Source of the DNA: Agarophyton chilense
Lineage: Eukaryota; Rhodophyta; Florideophyceae; Gracilariales; Gracilariaceae
DNA length: 64,000 nucleotides
Direction: 5' to 3'
NCBI GenBank assembly: GCA_030374765.1
Contig: JARGXX010000002.1
Span: 868,001-932,000, forward strand
The notes beneath the pieces were generated by a model. That model ran no database searches. It had not been told where the DNA came from and saw only the letters and a list, made by a program, of their open reading frames with translations. How positions within the stretch are numbered: the first letter of the stretch is position 1; the number at the start of each line of letters is the position of its first letter. The position numbers and the translations under genes are program-made. Below are positions 1 through 64,000 of this stretch, in pieces.

Positions 1-307
1 CGCGAGAGAACGGTATAGGCTGCGCAAATCTCAGAAGAGAGGACTTAAGGAGCCTGTGTGCATACGAAACGCAAAGCTTTTGGACCACTGCGTTTCTGAT
101 AACAATGAATGTCCGTCGAAGAGTCAAGGTGTTTACAAAGTTCAAGCTGTAAAACCTGTGGCTGAATTTACGCAGTTCTACTATTCCTCTACATCTCAGA
201 CCACTGGTACCACTAATGGGAAAGCTTTGGGCATTTAAGAAACGATAAATGCAGAGCGAAAAGTCCTTGGTTCATATCCCTTTAGTATTGCTCAGACTCG
301 CTAGGCA
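1..307. other. No recognised gene; short open stretch only
   Basis: The window opens with about 300 bases in which I recognise nothing. A 60-codon open frame at 56-238 on the plus strand has no motif, no hydrophobic segment and no similarity I can name. It is too short to separate from chance. Confidence 0.4.
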
Positions 308-1030
308 GTGCTGGTCTCATCGAGAGATGTGGCAGCACGTCCGGAAGAGACGCTGGGAGAAATATCGGTATCGCGCCAGGAGATCCTCGAGGGGTGTCGG
401 AACTGCCCGAAGGATGAGAACTTATGGATTGAGGCGGCACGCATGCATCAAGAGCGAAAGATCGCCGGTCGTATTCTGGCGAGGGCAGTGAGGAACGTGT
501 CAAAGTCGGGCAAGATTTGGCTGGGATCAGCGGCGCTGGAAGTCGAAAAGTCAGCAAAAAGGCTGGTATTGCGAAAAGCGCTGGAGGTGATTCCGAAGCG
601 GGTAGAAGTGTGGAAGGCTGCAATCGAACTGGAAGATCCAGTTGGAGCGCGCATGCTGCTTCTCAAGGCTGTTTAAAGCGTACCCCAGGAGGTAGATATG
701 TGGATTGCACTGCCGCACCTAGAGAGTTATGAGCGGGCAAGATCGGTTTTGAAGCAGCCGCAGAGGGTGGTACCTGGGCACGCAGTGGTTTAGATCACAG
801 CTGCACAGCTAGAAGAAGTAGAACATGCCAAGAAAACGGAGGAGATGGTGAGAATCATGCGGGAGGGCGCCAAATGCGTGAACATTTCGCGGGAAAGATG
901 GATCGAAGAAGCAATTGCAATGGAGGCGGGCGGGTATGCTGGCACTGTGCACGCGATTGTGGAAAATGCGATTGGAATAGTTTTAGGAGAATGGAAATGC
1001 GACGAACGTTGGTTCGAAGCGGTCGTGGAG
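308..1030 (+). pseudogene. PRPF6/PRP6-like splicing factor pseudogene, HAT-repeat fragment
   Basis: PRPF6 is the HAT/TPR-repeat scaffold of the U4/U6-U5 tri-snRNP. This stretch reads in one frame as consecutive HAT repeats closely resembling the middle of PRPF6: GCRNCPKDENLWIEAARM, then RLVLRKALEVIPKRVEVWKA, then MWIALPHLESYERARSVL, then ITAAQLEE and RERWIEEAIAMEAGG. All are in the order found in the family. The frame holds over 230 codons but has two in-frame stops: TAA at 674-676, and TAG near 793 where the family has the Trp of its WITAA motif. Upstream, a TAG at 302 precedes the recognisable part. The N-terminal PRP1 domain and the C-terminal half are absent, so at most a quarter of the usual roughly 940 residues remains. 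No intron is seen, so it could be a retrocopy or a decayed duplicate; a working PRPF6 should exist elsewhere. Confidence 0.85.
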
Positions 1031-2440
1031 GTGGTGGTCAGGGGAGTGGTAGTGAGGGGGGCGATGGTGCGAGCGGTCGTGGTGCGTGGGGTCGTGGCGC
1101 GAGTGGTTGTGGTACGAGCGGTCGTGTGATTTGCCGCGAGGGGTGTAGTGGAAGCGGTGATGGACTGGGCGTCGGTGAAGGCGGGCTATTTGGAGTGGGG
1201 GTTCGTGAGAGGTTCGTAGTCAGAGATAAGGTGGGAACGGTGGTTGAGGGGGAGTTGTTGCGAGGGTGAGTTACTAACGAGGTTGCGGCGGTGGTGGAGG
1301 GAGAGTTGGAGCGGTGGTTCGTTGCGGACGGGGTTGCCGACGAGGTAGTGGCGGCAGATGATGTTTTGGTTGTGGTTGTACAAACCTTGATTGTGAAGAC
1401 GGAGTTGGGCTTGGCATTGTATTTAGCAGAAAGTCGAGGAAGGTATGTCGCACTGAGAAGGGCGGTGGAGAGGATATGTCTATGTGATGGTTAGTTATGG
1501 ACGGGGTTGCGGCGAAAGATGATGTGTTTGTGATGGTGGTACAGACGTGGGTTGTGAAAGCTGAGTTGAAGTTTCCAGTGGATTCAGCAAGAGATCGGTG
1601 AAAGTGTGTTTCCATGAGGAGGGCGCTGGAGAGGTTTGGGATCACGGCGACGAAGGTTGAGGCAAAGCAAAATGAAGTGTGGAAGCAGTCGGTGCGGGGA
1701 TCCCAACAAAACGGCGAGTTGGAGGGTTGGCTTTCGGAAGGTGGGTACGTAACGCACAGCTTTGGATGCGGCCTCGTTGAAAGCGCTGATGGAGAAGGGA
1801 GGAGGCGGGTGCTGGGGTACGGGGGTGCAGGGATGGGGATGGCGGGCTTCGGCTGTATGCCGGGGCGCGAGCAGCGCGGTAAACGTTTGCTGCGTGAGGA
1901 GCTGGGGCTCAAAGATGACTAGGATTGAGAGAGAAGGAAGAGGAGGGGCCAGAGAAGGGGAGAGATGGGGTTCTTGGTGGTGGTGGTGGTGGTGGTGTTT
2001 TGAGCAGGATTGAGTTGAGGGTAGCAGAGGAAAGGTGCGGTAACGAGCAGTAGGCAGGAGAAAAGTTGGATTTGGCACCGCAGTGTTGTGGTAACGAATT
2101 GCAAGCGTTGGCCGATTGGTGACTGTAGAGGAAGAACAAACGATGGATGCAGAAAAGAGGCTGGACGTTAGGGAAGTGCGTAAGGAGTGAAGGCATTGCG
2201 GCTGGCGGGTGTTTTGGACCTCCGCAGAGAGCCGTGGGCGTACGCAGTGATACCCGGGAATCGGTTCCCTTTTGAAAAAACAGCGCGCGCGCCATTTTGG
2301 GCGTGCATGGCACAAATGCGAGGCGTGCGATGCAAGCGTTCCACGTGAGGAGCACGCACGCGCGGCGCTGGCCCTGTTCGGGGCGTCTTTGCGTCTGGCG
2401 GCGCTTTACAGCGTGCCGTATGGGCGAGACTGCTTTTGAG
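1031..2440. other. G-rich low-complexity DNA downstream of the PRPF6 remnant
   Basis: From about 1030 the plus strand becomes a run of GTGGTG, GGTCGTGG and GAGCGG units, giving Val/Arg/Gly-rich or, on the other strand, Pro/His-rich open frames that are compositional. Scattered segments such as LALYLAESRGRY near 1410-1440 and MRRALERFGITATKVEA near 1615-1670 look faintly like HAT-repeat helices, so part of it may be expanded and scrambled PRPF6 sequence. I cannot support any gene here. Confidence 0.4.
1975..1997 (+). repeat. (TGG)7 microsatellite
   Basis: Seven perfect TGG units followed by TG, inside the G-rich tract. It is a simple trinucleotide repeat. Confidence 0.95.
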
Positions 2441-2640
2441 ATGCTAGTGTCTACACGCCCGGCGGATTGTCCTCACATGAGGCCAGCTTGGCCTCGTATG
2501 AGGCCAGTTCTGTTTTCGAAAAAAATAGTAAAAGTCGCTGGTTTCCATACTGCACCGGCGTATTCTATTTTTTAAGTAAAAAACTAATTTTCTAACCATG
2601 TTCTTCCTTCTTTAAAGTACATTCCTTAGACAGTTGTCTT

Positions 2641-2716
2641 CAGTAAAAGCAGCTCAGTGGTACCACGACCGCTCGGATACTGATAAAAACAGAGTTCAAA
2701 CCTCGCTGAGTTCAGT
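2641..2716 (+). repeat. Possible tRNA-derived SINE head (A and B box)
   Basis: GCAGCTCAGTGGTACCACG resembles the tRNA D-arm and pol III A box, and GAGTTCAAACCTC about 35 bases later resembles the T-arm and B box. Acceptor and anticodon stems do not fold convincingly, so this is not a tRNA gene. It could be the head of a tRNA-derived SINE or an old tRNA pseudogene. There is no second copy in the window to confirm it. Confidence 0.25.
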
Positions 2717-3420
2717 GTAACTCAAAAACTCCTACGGGTGCTCGACTAATGTTAAAAATTATTATGGTCTAAGAACGCATTTGCGTCCACTTGAACAGCA
2801 GACAGAATAAGGTGACATCTGCTAAAGAGGTTGTTTCGTCAAAGACCATAATATATCTAGTAAATTGAATAACGCGGATTGAATTAGTAGGGGGCTTAAG
2901 GTAATTTAAACTTTTGCTTTATACTTTTAAAAGATGCCTCTAAAAAGCCTTAAAAACGCATGTTGACAAACAAACGTCAATGTTGTTGACTAAATGTTGC
3001 TCGAAATGTGATGAATGTCATGTTGGTGCAAGTGCCTATGCTGTCACTGAAAACCAAATGTGCAGGAGAGCATGGGCTGTTTTGGAGGGTGCCTCTGGAA
3101 AAGCGCATATGCGTATCAGCGGGACCTCAACGTGAACTCGTGCTGTGATTGGCTACTGCAAATATGCACCTGCAATGTGGTATGTACAGGTGGTATGGCA
3201 CTATTGGGATTTTCTGGAGTACACGTGTGTACGTTGTCTACTTGTACTATTGTGCACGCTGTTCAGGATGTCCAACTGGTGTACATTGTACACGTCTCAC
3301 AGGGTGTAACGAATGTACTTGGAGAAGAGCGTGTCATGTGTATTACAGAAGACTTGGTGTACTGTGCTGGAAGGTGAACGTGTATGGAGGCGGATTGCAA
3401 GAAGCGTGTGCTGGAATAAT

Positions 3421-3715
3421 GAATTTGTGCACACTTCAGTGTAATGATCTGCTGTGCACTGTTGTATTGCCTTGTTGTGTGCTGCAATGAACTTTGGCTA
3501 GGATTAATGTCGTACTTGAATATGATTGGTAGTATTGGGTGTCCCTGCTTTGTATTCTAGCGTTTACTCTGGGTTGGCGTCTAGTTGGCTGACGTTTTTG
3601 AGTTGTATATAAGTGAGAGATTGAGCGCCTCCAAGTAAATCCGAGCTAGAGCTGGCGAACTTTCCTTTCATCCCTCAACCTTTCCTTCAGCCTTTCCCTT
3701 TTCATCATGTCACGC
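3421..3715. repeat. 3' end segment of piggyBac element, repeated at 7537
   Basis: About 280 bases, from GAATTTGTGCACAC to the CTTTCC-rich stretch, recur with high identity at 7537-7815 in the same orientation. The segment covers the last codons of the transposase (minus strand) and the sequence beyond its stop. The repeat therefore marks the 3' region of this transposon family. Confidence 0.9.
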
Positions 3716-5808
3716 ATATGATCTATAAAACACTCCCGACCGGTTCCACTGTGACATATATAAACATCCATATCATTGTACTTTTTGCATTCTGAACAAA
3801 CAAATTTGGATTTCTAAGTGGTCTTGCAGACGTCGCATCGTCCTTGATATGTCTGAGACGTCCAAGAACCATCCAATTTCCTTCTTTTTCGATTGGTCTC
3901 CATGAAATGAATGCCGGTTCCAGTCATATATGGGTTTTCTATTTCATCTTCCTCCTTACATTTTCTTTTCATAGTTCGAATAGCATCCCAGTTGTTATCT
4001 ATTAATCCGTCTGCGAGATTACAATAGAAATTATGCGGTGTAAGATTCAATGTGTTTCCGTATGCACCCTTGTAAAGATTCCAAGCATCAACCACGCACA
4101 TTGCCAGCAAAGAAGTATTAACTCTGAAAGAGCATTCTTTCACTTCAAAATTCTTTTCCATATTCAGATGATCTTGACGTGACCTATTATGCCTATCAAT
4201 TCTTGAACAACAAGAATATTACTCCTCACAGACTTCTGGAATAGCAATGGAAAGCGGAATTTTCTTTGTTATTCCATCAGTTGTCCTCCATCTTTCACGA
4301 GAAAAAGGAGTTCCTGGTTGGGTACTGCTACAAGTGCTGATGAAATATATCCTCTCGCGGTCCACCCAGAGCACAGACATCATCTTTCGATCCAATTCAG
4401 GCAGTTTCGAGACCATTGACACGTGCTGGCCTCGTGCCGTCATCGTAAGTTCGGAAAGATGTTTCATAGGAAACCTTCTAGTGTCTCTTTTTACAACCCC
4501 AATAGATCGCATTCCTCTTTTTAAAAGCTCTTCAGCAGTTTCAACAGATGCAAAATATGAATTGGCACAAACGATTCGATCAGTTGCGAACAAATTTTCA
4601 ACAAGTCTCATGCAAACAGCTGTTCCATGTGCATGTGCTGATTCAAAAGGCTGTACATCTGGTTGCATAGCTCCCATCGTGATTTCTATTTTGAGAATAA
4701 TTCCACTCCTTCCACAACACACTGTCTTTAACTCACAACCATTTTCAGGTTTCCTATCAAGAGAAGTGTAGTGTGGAAGTCCAATTTCGATCCAGTTCCC
4801 TCCAGATCCATACCAACGTGACATACTTTCGTCCACGCGCAAAGTGTGTGACGGAGTTACGAACGCTTTCCGGTGGTAATTTATAGCTTTCACAAAGTCA
4901 GAAACGCATGACCACCTGCATTCTTCTGATTTTTGATCGTTTTCAGAGCCAATGAAAGCGATGAATTTCCTCATATCTTCAAACCGATTTCGTGACATGA
5001 TCTTTCCGAGCTGCGGAGATTCCATATATTTAGAAAACTTGTCTTTAGACCAAATCGATCTTCTATTTGAAAACTCGAAGCGTGTCATTAACACCATTAA
5101 ACCGAAAATTATCAAAATTTCACCTCATGTAGTCTGCTTTAAGCCTTTTTCTTCCAGACGAGAGTTGGTCGATCGAACTAATCTTTCCAAATGAGCTACA
5201 GGAAACATCCACATGAAGAAATCGTATGGAGAGAGTCCCGAAGGTGCATGAATGGCGTAGATATCATCTCCAATAGGTCCCGTGACTTTCCATTGATGCA
5301 CCTGCACTGGACCATTCAGAGTCAAGGATACATTTTTAGTTGTCCATTTCGTCGAATGAACTTCCACAAAGCTGTCTTGCGTGTCACTGTTTGTCACAGT
5401 AGGAGGGCTCAACAGATTCATTTTGTGACAGTGATTGCCATCCGTGACAGTATTTTGCTCTTGATTGTTCGAAACTTCATAAGTAATAGCAGCACCATTT
5501 ATCTCCACGTTGGAATTGATGGCTTTTTGAGCAGTTTTCTGAACAGTGACATGATCGCCGGCTTTAAAATTGCAATGTTTGAGAGTGCATATTTTCTCGC
5601 GACCAGGTAGCTCGAAGTTTATCGTGACAAAAGTGTGTCTCCGATTATTTTTGACAACAACGTCCACTTTTGTAACACTTCCGCTGACCAGTTTCGTTTT
5701 CCATTTCGTGCGAAAGAAGCGTTTATAGTCGCTCTCTGACGTGGTGAGACGTGCGCGGGTGTGTACTCTGTTTCCTACTGCACGACGGGGATCTATAGAT
5801 GATGACAT
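3649..5808 (-). pseudogene. piggyBac-type transposase pseudogene (DDE_Tnp_1_7)
   Basis: piggyBac transposases cut and paste DNA at TTAA with three catalytic aspartates. The frame starts at ATG 5808 and runs about 720 codons. LRVDESMSRWYG near 4840 holds the first catalytic Asp. CANSYFASVETAEELL near 4540 is where the family has C-A-D-S-Y-F, so the second Asp appears to be Asn. SRIDRHNRSRQDHLNMEK near 4170 holds the third Asp. A Cys-rich C-terminal domain follows (CDVC, CSEC, then C and C-H near 3830-3740), ending at a TAG near 3650. Three in-frame stops interrupt an otherwise continuous frame: TGA at 5125-5127, TAA at 4219-4221 and TAG at 3814-3816. The intact frame with few stops suggests moderately recent death. 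Confidence 0.88.
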
Positions 5809-6015
5809 ATTTGATAAATTATGAAAGAATGAAGTAAAGATGGTGTGTTTTCAGGTTGTGGACGATCGTTCGTGATCTTTGAGGTTGACACCAGAGAAGA
5901 TGAGAGTGTTGAAAACGTCTAGGCACAAATATTTAAGGAAATTGACAAAGTTTACAAAAATTATCGATGTTGTAATTCTGGCTTCATATGAGGCCAGTGG
6001 TCGTATAGACACTAG

Positions 6016-6580
6016 AGTTGTAGGATACCCAAAATGATCCAAAGCTGTGGGTAAATCGCTTGCGCGTCACGTCCATATTGTCGCAAGAGCGCCCGTGAAG
6101 ATCTGTGGACACACTCGTGCTGCTATAAGCCCCAATTAGGAGCTTGCCACGCTGCTCCTGGTGTCACCTCCTTAGTTTTCAGAGAACCCCCCCTCATATC
6201 TACGTTGGGCCGTATGCTCTCTGCTTCTTCTGCAACTCACCATCGCGGGCCATCTTCCGAAACTACTCCTTCTCCCTCGTCGCCTGCTTCCTTGCTTTCT
6301 GTCACCCTCCTCCGACCCCTTCATCGCTGATCGCTCCTCCCCGCCGAATATATGGCTTCTACCAGCCCAACGTTTGAACGGGACGCGCGTTTTGTCTGGC
6401 ATATACTGCTCGTACTTGGGCATGCCACATCTCCTTTCCGATATCATCATCATAATTCTTCTTCACATCCTATGTTTCCCGTCTTTTCTATGTACTCTTT
6501 TTCTCAAGTTTTAATTACAAATCACCGTCCAACTTCATCATCCAGGAGCACCATGGTTTGCAGCCGAATTTTACTTATCG
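6016..6580. other. No recognised gene
   Basis: This is sequence between the piggyBac end and a coding-like remnant. Short open frames on both strands (for example 6144-6377 plus and 6172-6453 minus) are Pro/Ser- or Arg-rich and have no recognisable domain. Confidence 0.4.
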
Positions 6581-6589
6581 TGGTATAAA

Positions 6590-6725
6590 AAAGGGTTCGT
6601 CTGGGTCAGCTTTCCATCCATGTGCATACCCGTACGTGTAAAGCTCTTTGAGAGTTCGCTGGAACCGGTCCTCCCCACCCTCACCTTCCTTCAGCTTGAC
6701 GTAAATGTCGTGCAGGCGAACTCCT
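6590..6725 (-). pseudogene. Unassigned coding-like remnant
   Basis: Read on the minus strand, about 45 codons have a protein-like composition, including GVRLHDIYVKLKEGEGGEDR and then RTLKELYTYGYAHGWKADPD. There is no start codon, stops flank it, and I do not recognise the family. It could be the eroded end of a host gene or of another mobile element. Confidence 0.25.
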
Positions 6726-6741
6726 GCATCCTAGTCTTCTA

Positions 6742-7341
6742 TTGAGTCGTGTGTTTCAGATTGTGACTGTTCGCATGACATGGCCTGATAATGTCAAATG
6801 CGTGAATGGGCTCAAGGATTCTGGGCATGATATTAATGCCATAGAAGGCACGGAAGGCCCTTTCTTGGGAAGCAGGAGCGAGGCAGAGATCTACGGCCAG
6901 CCATCCCTCTCGGCTTCTGAACAACTCGGGGTCCTCTCACGGCCCAGTAAACAGAGTGTAGACACAAACGCTAGCTACATCGGCAGCGATGCCGAAAGTA
7001 GAATGACCCTGCTACCGGAATTGGACGTGATGGACTACCAGGAAAGGATTCAAAAGGGCCATAATGGAGATGAGTTTGGCTACGCCGCAAACCACAAAAA
7101 CGTAGAAGAGATTCCTCTGAATCGCATGGATCAGGCACAGGTGCCACATTCGCAAGGCGAGACAAGCACGGCCCCCCTCCCAGCAGAAGGTACTTCGTCG
7201 CTTAGAGCAACTGATGATGATCATGGTGACTATCAACCGGCAGATGAGACGGTGAACGCTACCATTCGAAAGCCACCCAGAAACCCACACATTTGCGACA
7301 CAAATCCGAAGCGGAATTTCTGTGAGCGATTTAAGGTCTGA
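6742..7341 (+). CDS. Hypothetical polar protein, 199 codons, probably a remnant
   Basis: This is the longest open frame between 6 and 7.5 kb. Translation gives a polar, acidic, mostly disordered-looking protein with no signal peptide, membrane segment or Cys/His pattern. It runs from MSRVFQIVTVRMTWPDNV to NPKRNFCERFKV. Protein-like composition (LQTHNDLMSLQNTLDVMR) seems to go on for roughly 60 codons past the end in another frame, suggesting an interrupted longer gene or an unrecognised intron. It lies between transposon fragments, so mobile-element origin is as likely as host origin. I do not recognise it. Confidence 0.35.
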   Translation: MSRVFQIVTVRMTWPDNVKCVNGLKDSGHDINAIEGTEGPFLGSRSEAEIYGQPSLSASEQLGVLSRPSKQSVDTNASYIGSDAESRMTLLPELDVMDYQERIQKGHNGDEFGYAANHKNVEEIPLNRMDQAQVPHSQGETSTAPLPAEGTSSLRATDDDHGDYQPADETVNATIRKPPRNPHICDTNPKRNFCERFKV

Positions 7342-7536
7342 CACGACCGGGACACTCGTTCTTCAAACTCACAATGATCTGATGTCCTTACAGAACACGT
7401 TGGATGTCATGCGCACTGAGTGGCAATCCTCAACGTCCGTTGGAAACCTTGTACATCATCTTGATATTCACAAGAAAACAGCTCAGTGATGCTCAAACAA
7501 AATTACTCAAACGCAGAATGCGGGAGCCTTTGGTTG

Positions 7537-7815
7537 AATTTGTGCACACGTCAGTGTAATGACGTGCTGTGCACTGTTGTATAGCCTTGTTGTGTGCTGC
7601 AATGAACTTTAGCTAGGGTTAATGTCGTACTTGAATATGATTGGTAGTATTGGGTGTCCCTGCTTTCTAGTCTAGGGTTTACTCTAGGTTGGCGTCTAGT
7701 TGGCTGACGTTTTTGAGCTGTATAGAAGTGAGAGATTGAGCGCCTCCAAGTAAATCCGAGCCAGAGCTCGCGAACTTTCCTTTCATCCCTCAACTTTTCC
7801 TTCAGCCTTTACCTT
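7537..7815 (-). mobile_element. piggyBac-like 3' end fragment
   Basis: This is a near copy of 3421-3715. On the minus strand it still encodes the C-terminal RLRDERKVREL of the transposase, but the position matching the stop codon at 3649-3651 has changed, so a spurious 80-codon frame results. It stops abruptly at about 7813, where sequence of an LTR-retrotransposon antisense gene begins, so it is a truncated second copy joined to unrelated DNA. Confidence 0.85.
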
Positions 7816-9084
7816 TCCATCACCCAGGACAAGGAAAAGATCGAGTTCTATCGCATCCTTTCGCGCTGTGGGCGACATGTACCAAACTCTAAAGGTATCA
7901 TAAGCATCCCACAGGAGGAAGACGGCCATCTTGGCGATAAACTCGGTATAAACCACCGTCCAATATCCCGAGAACGGGTCTTTGACCAACGCAGACCCGA
8001 TGTAGGAGATCGCTGGTGGGAGCTCCACAGGGCAACGACGAGGACTCTGGATCGCCGCCCAATGCTCCGGAATACCGATGTAGCGCCCGAAGCGCGCGTT
8101 CCGCCGGATGCGGTCAACCTCGATCATTTGATACGGCACCAAATAGCCCAAACGTGATCGAGTACGACGTTCCCAACGGGGAAAATCCCAATAGGGAATG
8201 TCACGCTTTCGAAGGAACCAGAATTCCGCACGGAGAAGAGGTTGCTGAAAGCAGAGAGCTGCTTAACGCACACCGCGCACACCGCGCCAACCGCTAACAT
8301 CGACTTCAACGAGTGTCTCGATATACGAGTAACCTTCACCGTCGGTACAGGCTTTCCAGGTATCTAGTTCCCATTCCTGCGGGAGGAGAACCGTACTGAT
8401 GAATCGGTGAAGACGCTGGTAAATTAGCTTGGTGAACCGCGTACGGGCTTCGGACAAGGTTTCCGTTGAATATCGCGCAATCGCGTTGTCTGGCAAAGCA
8501 ATATGGCTCGATCAGTCGTCGCTATAAATCTCGTGTTCCGGAATACCGTCAGGGAAGTTCCCACCGCCTACATACTGTTGTATCAACGCGTCATCGCGGA
8601 TAGCAACTGGATCAAACCAGGGCGCTTGCGCGAAAAGTTCAACGTTGTCGAGAGGATCTCGTCCATAGAAATCCGCAGGGTGCGGGGAGCTCCGCTGAGC
8701 ACGACGAGAAGGAGCTCGAATCACACCCGCAGAGGCGACGTAAGCCGCGTTCGGTATCGGAGCCACGGTTGGCTGAGGTAACGGTACCGACCGGAATCCG
8801 GTGTACGGTGTGGGGAACGAACAGTATGGACCCAGTTGAGCAGTAGGCTGAGACTCATAACCAGCAGTGTTAGATGGAGCACCAGAAGGCACATCCTCGG
8901 AGGAGGGTTGAAAAGGGTTGGAGCCGGCGTTCGGATCCATCGCGAGAGATCGAGCTGAAGAGCGGTGAGGAACAGAATGCTGTTGAGAACTGTAAGAGTT
9001 GGTCGGGCGGCGAGAAATTCGTGATGATGATAAGTACCCGGAACAACGGTCTGACTGCGTATAAACGCTTCTTGCGTCCCCCAT
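7813..9084 (-). pseudogene. Antisense accessory ORF, third copy (fossil)
   Basis: On the minus strand, opposite the element's gag-pol direction, this matches the antisense gene of element C almost residue for residue in long blocks. Examples are MGDARSVYTQSDRCSGY at the start, APWFDPVAIRDDALIQQYV, and CPVELPPAISYIGSALVKDP. It begins 25 bases from the inner edge of the LTR (9109), as in C. It is truncated where the piggyBac fragment begins and is broken. It shows that the antisense gene was carried by more than one copy of the family. Confidence 0.85.
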
Positions 9085-9108
9085 GGTTCGCGCTTAAAGA
9101 GTGGGGTA

Positions 9109-9774
9109 TGTAGTATTCTACTATGTCGGGGAATCCGATAGGCTGGTTTTTCGCGAATTCGCGGTTGGAACTCATAAGTGAGTGATACTATCAGAATTGT
9201 GATATGAAACGGCACACCGCGTAGGATGCCAGGAGGCAGGGTACATTGTTGGAACGCGTGGCATCACGAGTGGAGTGGCTTGCAACGGCGCATGTAGTGG
9301 CAATCCACGTGGCTGGTTTTACTACGCTTTGTAGCTAGACGTCCATTAGGGAACGTACCCATACAGTGGTTTGGGTAAGTGGCTGACGACTGGGTATTAT
9401 TTACGTATTATTTGGGCACTCACCCTGGCACACCGTATATAGTGTACCAGAGGTGAGCGCCGACTCCAAGTAAAGGAGACAACATGGGCATCTTGACTAT
9501 TCTGTTCCTCGCTTAGGATTCCTTAACCGGAGATTCGGACGAGCTATAATAGATATTCAGCCCCCAACCACTTCACGAGCGGTCTCGTACCTACATTCCA
9601 TCAACGATTTACAGTTAAACTGTTCACCCTCGCTGGCGAGTAGTGGCCTTACACCCCACTTCCAGCTCGCTGGTGTTGTAGCTCTACCACCCCTTTTCCT
9701 TCGCCGCAAGCGACCCATCGGCAGTCCGAACGCTGTCGCAGTTGTCTGCTCTCTCAGTTAGAACGGATACTACA
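9109..9774 (+). repeat. 3' LTR, family C (666 bp)
   Basis: Starts TGTAGTATTC and ends GGATACTACA, an inverted terminal pair. It has exactly the same length (666 bp) as both LTRs of element C and is their reverse complement. A purine tract AAAGAGTGGGG lies just before it, in the position expected for the polypurine tract. A 9-bp inverted repeat around a TATA-like core lies at 9425-9450. Confidence 0.93.
9425..9450. promoter_or_regulatory. TATA-centred inverted repeat in the LTR
   Basis: CTGGCACAC and GTGTACCAG flank the 8-base core CGTATATA. The same dyad occurs in the LTRs of element C (best at 49510-49535). The near-symmetry suggests a core promoter that could work in either direction; this is inference. 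Confidence 0.45.
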
Positions 9775-12240
9775 TTACTTATAAGCCAGAATACTAGTAC
9801 AGATCCCAATGACCAACTCGAACGAATATCGATCTAAGAGCTTTGCATTACCAGTTTACGGACGCCTTCAGTGCTACTATCCGCTCTCGCCTTGACGGGG
9901 CGGAGGGGCTACCTTTTCGTCTTGATGATCGAGAATACATTGTACGAACCGTTGAAGCTCATGATCAAATTGTGATGCCACAGATTCTGAAGTGCAGAGT
10001 ACTGCACCTTGATCACTTCTGACAGTTGTCTGTTCATTCTGGAGAAACAAATTTGTATCTAGCTGTCAGGAGTGATTTCTATTGGCCTTTTTTAGCAATG
10101 TATCGTCATGCAAATTCGAAATTGTGCGCAACATGCGATCGAAATCTGGTTAGGCTGTGGAAGAAGGAAAGTCACTGAAGTTATTCCGGGCGAAAGGGCC
10201 TCTACATTAAGTCAATATCTAAATACTCGGAAAATTGATTCGCTCGAAGCGAGGTAACAGATACCTTATGGTAGTTACCGATGGTTTCTCCAAGCTGATC
10301 AGAACTGTTACTATGAAACGGATCATTGCTACAGTGATATCATGCGCGTTTATCCACCATTTAGTTTACTACTGTGGACTTCCAGGTGCTCTGCTCTCAG
10401 ATACGGGTAATCAATTCGTGTCACCCTTCTTTCAAGATGTATTCAACATACTTGGAATCAGGAACTTGTTCACCATCTGCAATGTAATGGGAAGGTAGAA
10501 CGTATAACCGCACGCTACTTGCTTCACTTCGGCACTAAATCGCTGAACACCCCAAGGACTGGTATTTTTATGCGGACATTCTTTGCTACGCGAATAATAC
10601 GCAGGTTCATCCTACTACAAATTTAACGCCATTCAAGCTGGTTCTATCCCGTAGCCCACGGGATTTTTTAATAGAGATTCGCTCAGACAGAACTGAAGAT
10701 GAGAAAATGCCGATGCAGACTCAGTTTTACCTACGCTAGAGGAACGAGCTGCGAAAACACACCAAACAAGCCGAAAACAAGATGGGAAAGTCCCATGCAT
10801 GCTACAAGTGCAATTACGACGCGTCACTACGGCGGGCACTCTCGGACATCCAAGTTATGGGACATGGCTTCGTGAAAATATAAAAGAAGGATAACCGGAA
10901 ACCGGAAAAGAAAAGGAACGGAAACGCGGTCATATGTTAGCGACGATTGCAACCGGACCGAATGAAGTCGTCGAATTTGACAAGCACAAGGATTTTATCC
11001 TAAGCGATTATGAAGCTTGAGCATATATATCGCGAGGGAGTGGTAAGTGAACCAAGATCAAGCTTAGCTGGCGTCGTGTCGAGCCCTGAAGCCGATTTTC
11101 AGCAGAATGATATGGCTCTTTGCCCGCTGAAGTTCAAACACCACTGAAAAGTTTTAAAGCACACGCGCCTGCAGACTTGCTGGACAGCAACACAATAATC
11201 TCAAAAATATTGCCACCAGGCTGGCACGATCCTAAGAACCGGTGCATGACGTCTGTATGCTGGCCGCCACCACGCGGCGCAGCAATGGGTGAAATTTTGG
11301 ACCTTGGAGCTCAGATAGGAGCAGATGTGGCGACACACGCCGTGAGCACGCATGGAGCTGCAGCTCCAGCTCCCACACCAGGTGAAGTTTACGTGAAGAA
11401 TACCGATAATGTCTGAGAAGAGAGAGAGAAGAAAGCTTCATCTGAAGATGGTCGCGCACCTCGCGACATAGAGCCATCAACAGGAGAACATGGTGTCGTA
11501 ACTGTTCCACCACCTGCAGTAGCGCACGAAGAAAAAGCTGAAATCAGCAGAAATGTTCCGCTACTTGACTGGAAAGACACAGATGTCATTGGAAAAACGA
11601 AGGAATTTCATAGAGAGAAGAGATATCTCGATCTCGAGGAAAATGGAGTTTAATTAAAAACATCACAGTTTAATAAAAAGGTTTTATCTGATGACACCTC
11701 GCCGGAGGACGCCGCACAACAGATTATATGATGCAAGCCCACCTCTACCATTAGAGTAGAATCAAAATTGCCGTGAAAGGCAGAAGAAAGGCGTACGGCG
11801 AGAAGAAATATCGCGTCATCGCCGAAAGAATCGAATAAACTGGGTGTTGAGTTGGAGGCCCAGGAAGAACCGGAAAGGTCACAGGTATTCAGAAGACTGG
11901 CTATGAGATACCAAGATTTGGTGAAATCTGATGAACGCTGTAACGCGGCACCAGACGCTTCAAGGGTGCAATCCAACGTTGAGCACACTCATTCAGCTGT
12001 ACACGAACTACGTACGGCAGAATCCAATCACATGAGCGCTATCTCGACCTCAACGCCGCTCTGGACCACCGTCTTGTGTTTAGACGTATCGTTCCCTTCA
12101 TCAGGACTCCCTTGCATTTTCCCTCACACACTGCTTCTTCCAAGGATAGTCGCTCGCAAGGTGACCCCCGGTCCCTGCGGTGCTTTTTGTAAAGATCTAC
12201 TTTCCTACCGACCATTACAGTCATCAGTGTAATATCACGC
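9775..12240 (+). mobile_element. Ty3/gypsy chromovirus fossil of family E, 3' half
   Basis: From 9775 the sequence matches element E from the RNase H-integrase region onward. Integrase-core sequence follows (GNRYLMVVTDGFSKLIRTVT near 10250), then a Pro/Glu-rich linker region (11100-11900), then about 190 bases like the end of E's LTR (12050-12240, ending TTACAGTCATCAG then TAATATCAC against TTACAGTCCTCAG then AATACCACA in E). The 5' half is absent; the left edge is the family-C LTR. It is heavily broken, more diverged than E, and clearly old. Confidence 0.8.
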
Positions 12241-12980
12241 CAATGATGACTGCAGTTCATACGAAGAAAAGGCTCATGGGGGCTCGAGAGAACATGACTT
12301 TTTCTAAGACGAAATGGAAGAAACTATTTGTTATCATGAACTAAAATTTAGTTTAGATGGAACAGATGGAGTTGATCTTAATTGGCACGATAACAGAAAT
12401 AAAGAGAATCATTTTTTGAAGCTGTATTATAGTGGCGGAACTGCGCAGATGGGCGGGGATGGCGTACCGAACGGATGGCGGTGTGGACAAGGCGGTTGAC
12501 GGCCACCCGCCCACATGAGGCTGCCGCCGACCCGAACTGAAATGAAGACACTGGACAAGGAGACAACCCACTGAAGAACCGATGATGTATTGGCTACAAA
12601 AGAACACGTGGATAGACACTGATGCAGCTTTAGAAATTGTTTTATTTTTTTAGATAGAGTACGGTAGGCTTTACAGGAGGACCTGAGCCTCGGGGCACCT
12701 AAGTACATGAAGTCGGCTGCCACCCTTGAAAGTACACGATAAGCACGCCTAGACTTTCGTCTTCGTCGTCTGCGCAGATCAGGGACTACCCCGAACGGTT
12801 GTACCTCAGGTTTCTAAGCCGTCCGTACCCTCCGCACGTTCCTGACCACGCCTGCTGGCAGCGAACGCTCATACTACCTATCGCTAACCGGTGCTTCCGT
12901 GTGTACGAGTGGTACACTCACAGAAGAGACTCAAACGCTCTGTACAATGCTGCTTGTAGGAACTATCTCACCGAAGCGAT
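12241..12980. other. No recognised gene
   Basis: This is intergenic sequence after the family-E remnant. Open frames on both strands at 12.3-12.7 kb and 12.8-13.1 kb have no recognisable domain. Confidence 0.4.
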
Positions 12981-12984
12981 AAAA

Positions 12985-13480
12985 TGGAGAGGATGCTGTA
13001 ATGCTATGAACTCCCTTCTTTTTATTACGGTAAAAGTAACATGGTCTTTTGACAGGGTTAAAAAGAACCTACATAGTATTACAAGCGGTTGCAGAAAAAC
13101 TTTTAATCATTTGTGTCTGAAATAATAGGAGAAGGTGTATATTTTCAAAACGGCGGGGCCTCTGTACTCCATTCAGTGTATACTACTAAATGGTTGGTTC
13201 ATCAAATTATTAGTGTTTTACCATGGCCGGCCAACTCACCTGACTTAAAAAATTATGGAAAACAGTTGGACTTTTTAGCACGCCGTGTTTGCGCCAGTCT
13301 GCGCCATTTAAAAAATGTAGGAAGGCCCATGGAACTTATGATTGAATGATGGAGAATTGTTAGCAGCTCCCAAGCCATATTCAACTACCAAACTTCGAAT
13401 GACGATACAACACAAAAAAGATCTACAATAAAATACACAACAAAACGCTTTGGTCCACAGAATTAATCACAAACTACTGT
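12985..13480 (+). pseudogene. Tc1/mariner transposase remnant, plus strand
   Basis: The segment carries the hallmark FQNGGASVLHSVYTTKWLVH followed by ISVLPWPANSPDLKN. This is the region around the second catalytic Asp and the PWPAxSPDLNPIE motif of Tc1-type transposases. The expected Q-D-N-A-P reads N-G-G-A-S, so the catalytic Asp is lost. The following LARRVCASLRHLKNV matches the next conserved segment. Preceding sequence (RVKKNLHSITSGC) fits loosely. No start codon or terminal repeats are visible. It is separate from, and less preserved than, the Tc1 copies at 14.7 and 26.6 kb. Confidence 0.7.
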
Positions 13481-14669
13481 GTGTAGCTTCTGCGAATCTA
13501 ATACACTACAACATCTCATATGCGCACTGAAAAGACAATGGTCGTGACAAAAAATTACAATAGAATCTGAGCATACATTCCATTACCAATTAAATATCCT
13601 ACGAGGCTCTCTGTGAAATAGTTTTTAGAATTTGGAGAATCTGAGCGGTTATAGAATACTGGTTACAAGCGTATTAAGAGTGCGAGCAGAAGCTCGGGGC
13701 GGCTGTTGGAAGTCTGAGCGATTACCTATCTATAGGTTTTTTCAGAAACGTGCGGACAGTAAGGACCAAAGAGTTTATGAAATCACTATAAAGCTATAAC
13801 CAGGGGCACTGTTTCTCAAATGGTACAGGAAAAGGGCAAATTTCCTACGTATTAAATATAATAAATTTGATTCTCTGTTTTGTACTTTATTTCTTGGTCA
13901 GGGTTTTTAAAAATTTTACGAAGCTATGGATTGAGTTTGGTTCTGGAAAGCTCTGGGACTAGTGTTTTAATGGTTTTTAAAGTAATGACAACGATAAAAG
14001 GCTATTTTCCGACTGTGGATGGCAGTGAAGACAAATAGGGTGGTTGGTCTATCCAGGTTTTGCGCATGGTATCTGGTATTTGCTTTGCTTTTAGTTCAAA
14101 TATGGTTCCAGTTACACTAAAGTCTGAGCCACGTTACACTAAAGTACCCGAGCCCGGCCACCACTTTTGAAAATAGACTGTAAGCATTTTTAATTGTTGT
14201 ATTGGTCATTTGGGCAGATTTGCGATTAAGCCGACCAAAAATTGCGTGGTTTAAAATCTTCGCAATTCTTGGCGAGAAGAAAAATAAAAGAAGTGCGTAG
14301 TTTATGATATCTGTGTAAGCATGATTTGGAGGATGGTAGTTGCTAGAGCGTTCGTACCAATTTTGTCGACTTGCTGCTTGGAAGTTTATCGTTTCTTGCC
14401 TTTAAATTTGGATTCCTGGAGGTTTAATAGATGTTCAGTTAGTTTTAAAAAACTATGGGCGACGGATTTACGAATCTCACTGTATTTGCTACTTCTACAT
14501 CTGTGTCCTTAGCAAGAATGGAGCCAAGCTGAAGAATGCATGATACAAACCTTTTGTGCAAAACAAGACCTCGTAGAACGGAGTTCAAGGTTGTTTTTCT
14601 ATCATATATATATTTCAAATGTGTTCGGCAAAAGATGTTTTCAGCGAATGGTAACGTGTAAATGGATGT
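13481..14669. other. No recognised gene, AT-rich
   Basis: AT-rich DNA without long open frames or recognisable motifs lies between two Tc1 remnants. Confidence 0.5.
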
Positions 14670-14799
14670 AAAGTCTGTTTTAAAATCGTATCCCTCGCCC
14701 AAAATTTCCAAAAATCGACGTATTGGCTACGGGTAAACCAACAAAATCAGTGTGAAAATTTGACGTAAAAATACTGTATCGAAAACCTAACCTTTATAG

Positions 14800-15429
14800 A
14801 ATCCTTTTTACTCTAACGCGAGTTCAGAATAGCTCCTTTATCCTGTGAAATGCTTATAAAACGCTTTGGAATTGATTCCATAAGAGGACTGATAAAACTA
14901 CTGTCAAGTTTTTCTTGGCAATCTTTGATACAATTTTTCTAATAAAAAACTGTATCAAATTGCCTTCTTTTCCCATAAAACATTCGGGACAACATTGCCA
15001 AAAGCTTTAGATGGGTTTAATGACAGGAGAGCGCGCAGGCTATTCCTCAAACGACATATTTAGACTTTTAAACCACTGTTTCATAGAATTAGATTTATGC
15101 ACAGGTGCATTATCTTGCTGAAAAATGAATTCTTCTCCGTATATACAGTATGAAAAAGTTAGCAAATAGTTTTCTAGAACCTCAGAATACTTCTCAGAGT
15201 CCATATTTGTTTCAACAAAAAAAATTTTGTTGCTTCTTTTCTAGAGATTCTAGCCCAAACCATTATTGACACCTCTTCTGAATGCCGCGTCGCAAATTAT
15301 TTCCTTTTTATTCGTGATCATGGCAATAAAATTTATAGCAATCTGGACGATCAAAGTTAAACATTTTTTCGTCGGAAAAGTTAAAACTATTCCATTCAGT
15401 TTTTCAATTAGCTTTTTTAAGACACTATT
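14800..15429 (-). pseudogene. Tc1/mariner transposase remnant of copy I
   Basis: Read on the minus strand near 15140-15010, it gives EEFIFQQDNAPVHKSNSMKQ, then WFKSLNMSFEE, then PARSPVIKPI. This matches the Tc1 core around the second catalytic Asp (QQDNAPVH) and the PAxSPDLNPIE motif, where the last Asp is replaced by Val. A stop falls just before PARSP, and several others interrupt the C-terminal part. The N-terminal HTH half would lie beyond the element D insertion, but I could not recognise it there. Confidence 0.8.
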
Positions 15430-16063
15430 TGTCGTACAATCACCTCTGGGGTATGCTACTGTCTTGTCTCGGGAGCATAGTGACGCTCGACCGTAGGGAG
15501 CTTGTTGACGCTCAACCTTAGAAGGTAGACGTAGTAAACCTCGATGGTAACAGGGCACCGTGAAAACCCGCAGGGGCAAACGGCGGGGCAACTAGCCTAT
15601 ACCGTGTATGTGAACGATGGTAGGCGTGGATGCGAGGGAAAGCCTGTGTGGTAGTTGAGAAACGATGAACCAAAAGGTATAGTCGTGACCCAAGTGATGC
15701 CTGTCTTTATCAGATTAGGATGGGGGAGGTGCAGTTCCCTATATGCAGTGGACTGCACTCCCCAGATCACCCGGGAGGTGCTAGCAAGGCACGGTCTCTG
15801 ACCTAGTGTCAGAGACCTGGCCAACACTGGCTACAGTACCAGGTGGCCACTCAACTATTGTACTAAAATACACATAATTACAATTACTATCACTAACAAT
15901 TACTCAACCAGAAGGTACATGTCAACATTACACATGACTGACAACACCTAGATGGTAGCTCGCCGGGACCTGCGTGGCCGATGATTCCTCGCACGCAGCA
16001 CCTACAAGGTCAGCGTAGTGTATCGGACACCTCAGAGGTCAGCCCTTCCGCCACTATACGACA
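15430..16063 (-). repeat. Element D 3' LTR
   Basis: 634 bp, beginning TGTCGTACAATC and ending CACTATACGACA; the terminal 7 bases are inverted. It matches 19702-20310. Inside is a perfect 9-bp dyad, GTCTCTGAC / GTCAGAGAC, at 15794-15816, largely kept in the other LTR at 20041-20063. Confidence 0.95.
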
Positions 16064-16609
16064 GACCCCCTTCCTACCCGGGAGGCAAGCCCCATGTCTC
16101 CCTTCATCACACTATAGAGTTGTAGCGAGCGACAGCGGCGCGGGCATCGGAGTAGTGTCTGGGCGCGGCGATGGATCCCATGAGGTTCAGAACTCAGCGC
16201 CAGTATCGCTTGGGGGAGTGCGAGCGACGACGGTGGTGCACGAATTGAGCGACAACCATTCAGGTAGAGACTGTCATGAGGACGATGCAGTGTCAATAGC
16301 GCGCTCGCGGACACCTTTTCGGTAGTGGGCCCCTGCGTGCTTGCGATTCTCTTTCCGCATAGCCCACCGTTCAACCAAGTTGGTATCGCACCTCTCCCCA
16401 GTGGCGGGGTTACCGCTCCTTCGCTACCTCCTATGTCGATGGCTCCCAGCATTCCTGCCAGTTTTCCTTCGTGGGTAGTCGATAACACGGGTCCTCCCGA
16501 TCCCACTGCTCCTCAACCGACAGGTCCTTCTACTCACGGATTCAGGGGCTAGACTTTCTATCGCTTCACCTTTGAGGTTCTTGTGGCGGCCGCCTGCCAC
16601 TTGACTTCC

Positions 16610-18835
16610 TTAGTGTTTCCTTCTTAAAGTAAATTGTTGTCTCTTGTTGTCTCTTCTACTGTTACATTCGGTTGTTCTTTCATGTCCTCCCTTGTAGGTC
16701 ATCCGACACGCATATGCGTCAACCTTCTGCGGAAAACGACGTCTTTTCTCCCCCTTCCTTAGGCCTGAGTACCACGAAGGTCTAAGGTTAGCCGTCTGCA
16801 GGCATCGGCTCCTTGCGACGGCGCCAATACCTGATACGGAAGTGTGGGGGTATTGCGGCTGGGGGTTCGAGGTGTCCCCTTCTGAGCCCCAGCCGTACCA
16901 TCTGAAGGTGTACTTCAGACCATTGTAGGTTCGCGTGTGGCCCACAAGACGGTCAAAAAGAAATTCCTCTGAGGTTTGGTCCTGATCTTTCGGGGGAACG
17001 CCACCTCGAGGGTTCATATGCTCCGAGTTGGGAGCTTCGTGTGTGGGAGCCGGGTCGGGAGCTCCCGCTGTTACCGTGTGAGGTTGCATTTCAGTCCCTG
17101 TTAGAGGGTTATAATCCGGATCATCCCTTTGTAGGTCATAGTTCACCTCAATTGGGGTGGGGTCCGCCGAGGGTCGAGTACGCAGGGCTACAGCTCTGGG
17201 CTCTCGAGCTGAGGTGTCCGCCTCCATGCGATGTTGAACCGTTTCAGGTGCTACCGTAATACGGTCAATTGTTATCGTATTCGGTATTCCGTTCTGGTAA
17301 ACCGTAACGGTGTGGTCTGATGCTTTCAATACCTTATAAGGTCTCCATGATTTGGGTAGAAGCTTCGAATTGATATCTCTATCAATAGTTTCATCGTTCG
17401 TTTCATCACCCGGTCGTGGTCTTTTACCTGAAGGCGGGTTGTCTATGTAGACATATTGTCCCGACGATACAGAGACCACTTTGGTTACCCTACGGTAATA
17501 GTCGGCCTTGCACCGCTTCTGGGCTGCAGTGAGGCGGCTCTCTGCATGCTTGAGAGCCCTCCTCAACCTCATAAGCGTATTCCGCTTGACTTGGGCAGGG
17601 GTCAGTGTGTCAGCTGTAGTGCTGGTAGTATGATCTCCCTGCACTACAATAACTGGGGGGTGTCGCGAAAGAACTAAATCAAAGAGAGTGGTCTGCGTTG
17701 ACCGGTGTACCTGAAGGTTATAGGAGTAGGTGAGTGTTTGCACCAGCTCATCCCACCCAGTTTGGTGCTCTTCCGTATAGTGTCGTAGCCTTGATGCCAA
17801 TGTGTGGTTAAAGCGCTCGACCTGTCCGTTCGTCTGCGGGTGGTAGGCAGTAGTGAAATAGTGCTTGACACCCGAGAGGTTACAGACTGCTTCGAAGAAC
17901 TTCGATTCCAGGTTTGAACCATTATCGGTAAGTAGGTACAGTGGTGCACCATACGGGTAGACCCAATTGTTGAGGAACGCGATCGCCAGCGTGGTTGACT
18001 TCGTCTTCTTTAAAGGTATCGCTCTCGTGAGCTTCGAGAACCTGTCGGTGATCACTAGAATGTGCTGATACCCATTCTTGGTTTGGGGAAGTGGTCCTAG
18101 AAGGTCTATCGCAAAAAACTCCAGTGGACCCGCTGCTGGAAACAGCTTGAGGTACTTTCGATGCTTTCGAATACTACCGCGGGTACGAACACAAGATTCG
18201 CATCGACCTACAAAGCTATAGACATCATGGCCCATATGAGGCCAATAGAACTGTTGCCTCAAGGTGCAATACATCCTGGGGGCACCGGGGTGTCCCGATA
18301 GTCGCGGGTAGTGCGCGAGATACAAGACTCTTGGGCGCAGTGCCTTCGGAACCACCTTTTGAAGGCTACCATCCAAATTTGACCTTCTCACGATGTACCC
18401 ATTGTGATCCATATCGAACGGTGATCCTTTGAAACCAATTTGGTCAGCCAGGGTTCTGCAGTACGCATCCTGGGCCTGTTCTCGTAGAAATTCCTTTCGG
18501 GTTACGGGCATGACGTTCGCTTCCTCTAGGTTCAGTATCTGCGTTTCCATGTCGGTGTTACGTTCTTCAGGTAAGTCCCAACATCCTTCTAGGTGTACGC
18601 CGGTACCATTTTGGTTTAATGACACCAAAAAGCAAGGGATATCATCATCCACCGGTTCTGTCTCTAATCCTGAGGTGTTTAAGCGTGACATAGCGTCAGC
18701 TATGTTGTGCTTAATACCTGGAAGGTACTGTACGTCGTATTCAAACTCCGAGAGTCTCAACCTCCAACGGGCAAGTCTACCAGACGCATCTGCGAGTCTG
18801 AGGATCCACCTTAAGGCGTCGTGGTCCGTGCGCAA
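16610..18835 (-). CDS. Element D pol part: RNase H end, integrase, chromodomain (fossil)
   Basis: A 741-codon open frame. Residues 1-50 are the tail of RNase H (RTDHDALRWILRLADASGR). An HHCC zinc-binding integrase N-terminus follows (HYPRLSGHPG, then CESCVR), then the DDE core with FFAIDLLGPLP, LLTDNGSNLESKFF and HPQTNGQVERFNHTL. A long Pro/Thr/Glu-rich linker leads to a chromodomain-like segment (EEFLFDRLVGHTR, then TFRWYGWGSE). The reading direction is minus, toward the LTR at 15430. Confidence 0.9.
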   Translation of the reverse strand: MRTDHDALRWILRLADASGRLARWRLRLSEFEYDVQYLPGIKHNIADAMSRLNTSGLETEPVDDDIPCFLVSLNQNGTGVHLEGCWDLPEERNTDMETQILNLEEANVMPVTRKEFLREQAQDAYCRTLADQIGFKGSPFDMDHNGYIVRRSNLDGSLQKVVPKALRPRVLYLAHYPRLSGHPGAPRMYCTLRQQFYWPHMGHDVYSFVGRCESCVRTRGSIRKHRKYLKLFPAAGPLEFFAIDLLGPLPQTKNGYQHILVITDRFSKLTRAIPLKKTKSTTLAIAFLNNWVYPYGAPLYLLTDNGSNLESKFFEAVCNLSGVKHYFTTAYHPQTNGQVERFNHTLASRLRHYTEEHQTGWDELVQTLTYSYNLQVHRSTQTTLFDLVLSRHPPVIVVQGDHTTSTTADTLTPAQVKRNTLMRLRRALKHAESRLTAAQKRCKADYYRRVTKVVSVSSGQYVYIDNPPSGKRPRPGDETNDETIDRDINSKLLPKSWRPYKVLKASDHTVTVYQNGIPNTITIDRITVAPETVQHRMEADTSAREPRAVALRTRPSADPTPIEVNYDLQRDDPDYNPLTGTEMQPHTVTAGAPDPAPTHEAPNSEHMNPRGGVPPKDQDQTSEEFLFDRLVGHTRTYNGLKYTFRWYGWGSEGDTSNPQPQYPHTSVSGIGAVARSRCLQTANLRPSWYSGLRKGEKRRRFPQKVDAYACRMTYKGGHERTTECNSRRDNKRQQFTLRRKH

Positions 18836-18845
18836 CGTAAAGCGC

Positions 18846-19256
18846 TCACCATTGAGTTATGGACGGAATATCAACATGCTCAACACTACTGCTAGACATT
18901 ACGAAACCTGTAATTGGTGGCAGGTAAATGTCTTGAGGATCTACCTTTCTCGGGACCTCTTGACTCTGCCTTGGACCTTGTAGGTACTCACTATCAGTAG
19001 GTAAGTGTTTGGAATGGGTTGAATGACCCATTTGGAACCCTTGTGGTATGCGCTTTGCGATGTTCACCTGTGTGGGTCGGGATTCTGCGAATCCCTCGGA
19101 AACCCAAAGGTCCTGCACAGCGCGGTAAACATGCTCCCTAGCATCCGTAAAGAGATACTTTTTCACCGTTTCAGGTATCCTGTCCGATAGCTCTTGAGCT
19201 GCTGGGTCAACCAAAATACGGGTAAATGCATCGACGTCCATTGAGAGCGGAACCAT
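18846..19256 (-). pseudogene. Element D gag piece (fossil)
   Basis: An open frame of 136 codons lies between the primer-binding site and the pol part, in the same direction. Its position is that of gag, but it lacks a recognisable zinc knuckle. The assignment rests on position. Confidence 0.45.
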
Positions 19257-19680
19257 CCGGGTATCCGACTTCTCCTTTATGGTTAATGCATCCTCGACCG
19301 CGAGAGTGACGAGCGCTTTCGCTCGCTCTTCGAGCTGAGGCCATAGCTCCCCCGCTGCAACCTCAATTGGTAATTACCTTTGAGGTTCCGTTGCCATAGG
19401 CGGCGGACCATGTACCTTTACGGTTTTGTCCCGAGGATGCCGGTGCAGCTCCTCGGGATTTTCCATAATCGGTTGAGCCGAAGGGGCTCCTTTAGGACCT
19501 TTATGGCTTGGCGGGGCGCTCGCACCACGCGTATTCCTTTTAGGTCGTTCCATTTGTGACCAATAGTGGTATCCTGTATTGCTTTGCAGGGATTTCCTGA
19601 AACGAAATAGGTGTACGAGCGTCCAATCCTTCTCGGAATCTCGTGTGAATCGTGAAGGTACGACGAAACCTAAAAATACT

Positions 19681-19698
19681 TTCTAAGTCGGGAGACCA
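19681..19698 (-). other. Element D primer-binding site (tRNA-Tyr type)
   Basis: On the minus strand TGGTCTCCCGACTTAGAA lies 3 bases inside the 5' LTR. It is the complement of a tRNA 3' end whose stems parse correctly (C1-G72 pair, A73, CCA), and it is identical to the site in element E. Confidence 0.85.
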
Positions 19699-19701
19699 AA
19701 A

Positions 19702-20310
19702 TGTCGTACAATCACCTCTGGGGTATGCTACTGTCTTGTCTTGGCAGCGTAGTGACCCTCAACCTTAGAAGGTAGACGTAGTAAAACTCGATGATAACAG
19801 TGCACCGTGAAACCCCGCAGGGGCAAACGGCGGGGCAACTAGCCTATACCGTGTAGGTGAACGACGGTAGGCGTCGACGCGCGGGAAAGCCTGCGTGGTA
19901 GTAGAGAAACAATGAACCAAGAGGTATGGTCGTGACCAAAGGGGTGCCTGTCTTTATCAGAGAAGGATGGGGGAGGTGTAGTTCCCTATATGCAGTGGAC
20001 TGCACTCTCCAGATCACTCGAGAGGTGCCAGCAAGGCACAGTCTCTGACCTAGTGTCAGAGAGCTGGCCAGCAGTGGCTACAGTACCAGGTGGCCACTCC
20101 ACTACTGTGCTAAACTAAATATAATTACAATTACAAGTACTAACAATTACTCAACCAGAAGTAACATTTCAACACTACACGTTGCTGACAATACCTAGAT
20201 GGTAGCTCTACCGGAGCTGCGTGGCCGATGGTTTTTTGCATCCATCACCTACAAGGTTAGTGTAGTATATCGACAACCTCAAAGGTCAAACTTTCTGCCA
20301 CTATACGACA
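19702..20310 (-). repeat. Element D 5' LTR
   Basis: 609 bp, the partner of 15430-16063, with the same TGTCGTACAATC and CTATACGACA ends. It is shorter by about 25 bases in small gaps. Confidence 0.95.
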
Positions 20311-20762
20311 CGGTTAACTTTGTATCATAAAATGGATATCAATAGAGGCAAATTTAGATTTTTGACAATATTTTGCAATATGAAGTGTTGAGGTATAATT
20401 TTTTCTTAAATGTACGCTTTGCTGAGGAAGATGGTAACGTAGGACGGCTGGTTGAACGAGTTTTTCTGTATGTATCGGGTTGTTTTATGAATTGTGGAAT
20501 ATTTGTGGGCTGCGATTGAGTTATTAGACAAAATCAGCTGGTTTCATACCTGTAATCACTGGTTACATGATTTGAGGCTGTCTCGAATGTGTCAAAGTCG
20601 TTGCACGAGCCAAAAATGAGCTGATGATTGTATAAAGGATATAAAATTTAAACAGTGTTATTGACATATTGGTTTGTATTTGATGTGAAATGTTCTCTGC
20701 AGTACATGAAATTCCTTTTTGGCGCAGTTTTTGTGGAGGGATATATTTTTGAAACGCATTGT

Positions 20763-21124
20763 AATTCGATATGATACTACTTTGACGCTTGATAATTGCT
20801 TTAGTCGTAATGGAAAGCTGGTGGAATCATCTCCAGTTTCCAGCGTGTCTGTGATCTTTTGCAAAAAAGAACCGGGAATGCTCTATACCCGAAGACCCCC
20901 GGCGCCCGTTGGCGGGTGTCCGTCGCTGAATTGGTGTACTGCGGTCAACGTGTACAGCTTTCATCTGCAATGGTGGCCAAAGGCACCTGCGTTTTACACA
21001 CATTCCCATACTGTAGGCTATCTTTGAAATTTTTGAAGTTTTCACTCGCGTCGACGGTTGACCGAGCCTCTATGAACCGAGCACCCTCAACCTGCCTCTC
21101 CGCCTGCGCCCTAACTCAAGCAAC
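20763..21124. other. Upstream region of COX17
   Basis: About 360 bases lie between the Tc1 right end and the COX17 start codon, with GC content rising towards the gene. The COX17 promoter is presumably here, but I see no convincing TATA box. Confidence 0.4.
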
Positions 21125-21379
21125 ATGGCAAAATCCTCCAACCTACCGCAATCGAGCCCCGCGCAGCCATCGTCTATCTCAAGGCTGCTCTGGAGTTCGT
21201 CCGAGCTCCAACAAGAAAAGAAACAACCACCGCGAAAAACAAAAAAGATCTGCTGCGCTTGTCCAGAAACCAAGAAGGCTCGCGACGAATGCATCCTCCT
21301 CAACGGCATGGAAGCCTGCCTCTCCTTCATAGAGGCCCACAACGAATGCCTCAGAACAGAAGGCTTCAATATCACCTAA
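21125..21379 (+). CDS. COX17: COX17, cytochrome c oxidase copper chaperone
   Basis: COX17 carries Cu(I) in the mitochondrial intermembrane space to SCO1 and COX11 for assembly of cytochrome c oxidase. The 84-residue protein has the family's C-terminal core, [20 protein letters not shown] then [16 protein letters not shown]. The copper-binding Cys pair is C43-C44. The twin CX9C motifs are C46-X9-C56 and C65-X9-C75, which form the MIA40-dependent disulfides. All expected cysteines are present. The N-terminal 40 residues are a variable, Ser/Pro- and Lys-rich extension, longer than the roughly 20 residues of human COX17. The start is the first ATG of the frame, and the gene is a single exon. It stands alone on the plus strand, tail to tail with the PP2A gene 590 bases downstream. 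Confidence 0.96.
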
Positions 21380-21969
21380 CCCCCCAGCACACTCAGCAGC
21401 ACTACCGCCAACATCTCTCCACCTCTGCCATTTTCCTACAATCATTTAACCACCCCACGTGCAGCGTCTCTCGCTCAATACTATAAACAACATGTTTCTG
21501 CTTCAAAACCACCGTCTTCGCACTTTGCATATGTGACATGGTCTGTGCCCATACACCGGCTGTTTAGTAACTTTTGTTATACTTGTCAGTATGGAGTCAG
21601 TCCAACTTCCAGTCCACCAACACCACCACCTCTACACATGTACAATCTAAAACCCACTGCTCGCACTCCCCCTTTTCGCCCATACCTCCCCAGTGTATCG
21701 ACTACAACCAAGCCCATCCACATTCTTCAATGCCCTGCCCCCAGCCAACGCTACCAATCAAAAAGAAAAAAATCCTCTTTCTGAGCTTTGCCACCAAATC
21801 ATCCGTACTCTCTCCGCCCCTCTCTCTCTCTTTCTCTCTCATTAGTGATTGCAAATAAGGTACCATACGTGCTAATGGTAGTGGTAAAAAATGTTAATAA
21901 CGTCATCTGTCTGTCTACACTAAATAGAACAAGCGAGCAACAAAGATGAAAGCCAACCAACGGCGGCAC
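21380..21969. other. Convergent intergenic region, COX17 / PP2A-B55
   Basis: The 590 bases between the two convergent genes contain pyrimidine-rich stretches (CT-rich near 21800-21840) and short compositional open frames. The 3' ends of both transcripts should lie here. AATAAG near 21855 and AATAAC near 21896 are weak poly(A)-signal candidates for COX17. Confidence 0.4.
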
Positions 21970-23838
21970 CTAGCTCGCATCGCCAGTAAGCCCATAAAAC
22001 AGATACACTGCCGGCCCCGCCGCCACCGCAGCAAGAGGTTCTGTGGGTGACGCATGCAGGTACATCACCCGCCTGGTCGGATCAACCAGTTCTGCCGCAG
22101 AAGCGTGCCGATGCCGAGCCACCGACAGTCCCTCCGCCGTATATCGATGGCGCGGAGACACGCCCGAAACAAACTCCACACTGGCTTCTGTAGCAGTACC
22201 AACGCCATCATACGCAGAATACGCTTGAAACAATGAGTTGTAACTTCCAGTGAGGAGTGAGCCGCCGTCATTTGAAAACGCACACTGAAACTTGTCAAAG
22301 ATACAATCGTTCTCATACAAGTCACAGAAGCGCGAACGCAGATGCTCTTGCACGGGAACCACCAGCACGGGTGCACGCTCCATGTTAATGTCCCAAAGTC
22401 TCAGGTTCATATAATCCCTGGTAAGAAAGTAGCGCCCGTCGGGAGAAAACTTGACATCTGAGATAGAAGCAATGATCTCCGAGAAGAAAGAGTTGCGGCG
22501 GGCATTGTCAGGAGGTAACCAGTACGTATTTGCATACGAGTCACACAACGCGGAGGTCCTCAAGTCGCACAGCCGAACAATGCCGCGCGAAGTAGAGTGC
22601 ATAAAAAGGTGACAGTGACGCGGGTGGAACACAGCGCATGTAACGACCTCAGTGAGGTCTTCCACGTTGGTTGGCTTGAGGTCCAGCACGTTGAAGCCCT
22701 GCCCCTGGCGTTCCAGATTCCACAAATTGACTCGTAGGTCATCGGCCGACAGAAAGGTTTCCTCGTCCGAGTTGAGAGAGATGGAGTTTATGTGGTATGA
22801 ATCGGGAGAGCAGAAGGAGCGACGAGGAATGGCGGTGATGAAGCGGCCCTGGTGCTGCAAGCGCGGCATTGTCAACATTGAGGGATCAGTTACAAAGCTG
22901 GCCATGGAGTGGGCTTGCATGGCGCGCATAGTCCATGCGGAGCCCGGCTGGTACCTTGGACGATGGGAGGCGTTGGACATGTTGGAGGCAAAGGAGGAAT
23001 CGGAGGTGGAAGAAGAGGAAGTGGTGGTGGAAGAAGGGGATGTAGAGCGCGATGAGGGGTGGGACTTGAAGGACGGAGAGGAGGTGCGAGAGCGCAGGGT
23101 CGGGTGATGCAAGGTGGCCAAGGCGGTGAGCTCTTTCTCGTAGAGGCTCCACAGTTTGATTGTCTTGTCGTTGGTGGCAAGCAGACGGTGCGAAGTGGCG
23201 GCTGGGCGACACCACCGAATCTGACTGATCTTCTCCTCAATCTCCATGCTCTTGAGGTAGTCAAACTCGGGGTGGTGGGACTGAAACTGGGTCCAGAAGC
23301 GAAACTCAGGCGGCAGCGGGATGGAAGCATCGCGGTGGGGTGAGGGGGAGCGCGGGGGCGACGGGGGACGCTTCCGACGTATTCGCTTCAAGATGATGAT
23401 GCGACCGGCGCGGTCGCCGGCAGCAAGCATGTCGGAAGTGTCGCTGAAGCGCACGGCGGAAATGATATCGCTTTCAGACACGACTGGGGCATTGGGCTGC
23501 GGTTGGTGAAGCTGCTGGAGCTCTTTCTCTTTCTGCGGATGTGCGGGGGTAGGAATAGAGAGGAGTTGATTGTGCGGGGGGTCGTGGAGCGAGAGGGAGG
23601 ATGCGGAGGTGGTGGCAGAGGACAGGGAGGCAGGCGGAACGACGGCGGTGATGCGCTCGCCAAATGCCTGGGCAAAGACGAAACGCAGCGGATGTGGACC
23701 GGCGCTGGCGGCGGAGGGCGGCGAAAGCGGACGAAGATGGGCGCCGTGCGACGAAAGACGACGCATGCTAACGATGGGTCTGTCGAGGCTTTCGTCATAC
23801 AGCGAGTCGGTATCAGAAGAGCGCGCGGCACCATCCAT
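21970..23838 (-). CDS. Protein phosphatase 2A regulatory subunit B, 55 kDa type (B55/PR55)
   Basis: B55 is the WD40 beta-propeller that targets the PP2A core enzyme to substrates such as mitotic phosphoproteins. Numbering from the ATG at 23838 (622 residues), the signatures are HHPEFDYLKSMEIEEKISQI (about 190-207), the PR55 motif YHINSISLNSDEE (about 348-360), RLCDLRTSALCD, FFSEIIASISDVKFSPDGRY, and SLYENDCIFDKF-like LYENDCIFDKFQCAFSNDGG. The family is normally about 450 residues. The extra length is a 100-residue Ser/Pro/Thr-rich insert (about 235-335) in an early propeller blade and a 120-residue disordered N-terminus. An in-frame ATG at 24027 would add 63 residues rich in Cys and Arg; I prefer 23838 because the acidic start MDGAARSSDTDSLYDES looks natural and leaves room for a promoter. 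No introns. Confidence 0.95.
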   Translation of the reverse strand: MDGAARSSDTDSLYDESLDRPIVSMRRLSSHGAHLRPLSPPSAASAGPHPLRFVFAQAFGERITAVVPPASLSSATTSASSLSLHDPPHNQLLSIPTPAHPQKEKELQQLHQPQPNAPVVSESDIISAVRFSDTSDMLAAGDRAGRIIILKRIRRKRPPSPPRSPSPHRDASIPLPPEFRFWTQFQSHHPEFDYLKSMEIEEKISQIRWCRPAATSHRLLATNDKTIKLWSLYEKELTALATLHHPTLRSRTSSPSFKSHPSSRSTSPSSTTTSSSSTSDSSFASNMSNASHRPRYQPGSAWTMRAMQAHSMASFVTDPSMLTMPRLQHQGRFITAIPRRSFCSPDSYHINSISLNSDEETFLSADDLRVNLWNLERQGQGFNVLDLKPTNVEDLTEVVTCAVFHPRHCHLFMHSTSRGIVRLCDLRTSALCDSYANTYWLPPDNARRNSFFSEIIASISDVKFSPDGRYFLTRDYMNLRLWDINMERAPVLVVPVQEHLRSRFCDLYENDCIFDKFQCAFSNDGGSLLTGSYNSLFQAYSAYDGVGTATEASVEFVSGVSPRHRYTAEGLSVARHRHASAAELVDPTRRVMYLHASPTEPLAAVAAGPAVYLFYGLTGDAS

Positions 23839-24409
23839 GAAGGGTACGCACACGCGCAGCACTCGCGCAGAGAGCCCTGGCGCCTTGGCGCTCGGCGAGT
23901 GCGGATGGGGAAGGGAGGCGGAGAATAGACACGGTGGCGAACGAGTGGGCGCAACGAGGTTGCACCCGCACCGCGCCCGCCACCAACACGCGGCGCGCGA
24001 GCACAAAACAAAGCGCAGCGCGCACAACGCACAAAACCGGCATGTTAGTCACAGCTTACAGCACGCAGTTCCCTCCTTACACAAAGAGCGACGCGCACGT
24101 GCGCCCGTGTCTGTTCGCACGTGCGAGCGACGCGCACGTCAGCGAACACTGAACAACCCTTCTGGCTCGTGGCCACGCGCACAACGTGGACACCTCGATG
24201 GTGAGGTGGCGCCCGTTGGCGACTGGCGCTCCCGGTGTGCCGACGTGTGATTGGAGCGTCGAGTGCCACTGGCGGCGCCGCGTTGTCTGCGTGCGTCCCC
24301 GCTGGAGGCTGTCGTCAACAGTGTGGCATGTAAGGTTACGCTGTTCCGCCACGCCGCGCCTCCGTCGCGTTGCGCACTGCCCGTGTGTCACCCCCGCCCG
24401 TCCGCGCGT
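23839..24409. promoter_or_regulatory. Shared upstream region of divergent PP2A-B55 and GYF genes
   Basis: 571 GC-rich bases lie between the two divergent start codons. Both promoters must lie here unless the 5' leaders are spliced. There are several CACGTGC/GCACGTG-type and CGCGC motifs around 24095-24140, with the near-repeated segment GCGACGCGCACGT occurring twice (about 24089 and 24128). No TATA box is evident. The open frames crossing this region are compositional. Confidence 0.5.
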
Positions 24410-25087
24410 ATGGGTCTCTTCCGGAAGAAGCCGCAGCCCGTGTGGTACGTGCTCAAGCCCACCGACCGCTCCGCGTCGTCGTCACACCCGCGTCGAGAGG
24501 GCCCGTTCACGAGGCACGCTATCGCGCGACTGTACGCCGACCACCAACTACCGTCGGACGCGCTGCTTTGGACGAATGAACGTATCTTTCCAAACGCACT
24601 TCGTCCGAATAGTTCGCGCCCAGTGCGCCTCATGGAGTGGCGCCGTTTGGATCAACTGCCCGACCCTGTCGTGCGCCAGCTTCACGCCGACGCCCTCGCC
24701 CTCGACCACGCGCTCCCGCACCAGCAGCACCCGCATCCCACGTTGAGCCCTCCGAACCAGTCCCACCATTCTCCGTCCTCGTCGCCCTCGTCGCCCCCGT
24801 CGCCCCCGCCGTCCTCGCCGCCCCCGCCGCCCCCGCCGCCCCCGCCCTCGTCGCTGCCGGGAAGCCTGCACCACCCCCACCACCACCCAGCTGTGTATCC
24901 ACACGCCCCCGGTCACCCCGCCCCCGACGCTCAGCAACCCGGGCCGTACCCCGCCTCACACGCCGCACACGCCGCACACGCCGCGCCCATTGCGCCGCAG
25001 CCGTTCTACTCCCAACAGCCCGCTGCGTACCCTCTTCATTTGGGCCCGCATGCTCCGCCCGGAGCTCCTCCACCAACGCTTCACTAG
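24410..25087 (+). CDS. GYF-like domain protein with proline-rich tail
   Basis: A 225-residue protein. Residues about 10-80 match the GYF_2 (GYF-like) pattern: WYVLKPTDR, then REGPFTRHAIARLYADHQLP, then DALLWT, ending RLMEW. GYF domains bind proline-rich peptides, commonly in splicing or translation-related proteins. Residues about 105-225 are low complexity: a Ser/Pro tract with an uninterrupted run of nine or more prolines near 135-146, then His/Pro/Ala- and Gln/Tyr-rich sequence. The tail itself contains the kind of ligand a GYF domain would bind. The chosen ATG gives MGLFRKKPQPVWYVL directly before the domain; an upstream in-frame start at 24251 would add 53 residues with no recognisable features. 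It is divergent from PP2A-B55. The exact cellular role is unknown. Confidence 0.75.
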   Translation: MGLFRKKPQPVWYVLKPTDRSASSSHPRREGPFTRHAIARLYADHQLPSDALLWTNERIFPNALRPNSSRPVRLMEWRRLDQLPDPVVRQLHADALALDHALPHQQHPHPTLSPPNQSHHSPSSSPSSPPSPPPSSPPPPPPPPPPSSLPGSLHHPHHHPAVYPHAPGHPAPDAQQPGPYPASHAAHAAHAAPIAPQPFYSQQPAAYPLHLGPHAPPGAPPPTLH

Positions 25088-26602
25088 TCGTTTCGTGGCG
25101 CTGTTCTAGTCCTGCGACTTATTCCCCCCCACCATTGCCTACATTCTTACGTCTGCTGTATGTTGCTGCAAGCCCAACCATGGCGCGAGCCAATCACTTG
25201 TTCACCCTCCGTGTCTCATGCTCATCTTTCTGGCTCGATTCCACTTCCAACCCTTTCTGCGCTAGCGCGCGCGATTGCAAACGGTAGGCAAACTGAAGGT
25301 TAAACACCCGTTTGAACAATAATAGAATAATTTTATTTATGTATATCGATGGCAGTAAACATATTTTGTACTGCAATCAGTAAAAATGATTCACCAAAAG
25401 TCGTCACATTTTCTTTTATTTTGTGCAACTTCTTACAGAATCTCTAAAATCCAAAAGTTTCTGCACACTAACTGCCAACGATTATGTATCTGTCACCATT
25501 CATGTGAGGCGTGTAAAACGCACGAGTGAAAATCGTGCAGTTTCGTGTATATTAGTGCAAGCGACGCACATGGGCCGTAGAGTGGCACTCAACCAATAAA
25601 GTAATGAAACTATTTTTTAGACGTAGCGCTACAAAAAGAAAAGTTATTTAGAAGCACGAATTCAGCACGCAACGGAAATATGTTTTGTATCGCATAAAGC
25701 GCGTAATTGAAAATAGACTGGTCGATGTCTAACTGGAAACAGCAAAAACTTACTTGTACTGACCTGCTTTTCCATTAATTATATTAAACCGACCCGATTC
25801 AGATTAAGCCTACTTTGTTCAAGCCAACTCAACTATAGCGCTTCCGATTCTCTTATTTGGCACCGAAGCCAATTATAGCCACATGCTTTGCTGTTTTAAT
25901 TAACCTACCGCCTCTATTTTTATAAACTTAGGGCTAGGGTTGCTTGTTCTACCAAACTGCGCCTATTTGTTGTCGAAGCTTTAACTAACGTAGCACTGTT
26001 GAAACCTTTTTCTGGTTGAAAAAACCGTGTTATACGGAATATAGCTCGCATTTTACGACCAATTATCATCTATTAAAAAGTTTGTACTTCTTAATGCTCT
26101 TTTCATAGAGTTTAAAAGTATTTTATTCTGTCTGGCAAGAATATTTGGACAATCAATGAGATTTAATCGCTCTAATACATAGCTGTGCATGGTTTCGATT
26201 TGACTTGTTAGCCGTAATCACCATGAAAAACGCGACTTTAATATTGACTCTTCATTTTCTCCCAAACTCTTTATAAATCTACGTTTCCCTCACATTTTTC
26301 GCGTTCTAAATCAACTCGAGAAGCTTTGCAGCCTTCTTACATCTTAAAATCATTTTTTGAAGCACTGTACAGTCTTCCGCATCAATATGCACAGACAGCG
26401 ACCATTGGAGGCTCACCAAGATTTTGAACATCAAAAAGGTGGCGACGCTTCTTAGAAAAACACCGACGTATCGTACTGTATATTCCATATCAAAGTTCCT
26501 GAAACTCACGAATTTTTTTAGTTCACTGTAAAAGTTGCCGTAATTCAGCTGACTTCAGAAATAAGAAAAATTCTCTTTGCTAGAAAAAAGATAATAGATA
26601 TA
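25088..26602. other. AT-rich intergenic, no gene seen
   Basis: About 1.5 kb downstream of the GYF gene turns AT-rich. AATAGAATAA near 25320 may serve poly(A) formation. A 67-codon open frame on the minus strand at 26306-26509 has no recognisable motif. I see no RNA gene. Confidence 0.45.
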
Positions 26603-27899
26603 AAGTCTGTTTCAAAAACATATCCCTTGCACAAATATTTCGTAAAATGCCTTTTCGACTACAGTACACTCAATAAAAACAACACATGAAAAATATCAAG
26701 TCAAAAAACTGTTTCAAAAACATATCCTTTCGTCAGCCATATTCTCTACAGCGCGCTTTCAGTAGTTTGTTTTCGCCTCTTTAACCCTACTGACACTTAC
26801 AGAGTGTGTTATCATTTATTCAATAAAAAAATGAATTAAATTAAACGTTATTTTGTCCCAGTAATTTGTGATACAAACTTTCGAATAAAAAAATGTACTG
26901 AACTGTCTAATTTGCCCATAAATCATCTAATCTAGCACTCCATTGGTGTTTTCAATAAATTGAACATTGGAAATTCGTCATAAAAGATCCGTATCAGTCT
27001 ATTTAAACCATTCTTGTACTGTTTCTAAACAGTTCACTGTTTTACAAGCGCACTTTCCTGCTAAAAATCATAATTTAATTCATACGTAAAGTAGGAATAA
27101 AGTAGCACAAAACTTTCTAACACTTTATCATAACGTTTCTAAGTCATTAAAGCTTTTAAAAACGCTATTTTAGTTAGTGTTACTTCAAATATACCATCCA
27201 AAACCATCTCAGATTTGTAACCAAACAACTTTCTTAAAAAACTCAACTTTGTTTTGCAATTATCATGCTAATAGATTTTAAAGAAACCTGGGCCGTTCAT
27301 ATTCACAGTTTTCGTCCAAAACATTATGTTTTTTTCATAATCGTTTTTTAATGAGGCTTTTCTGAGAAACACAACGCACTTTTGCGTTTATGGTGCGTTT
27401 TCAAAAGAAGATTCTTTTGTTGTTGTATAGTTTAATCAATTTTGAATTTTTAATTTGCGTCATATTTAAGAACATTTTACATTCAAACACTGTTTTGTTT
27501 CAATTATTTTTGCACGATGAAATATTACAGAACAGATAAAGCTTACTTACACGCGTTTTTTTGTTAGAAAGAATGCGCTATGGCTCAAACATCGCTTGAA
27601 TTCATACCAAACGGAAGGTTCTGTAATAATTGTTTGTTTTGGTGATTTTTATTTGTTTTTGCGCTATAAAAGTTGGGATCATGCCTTTGTGGTCCATTCA
27701 AATAATTTTCATATAGTTTTGGCGAGATAAAGACGTTACACAAGTCATAATGGAGCTCTATATTGTATAAAGGATATGTTTAAGAAACAAGGGTTTTTAC
27801 TTGAAAAGGTTTTATTCGGTGAGAAATTGGCTCTACAGTACAGAAAACGCCATTTTTTGCCCGGTTTTAGGAAAGGATATGTTTTTGAAACGCACTGTA
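26603..27899 (-). mobile_element. Tc1/mariner transposon copy II, decayed
   Basis: The copy is 1.3 kb and has two repeats at each end: AAGTCTGTTTCAAAAACATA at 26603 and CTGTTTCAAAAACATATCC at 26708 on the left, and GGATATGTTTAAGAAAC at 27772 and GGATATGTTTTTGAAACG at 27875 on the right. The spacing is about 105 bases on both sides (IR/DR layout). TATA-rich flanks (GATATA on the left, TATATA on the right) fit TA target duplication. The minus strand keeps shreds of transposase: KRYDKVLESFVLLYSYF, then QESALVK where the family has QDNAPVH, then TVxKQYKNGLN. Many stops interrupt it. The outer repeats are better preserved than the coding part. Confidence 0.72.
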
Positions 27900-28519
27900 T
27901 ATATAATCTGTCCATACTTGTATCGGCCTTTCACATATTTCGTTTAATTATATCACATCTTTATACTGTTTCCTACGCCTGAAGCACATATATTGAACAC
28001 TTTATCGTTCGCACTTTCTAGCTAGTACACTTCTTGTTTCTTTCGTTTTTTTGACTTCTTTTCTTTGCCCCATTCTGGGCTGGTACTCTAGAGAGCATAT
28101 TTAGTACTTATTTTTCCTTGAGTTACAACCCCCCACGTTTTGTCTCCTTATTATTTTGGCGAATATGATGTTCACATGGTACTCTAGATGATACACGAGC
28201 ATCTCTGATGGTGCGAGGTTAAGTGTTTTTGACGAATCCATTGTCCATATTCTCAAGTTTTTTTACGAGAATTGTGCGAATCATGGAAAAGCTCATGATG
28301 ATTGTGCACTTGATTATCTCGGAGTTTAAAATTTTGCAACTTTCGAATTTTGTTATGATATAATTACTTCAGAGAATTACCTAAGTCAGGAAGATAAAGG
28401 TGGAGCTATTATGCGAAAGAAGTAACTAGGCCGATTTAGAACAGCATATGATTCGAAGAAATGCATCTGAAAGGCAATGAGCGCCCCAACATAGTACGGA
28501 AACCTCTTAAGATGCATAG
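27900..28519. other. No recognised gene
   Basis: AT-rich sequence lies between the Tc1 copy and the left target duplication of element B. Confidence 0.5.
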
Positions 28520-28524
28520 CGGAT

Positions 28525-29410
28525 TGTAGGAAAACGCTTGGAGCGGAGACACCACGAAGATGATCGGTATCTTCCTCTCTTGAGAGACACGCCTCAGGCG
28601 GAGGAGACGCGTCTCAGCGAAGCACAGAAACAGAGCCACTCTGGAAAGGCACGACGGAGTCGGGTGTAAGACCGAGGCCAATCCGGCGGGATATACCTAG
28701 AGTGTTTACGTGAGCACGGCACAGTCCAGGGTGTGACCGATCCCAGGCGGAGCGGTATCACGGCGATCTTCGGAAAAGGAGTGAGGAAACACTCGTATGA
28801 GGGGGACGAGCGAGATGAGTGGTGCGGCCACTCACGAAAGCCAAAAAGGAGAACAAGAGGAAAACGGGGGCGAAACCCTATACAGGGGCGAGACTACGAC
28901 AAGTTTCGGCGATTAAATATGAACCCACGGTGGTGGTAGCACTCTAGTCGACAGAGGGGTGGATGAACTAACGTGCGACGGGCGCTCATGCAGTATGCGG
29001 TGAAGACGCGCCGAAGGCAAAAATTTCAGAGCCAAGACTCCCTCCTTGGTCTCCCAAGAGGGTGTTTACTGGGGAGCAGTGCTCAACCTTCTAAGCAGTG
29101 TGGCGCGCGGCCCCTGACAGCGGGCTCGCGCCTGAAAAGTAGACACTAAATAGCGATAGCGTAGCTAAGTAAATACTAAAAATTACTAAATAATACTAAC
29201 CATTAGGTAGAATCCGGGCCACGTGTGGCACGCCTCGCACTCGAGCGTTGGCATCCGTGCAGTACACGTGTTCCACCAGTGTACACTTCCGGTCCTAACC
29301 GTCCGTCAGCACGCAATAGCGGTATAGCTTGTCATAGCCCAAGCTATTCCTCAAGCGAGCGAAATCTCGAAGTCCTGGGAAGAAACCCCCTTGAAGGGCA
29401 TTGCACTTCA
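28525..29410 (-). repeat. Element B 3' LTR (886 bp)
   Basis: On the plus strand it runs from TGTAGGAAAACG to GGGCATTGCACTTCA. It matches the split copy at 38743-39262 plus 49858-50215. On the minus strand a purine tract GGAGGGGG precedes it (29413-29423), fitting the polypurine tract. Confidence 0.95.
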
Positions 29411-29445
29411 TATCCCCCTCCTTAGGTGACGATCACGCCGTCGAC

Positions 29446-31304
29446 ATGGCGGGGAGGCAACGGTCCAACCGGTATAAAAGCGAGCCGTGTAACGCGTCCA
29501 GCGACCACTCGACTGTCGAAGGCAGAGCTACACAACCGAACGACAAACGCACCAACGCGGTAACCAATCCCCGAACTTCGAGCGTTCTTCTGCATCGTAC
29601 ACCAACTTCCAGCAAACACATCCCGATACCTCGGCGACCAGTATTCCCGATGAACGATGGTGACAATCCCCGCCGGGGTTACTTCTCCGGTTTCCATTCG
29701 GCTCCCCTTCCGCGGGAGAGTGCCTCGTCAACCGCGCCGAGGCGATCCCGGGGTCCCGTTGAAGCTTCAAGCCACATCACTTCTGCGGAGGACACCTGGC
29801 CCAGTTACGACGAACTCGTCGGGTTAAACCCGTGTCAACATGCGGCGATTCTCCGGAGAACTCCGTGCTTCCATCCGACAGCGGTCTTCGACGAAGAACT
29901 CGTGGCGTCGTATGCTGATGGCAATGCGCGTCTCCCGGGCGAGCTGCTGGCTTTGATCACCACCTCGTGGGATTGGCGACGCCGTGTGGCGGTTCCCGTT
30001 CACGCGATTCTGCGGCGAAGGCGCGAGTCGGCGGAGGAGGCGCATTGCGTATTTGTCCGCATCGGCTATTCACGGATCAACCGGGCGAACTTTCAATACC
30101 CCATCCCCGACGAATTCGGCTTCGACCTACGGATGTACCGGACGCAGGGTGAGATCGGCTATTGTGACCGTCTTGCAGCGTTGTAAACTTACGCATGGCG
30201 CGGTCAACCGCGAGCGCGTCAAGAAGCAATCTGCTGGGTCCGTCCGATCATTCGTGCCGAGTTCCGTCCTCTTCGTCGTTAGTCCCGATATCGGTGGTTA
30301 CAGAACTTCATCCGCGAGGAGCGTCGGGGCTTGGGTTCTTTGTCCCTTATCAGAACACGGAGATAAACCGGATTAGTCCCTTCTATGAGTTCGGGCGATA
30401 CGCTCCCTTGCCTGGGTGGTGGTCCTCCGTTGAGGTGTGCCGGGGATGTTACGTGGAGTTGCCTCCAGTCGTCTCCTATCTGGGCTCGTACTTCATCGAG
30501 GATCCGCACTCCGGCTTATGGTCCGTGGTCCTAACTGAATGGGCAGTCCGCGCCGCGGCGTACATCTTGTGGGAAGCCTACGACCAGTATCGACTGTGGT
30601 ATCTTCCTCCGCGTTTGCGTGGTTACATCCGGCAGCTGGACCTTCAACTCCCTCTTGGAGGTGTCAATAACGCTGATGAAGCGCAGGAGCTCATCGACAT
30701 CATTGGGCGTGTCAACTGGGCTGTCGTGCCTGCCCGGCAGAGCGGCCGTGGTCAAGAAGCCGGTAGGGCTGATCGGTCTCCGGGGCGTCGCACGCCGTTG
30801 GCCGGAGATTTCATCTTCTTTAACTCATAGGAGCAGAAATAGATCTCCGAGGCGGAGGCGTCGGCACTCCGGATGGCTCCGCGGGACTTACCATACGGGC
30901 ACCCCGTGGGGTTTGTCAACTCGGATGACTTCTACTACGCCTATGGCGGTGATGATCTCCCGGAGGAAACGGGCGAATACCGTGGCGACGAGGTCATGGA
31001 AGACGTGGGAGACCCCGATGGTGCCGATACTCCGGCGCAGCCGGCGCAGGGAGTGACTCACGCAGGTGCGGTCATCGATCCAGTGGCGGCGGCGTTGCCG
31101 GACGAACCGGAAGTTATCGAGGTTCCCATATGCCCAGAGGCGGTCGTGATCTTCCAGTTCCTTCGGGGTGTTGGACTGAACGCGCAAGCGGCAAGCGGCG
31201 ACATCGGTGCGATGAGAGACGCCCTCGTGGCACGCCTGACCGGTGGGAGTAACTCCGCTAGCGACTCGGTTGGCGCGCACGGCAATCCTGGTTCTTCCAA
31301 CTAA
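29446..31304 (+). CDS. Antisense accessory gene of element B (fossil part)
   Basis: It is transcribed opposite to gag-pol. It begins 35 bases outside the 3' LTR at the ATG of MAGRQRSNRYKSEP and ends 214 bases short of the end of pol, tail to tail. It is open in large blocks. It has a Ser/Arg/Pro-rich N-terminal third, then a block with AVFDEELVASYADG, then a conserved middle with CYVELPPVVSYLGSYFIEDP and AYILWEAYDQYRLWYL, then GDFIFF, an acidic linker, and a C-terminal helix-like FQFLRGVGLNAQAASGD. Each block has a counterpart in element C's antisense gene, about 52% identical over the middle 52 residues. No signal peptide, membrane span or known domain is recognised. Whether this copy is whole is unclear. 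Confidence 0.75.
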
Positions 31305-31517
31305 TCCCTTGTGACCTTGGTTAGTATATCCCGCTGTGCGGTAGTGTGTGCAGCAACTTCGAAAATAGTAAACTGCTTCCGTCTATGACGTATTTCCTCT
31401 CTTTCTTCTCTTCCAATTCTTCTGAGTGTCCCTCCTCCAGGTCTTCTGTGCATCTTCTCCTTCTTCCAAGGGTCTTTATCCAGATCTTCTGTTCCTTTAT
31501 CCCCATCGGGTGTCTTC

Positions 31518-33704
31518 TTATCCCACTCGGGCTCGGTCTATGGTAGCCGGCAAAGCCGTGACCGTACGACGATGATACTGTACCACCTTTGACCGAGGTA
31601 GGTGCTCTATCGGTTCGTCTGAATCCCATTCGACGCCGTACCCGTGCCACCGGACCAAGTATTGGATATACCCCTCTGGGTGGTAGGAGTGCTCCAGAAT
31701 GCGTCCGACCACGAACTCTTGTCGGTACACTTCCCGGCCATTTCGTATGACGGTGTCGCTATTTCCGGGTGGTACCCGTCCTGTGCCAGGAGGTAGCGAA
31801 GTGATCACGCGTTGGGCGGCTTCGCTCCGGTCGGACCGTGTAGCGCGCGAGGCAGTCCTCGGCTGAGTGGAATGTCGACCCGACTTCGGCGGTTCATCTT
31901 CCCCAAGTGCCTGGTTTGCTTCGGCGTTTCCCACTTCGGTTGGAGGGCCTTCCCCGGCGGGTAACCCGGGTGGTAGTTCCGCTAATCGGCATGGTGAAGC
32001 TCGCTTCGGCGGTGAGATTCGCTGGGGCGGTGGCGCATTGTCGCACCTCTCTATCCCACGGCGAGGTTCCGTGTAGTCACGTGAGGGTTCCAATAGCTGG
32101 CTGTCCGGCGTCGGCGCCGTGGATGTATCCGCCTCCCTGTGCGGGGTACCTGGCGGTGCGTCGTCCACTCGTACTGTATCAGGCTACGGTGCGTCGAGCG
32201 CATTTGCATTCCTTGTTGCACGTGTGGTGACACCTCGGCGAGTGTTGGTGGCTTTATCCGCAGCTGCGTCCTGAGGCTTGGATAGCAACTGCGTCGAGTC
32301 TTGCCGGACGTCGGTATCAGGCACCCCTGATGGGCGAAGAATGACACTCGACGGCGCGGCGGTTCCAGCGATGGTATCGACCGGATTACGACGGCTGTCG
32401 GGCGCCTCCCCCTCCCTAGACGATGCACTGGAGTTGGTGTCCGTCGGGTGGACTGGGGAGGAGCGACGGATGGGCGACGCGATTCCTTGCGGGTTGGGCG
32501 CCGCGGGTAGCGGAAGGTTAGACAAACCCCGAGATGGGTGTGGAAACGCGTAGGGACACGGGAAGACCTGGGGTAAATGGGTCGATGAATTCGTTTCAAC
32601 GGGAACAGTCACACCAGTTGGTTGGGATGTTAACGGCGGAGGAGCCGGTACCACGCGATCGCGGGAGATGCGTTCGTGATTACCAGCGAGGTCAACAACG
32701 ACAGTGTCGGGAGCCACCCAAATAACCCGAAAAGGGCCGTCGGCAACGGGTGACAGCTTGTGTCGTTTCTCCTTCTCTGGGTTCCAATACTCCTTGCGGA
32801 TGAATACATAACCGTCGGGGGCGAGTCGTGGCGGAGAGCGAGGGGCTTTGGTATCAATGTCACGCTTGTAAGCGGCCTGGGCTCGGCCCATTGAACGCCG
32901 TGCGGCGGGGACGAGCTTCATGAGCCAAGTTTTCCACGCTTCGCGGTAAGCAGTCGGTGACAGAAAGGTATCCAGCGTGGGCTGTGGTTCCAGCGCCACG
33001 AGCGGTTGGGTACGGGACAGTACCAGCTCCAAGGGCGTTAATCCAGGTGTCCTGTGCACCTGCGCATTGTACGCAAAGGTGAGCGCATAATTGAACAAGT
33101 CCCAATCTTTGGGGTGGTCTGCAACGTATGAACAGAGTGTCGCAAGTAATGTCCGGTTGAACCGTTCGGCCTGCCCATAAGTTTGGGGGTGGTAAGTGGT
33201 CGTGAACCGGTTCTTAATGTCCAGGATTTGACACACATCCTCGGAGAAACGAGAGGCGAACGGTCTCCCGTTATCGGAGAGGAGTTTGACTGGCGGACCG
33301 TAGACAAAGACCCAGTGTAGGACGAAGGCTTGAGCCACGCTCAAAGCGGAGATCTTCCGTAACGGTACGGTCCGTACCAGCTTGGAGAAGCGATCCGTAA
33401 TTACGAGTAAGAACTTGTAATTCCGCTTAGTAGTAAGGAAGGGACGGAGTATATCGATGGCCACAAACTCCAATGGAGCGCGAGCTGGGAACAGCTTCAA
33501 CTTCGTCCCATGACGGCGGAGCTTGACACGGTTCCGAGCGCAATCGGTACAAAACCGCACCGTTGCGTAGCAGTCCACTGACATGGCAGACCAGTAGAAG
33601 TTACGGCGTAGGGCGAGGTAAAATTTCCGTCCCCCGATGTGGCCACTCAGTTTGGAGTAGTGCGACAACCGCAAGACTCTCGACTGGAGGTTATGTGGTA
33701 CCAC
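31518..33704 (-). pseudogene. Element B integrase and chromodomain part (fossil)
   Basis: Zinc-binding HHCC domain (HYSKLSGHIGG, CTDCARN), DDE core (FVAIDIL, LLSDNGRPFASRF, HPQTYGQAERFNRTLL), then a linker of roughly 250 residues rich in Pro/Ser/Thr, then a chromodomain (QEFVVGRILEHSYHPEG, YLVRWHGYGVEWDSDEPIEH). The chromodomain places the element among the chromoviruses. Confidence 0.92.
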
Positions 33705-33740
33705 GATTTGTGGGTGCGATCCGACGGTCCGTACAAGTTA

Positions 33741-35978
33741 TCAGGCGTCATTCACCTGAAAGGGGAGAATACCTCCTCCATCGAGTTGAGCGCGGACCTT
33801 CGCGCAGAACGGGTCAGCGAATTGCTCCTGTATCATCTCCTTTGGAGTAATAGACACGAAGTTCCCTGGTAAGGGTTTCTTGGAATCTTCCGAGAGAAGA
33901 AAGTCGTCCAATTCGGAACCGGAATCTGAAGAGTCCGTGTCTCGTTCCTCGTCCTCGATGGTAGCGTCGTCGGCATTCACTGCGAAGCAGGGTATTTCAT
34001 CGTCTTTGACGGGTAGTGCTTCGCCAGTAGTGACCAGGCGGGAGAGAGCATCGGCTTGGGTGTTGTACGATCCTTTTCGGTACTGCACGTCAAAGTCAAA
34101 TTCCGCTAGACGGAGACGCCAACGCATCAAGCGGCCTGAAGGCTCCAAGATGGAGAGTAGCCATCGAAGCGATGCGTGGTCCGTGAAAACGGTGAAATGG
34201 TTACCCATGAGATAGGGGCGCAACGTTTGTAATGCCCACACTACTGCAAGGCATTCCTTCTCCGAGACGGAGTAATTTTTCTCGTGGACGTTTAGCGATC
34301 GGGACCAGTACCCTACGGGACGTCTTTCCCGATTGGGTGCAGTTTGCAACAGTGCACAACCTACTTGGTAGTCGCTGGCGTCCGTATCTACAGTGAAGGG
34401 CCTTCCAGGCTTGGGCAACGAGAGAATCGGGGCGGAGACGACGGAATCCTTATGAGAGTTGAAAGATTCCGTTTGAACGGGGGTTAAGGGGTCCAGTTTT
34501 GGTGGTTGGCCTTTCCGCAAAAGCGCGTTTAACGATGCAGCCTTGTCCGCAAAGTGCGGGATGAATCTTCGGTAGACGTTTGCGAGTCCCAGAAAGGAAC
34601 GAAGCTCGGTTTGCGTCCGCGGTTCTTTAGCCTCTTTGAGTGACTTAACACAAGTCTCCTCGATTGTAACAAGTCCTAGACGGATAACATGGCCGAGATA
34701 CTTCACTTTGTCCGTGAAGAAGTCACATTTCTTCAACTTAAGAGTGACACCCGCATCTCGAAGCGTGGTCATTATATCCCTCACATGAGTGAGATGTTTG
34801 TCCATATTATCTGAGAAGACGATTATGTCATCCAGGTAGACCAGGCAGATACGCCATTTGAAGCGGTCCAATAGGATGTCGATGGATCGCTGGAAAGTAG
34901 CGGGGGCGTTGGTAAGACCAAAAGGCATCCGTTTGAAACGGTAGAGACCAGAGTGACACGCGAAAGCGGTTTTATCCTGGTCTTGCTTCCTTACCGGAAC
35001 TTGCCAGTATCCCCAATTGGCTTCCAGGGTTTTAAAGACGGTGGCGGTGCCCAGCGAGTCAATGTACTCGTCCATTCTTGGGATTGGATACACGTCCTTG
35101 ACGGTATCGGCATTCAACCGACGGTAGTCGACGCAAAACCTCCAGTAACCATCCTGCTTTGGAGCCAGTACTACTGGAGAAGCCCACGGCGACTGAGCCG
35201 GTTCACTGACTCCTGCTAGAAGCATTTTATCCACTTGTGCCCTTTCCTCCGCGCGTGCGGCGGGTCCGGCACGGTATGGGTGCTGAGAGATGGGTCGGGT
35301 GTCCGGTAGCAAATCAATCCGGTGTTCCGTAGTGGCATTATCACCAAGGGAGCCGTACCACATAGTGGTAAAGTCCCTTAAAAGCTCTTGCAATCGATGG
35401 CGGTATGACTCCGGGACGTGGCTGAGATCCAGGTCCTCGAGTTCTTGGACTGGATCGGGGCGGTCACCTCTCGTTGAAACGGGCTGCGTCCCTGATGTTA
35501 CAGGTTGAACCCCGGGTACCAGCGATGAAACGGGTTCCGGGCTGTCCCCCTCCTTAGAGTGAACGAGTCCAAGAACGTCAGCTGCGGTCAGCTTTGTCGG
35601 CACCATAGCAATGGGGTGCGGCATGACGCACCCTATCACTTGGTTCTTCACCAGATACTGGGGTACAGTCCCTACATTGGCGATCAGCACGTGAAACGGT
35701 TGGTTTAGTTTTTCATGGACGATTCCATTCGCAATTGCGAGGCTGTGCCTTTCATACAATGACGACAATGGTTGCAAGACCCGGAGTCCGTGTTGACGGG
35801 AGGTTACTTTTACCATCATTTGGGACTCAGACAGGACGCACAACGACGCTGCGACGCGGAGCTTATCAAATTCACGGGTATCCGGTCCAGCTTCCTGTGC
35901 TGCCGGTAGCGGGACATGCTTCTTCGTGGGCCGCCTAAGCGGACGACGAACGATCGGAGTGGACGATCCATCCTTCAT
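33741..35978 (-). CDS. Element B reverse transcriptase-RNase H part (fossil)
   Basis: A 745-codon open frame. RT motifs in order are SPWASPVVLAPKQDGYWRFC, DYRRLNADTV, FGLTNAPATFQRSID and the YLDD box in CLVYLDDIIVFSDN. RNase H follows with TVDTDASDYQVGCALL, SEKECLAVVWALQTLRPYL and TDHASLRWLLS. This is the standard Ty3/gypsy order. Confidence 0.95.
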   Translation of the reverse strand: MKDGSSTPIVRRPLRRPTKKHVPLPAAQEAGPDTREFDKLRVAASLCVLSESQMMVKVTSRQHGLRVLQPLSSLYERHSLAIANGIVHEKLNQPFHVLIANVGTVPQYLVKNQVIGCVMPHPIAMVPTKLTAADVLGLVHSKEGDSPEPVSSLVPGVQPVTSGTQPVSTRGDRPDPVQELEDLDLSHVPESYRHRLQELLRDFTTMWYGSLGDNATTEHRIDLLPDTRPISQHPYRAGPAARAEERAQVDKMLLAGVSEPAQSPWASPVVLAPKQDGYWRFCVDYRRLNADTVKDVYPIPRMDEYIDSLGTATVFKTLEANWGYWQVPVRKQDQDKTAFACHSGLYRFKRMPFGLTNAPATFQRSIDILLDRFKWRICLVYLDDIIVFSDNMDKHLTHVRDIMTTLRDAGVTLKLKKCDFFTDKVKYLGHVIRLGLVTIEETCVKSLKEAKEPRTQTELRSFLGLANVYRRFIPHFADKAASLNALLRKGQPPKLDPLTPVQTESFNSHKDSVVSAPILSLPKPGRPFTVDTDASDYQVGCALLQTAPNRERRPVGYWSRSLNVHEKNYSVSEKECLAVVWALQTLRPYLMGNHFTVFTDHASLRWLLSILEPSGRLMRWRLRLAEFDFDVQYRKGSYNTQADALSRLVTTGEALPVKDDEIPCFAVNADDATIEDEERDTDSSDSGSELDDFLLSEDSKKPLPGNFVSITPKEMIQEQFADPFCAKVRAQLDGGGILPFQVNDA

Positions 35979-36505
35979 CTCGACACGCTTCGACGAAGCG
36001 GTCGCAAAAGTCGCAACCCAAGATGACTGGGGCGGCTAATTTCCGACATACGACGAAGTCGAGTTTCACCACGCGAGCGCCAACGCGGACTACCAGTTCT
36101 ATGAACCCCACCGTATCCAACGGTTTGTTGTTCGCGTCAGCGACCTCCGGGACGTGGTCGCGGCGGATCCTAGACTGCAAAGCAGGCGGTAACACTTCCT
36201 CCACGACAAAGTTCGGACCGGGCACCGGTGTCTAAGACGGTAAGGTTTCGTACCATAAACTGGGGTGAAAGGCCAAGGTCAGCATAGACCTTGTAGTTTC
36301 TCTTGGCCATCACCAGAACTCTATCCGGGAACGGATTATGGAAGACAAGTTTCCACGGACGACGCATAACACTAAAGTGTTCCGAGTTCACGTCATTGAC
36401 GGCCTCTTTCCTTGAAAGGATTTTTACCGGGGAGCGAGGCTTGGACGCCTCGGGCGCCGTCGACTTCGACTCTGAGGGCGCCCCTCCTTGAGAGGAGACT
36501 CCCAA
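35935..36505 (-). pseudogene. Element B protease part (fossil)
   Basis: Aspartic protease signature LDTGA near 36235 and the hydrophobic partner motif APVILGCDFCD near 36010, in the usual place between gag and RT. Confidence 0.85.
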
Positions 36506-36507
36506 AT

Positions 36508-38568
36508 TTAGTTTTTCTGGGCCTGCTCCGCCGGAGGCGGCTGCTCAGGGCGTTGAGCAGGCAACGCCTGGGCATCAGGTCCAGAAGGTACCGCAGAAGC
36601 GGTGGGGTGACCAACCACGTCGGTGACACGGAAATCTGGTGCAGGTACGACCCGAGCTCGGGGAAGCGACACGTGACTTGGAACATTCGTTCGAGCACGG
36701 ATATAAGATGCAATCGGGACAGCTGCTTTGTCCTCCGGGGATTGAGCCTCGTAATTGGCTACGACTTGTGCCCATTCCCGGAGAGACAACACACATTGTG
36801 GAGAATTATGGCCTGGTTCGTAGCAGAGATGACAAATCAGACCAGAGGCCGGTGTTGGGTGACGAGGCTCGGCGAACTTCACCGCTGGGCGGGTATCTCT
36901 CCAACCAGGACGCGAAAATTGGAAATTACCACTCTCATGTGGGAGGCGTGGCGCACGGACGCGACCAGCATCCGCATAGAGTAGCGTACCATCCTCAATC
37001 ACGTATTGTGACTCGTCCAGGGTGGAGGGTAACTCCGTTGTCGGGATGGAATGAACGTCGCTATGGGCTAGCTGCACGTTATCATAATCCCTTCGAGAGG
37101 CCTGTTCGTCGATCATCGAAGCTGATGCGGTACCCGGTTGTAACATCAACGCTTTTGAGAACCTAACCCTGGAGCCAGGAGTGCGTGCGCGCAGGGCTTC
37201 ACCTTCTGCACGAGCGAACTGCACTAGTTTCAAATACGTGGCTTTAGGTCTATCTTCTCGACGTCGAGCAACAAGAGTCCGGATCGCCGGGTCCAAACCA
37301 TCAACAAACACGGTACAACGCTCTTCAGCGGGGTAAACATTGCCACAGCGGTGGAAGGCCTTGTTAAGGCGCGACGAATAATCGGTTTCCGACTCACCTG
37401 GACGTTGGCGAGTGTCCCGCAGGGCAAGTATAGCTTGCTGAATGGCGGAGTTAGTAGCACACGACCTCAGAAGGTACTGAACTGCTTCGGGCCAGCATGT
37501 TACCCCTCCTCCGGACGCGAGTGATAAAACTCTGACAGAGTGATACTTGTCTTCTGCAAGCCCACGTAAGAAGTACGGTAAGGCAATGTAGGCCTGTCCC
37601 TCGTTCTTTCCAAGGATGTCAGCTTCCGCGACAAAGCGTGCCAAGAAATCCAACACCAATATTGGGTCTTCTCTAGAAAACAACTGATTGCGAAGTGAGA
37701 GCGGCATTCGCTTAATGCAGTCCTTCACTCTTCCCGTACCACGGGGTGTACGATCCAAAGAGGAGTCCTCCAAGCGGTAGTACCGGTATTATAAGAGCTT
37801 CTTAAAGAGCGAATTGGAAGGTTTCAGCTCCTTCAAACCTGTGTGCTTCCTTCCCTTCGTGCGGGCGCGGATCACTCCATGGGTGTCTGTTGACCGCTTA
37901 GAGCGTGAGGAACGCTCACGGCGAGCTACTTCCACCGATGAATCGGAAGAGTCGGACTCCGAGGATGTGGAATCCGACGGTTCGGGATCCGTGTTTCTTC
38001 GCTTCCTTCGAGCTGGGCGGTTCTCTTCCTTTCTTCCCTTGTGGTATACTGCAACCGGCTCGGCCGGATCATCCCCCGAAATCAGGGTTGGTTCCAACGT
38101 CTCAAGACGGCTTCAAACGCACGAACACTTGTCCGCAACGTCCTTGACAAAGGCGGAGGGTCCACTAAGGGACTCTAGAATCGAGTTCACATCCGCACGG
38201 AGGACACGGAGGTGCTCTGAAAAATCCTGCGTAGCAGTGTCATCCACCTTCTTGCGAAGGGAATCGAACTCCTCTGCAAGGATGACTTGAGCTTCCCGCA
38301 TAGAGCGGAGTTGCTCTTCCACAGCTTCAAAGCTGGGATGGAGAGTGACATCCCTAGCAGGGGAGAGCATCTGGGCGGCGGCAGACGCCGGTCCTGCTCC
38401 ACTTGCTGGGGGTGTCGAATCAGAGACAGGAGGTCTCGAGGTCCTTCCACCTGGCACGCCAGTCGATCCACCGGTATGAGACCGTGAACGGACCGGGAAA
38501 CGAGATGGTTGCGATGGTTCCGGTTCACCGGTTTGACTCCGCGTCCTCGGACGGTCTTTGGACGACAT
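36508..38568 (-). pseudogene. Element B gag part (fossil)
   Basis: It contains the retrotransposon gag domain (FLARFVAEADILGKNEGQAY, then KYHSVRVLSLASGGGVTCW, then VFVDGLDPAIRTLVARRRED) and a CX2CX4HX4C zinc knuckle, CHLCYEPGHNSPQC, near 36830. The N-terminal part has a predicted coiled coil and an acidic Ser/Asp tract followed by an Arg/Ser-rich stretch (37900-38000), a feature also seen in elements C and E. Confidence 0.88.
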
Positions 38569-38721
38569 GAGATCAGAATCCGTTACACTTGAGTATCCAA
38601 ACCCGATCGGCTAGTGGGGCCAAGAAACTTCCTCAAAGAGGGCAACTGAGATCAACTGAGATCAACCTCAATTGTGAGTTCTCTTTCCGATTAATCGTGA
38701 CTGAGTGTGCCCGACTCAAAC

Positions 38722-38739
38722 TTCTAAGTCGGGAGACTA
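38722..38739 (-). other. Element B primer-binding site
   Basis: On the minus strand it reads TAGTCTCCCGACTTAGAA, 17 of 18 bases like the sites of elements D and E, 3 bases inside the 5' LTR. Confidence 0.75.
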
Positions 38740-38742
38740 GTT

Positions 38743-39262
38743 TGTAGGACAACGCTTGAAGCGGAGACACCACGAAGATGTTCGGGATCTTCTTCTCTTG
38801 AGAGACACGCCTCAGGCGGAGGAGACGCGTCCCAGCGGAGCTCAGAAACAGAGCCACTCTGGAAAGGCACGACGGAGTCGGGTGTAAGACCGAGGCCAAT
38901 CCGGTGGGATATACCTAGAGTGTTTAGGTGAGCACGGCACAGTCCGGGGTGTGACTGATCCTAGGCGGAGCGGTATCACGGCGATCTTCGGAAAAGAAGT
39001 GAGGAAACACTCGTATGAGGGCGACGAGCGGGGTGAGTGAGGCAGCCACTCACGAGAGCCAAAAAGGAGAACAAGAGGAAAACGGGGGCGAAACCCTATA
39101 CAGGGGCGAGACTACGACAAGTTTCGGAGATTAAGTATGAACCCACGGTGGTGGTAGCACTCTAGTCGACAGAGGGGTGGATGAACTAACGTGCAACGGG
39201 CGTTCATGCAGTATGCGGTGAAGACGCGCCGAAGGCGAAAAGTTCAGAGCCAAGACCCCCTC
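38743..39262 (-). repeat. Element B 5' LTR, first portion (cut by element C)
   Basis: Begins TGTAGGACAACG. It matches 28525 onward and stops at CCCTC (39258-39262), the target duplicated by element C. The rest of this LTR is at 49858-50215. Confidence 0.95.
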
Positions 39263-39928
39263 TGTAGTATCCGCTCTAACGGAGAGAGCAGACATCCGCG
39301 ACAGCGTTCGGACTGCCGATGGGTCGCTTTCGGCGAAGGAAAAGGGGTGGTAGAGCTACAACACCAGCGAGCTGGAAGTGGGGTGTAAGGCCACTACTCG
39401 CCAGCGAGGGTGAGCAGTGCAACTGTAAAACGTTGATTGAACTTAGGTACGAGACGGCTCGTGAAGTGGTTGGGGGCTGACTATCTACTATAGCTCGTCC
39501 GGATCTCCGGTTAAGGAATCCTAAGCGAGGAACAGAATAGTAATGATGCCCATATTTTCTCCTTTACTTGGAGTCGGCCCTCACCTCTTGTACACTATAT
39601 ACTGTGACCAGGGTGAGTGCCCAAAGAAATATATAAATAATACCCAGTGGTCAGCCACTTACCCAAACCACTGTATGGGTACGGTCCCTAATGGACGTCT
39701 ACCTACAAAGCGTAGTAAAACCAGCCACGTGGATTGCCAATACATGCGCCGTTGCAAGCCACTCCACTCGTGATGCCACGCGTTCCAACAATGTACCCTG
39801 CCTCCTGGCATCCTACGCGGGGTGCCGTTTCATATCACAAGTTTGATGACATCATTTACTTATGAGTTCCAACCGCGACTTCGCGAAAAACCAACCTATC
39901 GGATTCCCCGACATAGTAGAATACTACA
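39263..39928 (-). repeat. Element C 3' LTR (666 bp)
   Basis: Starts TGTAGTATCC and ends GAATACTACA on the plus strand, a 10-bp imperfect inverted pair. On the minus strand it is preceded by the purine tract GAGGGGGG (39931-39938). It carries a decayed copy of the TATA-centred dyad near 39587-39611. Confidence 0.96.
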
Positions 39929-39952
39929 TACCCCCCTCGTTAAGCGCGAACC

Positions 39953-41779
39953 ATGGGGGACGCAAGAAGCGTTTATACGCAGTCGGACCGGTGTACCGGG
40001 TACTCATCTTCATTACGAAATCCTCGCCGCCCGACCAACTCTTACAGTTCTCAACAGCATTCTGTTCCTCACCGCTCTTCAGCTCGTTCTCTCGCTATGA
40101 ATCCGAACGCCGGGTACAACCCGTTTCAACCCTCCTCCGAGTATGTTCCTTCTGGTGCTCCGTCTAACACTGCTGGTTATGCGTCCCAGCCTACTGCTCA
40201 ACTGGGTCCATACCGTTCGTTCCGCACACCGTACACCGGATTCCGGTCGGTACCGTTACCTCAGCCAACCGTGGCTCCGATGCCGAACGCGGCTCACTTG
40301 GCCTCTGTGGGTGCGATTCGAGCTTCTTCTCGTCGGGCTCAGCGGAGCTACTCGCACCCTGCGGATTTCTATGCACGAGATTCTCTCGACAACGTTGAAC
40401 TTTTCGCGCAAGCACCCTGGTTTGATCCAGTTGCTATCCGCGATGAAGCTTTGATACAACAGTATGTACACGGTGGGTACTTCCCCGAAGGTATTCCGGA
40501 ACACGCGATTTATAGCGACGACTGGGCGAGCCATATTGCTTTGCCAGACAACGCGATTGCGCGATATTCAACGGAAACCTTGTCCGAAGCCCGTACGCGG
40601 TTCACCAAGCTGATTTACCAGCGTCTTCATCGATTCATCAGTACGGTTCTCCTCCCGAAGGACTGGGAACTAGATATCTGGATAGCCCCTACTGACGGTG
40701 AAGGTTACTCGTATATCGAGACACTCGTTGAATTCATTGTTAGCGGTTAGCGCGGTGGGCGAGGTGTGCGTGATGCAGCTCTCTGCTTTCAGAAACCTCT
40801 TCTCCGTGCGGAGTTTTGCTTCCTTCGAAAGCGTGACATTCCCTATTGGGATTTTCCCCGTTGGGAACGTCGTACTCGATCACGTTTGGGCTATTTGGTG
40901 CCGTATGAAATGATCGAGGTTGACCGCATCCGACGGAACGCGCGCTTTGGGCGCTACATCGGTATTCCGGAGCATTGGGCGGCGATCGAGAGTCCTCGTC
41001 GTTGCCCTGTGGAGCTCCCACCGGCAATCTCCTACATCGGGTCCTCGCTAGTTAACGACCCGTTCTCGGGATATTGGACGGTGGTTTATACCGATTTTAT
41101 CGCCAAGATGGCCGTCTTCCTCCTGTGGGATGCTTATGATACCTTTAGAGTTTGGTACATGTCGCCCACAGCGCGAAAGTATGCGAGAGAACTCAACCTT
41201 TCCCTTGTCCTGGGATCCAATGCAAACCATGCCGACTTCCTCCATCTTGTGGATTTGATCGACAGTGTCGATTGGTCCGGAGTGCCAGCTGATCAATCTG
41301 CTCGCCGACCTCGTGCAAGACACCACGACCATTCTCCTGGACGAACAGCAAGTGCTGGAGATTTCGTTTGGTACGACCCCTGGACGCGCCAGCTGATCAC
41401 ATCCGAGCAGGCTCGCTTTCTTCGGGAGAACCCGCGTGACATGCCACCGAACCAGCTTACTGGATACGTGTACGAGGGTACTCTATCCAAGAACGGAGAG
41501 GAACCGTATGAGGAAGCGCCGGGAGCTGAGGCTGAACTCGGTTACGAGGACGAGCCAGAGCTGGCAGGCGTAGCGACTTCCGTCGAACCATCCGCAGCGG
41601 CGGGAGTTGCTCAAGAGTACTCTCATGTGTTTATCCAACAACCCAGTGCAGGGCCAGTCGAAGATCCAGGCTTGGATCCGATGAGGCAGTTCTTCTTAGA
41701 CGCGGGCTTTCCCGTGGACCAAATTGAGGGTGATCGCGCACAGCTTCTTTCGAACCTGCGTGCTCGCACGTTTCTTTAA
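39953..41779 (+). CDS. Antisense accessory gene of element C (fossil part)
   Basis: It lies on the strand opposite gag-pol. The first likely ATG (MGDARSVYTQSDRCTGY) is 25 bases outside the 3' LTR; an upstream ATG in another frame lies within the LTR at 39862. The gene ends 306 bases before the end of pol, tail to tail. Order of blocks: Ser/Pro/Gln-rich N-terminus; APWFDPVAIRDEALIQQYV; a block to about 40740; then GYLVPYEMIEVDRI, CPVELPPAISYIGSSLVNDP, FLLWDAYDTFRVWYM, SAGDFVWYDPWTRQL; an acidic linker; and C-terminal MRQFFLDAGFPVDQIEGDRA. It is homologous to the antisense gene of element B. I see no zinc knuckle, protease, envelope-type membrane span or other known motif. Its function is unknown. 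Confidence 0.78.
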
Positions 41780-42084
41780 TGATCCTAGAAAAGACTCCTA
41801 GTCAACACCCTTGCGGTGGTATCTTGATACCAATAAACTCCGCAGACTTTGTGTCTTCACGTTCCCCTCTTATCTTCTAGTCTTCATCTCTTCTCGCTTC
41901 TCGAGTTTGTCATAGGTGATAATCAGTAAATGTCCTTTGCTTGCGTGTCTTCACGTTTCCTCTTCATGATTTCTTGTTTTCTTCTCGCCTTTCGAGTTTT
42001 TACTACCTTTGTAGCCCATACTTAGAAATGTGATGTGCCCATGAGCGCGACTATCGAGGAGTCGATCTCTCTGGGTAGTGGTAA

Positions 42085-44040
42085 TCACATGTGTCGATGA
42101 TTTCGCACGAGCTGCGAACGGAGGATATGGGCTAAAGGTTCCCAAGTATCCGCTTCCGGAGGAAAACCGTACCAACGGACTCGATACAGTAGTTCTCTAG
42201 TATCTTCATGCTCTCCATGTTCACATATGCGATCCATAACATATTCCTGGGCGTTTCCCAATGCTTTTGCTGTTGTCGCGAGACTCCTGTTAACAGGTTT
42301 GAAATGCCTTAGGGCTGACCCAAGCGTCTCTGTGTTAGCAGTCTCAGCGTTGCTAAGCGTTTGATCGTCGACTAACTGTCGTTCTTCCCGCAGGGGCAGT
42401 GTACTCATTCCTTGAGAACCTTTCTCAGATAAAGAGCTATCCTGTTTTCTAGGTTCTATAGAAGCGTACTTCTTGCTACTTCTCAATTCCATTCGTGGAT
42501 GAACTTCCTTCGGTTTATCCGATTCTGACCGCTGTTGGGTGGACGATGGTGCTTGCACCACGACAGGAGGCGGTACCTCTTCTTCTTCCTGCCCACGAGG
42601 GATGGGAGCCGATATCAGCGGAACAGCGAGTGGCGCTTCACCTGACGGTTCAGATTGAAGCGGCAACGGCGCGTTTTCGCGTGCACTCGGTCCAAAGCCC
42701 TTCGGGCCAAATTCCAAAACATCTTTCCTGCTTTCAGGTTCCATTTCTGTATTTACGGGTGTGCGAGTGCCACGAGGCATATCCCGATATTTCGGAAGCT
42801 GTTCGTGATTGACGTACGCAACCGCCGGCGGTGGGAGATCAGGAGCTTTCTCCTCCGCTCGAGCTATTGGTGGCGGTTCACTCTCCCCAGAGTCACTTGG
42901 GCTTTTGCCTTGACGTTCCGTCGCACTTCCCTCCTTAGTTCTACCAGATACCTGGACTTCCACTTGCGGGTCAGGCGCAACTTCAACGCGATCGCGCGAT
43001 ACACGTTCAACGTTTTCACCTGTCTTGATGACCACTGTGTCTTCATCAAGTTCCACCACTTTGAAGGGTCCAGCCGCTATCGGCAACAACTTATGAAGAG
43101 AGTCTTCTTGTTTGTCAGGTCTTTCGACTCGTACGAAGACGTGACCTCCTACTCGGATTGCCGGATTTCCTCTTCGTCTTCTGGAGTCATAGTTTCGCTT
43201 ATAGCGAGCTTGCGTCTTTGATAACTCCTTAGCGGCTTCTTCCTCTATGGCCTTAAGGTCATTCCTCCATTTCAGATGGTACTTAGCCGGGGTCAGCGCG
43301 TCCAATTCTGTCTCGCCGTAAAGCGCAACCGGTAAAGCCGGAGGGTTACGTGAGAGCACGAGGTCGAACGGTGCCGTCTTTGTAGAGGTATGCACTTGCG
43401 TATTGTACGCGTAGCACAGACTATCTGTAAACATGTCCCATTCTTTCGGGTGGTCCGCGATGTAGTGTCGTAATGCTGCTATCAGCGTGCGGTTTAAACG
43501 CACCACCTGACCGTTGCACCGCGGATGATAGGTCGTGGTAAAAACGTTTCGAATGCCCATAATGCGGCAAACATTCTGAAAGAACTTGGCAACGAATTGC
43601 TTCCCATTATATGATAACAGAACTTCTGGTGGTCCGTATATAAATACCCAGTGTTTGACAAACGCCTGTGCGATTACGGTTGCGGTTATCCGCTTCAGCG
43701 GCACAGTCCGCACTAGCTTCGAGAAGCGGTCGGTGATTACCAATAGGTAGCGATAACATCGCCTTGAGCGAATCAATTTTCTTAGGATGTCGATACTGAC
43801 GTATTGTAAAGGCGCTTTCGCCTGGAATAACGTCATCGGTTTCCTCTTCCTGTAAAGATTCACGCTATTCTTCGCAAATGTTGTACACAACCTCACTGTA
43901 GCATGGCATTCCATTGCCAAAGTAGGCCAGTAAGAATATCTTCTTAGAGTCATGAACAACTTCGTTCCTCCTGGATGACCAGACAGCCTGCTGTAGTGTG
44001 TCAGATAGAGTACTCGACTCTTCAAGACGAGTGGAATCAC
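42085..44040 (-). CDS. Element C integrase and chromodomain part (fossil)
   Basis: A 651-codon open frame. HHCC domain (HYSRLSGHPGGTKLF, then C-x5-C), integrase core (QYVSIDILRKLI, LVITDRFSKLVRTVPLKRIT, VFTTTYHPR), then a linker of about 260 residues very rich in Pro/Glu/Ser, and a C-terminal chromodomain (QEYVMDRICEHGEHED, YRVRWYGFPPEADTWEPLAH). The long linker is unusual; typical chromoviruses place the chromodomain soon after the core. Confidence 0.92.
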   Translation of the reverse strand: MIPLVLKSRVLYLTHYSRLSGHPGGTKLFMTLRRYSYWPTLAMECHATVRLCTTFAKNSVNLYRKRKPMTLFQAKAPLQYVSIDILRKLIRSRRCYRYLLVITDRFSKLVRTVPLKRITATVIAQAFVKHWVFIYGPPEVLLSYNGKQFVAKFFQNVCRIMGIRNVFTTTYHPRCNGQVVRLNRTLIAALRHYIADHPKEWDMFTDSLCYAYNTQVHTSTKTAPFDLVLSRNPPALPVALYGETELDALTPAKYHLKWRNDLKAIEEEAAKELSKTQARYKRNYDSRRRRGNPAIRVGGHVFVRVERPDKQEDSLHKLLPIAAGPFKVVELDEDTVVIKTGENVERVSRDRVEVAPDPQVEVQVSGRTKEGSATERQGKSPSDSGESEPPPIARAEEKAPDLPPPAVAYVNHEQLPKYRDMPRGTRTPVNTEMEPESRKDVLEFGPKGFGPSARENAPLPLQSEPSGEAPLAVPLISAPIPRGQEEEEVPPPVVVQAPSSTQQRSESDKPKEVHPRMELRSSKKYASIEPRKQDSSLSEKGSQGMSTLPLREERQLVDDQTLSNAETANTETLGSALRHFKPVNRSLATTAKALGNAQEYVMDRICEHGEHEDTRELLYRVRWYGFPPEADTWEPLAHILRSQLVRNHRHM

Positions 44041-44160
44041 GATTTCATCATGCTTTACGACATGTCTTAACAGTATTCCTCGTGAATCAAGTGAAAAGGG
44101 GAGCTCCTCCCCCCCGTTAAGACGAGAGCGTATCGACGCACAAAACGTATCGCCGTGTTG

Positions 44161-46308
44161 CTAATTGAGGAGCTCAGTGCACGAGATTCGCTCGAGTTGA
44201 ACTGAAGGGTCAGTTTCTGCTAATACAAGGAACGGGTCTGCATCCGAATAATCATCAAGGGTCTCTTGTTCCTCTTCTTCAAAAGATGTTGAATGGGTTT
44301 CCATGTAAAAGCAAGTTATGTCTTCATCGATTTTGCCTTGGGTTTCGCCTAGTTTTTTGAGTCGCGATAGCCCGTCAGCTAAGACATTGGCCAATCCCTT
44401 CTTATACTTCACTTCGAAATCGAATTCAGAAAGGCGTAAGCGCCATCGTGTGAGACTACCAGACTGGTCTGTAATGGACAGTAACCATTGTAGAGACGAG
44501 TGATCCGTGTTGACGGTAAGACGTTCTCCTTGGAGATACGGTCGCAATGTGGTTAGAGTCCAAACGACTGCAAGGCATTCCTCTTCTGAAACTGAATACT
44601 TCTTCTGAGCTGCGTTCAGCGATCTTGGCCAGTAACCAATGGGTTTTCGTTCACCATCAGGGTGTGTTTGAAAAAGGGCACACCCTACTTGGTACTCGCT
44701 AGAGTTAGTATGCACTGAGTATGGCAGGTTGGGTATGGGCAGCGCCAAGACTGGGGCTGTAATAATCTTTGTCTTCAGCGTTTCGAACGCTTCCACTTCA
44801 GCTTGTCCGAATTGTTCCAGCTGTACTGGTTGTCCTTTATGCAGCTTTGCGTTGAGCGGTGCCGCTATATGCGAGTATCGCGGCACGAATCGTCGGTAGA
44901 CGTTGCATAAGCCGAGGCAAGAACGCAACTGTTTCTGTGTCGACGGAGGTTGTACTTCGCGGAGAGCCGCTGTTTGTGCCTCTTGAATGGCAAGGTGTCT
45001 CGGCTTGATCACATGTCCTAAGTATTGGACGGTGCCAGCGAACCATTTTCATTTCTTGAACTTCAAGGTAATACGTACGCTCTGTAGTGCTTTGAGGATC
45101 TCCTAGACATGCCGTAAATGGCTTTCCACATCCTGGGAAAAGATGATCATATCGTCCAAATAGACAAAACAAGTCTTCCACTTGTATCTTGAGAGCAAGA
45201 TGTCCAGAGTACGCTGGAAAGTAGCCGGTGCATTCGTTAATACAAAGGGGATCCTTTTGAAACGGTAGAGACCGGCGTGACACGCAAATGCGGTTTTATC
45301 TTGGTCTTCTTCCACTACAGGCACCTGCCAATATCCAGAGTTGGCGTCCAACATGGTGAACACGCTCGCTTCTCCTAAGCTGTCAATGCATTCGTCCATT
45401 CGAGGCAACGGATATGTATCCCGAACTGTAACTGCGTCCAGTTTTCGATAATTGATGCAGAATCGTAAAGAACCATCAGGTTTCGGAACCAGCACCACTG
45501 GTGAGGCCCAAGCAGATTGAGCTGCTTCGATTACTCCTTCTTCCAGCATTTTGCTGATATTCCCCTCCTCAATTTGGCGAGTTCGCGGTCCCGCTCTGTA
45601 GGGTGCTTGGGAGATGGGTCGTGACCCTGGGACCAAATCAATGTGATGTTCCGTAGCGCAGATCTCTCCTATTTTTCCAGTCCACATAGATGTATACTTC
45701 TTCAGCATAGAACTGATCTTCGTTCTGTAGTGTTCCGACACATGTGCTAAGTCTAGCTCATCGACCAGGCTCTCTCGATCCTTTGCCGTTTGCAATTGAT
45801 CTCCAGACGGAGTTTGCAGTTCTTCGTCTGTGTCACCGACATGGGTTAATCCCAATACTTCTGCAGTAGAAAGATGAGTAGGGACCACCACTGTGGGATG
45901 AGGCAAAGCTGTTGCAACAACCTGATTCTTCAGTATCTGATACTCGTTATCGGTGAAGTTACTCACTAGTATCGAAAAGGGGCTACCAGGATCAACCTGA
46001 ACAATGCCGTTAGCGACTAGCAATCTACGGGATTCGAACATCAGAGTATTCGGTTGAATTACCACGAGTCCGTGTCGTTCTGTTCTTACTTGAACCCAAG
46101 TTTGGGTTTGCGCCTTCAGCATGGCACTCTTCGCTACTCGAATCCTCGGCGAGACACGTCCTCGGGATTTCCCGTATTTCATAGATGGTGGAAGTGGAGG
46201 TGATTCGGGGCAACGACGCATTGGCTTGCGAACAATTGGTACCATTGATCCATTATCTAGTTCCACTAGTTTTCTTCGCGGGCGAATGGCTTCGGCAACT
46301 TGTCGCAA
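44161..46308 (-). pseudogene. Element C reverse transcriptase-RNase H part (fossil)
   Basis: RT motifs SAWASPVVLVPKPDGSLRFC, YRKLDAVTVRDTYPLPRMDE, NAPATFQRTLDILL and CFVYLDDMIIFSQD (YLDD box). RNase H motifs NSSEYQVGCALFQTHPDG, SEEECLAVVWTLTTLRPYL and TDHSSLQWLLS. Order and direction agree with element B. Confidence 0.92.
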
Positions 46309-46742
46309 TAATCACATCCCAGTACCACTGGTGCAGCTAACGTCTTACAGACGGTGAAGTCGACTAGCACTACAAAGCGTCCCAAACGCACCACGAGTCG
46401 AACTGTTCCCAGTGTCTTCACAGCATTTTTGTTGGCATCCCGGATGTCCGGTAAAGGACCGTATCGAATACGTTCTAAGTCAGCAGGAGCGAGCTCCGAC
46501 TCCCGTATAAAGTTCGGACTAGCACCTGTGTCCAGGATAGTCAATCGACGAGAAAACAGATTCCTGTCAGAGCCGATGTCGGCATAGACCTTATAGTTTC
46601 TTTTAGACATAACCATGAGGTAACGTTCCCGTTTTGACGGATAAGTATAACGTCTCCAAGGACGATGTAACTCACAGTCAAACTGTACTCGCTTTCTGTC
46701 AGGAGGATTGATTCCGTACTGCGGAAATTTGGGAGGCCTCAC
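46266..46742 (-). pseudogene. Element C protease part (fossil)
   Basis: LDTGASPNFIRESEL near 46535 is the aspartic protease active-site motif, and TLAAPVVLGCDYCDKL near 46330 is the downstream partner. It lies between gag and RT. Confidence 0.9.
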
Positions 46743-46870
46743 GAGAATCTTCGGCTTTCAAGCGCGGGAGCAGGGAGGCGAGCTCTCCCTGGTCATCACT
46801 ACGGGATCGACTAGTGCCGACCCCCTAGGGGCTCCCTCACTTAGTTTTCCGGTTGCACCGGCTTATTCGC

Positions 46871-48970
46871 CTAAAAGGCCCCTTTTCCTACCGGGGTTCC
46901 GGGTTGTAACACTTCAGTATTCTGAGCGACCGGCTTGTCCGTCCGGCGCATTGGTGTCTGAGAAAACCAACTTTTGGCTTTCCAATACATTCCCGCCGGT
47001 ACGCGGCTCCTTTCCTCTTCCGAGAGTGCTTCATAATTCGTCATGATACGACTCAGATCCTTTGCAGGAAGCGTGCATTCTGCACTCAAATAGTGTTTTC
47101 CATAACATGAATAACATATCAAACCGTCAAGAGGGTTGGTCAACATAGGTTGTGAACGGTATGCCGTGTGTGTATCCACCCATCCGGGTATCCCGTTCTT
47201 AAAACCTCCTTGTGGTGGCACCGTGTAGGGAGAGTACATAGGGCGACGGCCTTCCATAGCCATTAGGGCTTCCTCGTCCTGAGACTCCGAGTGTGGGAGA
47301 TCCACTATAGGTACAGAAGAGTCAGTATATTCCATTAAATAGACCGCCTCCTCATGCGAGTCACTCCCTTTGGGTGCCAACGACGAATCTCGTGAGTGCA
47401 CTGGAGATTCCAGATGTAGCAGTTTGCTGCGCTGATTAGCTTTGGCGGAGATCTTCACCCTACCCATTGAGGTTCCAAAAGCCGCTGAACGACGGGGGCT
47501 ACCACGTGCTCTGGCGGCGTCTCCTTCAGCTTTCGCAAACTGAACTAACTCCGAAAAGCAGACTCTTCCATGCTTCTCTCGATATCGAGCTACCAACGAC
47601 GTGATGCTCGGATCCAGTCCGTCGATGTACAAGGTAATCTTGTCCTCGGTCGAGTGGACGTTTCCACAGCGGACTGAAGCTTTGTGAAGCCTTCAGCTGT
47701 ACTCAGCTTCGCCCTCCTCAGGCTTTTGGGTCACATCCCTTAGGTTCGGGATCGCCTGACGTATCGCGTTTGATAACGCTTAACTGCGCAGCAAACACTG
47801 CACCGCCTCTGCCCATGAGGTTACGCCGCCTTCATCGGCTGTCAATGATCCGCATACGGAACGATATTGCTCTAAAGCAAAACCCTTCAGGAAGCGTGGT
47901 AAAGACACAAATGCCTGTGGTTCACTCATCTCTAGAGTGTCTGCTTCGGCAACGTATCGAGTGAGAAACTCGATAACGAGAATGGGGGTTTTCCCATCAA
48001 ATGTTAAATCATTAAGACCGATCTTCAATCGTTTGATGTGATCCTTCACCTTCTCGTTTTCGTGTCCTGAGCGCTTCTTGCTCTTCACCTTCAGACGTTA
48101 CTACCTGTAATTCAGGACCTTCCGATAAAGTGGACTCGTGCACGGGAGCACCTTCAATCCTCTGTAAGGTGAGCCTTTTTTTCTCATTAACCACGAAGAC
48201 GTGTTCTTCTTCCGAGATCGGGACCTTCGCTGACCATCATCACTGTCGTCGTCATCTGACGTATCCGAATCATCAGAATCATCAGTACTGGAACTGAAAC
48301 CCTCCGTACTTGACGATTCATCAATCGAATCACGTGACTTCGACTTCTTCGAATGAGCTTCCTTCAAAGGAGCTCCTTCCTCCTCCAGCATGACTGGTTT
48401 AGCAGCAGTCTGCGCATGAACTGCCGCCTCAAGGCGTTTTAAACAAGGGTTAACTCTAGTGAGGACTTCCTCTACATCCACGGTTAAGCCGGGTAGCGCA
48501 TCGGGCGTATTCCCGTACCTCTCCAGTAGATGGTTCAAATCCTCACGTAGTGTTTTCACTGATGCAGAGACCTGCTTCCCATCGTCTTGACGAAAGAGTG
48601 CTTGATGCGCACTGCGTAATTGTTCGACATCAGCGATAAGAGCTGCGATCTGCGATTCCAACGCAACCATGCGCACACGCGAAGCGCTTGACTCAGACTT
48701 GAGACAACGCACTTCCCTGCGCAAATCATCCTCTTCTTGAGGTCTTACGACCTCAGGGTCAACTACGGCTTCCGTGGTGGGCGTGACTGCCACTGCCACA
48801 GGGGCCGGTACATCCGAGAGATCTCGTTCATCATTCACCGAGCGTGAGCGCGACATCGCTTGACGATACAGCCGCTCTCCGGCTTCAAGAGATGAGGCGA
48901 GCCTCGGTTTCGGGGGTGGTCCTGCAGGACCGGGGCGACCATTACTCGACTGGTTTCGGGTCTTGGGCAT
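46871..48970 (-). pseudogene. Element C gag part (fossil)
   Basis: It starts with MPKTRNQSSNGRPGPAG. A coiled-coil stretch follows (VRMVALESQIAALIADVEQL), then an acidic Ser/Asp tract with basic Arg/Ser/Lys tail (48220-48320), then the gag domain (EFLTRYVAEADTLEMSEPQA, YIDGLDPSITSLVARYREKH) and a CX2CX4HX4C knuckle (CYSCYGKHYLSAEC) near 47080. Confidence 0.88.
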
Positions 48971-49168
48971 CCTAGACCAAGCCTGAGTCCAGGTGCGAAC
49001 CTAATGGTGTCTTCGACTTCTCGACCACGTTTTCAACCACGATGAATTCCGCAATTGCCGGAGGTAGTTCGATAAACAATAACTGTAGTGATTCCACTTC
49101 TTCCAAGTATCGATATCGATTCAAGGTTCCAGGAACAAATTGTTCAGTGCAGCTGACCACAGTGGTTC

Positions 49169-49186
49169 GAAGTCGTGAGACAACTT
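49169..49186 (-). other. Element C primer-binding site, diverged
   Basis: Minus-strand sequence next to the 5' LTR contains TTGTCTCACGACTTCGAA, which resembles the TGGTCTCCCGACTTAGAA site of the other elements at most positions. It is either decayed or matches a variant tRNA. Confidence 0.5.
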
Positions 49187-49852
49187 GTAGTATCCGCTCT
49201 CACGGAGAGAGCAGACACCTGCAACAGCGTTCGGACTGCCGATGGGTCGCTTGCAGCGAAGGTAAAGGGGTGATAGAGCTACAACACCAGCGAGCTGGAA
49301 GTGGGGTGTAAGGCCACTACTCGCCAGCGAGGGTGAACAGTGCAACTGTAAAACGTTGATGGAACGTAGGTACGAGACGGCTCGTGAAGTGGTTGGGGGC
49401 TGACTATCTACTATAGCTCGTCCGGATCTCCGGTTAAGTAATCCTAAGCGAGGAACAGAATAGTCATGATGCCCATATTGCCTCCTTTACTTGGAGTCGG
49501 GGCTCACCTCTGGTACACTATATACTGTGTACCAGGGTGAGTGCCCGAATAAATATACAAATAATACCCAGTGGTCAGCCACTTAGCCAAATCACTGTAT
49601 GGGTATGGTCCCTAATGGACGTCTAGCTACAAAGGGTAGTACAACCAGCCACGTGGATCGCCAATACATGCGCCGTTGCAAGCCACTCCACTCGTGATGC
49701 CACGTGTTCCAACAATATACCCTGCCTCCTGGCATACTACGCGGGGTGCCGTTTCATATCACAAGTTTGATGACATACCTCACTTATGAGTTCCAACGGC
49801 GACTTCGCGAAAAACCAACCTATCGGATTCCCTGACATAGTAGAATACTATA
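49187..49852 (-). repeat. Element C 5' LTR (666 bp)
   Basis: Partner of 39263-39928, with identical length and the same ends apart from one base. It is immediately followed by the target duplication CCCTC. Confidence 0.96.
49510..49535. promoter_or_regulatory. TATA-centred 9-bp dyad in element C 5' LTR
   Basis: CTGGTACAC, core TATATACT, GTGTACCAG: perfect 9-bp arms around a TATA-like core. It is conserved in the LTR at 9425-9450 and partly at 39587-39611. It is a candidate core promoter or binding site that could act in both directions. Confidence 0.5.
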
Positions 49853-49857
49853 CCCTC

Positions 49858-50215
49858 CTTCGGATCTCCCCAGAGGGTGTTTACCGGGGAGCAGTGCTCA
49901 ACCTCCTAAGTAGTGTGGCGCACGGCCCCTGACAGCGGGCGGGCGCCCGAAAAATAGACACTAAATAGCGATAGAGTAGCTAAATAAATACTAAATAATA
50001 CTAACCATTAGGTAGAATCCGGGCCACGTGTGGCACGCCTCGCACTCGAGCGTCGGCATCCGTGCAGTCCACGTGTTCCACCAGTGTGCACCTCCGGTTC
50101 TAACCGGCCGTCGGCACGCCATAGCGGTATAGCTTGTCATTGACCAAGCTAGTCCTCAAGCGAGCGAAATATCTAAGTCCTGGGAAGAAACCCCCTTGAA
50201 GAGCATTGCACTTCA
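49858..50215 (-). repeat. Element B 5' LTR, second portion
   Basis: It resumes element B's LTR directly after the duplicated CCCTC and ends at GCATTGCACTTCA, followed by the CGGAT target duplication. Confidence 0.95.
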
Positions 50216-50416
50216 CGGATATAGAAAAATGTATTTGAGATGGCTTTATTGAACGAGAGAGCCAGGTTTGGCTTGCTTCGCATTTCAATCATTTAATACG
50301 CTGATCCCTTGCTGTTGGTGGTATTTCGAGGGGCCATAGACTATAATTCATCAATATTGTTTCGGAAAGAGTTTGTCGCTGGAAAGAAGATTCTGTGAGA
50401 TCATCATCCGTTAAAA

Positions 50417-50713
50417 ATGATTCCTCCGCCTAAGAAATCCATTGCTGGGGACAAGACGAACAGGGATCTTCAGATGGAAGAAAAAGTGTATCAACTCGCC
50501 AAGCAGCTTTATTAATTAGCGTTATTGGTTAAAAAGTCGCAGACATATGGTGTTCAGCCTGGAAGAGAAGATGAGCGACTCTATGAGTATTTTCAGAGGC
50601 CAGGCCACTATTCGACCCGCTACACTATTAACACCCGTATTGACACGCGTTGCGGACGATGCCATAAGAACATTTACTCAATAAACGACTGCTGGAGCCA
50701 AGACCCTACTTAA
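50417..50713 (+). pseudogene. Unassigned small coding remnant
   Basis: From an ATG at 50417 the frame reads MIPPPKKSIAGDKTNRDLQM and, after one in-frame stop near 50512, QTYGVQPGREDERLYEYF and RCGRCHKNIYSINDC, ending at a TAA. The protein-like composition and a C-x2-C pair suggest a former small gene of about 98 codons. I do not recognise the family. It lies between element B and the LTR of element F. Confidence 0.3.
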
Positions 50714-50869
50714 AAAGAAATATTTACCTTGTAAGGTGTGAAGAGCGAGTCTCGCGAAGAAGATCGTTGGAGGGACCGTGGCCCTTAGCCAGAGGCAGCA
50801 GAACCTCCGAAACATAGCCAGGTCTCCGTAGTCATTTCCGATGATTTTTGTTAAGACCAGTTAGTGGCA

Positions 50870-53800
50870 GCCACGAAAAAGACCATATAAGCCCCGAGTC
50901 CATGAAAAGGAGGCAATATCGACATCGTGACTCTTCTGTTCCGCACTAAGTATTTTGTAGCAGGGGATCTGTACGAGATATATTAGAGAATTAGCTCACA
51001 ACTATTCCTTGATCTATCTCGTTTTCTCTACTTTCGACAGTCAAACTGTTCACCCTCGCTGTCGAGAAGAAGAATTACAACCTACTTCCATCTCGCTGGT
51101 GTAGTAGATTTCAGACCCTCTTTTCCCTTCGCGCCAAGCAACACTTCGCCATTTCAAACTCTGTCGTAGATGTCCGCTCTTACGGCAAGAGCTGATACTA
51201 CAAATGGTCTCCCGACATAGAACCACTGTAATAAGTTGCACCAAATCTTTCATTTCTGGAAAGTGAAATCTATATCAATACTGGAAATATGTTGAATCGC
51301 ACTTTGGTTATAGTTGATCGAACCACCTCCGGCATTTCGGAATTCATCTTGGTTGAACACGTGATTGAGAAATCGGACACCCCATTTGGTTGGCAAATGG
51401 ACACAGGTTTTGGTCTAGGATACCGAATACTCAAAGCCAGTCGAGTACTGGTAACTCCGGTCCTGTGGGACCACCCCTGACACCGATTTTCGGCTCATCT
51501 GTTGAAGCCGGTGAGCGGCTGTTTCGTCAAGTGAAATTGCCCTCCGCTCCGCGAGTTATGAACGAGATCTCTCGGATATACCAGCCCCTTTGGCAGTGGC
51601 AGTCGTGCCCGCCACATAAGCCGTAGTTCATCCTCTGGTCATCGGACCTCAGAAAGAGTATGATTTGCGCAGAGAAGTGCACCGTCTCAAGTCTGGTCAC
51701 ACTCTTCGCGTGTGCGCATAGTTGAGTTGGAATAGCAATTTACTGCTCTGGTTTTGGGTGTCGAACAGTTATACTGTGCTTAACAAGCACTCATTTGTCA
51801 AGGCGATAAGGAGCACATCTCTACATCAGTCAGAATCCTACATGAGGATGTAACTCATTGATTGGAAAGGTATGGCAACACGACCAAGGCGTTACCATGC
51901 TTTTCCGTGGATGTGGAGGAATTGCTTGATCGAGCTAACCATCTTTTAGAACTTCTGCAGGCGGTTTGGCATACGCAGACTGCTGCTAAGCCAGTCGCCG
52001 TGGAAGAGGATGAAGCTTTCTCGAGGGAAGCCCGTTGCAAGAAGTCAAAGTTACGTCGTAAAAAGCGAAAGTACGCTCGTGATTAGAATGATTACTCGAC
52101 AAATACGAAAAATGAAAGATCTGGTACCGATGATTTTAATGATTTAGTTAAGTCAGATGACGACGACGGCGATGATGGTCATCGAAGATCCTGATCTCGG
52201 AATATAATACTTCTTCATGGTTACCGAGAAAGAAAAGCTCACCTTACAGAGGATTTCAAGGTGCTTCCGTGCACAAATCTGTGGTACCAGAATGAATTTA
52301 GTTAAAAGAACTACCGTCTGGATGTGAAGAGCAAGAAACGCGCAAGACGCGAAACCGCGAAGGTGAAGGTTCACATTAAGCGAATGCAGATCGGCCTGAA
52401 TGACTTCAACTTGGCTGGTAAAAACACATTCTCGTTATCGATGTTCTCAATTGCTTCGTGGCAGAAGCAGGCACTTTGGAACTGAGTGAACCACAAGTAT
52501 TTGGGTGTTTTCCACACTTCCTGAAAGGCTTCGCTTTGGAGCAATATTGTTCCGTCCGTGGATCCCTCACAGCCGATGTAACTGGATTCATTTCCTGGCC
52601 AGAGACGATGCAGTACTTGAAGCACAGTTACTCGACTTCAAACGCGATACGTCAAGTTATCCTGTACCTAAGAGACGTAACCCAGAAGTCTGGTGCGGGC
52701 TAAGCTGAGTACACTCAAGGCTTACTAAAGCTTCAGTCCTCTGCGGAAAAGTTCACTCGATGAAGGACAAGATCACCTTGTACATCGACGGGTTGGACCC
52801 CAACCTTATATCGTTGGCAGCTCGATACCGAGAAAAGAATGAATCAGTCCCCTTTTGGGAGCGATTTCCGTTTGTTCAAGCTGAAGTGGATTCAGTAGGA
52901 GCGCGTGGTTATCTACGTCGCTTAGTGGCATTTGATAACTCTAGGGGTAAGGTGAAGAGCTCGGTAAGATTCCATGCCCACAGAAAACTGCTACATCTGG
53001 CATCTGCAGTGGACTCTCGAGTCTCATTTTTGGTTGAAGGAGGAAGTAATACTAATGAGGAGGTGGTCCTTTTAATGGAATACCCGGATTCATCCATACT
53101 CAGAGTAGACCTTTCACACTCGGTGTCTCAGGACGAATACGCCTTCAAGGCAATGGACGGACTTGGCCTCCATGTACCGTACACCTACAGTAGCCCCACA
53201 AAAATGATATAAAAACGGGAAACTCGGACTGGGGGATACTCTTACGGTCCACTGTTCACAACTCTTGTTTGCCACCCGTCGTGTTTGATATGGTATTCAT
53301 GATATGTAAAACACCATTTAAGTGCAGAATGCACGCTTCCAGCAAAGAATCTGATTCATATCAAAACTAATTTGAAGCAAGTTCGAAAGAGAACAGGAGC
53401 GGCATACCGGTTGGCATGGACTGGAAAGCAAAAAGCTGGTTTTCGCAGACTCAAATGCCCCGGACAGACCAGCCTATCGTTCGGAGTGCTGAAGTGATGC
53501 AACCCGGAACCCCGAGAAAAAGAGTCGCCACAGAGGCGAATCAGCCGGTGCAGCCGGAAAAACAAGTGAGGGAGCCCTTAGTGGGTCAGCACTAGTCAAT
53601 CTCTTAATACTAACCAGGGAGAGCTCGCCTCCTTGTTCCCACGCTGAGAAGCCCAATATTCTCTTGAGGCCTCCAAGACGTCCACCAAACGGAAGTAGTC
53701 CGCTAGTCGGAAAGCGAATACAGTTTGAATTTGAGTTATACCCTCCCTGGAGACGTTATAATTGTCGGTCAAGACAGGAAAGTTACCTCTTGGTAATGTC

Positions 53801-56531
53801 AAAAAGGAAATATAAGGTCTAGTTCGACATCGGCTCTGACAGGAATCTGTTGACTGGTCGATTAAACATCCTGGATACAGCTAATGATCCGAATTATAAA
53901 TGGGAGTCGGATCTTGCACCTGGTGACTTGGAACGAATTCTATGTAATCTGTTACCGGATATCCAGGATTCCAACAAAATGAAATGAAGATACTGGGATC
54001 TATTCGAATCGTAGTGGGTTAGGATGCTTCGTCGTCCTATTCAACTTCATCTTCTGTAAGAAGTTAGCTATAGCAGTGGTAATGTGATGTGATTTTTGCG
54101 ACATGTTTGTCGAAGCAATTCGCCTGCGAACAAAACTAGTGAAACTAGATTATGGATCCACGGTCCCATTCGTTCGAAAGCCGCCGATTCGATGATCTTA
54201 AACACCGCCACTATCATATTATACGAAGTACGAGAAATCCCGAGGACGACTCTCACCGATGATTCGAGTTCCTAATACTATATTGCTGAAGGCTCAGACC
54301 CAAACCTGGGTTCAAGTGAAAACGGAGCGACAAAGACGCGAATGAACGAATTTCGTTCATTGCTTGTCTCTAACGGCTTTATTTAGGTTGAGACTGGGAA
54401 ACCTTTTTGGATACTGTTTAGTAACTTTACCAATATCGATTATCAGATACCGAGAAATCACGTTGTTGCAACAGCTTTGCCTCACCTCAAATGGTCGTTT
54501 CCACTCATCTTTCTACTGCAAAAGTATTGGGATTAACACATGTCTGTGAATTACACAAAAAATCTCAAACTTCATCTGGGTATAAAATGCCAGCAGCAAA
54601 AGATGCAGAGAGGCTGGTTGATGAGAAAATTTTAGCACATTTGTCGGAACACTACAGAACGGAGATCAATTCAATGCTTAGGAAGTATGCCTCTATCTGG
54701 ACTGGAAGGTTAGGAGAGATCTCCAATACCGAACATCATATCAATTTTAGTATCAGGGTCTCGACCCATCTCTCAGTTACCCTACAGAGCGCGAGCTCGA
54801 ACTCGTTAGATCGAAGAGGATAATGTCAACAAGATGATTGGAGAAGGAGTCATAAAAACAGCTCCATCTGCTTGGGCCTCGCCAGTAGTTTTAGTTTTAA
54901 AACCCGATTGTTCTTTAAGATTCTGTATCGATTATCGAAAAATAAACGCAGATACTGTTCGGGATACATACCAGTTGGTACGAATAGACGAATTTGTTGA
55001 CAGATTAGGAGAACCAAACATTTTACCACGTCAAACGCCAAGTATGGTTATTGGCAGGTGTCTGTCGTGTATGAAGACCAACACAAAACCGCGTGTTCAT
55101 GCTATTCCTGTTTCCACCGTTCCAAGAGGACGCCATTTGGCTTATCCAATGCACCAGCTATTTACCAGCGTACTCAGAACGTATTACTCTCCATATATTA
55201 TTGGAAGACTTGTTTAGTCTATTGAGACGATGTGAATATCTTTTCCCAAGACGTGTAAAGTCATTTACGAGGCGTAAAGGAGATCCTCAAAGCACTGCTA
55301 TCCGCAGGTATCACCTTGAAGATTAAGAAGTGCAAAGGGTTCGCTGGCATTGAGAAGACGTTGGGACCCGTGAGAAAGCCTGGGAAGCTTTCTATTCAAG
55401 AAGCAAAACAGAAGCTCTCCGCGAAGCTCAACCTTCGTATACATAGACGCAGCTACGCTGCTTCTTCGGCTCATGTAGCGTCTACCGACTATTCATGCCA
55501 GAATACTCACAAAAAGTGGCACCGCTCAACGCAATGTGGAGTAATGGACAGCTATTACAGCTATAACAGTTCGGACCAGATGAGTAGGAAGCATTTGAAA
55601 AGCTAAAAATAAGAACTATTACAGGCACATTTCCGGTATGACGCATCCCCAAATTTCCATTCTCAGTAGATAAAGACACCAGGGAGAACCAAGCGGGGTG
55701 TGCCCTTTTCGAAACAAATCCTAATGGTAAACGCAAACCCATGTTTTACTGGTCAAGATCGCTGAACACAGCTGAAAAGAAGTATTCAGTTTCAGAAAAG
55801 GAATTCCATGCAGTCGTCAAAGCTCAAACTACTTTAAGACCTTATCTAAAAGGAGAACTAAACACATTCAACACGGATCATTCGTCTTGGAGATGGTTAT
55901 TATCAATCACAGACTGAACCGGTCGTCTCACACGATGGCGATTGCGCCTTTCTGAATTAGATTTCGAAGTGAATTACAATAATGGACTAGCAAATTTCCG
56001 ACCGGACGCGCTATCGCGACTCAAAACATTGAGCGAAATTAAAGAAAAAATGGGAAAATCATAACTTTTTTTACATGGATACTCATTAAAAATCTTCGAA
56101 AGAAGAAGAACAATAAACGAATGGCGACTATTTAGATGCAGACCAAATTCTTAGATTCGTAGATACTGACCCTTAAGATCGACTCTGGCAATTCTCGTGC
56201 ACCGAGCTCCTCACTGGACATCATATCGATACATTTTGCGTGTTGATAAGCTCTCGTCCTGACCGGGGAGGAGATCTCCTTTTTCCACTGGATTCACGAA
56301 TAATACTCGTACCAAATGTCGAAGAGCATGATTTAATTGTGGTTACACACGTCTTCAAGAGTAGTCTACTTCATAGGACGCACTACGGCAGACTGTTCGG
56401 TCATCCAAGAAGAACGAATTTGTTTATGATTCTAAGAACATACTTTTACTATCCTACATGGGCAATGGACTGCCATATTGGACTTAAGTTGTGTGGGGCA
56501 TGTGCAGAGAATTGCGCAAAACTTTACAAGG
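50870..56531 (+). mobile_element. Element F: old Ty3/gypsy chromovirus fossil cut by element E
   Basis: It starts with an LTR related to those of family C. Recognisable from about 50870, the LTR ends GATACTACA at 51202; its left edge is not clear. A primer site follows, then plus-strand gag (YIDGLDPNLISLAARYREKN near 52780), protease- and RT-like sequence (SAWASPVVLVLKPDCSLRFC near 54860), RNase H and the start of integrase. It stops at 56531 where element E begins; the rest presumably lies beyond the window. It is heavily broken, with many more breaks than B or C, and looks the oldest of the set. Confidence 0.85.
51205..51222 (+). other. Element F primer-binding site
   Basis: TGGTCTCCCGACATAGAA, 17 of 18 bases identical to elements D and E, 2 bases after the LTR end. 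Confidence 0.82.
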
Positions 56532-57023
56532 TGTAGCATCCTGGATGCACCTGAGTTCGACCGATCGAAGTACTACGAAGTCGCGATACGGCATTTATAA
56601 GTTATTGCTTGGGCTATGCTCGATTACGAGAAGTTATGAGAAGAATTAATTCATAGAAAGATTGGGACAGGAGACATTTAATTAGAAAGTACTGTATTTA
56701 GTGTACCCAGTAAAGTGCCATCACCAAATATTTTATTTGGTATTATTTAGATAATTAGGTAGTGGAACGCCACGTGTATGACTTACTGTACAGTACTCGC
56801 TTTCCCTCTTGGCACATTAAAGGGCGCAAGGCCCAGGTGAAAACGGCGAAGGCCAACCAACAACCACCAACAAACCATAACGCCATCTTGGTGAGTCCTA
56901 GAAATCCTAAAGTGGTTTACCTCAAACGGGCACCTATATTATCAGTTCTTAACCTTTCCGAGCTGTATCTCTTGTTCCGAGGATACCCTCTACTGTTGCG
57001 CGTTTACCGCCATTTTTCGACAG

Positions 57024-57060
<37 letters not shown>

Positions 57061-57323
57061 TGTGTTTTTCTCTACTGTCACCTGGTTATTTGTGTTGTCA
57101 CAAGGGTTGTCGAGCCGATCTCTTGTGAATTACGTACCGCCGCATCTGGACATCCGCCTCGTGAATACACGTGTTACCCCCATTGTTCAGGCACACCTGG
57201 CTGCTTTCTGCACACTCTTCTTATCTGAGAAGCGTCGCTCGAAAGGCGTCACCCGCTCTTCGCGGTTATTTCTGTGGATACCCACTGCACCGAGACCTTT
57301 ACAGTCCTCAGTAGAATACCACA
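56532..57323 (+). repeat. Element E 5' LTR (about 792 bp)
   Basis: Bounded by TGTAGCATCC on the left, right at the edge of element F's sequence, and GAATACCACA on the right, 5 bases before the primer site. The ends resemble those of family C. The partner LTR is outside the window, so the boundaries are inferred. A GT microsatellite lies inside. Confidence 0.75.
57031..57066 (+). repeat. (TG)n microsatellite in element E LTR
   Basis: A dinucleotide run of about 13 TG units followed by an interrupted TTTGTGTG. A simple repeat, probably expanded after insertion. Confidence 0.93.
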
Positions 57324-57328
57324 TAAAT

Positions 57329-57346
57329 TGGTCTCCCGACTTAGAA
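57329..57346 (+). other. Element E primer-binding site (tRNA-Tyr type)
   Basis: TGGTCTCCCGACTTAGAA, 5 bases after the LTR, is identical to element D's site. Confidence 0.87.
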
Positions 57347-57601
57347 AGAAGTAAACCAGTGTGTGGAATGTTGGTCGCTTGGACAGGAAATATCGTGTTT
57401 CGCACGTTCGAATGACCCTCGTTGGATTTCTGTGCGTTGTACTGAGATCAGTGAACTGAAGCTTGAACCGTCATCACGGAATGTACATGTCAGAAGACAT
57501 TTGGAACCGGAACTAACAGTTCGCCACGCTCGTCGGTCAACGCGAATATTAGTTTTGAATCTTCACTGTTTGTTAGTTCTATTTGCTAGAAGTCTCTACC
57601 G

Positions 57602-59650
57602 TTGTCGATACTGGTTGTATCGATCGCAATATATATTGCTTTCAATGAAAAGCTGTGTTTTCGTCGTCCGCATTTTTTAATTGGATTGCAAGTGATAATT
57701 TGCCGGACAAGAAGCCGACCGGATTCGGATAGAAGTGAGTCCACAGCACCCCGCTTAGCCACCTCTGTAGAAGCTGGCAACCGCCTATATCGTCAGGCGA
57801 AGAAGAAGTCGAAATCGACAGGAAGTGCAGTTGCACCTTCGGAGGTTCCGACGACGATCGTTCTCGAGGCTACTAACTCATCTAAACGTGATGTCACGGA
57901 AGGTGCAGCCTTGCTAGCTGAATTACAGCAAATCCGTACGGAATCTGCGACGCAGAAGTTCTGTCTGGAGGAGATGGAAGGTGAAGTTTACTTGTTAAAA
58001 TCGTCATTAGAGACGTTAAGAAGAGAGAACACGGCTATGGAGAATCGAAATCTAGACACGAATCGGATGGCCGAGACTAGTCGGACAATCCGGGAAGATT
58101 TAAATCAATTTCTGGAAGAACAAGGAAATGACACAGGGGCCTTACCAGCTATACCGATTATTGTTGAAGAGGTTCTCTCACGTGTAAACCCTCTCTTAGA
58201 GCGATTGGAGACTGTGGTGAATGCACCGTTGCAATTTCCGCACTCGAAAGTACAGGAGGTGGAACTCATCGTTGCTGATGCGCGGTCGCGCAAGAAAGAT
58301 TCGAAGAAGTCGAAGGTACAGAAGCTATCTTCGAGGCGCTCTAAATCGAGAAAACTCGCAAGAAGACATGACACCGATGGAGACGGAGATGATTCCGATT
58401 GTACAGATTCCGATAGTTCGGATACGGACGATCCCGAGAATGGAAGTTCATCTTCTGATGATACCTCGAGCGACGAGGACACTCTCCGTTCGAGAAAAAA
58501 AAGAATTGGTAGCTCACTACTTTCCCGCGAGAAGGGACCGCCTTACAAGAATCTGAAACCGCTGTGGTGTACGAACCCGCTTTACAGGAAAGCTATGCAT
58601 TATAGTGTATATCGGCTCAAGGTCCAAAAGGGGAAGCGAACAGGTCGCGAGACAGCCAAAGTGAGAGATCACAGTAAGCGTTTGAATATTGGCCTCAATG
58701 TTCTTACGTTTTCTGGGAAGGATCCCATTCCTATATTTGAATTTCTCAATCGCTTTGTAGTCGAAGCCAACACGCTGGATATGAGTTAAGCTCAAGCATT
58801 CATGGAACTTCCACACTTAGGGCTTGGATTTGCATTGGAGCAATACCGCGCCGTCAGTGGTTCACTTACCGTCGATGAAGCTGGAGTCACCAGTTGGGCG
58901 GAAACCGTGCAGTACTTTCTGCGTAGTTACGCAACGTCTAATGCAATTCGTGAAACCATTATGAATATCAGAGATATTACCCAGAAGCCTGGAGAAAAGG
59001 AGGTTGAGTACAGTTCAAGACTGAATAATGCGGCTACACGCGATGGAAATGTCCATTCTACGGACGAGAAGATGAAACCTTTTGTAGATGGACTCGATGC
59101 GACTATCAAGTCATTAGTAGCCCGTCATCGGGAGAAGCACTCGAGAATCAGTTTTCTGGAATTAGTGCAGTATGAAAAGGCTGACGGTGAAGTAGTTTGC
59201 GCTCGTCGCGGAGGTGTAACACGTCGTCTACGGACTTAACCCGTTGCTAACAGGGATATAAAACGCCCTATCAAGAGAGGAAAGGTTTTTCATCTGGAGT
59301 CGCCAGAGGAATCACTCGTTTCGAAGTTTACGCCTCACGATGCCAGTTATGCTGGAGAAGACGCAGTTAATTATCTGGATGATCCAGAGGGGTCAGTGCC
59401 TACTACGGATTTTCCGTTAACTGATTCCCATGTGGAAGATGATATACTGGCTATAGAGCCACGGCATTATCTTTACAGAAAGAGTCCGCTAGTCCAGCCA
59501 GCGGGTGAATTTACTTCTGAGAGGCCTGGTTGGGTGGATACCTGTGGTACAGAACAGCCAAAGCCGAGGTGGAACAGGGACCGCCTGATATGTTATGGGT
59601 GCTATGGAAGACATCATATATCATCAGAATGCACTCTGCCCTTTGCATAG
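57602..59650 (+). pseudogene. Element E gag part (fossil)
   Basis: Coiled coil (ALLAELQQIRTESATQKF), acidic Ser/Asp tract with basic tail (58375-58500), gag domain (FLNRFVVEANTLDMS, then FALEQYRAVSGSLTVDEAGV, then FVDGLDATIKSLVARHREKH) and CX2CX4HX4C knuckle CYGCYGRHHISSEC near 59590. Confidence 0.88.
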
Positions 59651-59889
59651 ATACATCGAGTTTTCTTGAACTTTGAAGCCCTCCCGGAGCAAGAACGAAG
59701 CCGTGTACGGGGACAATCATATTGAAAGGCCAAAGCTTGGAGACTAGCGGATATGGTAGGCTGAACTCATGCGAGAGCTCAGAACTGTGAAAGATCGCAG
59801 GGCTCAGCCCCAGAAGTACAGAGGAACGCCAATGTGGCGAGGAAGAAACCCTCGTCATCGGGAAATTAAATGAGGGAGCCCTCAGGGGG

Positions 59890-60400
59890 TTGGATGGATT
59901 CAAACCCACCATACCGATCGGAGTACCGACATTGCCCCGCTCCCGGGAATTTAAACTGAAGGTCCTACTGAGACTAGGAAGATCTTCGACTGTGGGAAAC
60001 TATGTACAGTTTAAGTGTATGTTTAAACGTCCTTGGAGACGATATGTGTGCCCAAGTAGGAGGACGAGTCACTTCATGATTAAGGCCCGAAGGAAGTACA
60101 AGGTCTATTCCAACGTCGGCTCTTCTCTAGCGCTGTTTTCGCGAAGACTCGCGGTATTAAATACGGGTGTAGGCCAGAACTTTATCAGGTTGTCTGAAGT
60201 GCGCGAAGACGAGCGAGCTCGAATACAACAGGCACAGATACTGGACATCCGGGATGCGAACAAGAGACCAATAATGTCTATTGGAACAATACGGTTTGTC
60301 GTTCGCTTGGGAAATCATGTTGTAATGTTTAACGTTTATTGTGTGTATCACATTGGCTAAACAAGTTTTGTTGGGTTTTGACTACTGTGACAAGTTTGTC
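59890..60400 (+). pseudogene. Element E protease part (fossil)
   Basis: It aligns with the protease parts of B and C: RPWRRYVCPSRRTSHFMIKA, then KYKVYSNVGSSLALFSRRLA, with the active-site region near 60165 and the VLLGFDYCDKFV-like segment near 60380. Confidence 0.8.
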
Positions 60401-62360
60401 CAATCGATTCGTCCGAAGAATCGGGAAGTGGAGCTGGGAGATGGCTCTACAGTACCAATCGCGCACAGACCTCTGCGGCGATCCGCTTCATTTGCACCAT
60501 TACCACAGTCATTGGAATACGAAGCGTCACTGGGCAAAACATCTCCGAAGATTCGGGTGTGTAAACTAACGATGGTACCACCAAAAAGTCAAACATGGGT
60601 ATCAGTCGTTACCGTGAAGTACGGACTTATCGTTATTCAGCCGAACGCGGCACTGTATCACAATAATGAATTGCTATTCGCTAACGGCATTGCACAGGTG
60701 AGTCCGAAGATCCCTTTCAGGATATTGGTGAGCAATGTTGGCTCGGAAGAGCGTCGCTTACACAAGCATCAACTCTTGGCCATGGCGCTGCCACACCGTT
60801 CAGTTGTGATGCCGGCACACATAATGACGCCAGACGTCTTAGGAGTAACGCCCACAGGCGAGCAGAAGTCGAGAGCGACAGAAGTGGTCGGGGCCATGAA
60901 GAACATTAAGGAAGAGAATGTCTCTGAAGAAGGGATGGAAGAAGCCCTCAAGGGCGTGAAGATGGCACATGTTCCTGAGGAGTATAAAGGAAGATTGCGC
61001 AGATTGCTGCTGAAGTTTTCAAATATGTAAAGTGGACACATTGACCAGATCGCGGCTGCAGAATATCCTATTGACGTTGTACCGGGTACACCACCCATCG
61101 CTTAATTTCCGTATCGGGCAGGCCCGCGAACCCGTCAGATCGAGCAAGAACAATTAGACTCCATGTTAGAGAAGGGAATCATCGAGCCAGCTTAATCAGC
61201 TTGGGCATCCGCAGTGGTCCTTTTTATCAAAGGAGACAGTTCTTTACGTTTTTGCGTTGACTACAGAAAACTGAATGCAGTAACTCTGAGGGATACGTAC
61301 GCATTACCGCGTATGGACAAATGGACTGATATTCTTGGAGAAGCCAATGCTTTTACTGTGCTTGACGCAAATTATGGATACTGGCAGATACCAGTCGACG
61401 AAGAGGACCAAGATAAGACTACATTTGCGTGTCACGCAGGCCTGTATCGCTTTAAGCGAATGCTATTTGGCTTGACCAACGCCCCTGCGACTTTTCAGCG
61501 TGCTATCGATATAATATTATCACAGCATAAGTGGAAAACATGTCTTGTTTACTTGGATGGCATCATCATTTTCAGTAAGAATATGGAAGACAATTTCAAG
61601 GACGTTGAGGGAATCCTCCAGGAGTTACAGCAAGCTGGAATTACCTTGAAGATCAAGAAGTGTGAATGGTTCACGGACTATGTGAAATACCTGGAGCACA
61701 GGATAAAGCCAGGGAAACTGGAAATGTAAGAAGTGCAGACCGCTGCGATTCGTGAGTTCAAACCTCCGCTAACGCAGACGCAATTGAAATCTTTTCTCCG
61801 ACTTTGAAACGTTTACAGACTATTTGTGCCACGTTATTCGCATATCGCTGCACCCCTTAATGCTTTATTGAAGAAAGAACAACCCGTTCAATTGAAGGAA
61901 TTCAGAGAAGCCGAAACATGGAAAAGCTAAAACACGTGTTGACCACAGCTCCTGTGTTATCTCTTCCGAAAAAAGATCTTCCTCACTCCGTCGATACGGG
62001 CGCTAGCGATTATCAGATAGGGTGTGCCCTTTTTCTAACACACGAAGACGGCATATCACATCCTATTGGATACTGGTCGAGAACACTGCACCAGGCAGAC
62101 AAGAACTACTCTGTGTCAGAAAAGGAATGCATTGCGATGGTTTGAGCTCTCAGAACTCTTAGATCTTACCTACAGGGTGCTCGCTTTACGGTCAATACCG
62201 ATCAATCATGCCTCAGATGGATCATGTCGATTACTGACCCGTCGGGACGCTTAATGGGATGGGGTTTGCGCCTTTCAGAATTTGATTTCACAATCAACTA
62301 CAAGAGGGGAACTTCAAACGTACACGCTGAGGCGTTATCGCAACTCGAGACCTTGGGAAA
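60400..62360 (+). pseudogene. Element E reverse transcriptase-RNase H part (fossil)
   Basis: RT motifs include DSSLRFCVDYRKLNAVTLRD, FGLTNAPATFQRAIDIIL and the YLDG-containing CLVYLDGIIIFSKN; RNase H motifs include DTGASDYQIGCALFLTHEDG and SVSEKECIAMV. Order as in B and C. Confidence 0.9.
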
Positions 62361-64000
62361 AACCCAATTGGAAATCGATGATGAGATACCATGTTTGGTA
62401 ACGGAAAATTCGAGAACGAAAGTAGAAGAACTAGAAGATCTAGAAGAAGAAGATTATCAAATGAAATTACTGGTAGCTCATACTATGGACACTAATCCAG
62501 AAGATCATCTCGAACGAATCTCTCTTGAAGAGCGTTCACGTGAAGAAGTCACATATGACCTCTGCGCGGCTATCCGCTCTCATCTTAGCGAGGGGAAGGG
62601 TTTGCCTTTTCGTCTCGACGATCGAGGAGTCTTTGTTCGAACTGTTGATTTGTATGAGCAAATCGTGATACCACACTCTCTCAAGAGCAGAGTACTGCAT
62701 TTGGCACATTATTCGCAAATGCCTGGTCATCCAGGAGTTACGAAGCTGTATCTAACCCTCAAAAGTGACTTTTATTGGCCAACTTTGGCAATGGACTGTC
62801 ATGCGAGAGCTAAGATGTGCGTAATGTGCGCGAGGATTAGAGTGAAGCTCTGTAAAAAGAAGTCAGTGAAGCTCTTCCCAGCAATCGCACCTCTACAGTA
62901 TGTCAGTATTGACATACCTGGGAAATTGATCAGCTCAAAGCGGGGAAACAGATACCTTTGGTAATATCTGATCGCTTCTCTAAGCTGGTTAAGACTGTTC
63001 CGCTGAAACGGATTACTGCTTCCATGATAGCACGAGCGTTTATCCAACATTGGGTTTATTACTACGGACCACCGGATACTCTGCTCTTAGATAATGACAA
63101 GCAATTCGTTCCACGCTTCTTTCAAAATGTATTCAGGATACTTGGAGTTAAGAACGTGTTCACTACGACGTATCATCAGAAATGTAACGGGCGGGTGGAA
63201 CGGTACAAACGTACACTACTCGCCGCAATTCGGCACTACATCGGAGAACAACCGAAGGACTGGGATATGTATACAGACACGCTTTGCTACGCGTACAAAA
63301 CGCAAGTGCATTCGACGACGAAGCTAACACCCTTTGAATTGCTAATATCTCGACGACCAGCGGCTTTGGAAAGCAAGGTAGATTCGGGCAGAACCGAAGA
63401 AGAGTCAATGCCGACGGCGGCTCAGTTTTTCCTACGCTGGAGGAATGAGTTGCGCAAACGCACTACACAGGCTGCAAAAAAGATGGGAAAGGCCCAAGCG
63501 CGCTACAAGCGAAATTACGACGCGTCAATGCGACTGGCACTCCCGGATATCCGAGTCGGAGGACACGTTTTCATGAGAGTGGAAAGCAAAGATAGCCGGA
63601 AGACCGGAAGAAAAAAGGAACGGAAACGCCGTCATAAGTTAGCGCCGATCGCTACAGGACCGCATGAAGTTGTAGAATTCTACGAATATACCGTGGTAAT
63701 ACGGAGAGGTACTGAGGTGGAGCGCATTTCTCGCGATCGAGTTGTTGGTGCGCCAGATCGAGAAGCTGACGTACAGCGAGAGGAATACACCCGTGGAGAT
63801 ATTGAGGTGCAGGAGCCACCACAGCCACTTGTTGTGCAGGAGCTTGCGGACATACTGCCGCAGGGCAGAATAATTTCAAAACTGCCACGTGGTGAAAAGA
63901 GTTCGGAAATCCGACGTACAGGGCTGAACAACAGTTTTGAGACACACGGCGCATCTACCCATGACATAATCATAGCTCCCACTGTAGCAGTGAGAGGAGA
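62360..64000 (+). pseudogene. Element E integrase part (fossil, runs off the window)
   Basis: HHCC domain (HYSQMPGHPGVTKLYLTL, CVMCARIRVKLC), core beginning LQYVSIDIPGKLISSKRGN, then integrase-core and C-terminal sequence and the start of a linker with READVQREEYTRGDIEVQ. The chromodomain would lie beyond the window. Confidence 0.88.

Follow-up and report, generated by a model that had tools for sequence, protein, structure and literature searches.

A conserved antisense reading frame, probably an accessory gene, in Ty3-type LTR retrotransposons of a red alga

Two LTR retrotransposons in the genome of the red alga Agarophyton chilense (Gracilariales; 79.8 Mb in 135 contigs) carry, on the strand opposite to gag-pol, a long open reading frame between the end of pol and the 3' LTR. 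The locus raises the question whether this antisense open reading frame (aORF) is a gene that serves the element, and what its protein could do. Both elements, B and C, lie in the window, which is the whole stretch of 64,000 nucleotides analysed here (868001-932000), and the search was extended from there to the complete genome and to protein databases. An earlier, sequence-only reading of the window had proposed that the frame is conserved between two diverged families and was under selection at the protein level.

Element C was delimited by its LTR pair and Pfam domains and runs on the minus strand from 49859 down to 39263. Its 5' LTR (49186..49859) is 93.9% identical to its 3' LTR (39263..39937). 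Reverse transcriptase and RNase H are encoded by two ORFs (44164..46308; Pfam RVT_1, RT_RNaseH), followed by an integrase with a C-terminal chromodomain (42088..44040; Pfam rve, Integrase_H2C2 and Chromo, the last with E 1.3e-07), all on the minus strand. The aORF occupies 39953..41779 on the plus strand and counts 608 codons with an in-frame stop at codon 266; the 3' LTR ends 15 bases short of its ATG. A second possible start is found at codon 49, which is where the NCBI-predicted proteins P0001 and P0003 begin. Element B, also on the minus strand (39262 down to 28524), has the same domain set, with reverse transcriptase and RNase H at 33741..35975 (RVT_1, RT_RNaseH), integrase at 32187..33704 (rve, Integrase_H2C2) and a chromodomain ORF at 31521..32168 (Chromo, E 4.2e-06). 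The outer edge of the LTR at its 5' end (38742..39262) abuts element C, and its 3' LTR was placed at 28524..29044 with an approximate inner edge. The aORF of B starts at 29446, about 400 bases from the 3' LTR, and extends on the plus strand to about 31304, with stops and a frameshift near 30315-30330. B and C are both Ty3-type elements with chromodomains and an aORF of about 610-620 codons in the position that had been claimed. Judged by the chromodomain they may be chromoviruses, as they were labelled earlier; Ty3 elements with chromodomains have also been described outside the chromoviruses (PMC12477816, as far as the available text of that report goes).

Two further copies are connected with the window. 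In copy A, a second member of the C family, the aORF lies on the minus strand next to a 3' LTR recognised by self-comparison of the window (9111..9774, plus strand), and is interrupted by an insertion nested at 3420-7822. The third copy reported in the sequence-only reading thus exists, with its extent corrected from 7813-9084 to 9084-7822, and consists of the first 421 codons with 2 stops. Family F is represented by a reverse transcriptase, RNase H and integrase region at 60440..63300 (plus strand) and by an aORF antisense to pol. This aORF, disrupted by stops, falls just past the last base of the window, at what would be 65173-66737 on the minus strand; the 3' LTR of F could not be located.

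Although the aORF copies of B and C inside the window are broken, intact ones were found elsewhere in the genome, with 608 codons for C and 622-650 codons for B. In one C and one B copy, each of the other five frames contains 8-32 stops, and no full-length frame is present on the sense strand opposite the aORF (12, 32 and 12 stops in the C copy; 8, 22 and 18 in the B copy). The B and C proteins, one natural copy each, share 31.5% identity over 562 aligned residues with similarity along the whole length, and could be recovered from each other's DNA by tblastn (E = 7e-80 with the B protein as query against the region of C, E = 6e-62 in the converse search). The block-wise alignment of the two proteins reported earlier was thereby extended to the entire frame, with the best block counting 26 identical residues out of 52 instead of the 27 given before. 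As had been noted, the LTRs of the two elements are unlike each other; in the self-comparison of the window no match over 80 bases was found between them.

Homologous aORFs are present in at least five A. chilense element families (B, C, C2, E and F). Searches of the whole genome returned at least 119 matches for C, at least 150 for B, at least 99 for the NCBI protein P0006 (C copies included) and at least 77 for the Gracilariopsis chorda protein P0014, all being lower bounds from the best candidates scored, so that the gene does recur in many elements, as the proposal had anticipated. The two P0014 matches examined, out of the at least 77, both belong to family E. Twenty C loci (L009-L028) were picked for a stop-free matched part and are therefore not a random sample; in ten of these the frame that opens at the LTR-adjacent ATG is 604 or 608 codons long, and in one further locus 652 codons. 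In all 28 C loci inspected (L001-L028, at 26 distinct places) a gap of 15 bases separates the LTR from the aligned aORF start. Family E has a 618-codon aORF opposite a pol with reverse transcriptase, RNase H and integrase. When the coordinates of 77 aORF places and 150 integrase places of family E, among the matches listed, were compared, 43 of the 44 pairs within 8 kb had the aORF antisense and downstream and one had it on the same strand, with about 2.3 pairs expected by chance; unpaired places are uninformative here. No chromodomain was detected by Pfam at E <= 0.001 in the family E pieces or the family F piece. In family C2 the aORF is adjoined, as judged by eye, by an integrase-like end that reads in the opposite direction and gave no Pfam match at E <= 0.001. 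At one C2 locus (L054) the nearest large pol, about 32-46% identical to that of B, has the same orientation as the aORF, and we read it as another element lying in between. The aORF thus occupies a fixed place in the element, and its homologues span at least five families and two genera.

Protein searches covering 5.8 billion proteins were performed with three queries, for each of which about 7,990 candidates sharing most words were scored. They yielded 14 relatives, namely six from A. chilense, three from G. chorda, four from Logan and one from the window. For the C frame, six NCBI proteins, all from A. chilense, and one Logan protein were returned; P0002 and the frame at locus L007 have identical sequences, and P0006 matches the genome at 100% over residues 1-406. 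A midpoint-rooted maximum-likelihood tree of 16 rows showed three clades, in each of which both A. chilense and G. chorda are represented: P0012 and P0013 group with B (support 100/99), P0014, on a long branch, groups with E (88/91), and P0007, P0009, P0010 and P0011 group with C, C2 and F (100/100), where P0009, P0010 and P0011 occupy under half of the alignment columns. Since both genera occur in each clade, the aORF was most likely already present in three element lineages before Agarophyton and Gracilariopsis separated, judging on the G. chorda side from protein sequences; horizontal transfer between the genera could also be the source of the shared clades. Reverse transcriptase and aORF agree on the two closest pairs, as expected if the aORF travels with the element. 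Over 369 common columns, reverse transcriptase identity is 68.0% for B-E, 59.3% for C-F, 56.9% for C-E, 55.8% for B-C, 52.8% for E-F and 49.9% for B-F, the margin of C-F over C-E being small; over 402 common columns of the aORF it is 53.7% for C-F, 43.3% for B-E, 37.8% for C-E, 36.8% for B-F, 35.3% for E-F and 34.8% for B-C.

Selection on the protein was assessed by the Nei-Gojobori method in the antisense frame. The dN/dS ratio is 0.12-0.13 between C and C2 (397 codons; 92-96, 72-77 and 216-217 differences at codon positions 1, 2 and 3), 0.15 between C and F (424 codons, with a dead copy standing for F) and 0.27-0.32 between B and E (574-602 codons, two alignments). An excess of third-position differences accompanies these ratios, which are rough because dS is about 1.9-2.8. 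For C-B, C-E, F-B and F-E, dS is at or near saturation, which leaves the excess at third positions as the usable measure; between B and C about 286, 279 and 401 differences fall on positions 1, 2 and 3. In the same comparisons between families, frames that do not share third positions with the aORF gave about 1.0-2.1. The reverse frame that does share them gave 0.27-0.44, but with stops at 24-44 codons. The similarity therefore does not mirror constraint on the sense strand, and the protein-level selection proposed earlier is borne out by ratios far from 1, although not for the B-C pair itself, where dS is saturated.

Inside families a different pattern was observed. Relative to a neutral N/S estimated from variation in 19 C LTRs, and with two duplicate C loci dropped, variants private to one copy reached 0.98 in 26 C copies and 0.97 in 20 B copies, the behaviour to be expected if the insertions are dead. 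Variants common to several copies are only weakly constrained (0.74 for C, 0.58 for B), and other frames gave similar or lower figures for them (0.53, 0.66 and 0.79 for C; 0.66 for B). The within-family test is thus not frame-specific, and the case for selection rests on the comparisons between families. Pairwise dN/dS within families is 0.77 and 0.95 for C, 0.53 for B and 0.52 for E. Taken together, the aORF protein is under purifying selection between families, and this constraint acted on the lineages that transposed, while dead copies drift.

The encoded protein has about 550-640 residues. Its N-terminus is rich in Ser and Pro, probably disordered, and bears the motif F-x-S/T-x-P-L-P in several families. 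The conserved core includes the blocks ERR-x-RSR-L/F-G-Y/F-L-VPY, LRAEFR, GC-x-VELPP-x-x-x-Y-x-GS and G-D-F-x-x-x-DPW, from which single proteins deviate; it is predicted with low confidence to be mainly helical. A linker, acidic for the most part, follows, and a helical hairpin is predicted at the C-terminus. Both structure models were poor (mean pLDDT 42.9 and 39.0), their better parts being the hairpin, a block with pLDDT of about 66-83 in both, and a helical segment that precedes the core. The sequence-only reading recognised no known domain in the protein, and database searches agreed: Pfam contained no family above its cut-off for any of the 15 aORF proteins, and the PDB offered no sequence relative. 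No domain, PDB sequence or reliable fold match points to a nuclear or DNA-binding function. A weak match to Ish1, a domain of the helix-extended-helix type (HeH/SAP/LEM-like), was obtained for one of nine C-termini, on a piece selected from P0007 (E 0.0033; score 18.2 bits, curated cut-off 26.6); the other eight gave unrelated weak matches or none. Retroviral antisense proteins of the HBZ type have a bZIP domain. Neither Pfam bZIP nor PF04195, the domain of the plant antisense protein TRP28, matched any of the 15 members at E <= 10, a threshold at which the HMMER filters drop most matches above about 0.1.

It is very likely that the aORF protein does a job for the element. We propose that an old group of Ty3-type LTR retrotransposons in red algae carries the aORF as an accessory gene. 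A putative promoter in or beside the 3' LTR would drive its transcription towards the interior of the element, and the messenger would therefore complement the genomic RNA in its 3' part. The protein may then act in trans as a nuclear accessory factor, in element transcription, RNA fate, integration or host silencing. An accessory or regulatory protein of the nucleus, expressed from the 3' LTR side, would be the most likely role by analogy, because of the position of the aORF, the precedent of maize Grande gene23 and the DNA binding proposed for TRP28. To this reading as a whole, a conserved accessory aORF putatively transcribed from the 3' LTR side and encoding a nuclear trans-acting factor, we give about even credence. 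A bolder version is tentative and rather doubtful: the aORF would be older than the split of Agarophyton and Gracilariopsis, adopt a new fold, be obligatory in the red-algal Ty3 group and encode an LTR-driven trans-acting regulator or an antagonist of host silencing. This would be an HBZ-like strategy that had evolved separately outside the animals.

Other explanations were weighed against the nuclear factor. That the protein counters silencing of the element by the host, through small RNA or chromatin, is unlikely but agrees with its accessory position, with the large copy numbers and with its rate of change, since the proportion of non-synonymous differences between B and E is 0.46 in the aORF against 0.24 in the more conserved pol, as expected of a host-facing protein. 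Disordered protein regions, however, commonly evolve fast as well, and no similarity to known proteins supports such a function. Somewhat less probable is a role in the structure or transport of the particle, for instance as a second capsid-like, an envelope-like or a cell-to-cell protein. A mainly helical prediction, a length of about 600 residues and the lack of a detected DNA-binding domain would fit it. Against it, antisense expression would uncouple the protein from gag-pol stoichiometry, and the core has a hydrophilic average (GRAVY between -0.21 and -0.55 across seven proteins). It is very improbable that a captured host gene or nested element is carried passively: the antisense orientation does suggest an ancient insertion, but purifying selection acts between families, the frame is apparently older than the genus split, and every relative found among the candidates scored in the three protein searches is from Gracilariales, the window or Logan. 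Least credible of all is that selection acts on the nucleic acid itself, through RNA structure, packaging or an antisense RNA, with the open frame as a by-product. An antisense RNA here would pair with the genomic RNA, plant antisense ORFs have been discussed as having roles at the RNA level (PMC7264820, in the text available), and shared within-family variants are not specific to the antisense frame; but the third-position excess and low dN/dS in that frame between families already disfavour it, and amino-acid similarity persists where no DNA similarity was detected.

The nuclear accessory factor can be set beside several known systems. A Steamer-like LTR retrotransposon of Mytilus chilensis, MchSLE-1, is described as having an antisense mRNA (PMC10974842); it is an animal element, and the likeness drawn here, on the text available, is one of description. 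HBZ and APH-2 of HTLV are antisense genes controlled from the 3' LTR side and offer, by analogy only, the model of a possible nuclear regulator (PMC11963269, PMC10186651, available parts). The red-algal proteins differ from HBZ in giving no Pfam bZIP match, and their LTR promoter is putative, with 15 bases between LTR and frame in C. Outside plants, fungal Boty is reported to have an antisense ORF between pol and 3' LTR (PMC7264820), in another host kingdom; the likeness drawn here is one of layout.

The closest parallels are the antisense ORFs of the plant Tat lineage of Ty3/gypsy elements, called aORF-3R or eORF-3'R and known from Grande (gene23), RIRE2 and Retand (TRP28) (PMC7264820, PMC11963269), which had been invoked in general terms by the earlier reading. 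According to the accessible parts of these sources, they resemble the present frame in position, orientation, presence in most copies of plant elements and lack of a known function; gene23 of maize Grande is nuclear with its own promoter (PMC7264820). Plant extra ORFs at large have been called highly heterogeneous, in a survey that asked whether they have any function (PMC6317226, available text). Retand is nearest in that one homologous antisense gene, TRP28, is kept across the lineage, in 97% of clusters from eudicots and monocots; DNA binding is proposed for it, and the available text names no known role for such recurring genes (PMC11963269). The plant proteins are unlike those described here, whose 15 members show neither PF04195 nor any Pfam family above cut-off; the hosts here are red algae; and Retand is described as a non-chromovirus, whereas B and C carry a chromodomain. 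Antisense ORFs in red-algal elements were not reported among the matches listed in the open-licence literature. A homologous aORF recurring in deeply diverged families and two genera adds a protein family without recognised relatives, and selection between families, combined with the neutral control from dead copies, strengthens the case that antisense genes of retrotransposons function. With a recurrent aORF, dN/dS far below 1 and that control, the function of such a gene becomes directly testable in a seaweed lineage. The layout is already known from plant aORF-3R and fungal Boty, and a lineage-wide homologous antisense gene from Retand TRP28; as far as our searches go, the aORF protein family and its red-algal host are new, with selection at the protein level measured here.

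B-type sequence lies on both sides of element C, a Ty3-type LTR retrotransposon, over positions 38742-50215. The left flank terminates in a B-type LTR (38742-39262), while the right flank (49865-50215) is about 90% like the part of the B internal region that adjoins the B 3' LTR. The motif CCCTC is present at either side of the element. Together, the B-type flanks and the CCCTC on both sides suggest tandem B-type elements with a common LTR, divided by element C.

The antisense gene of copy A, the second copy of the C family, is broken by a 4.4-kb insertion (3420-7822), both ends of which are formed by 288-bp direct repeats with 94% identity. It contains a DDE_Tnp_1_7 transposase gene on the minus strand (4222-5115). 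Another Ty3-type element, at 15506-20310, has LTRs with 88% identity and an integrase, and a full RT match was not found in it. Its pol is separated from the 3' LTR by only about 550 bp, and therefore the antisense gene cannot fit. The 685-aa open reading frame with WD40 repeats at 21973-24027, also on the minus strand, is probably a host gene.

At L055, the genome locus holding the family F antisense gene, a further antisense-gene fragment (4398-4933 of that locus) adjoins this gene and matches C at about 50-67%. Beside the fragment lies a stretch matching positions 56532-57308 of the window at 87% identity. Family E (loci L053 and L051) is abundant, with at least 150 integrase matches in the genome. 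Because those listed match at 94-100% identity and several are situated inside open frames of approximately 1540 codons, this family has probably been active recently.
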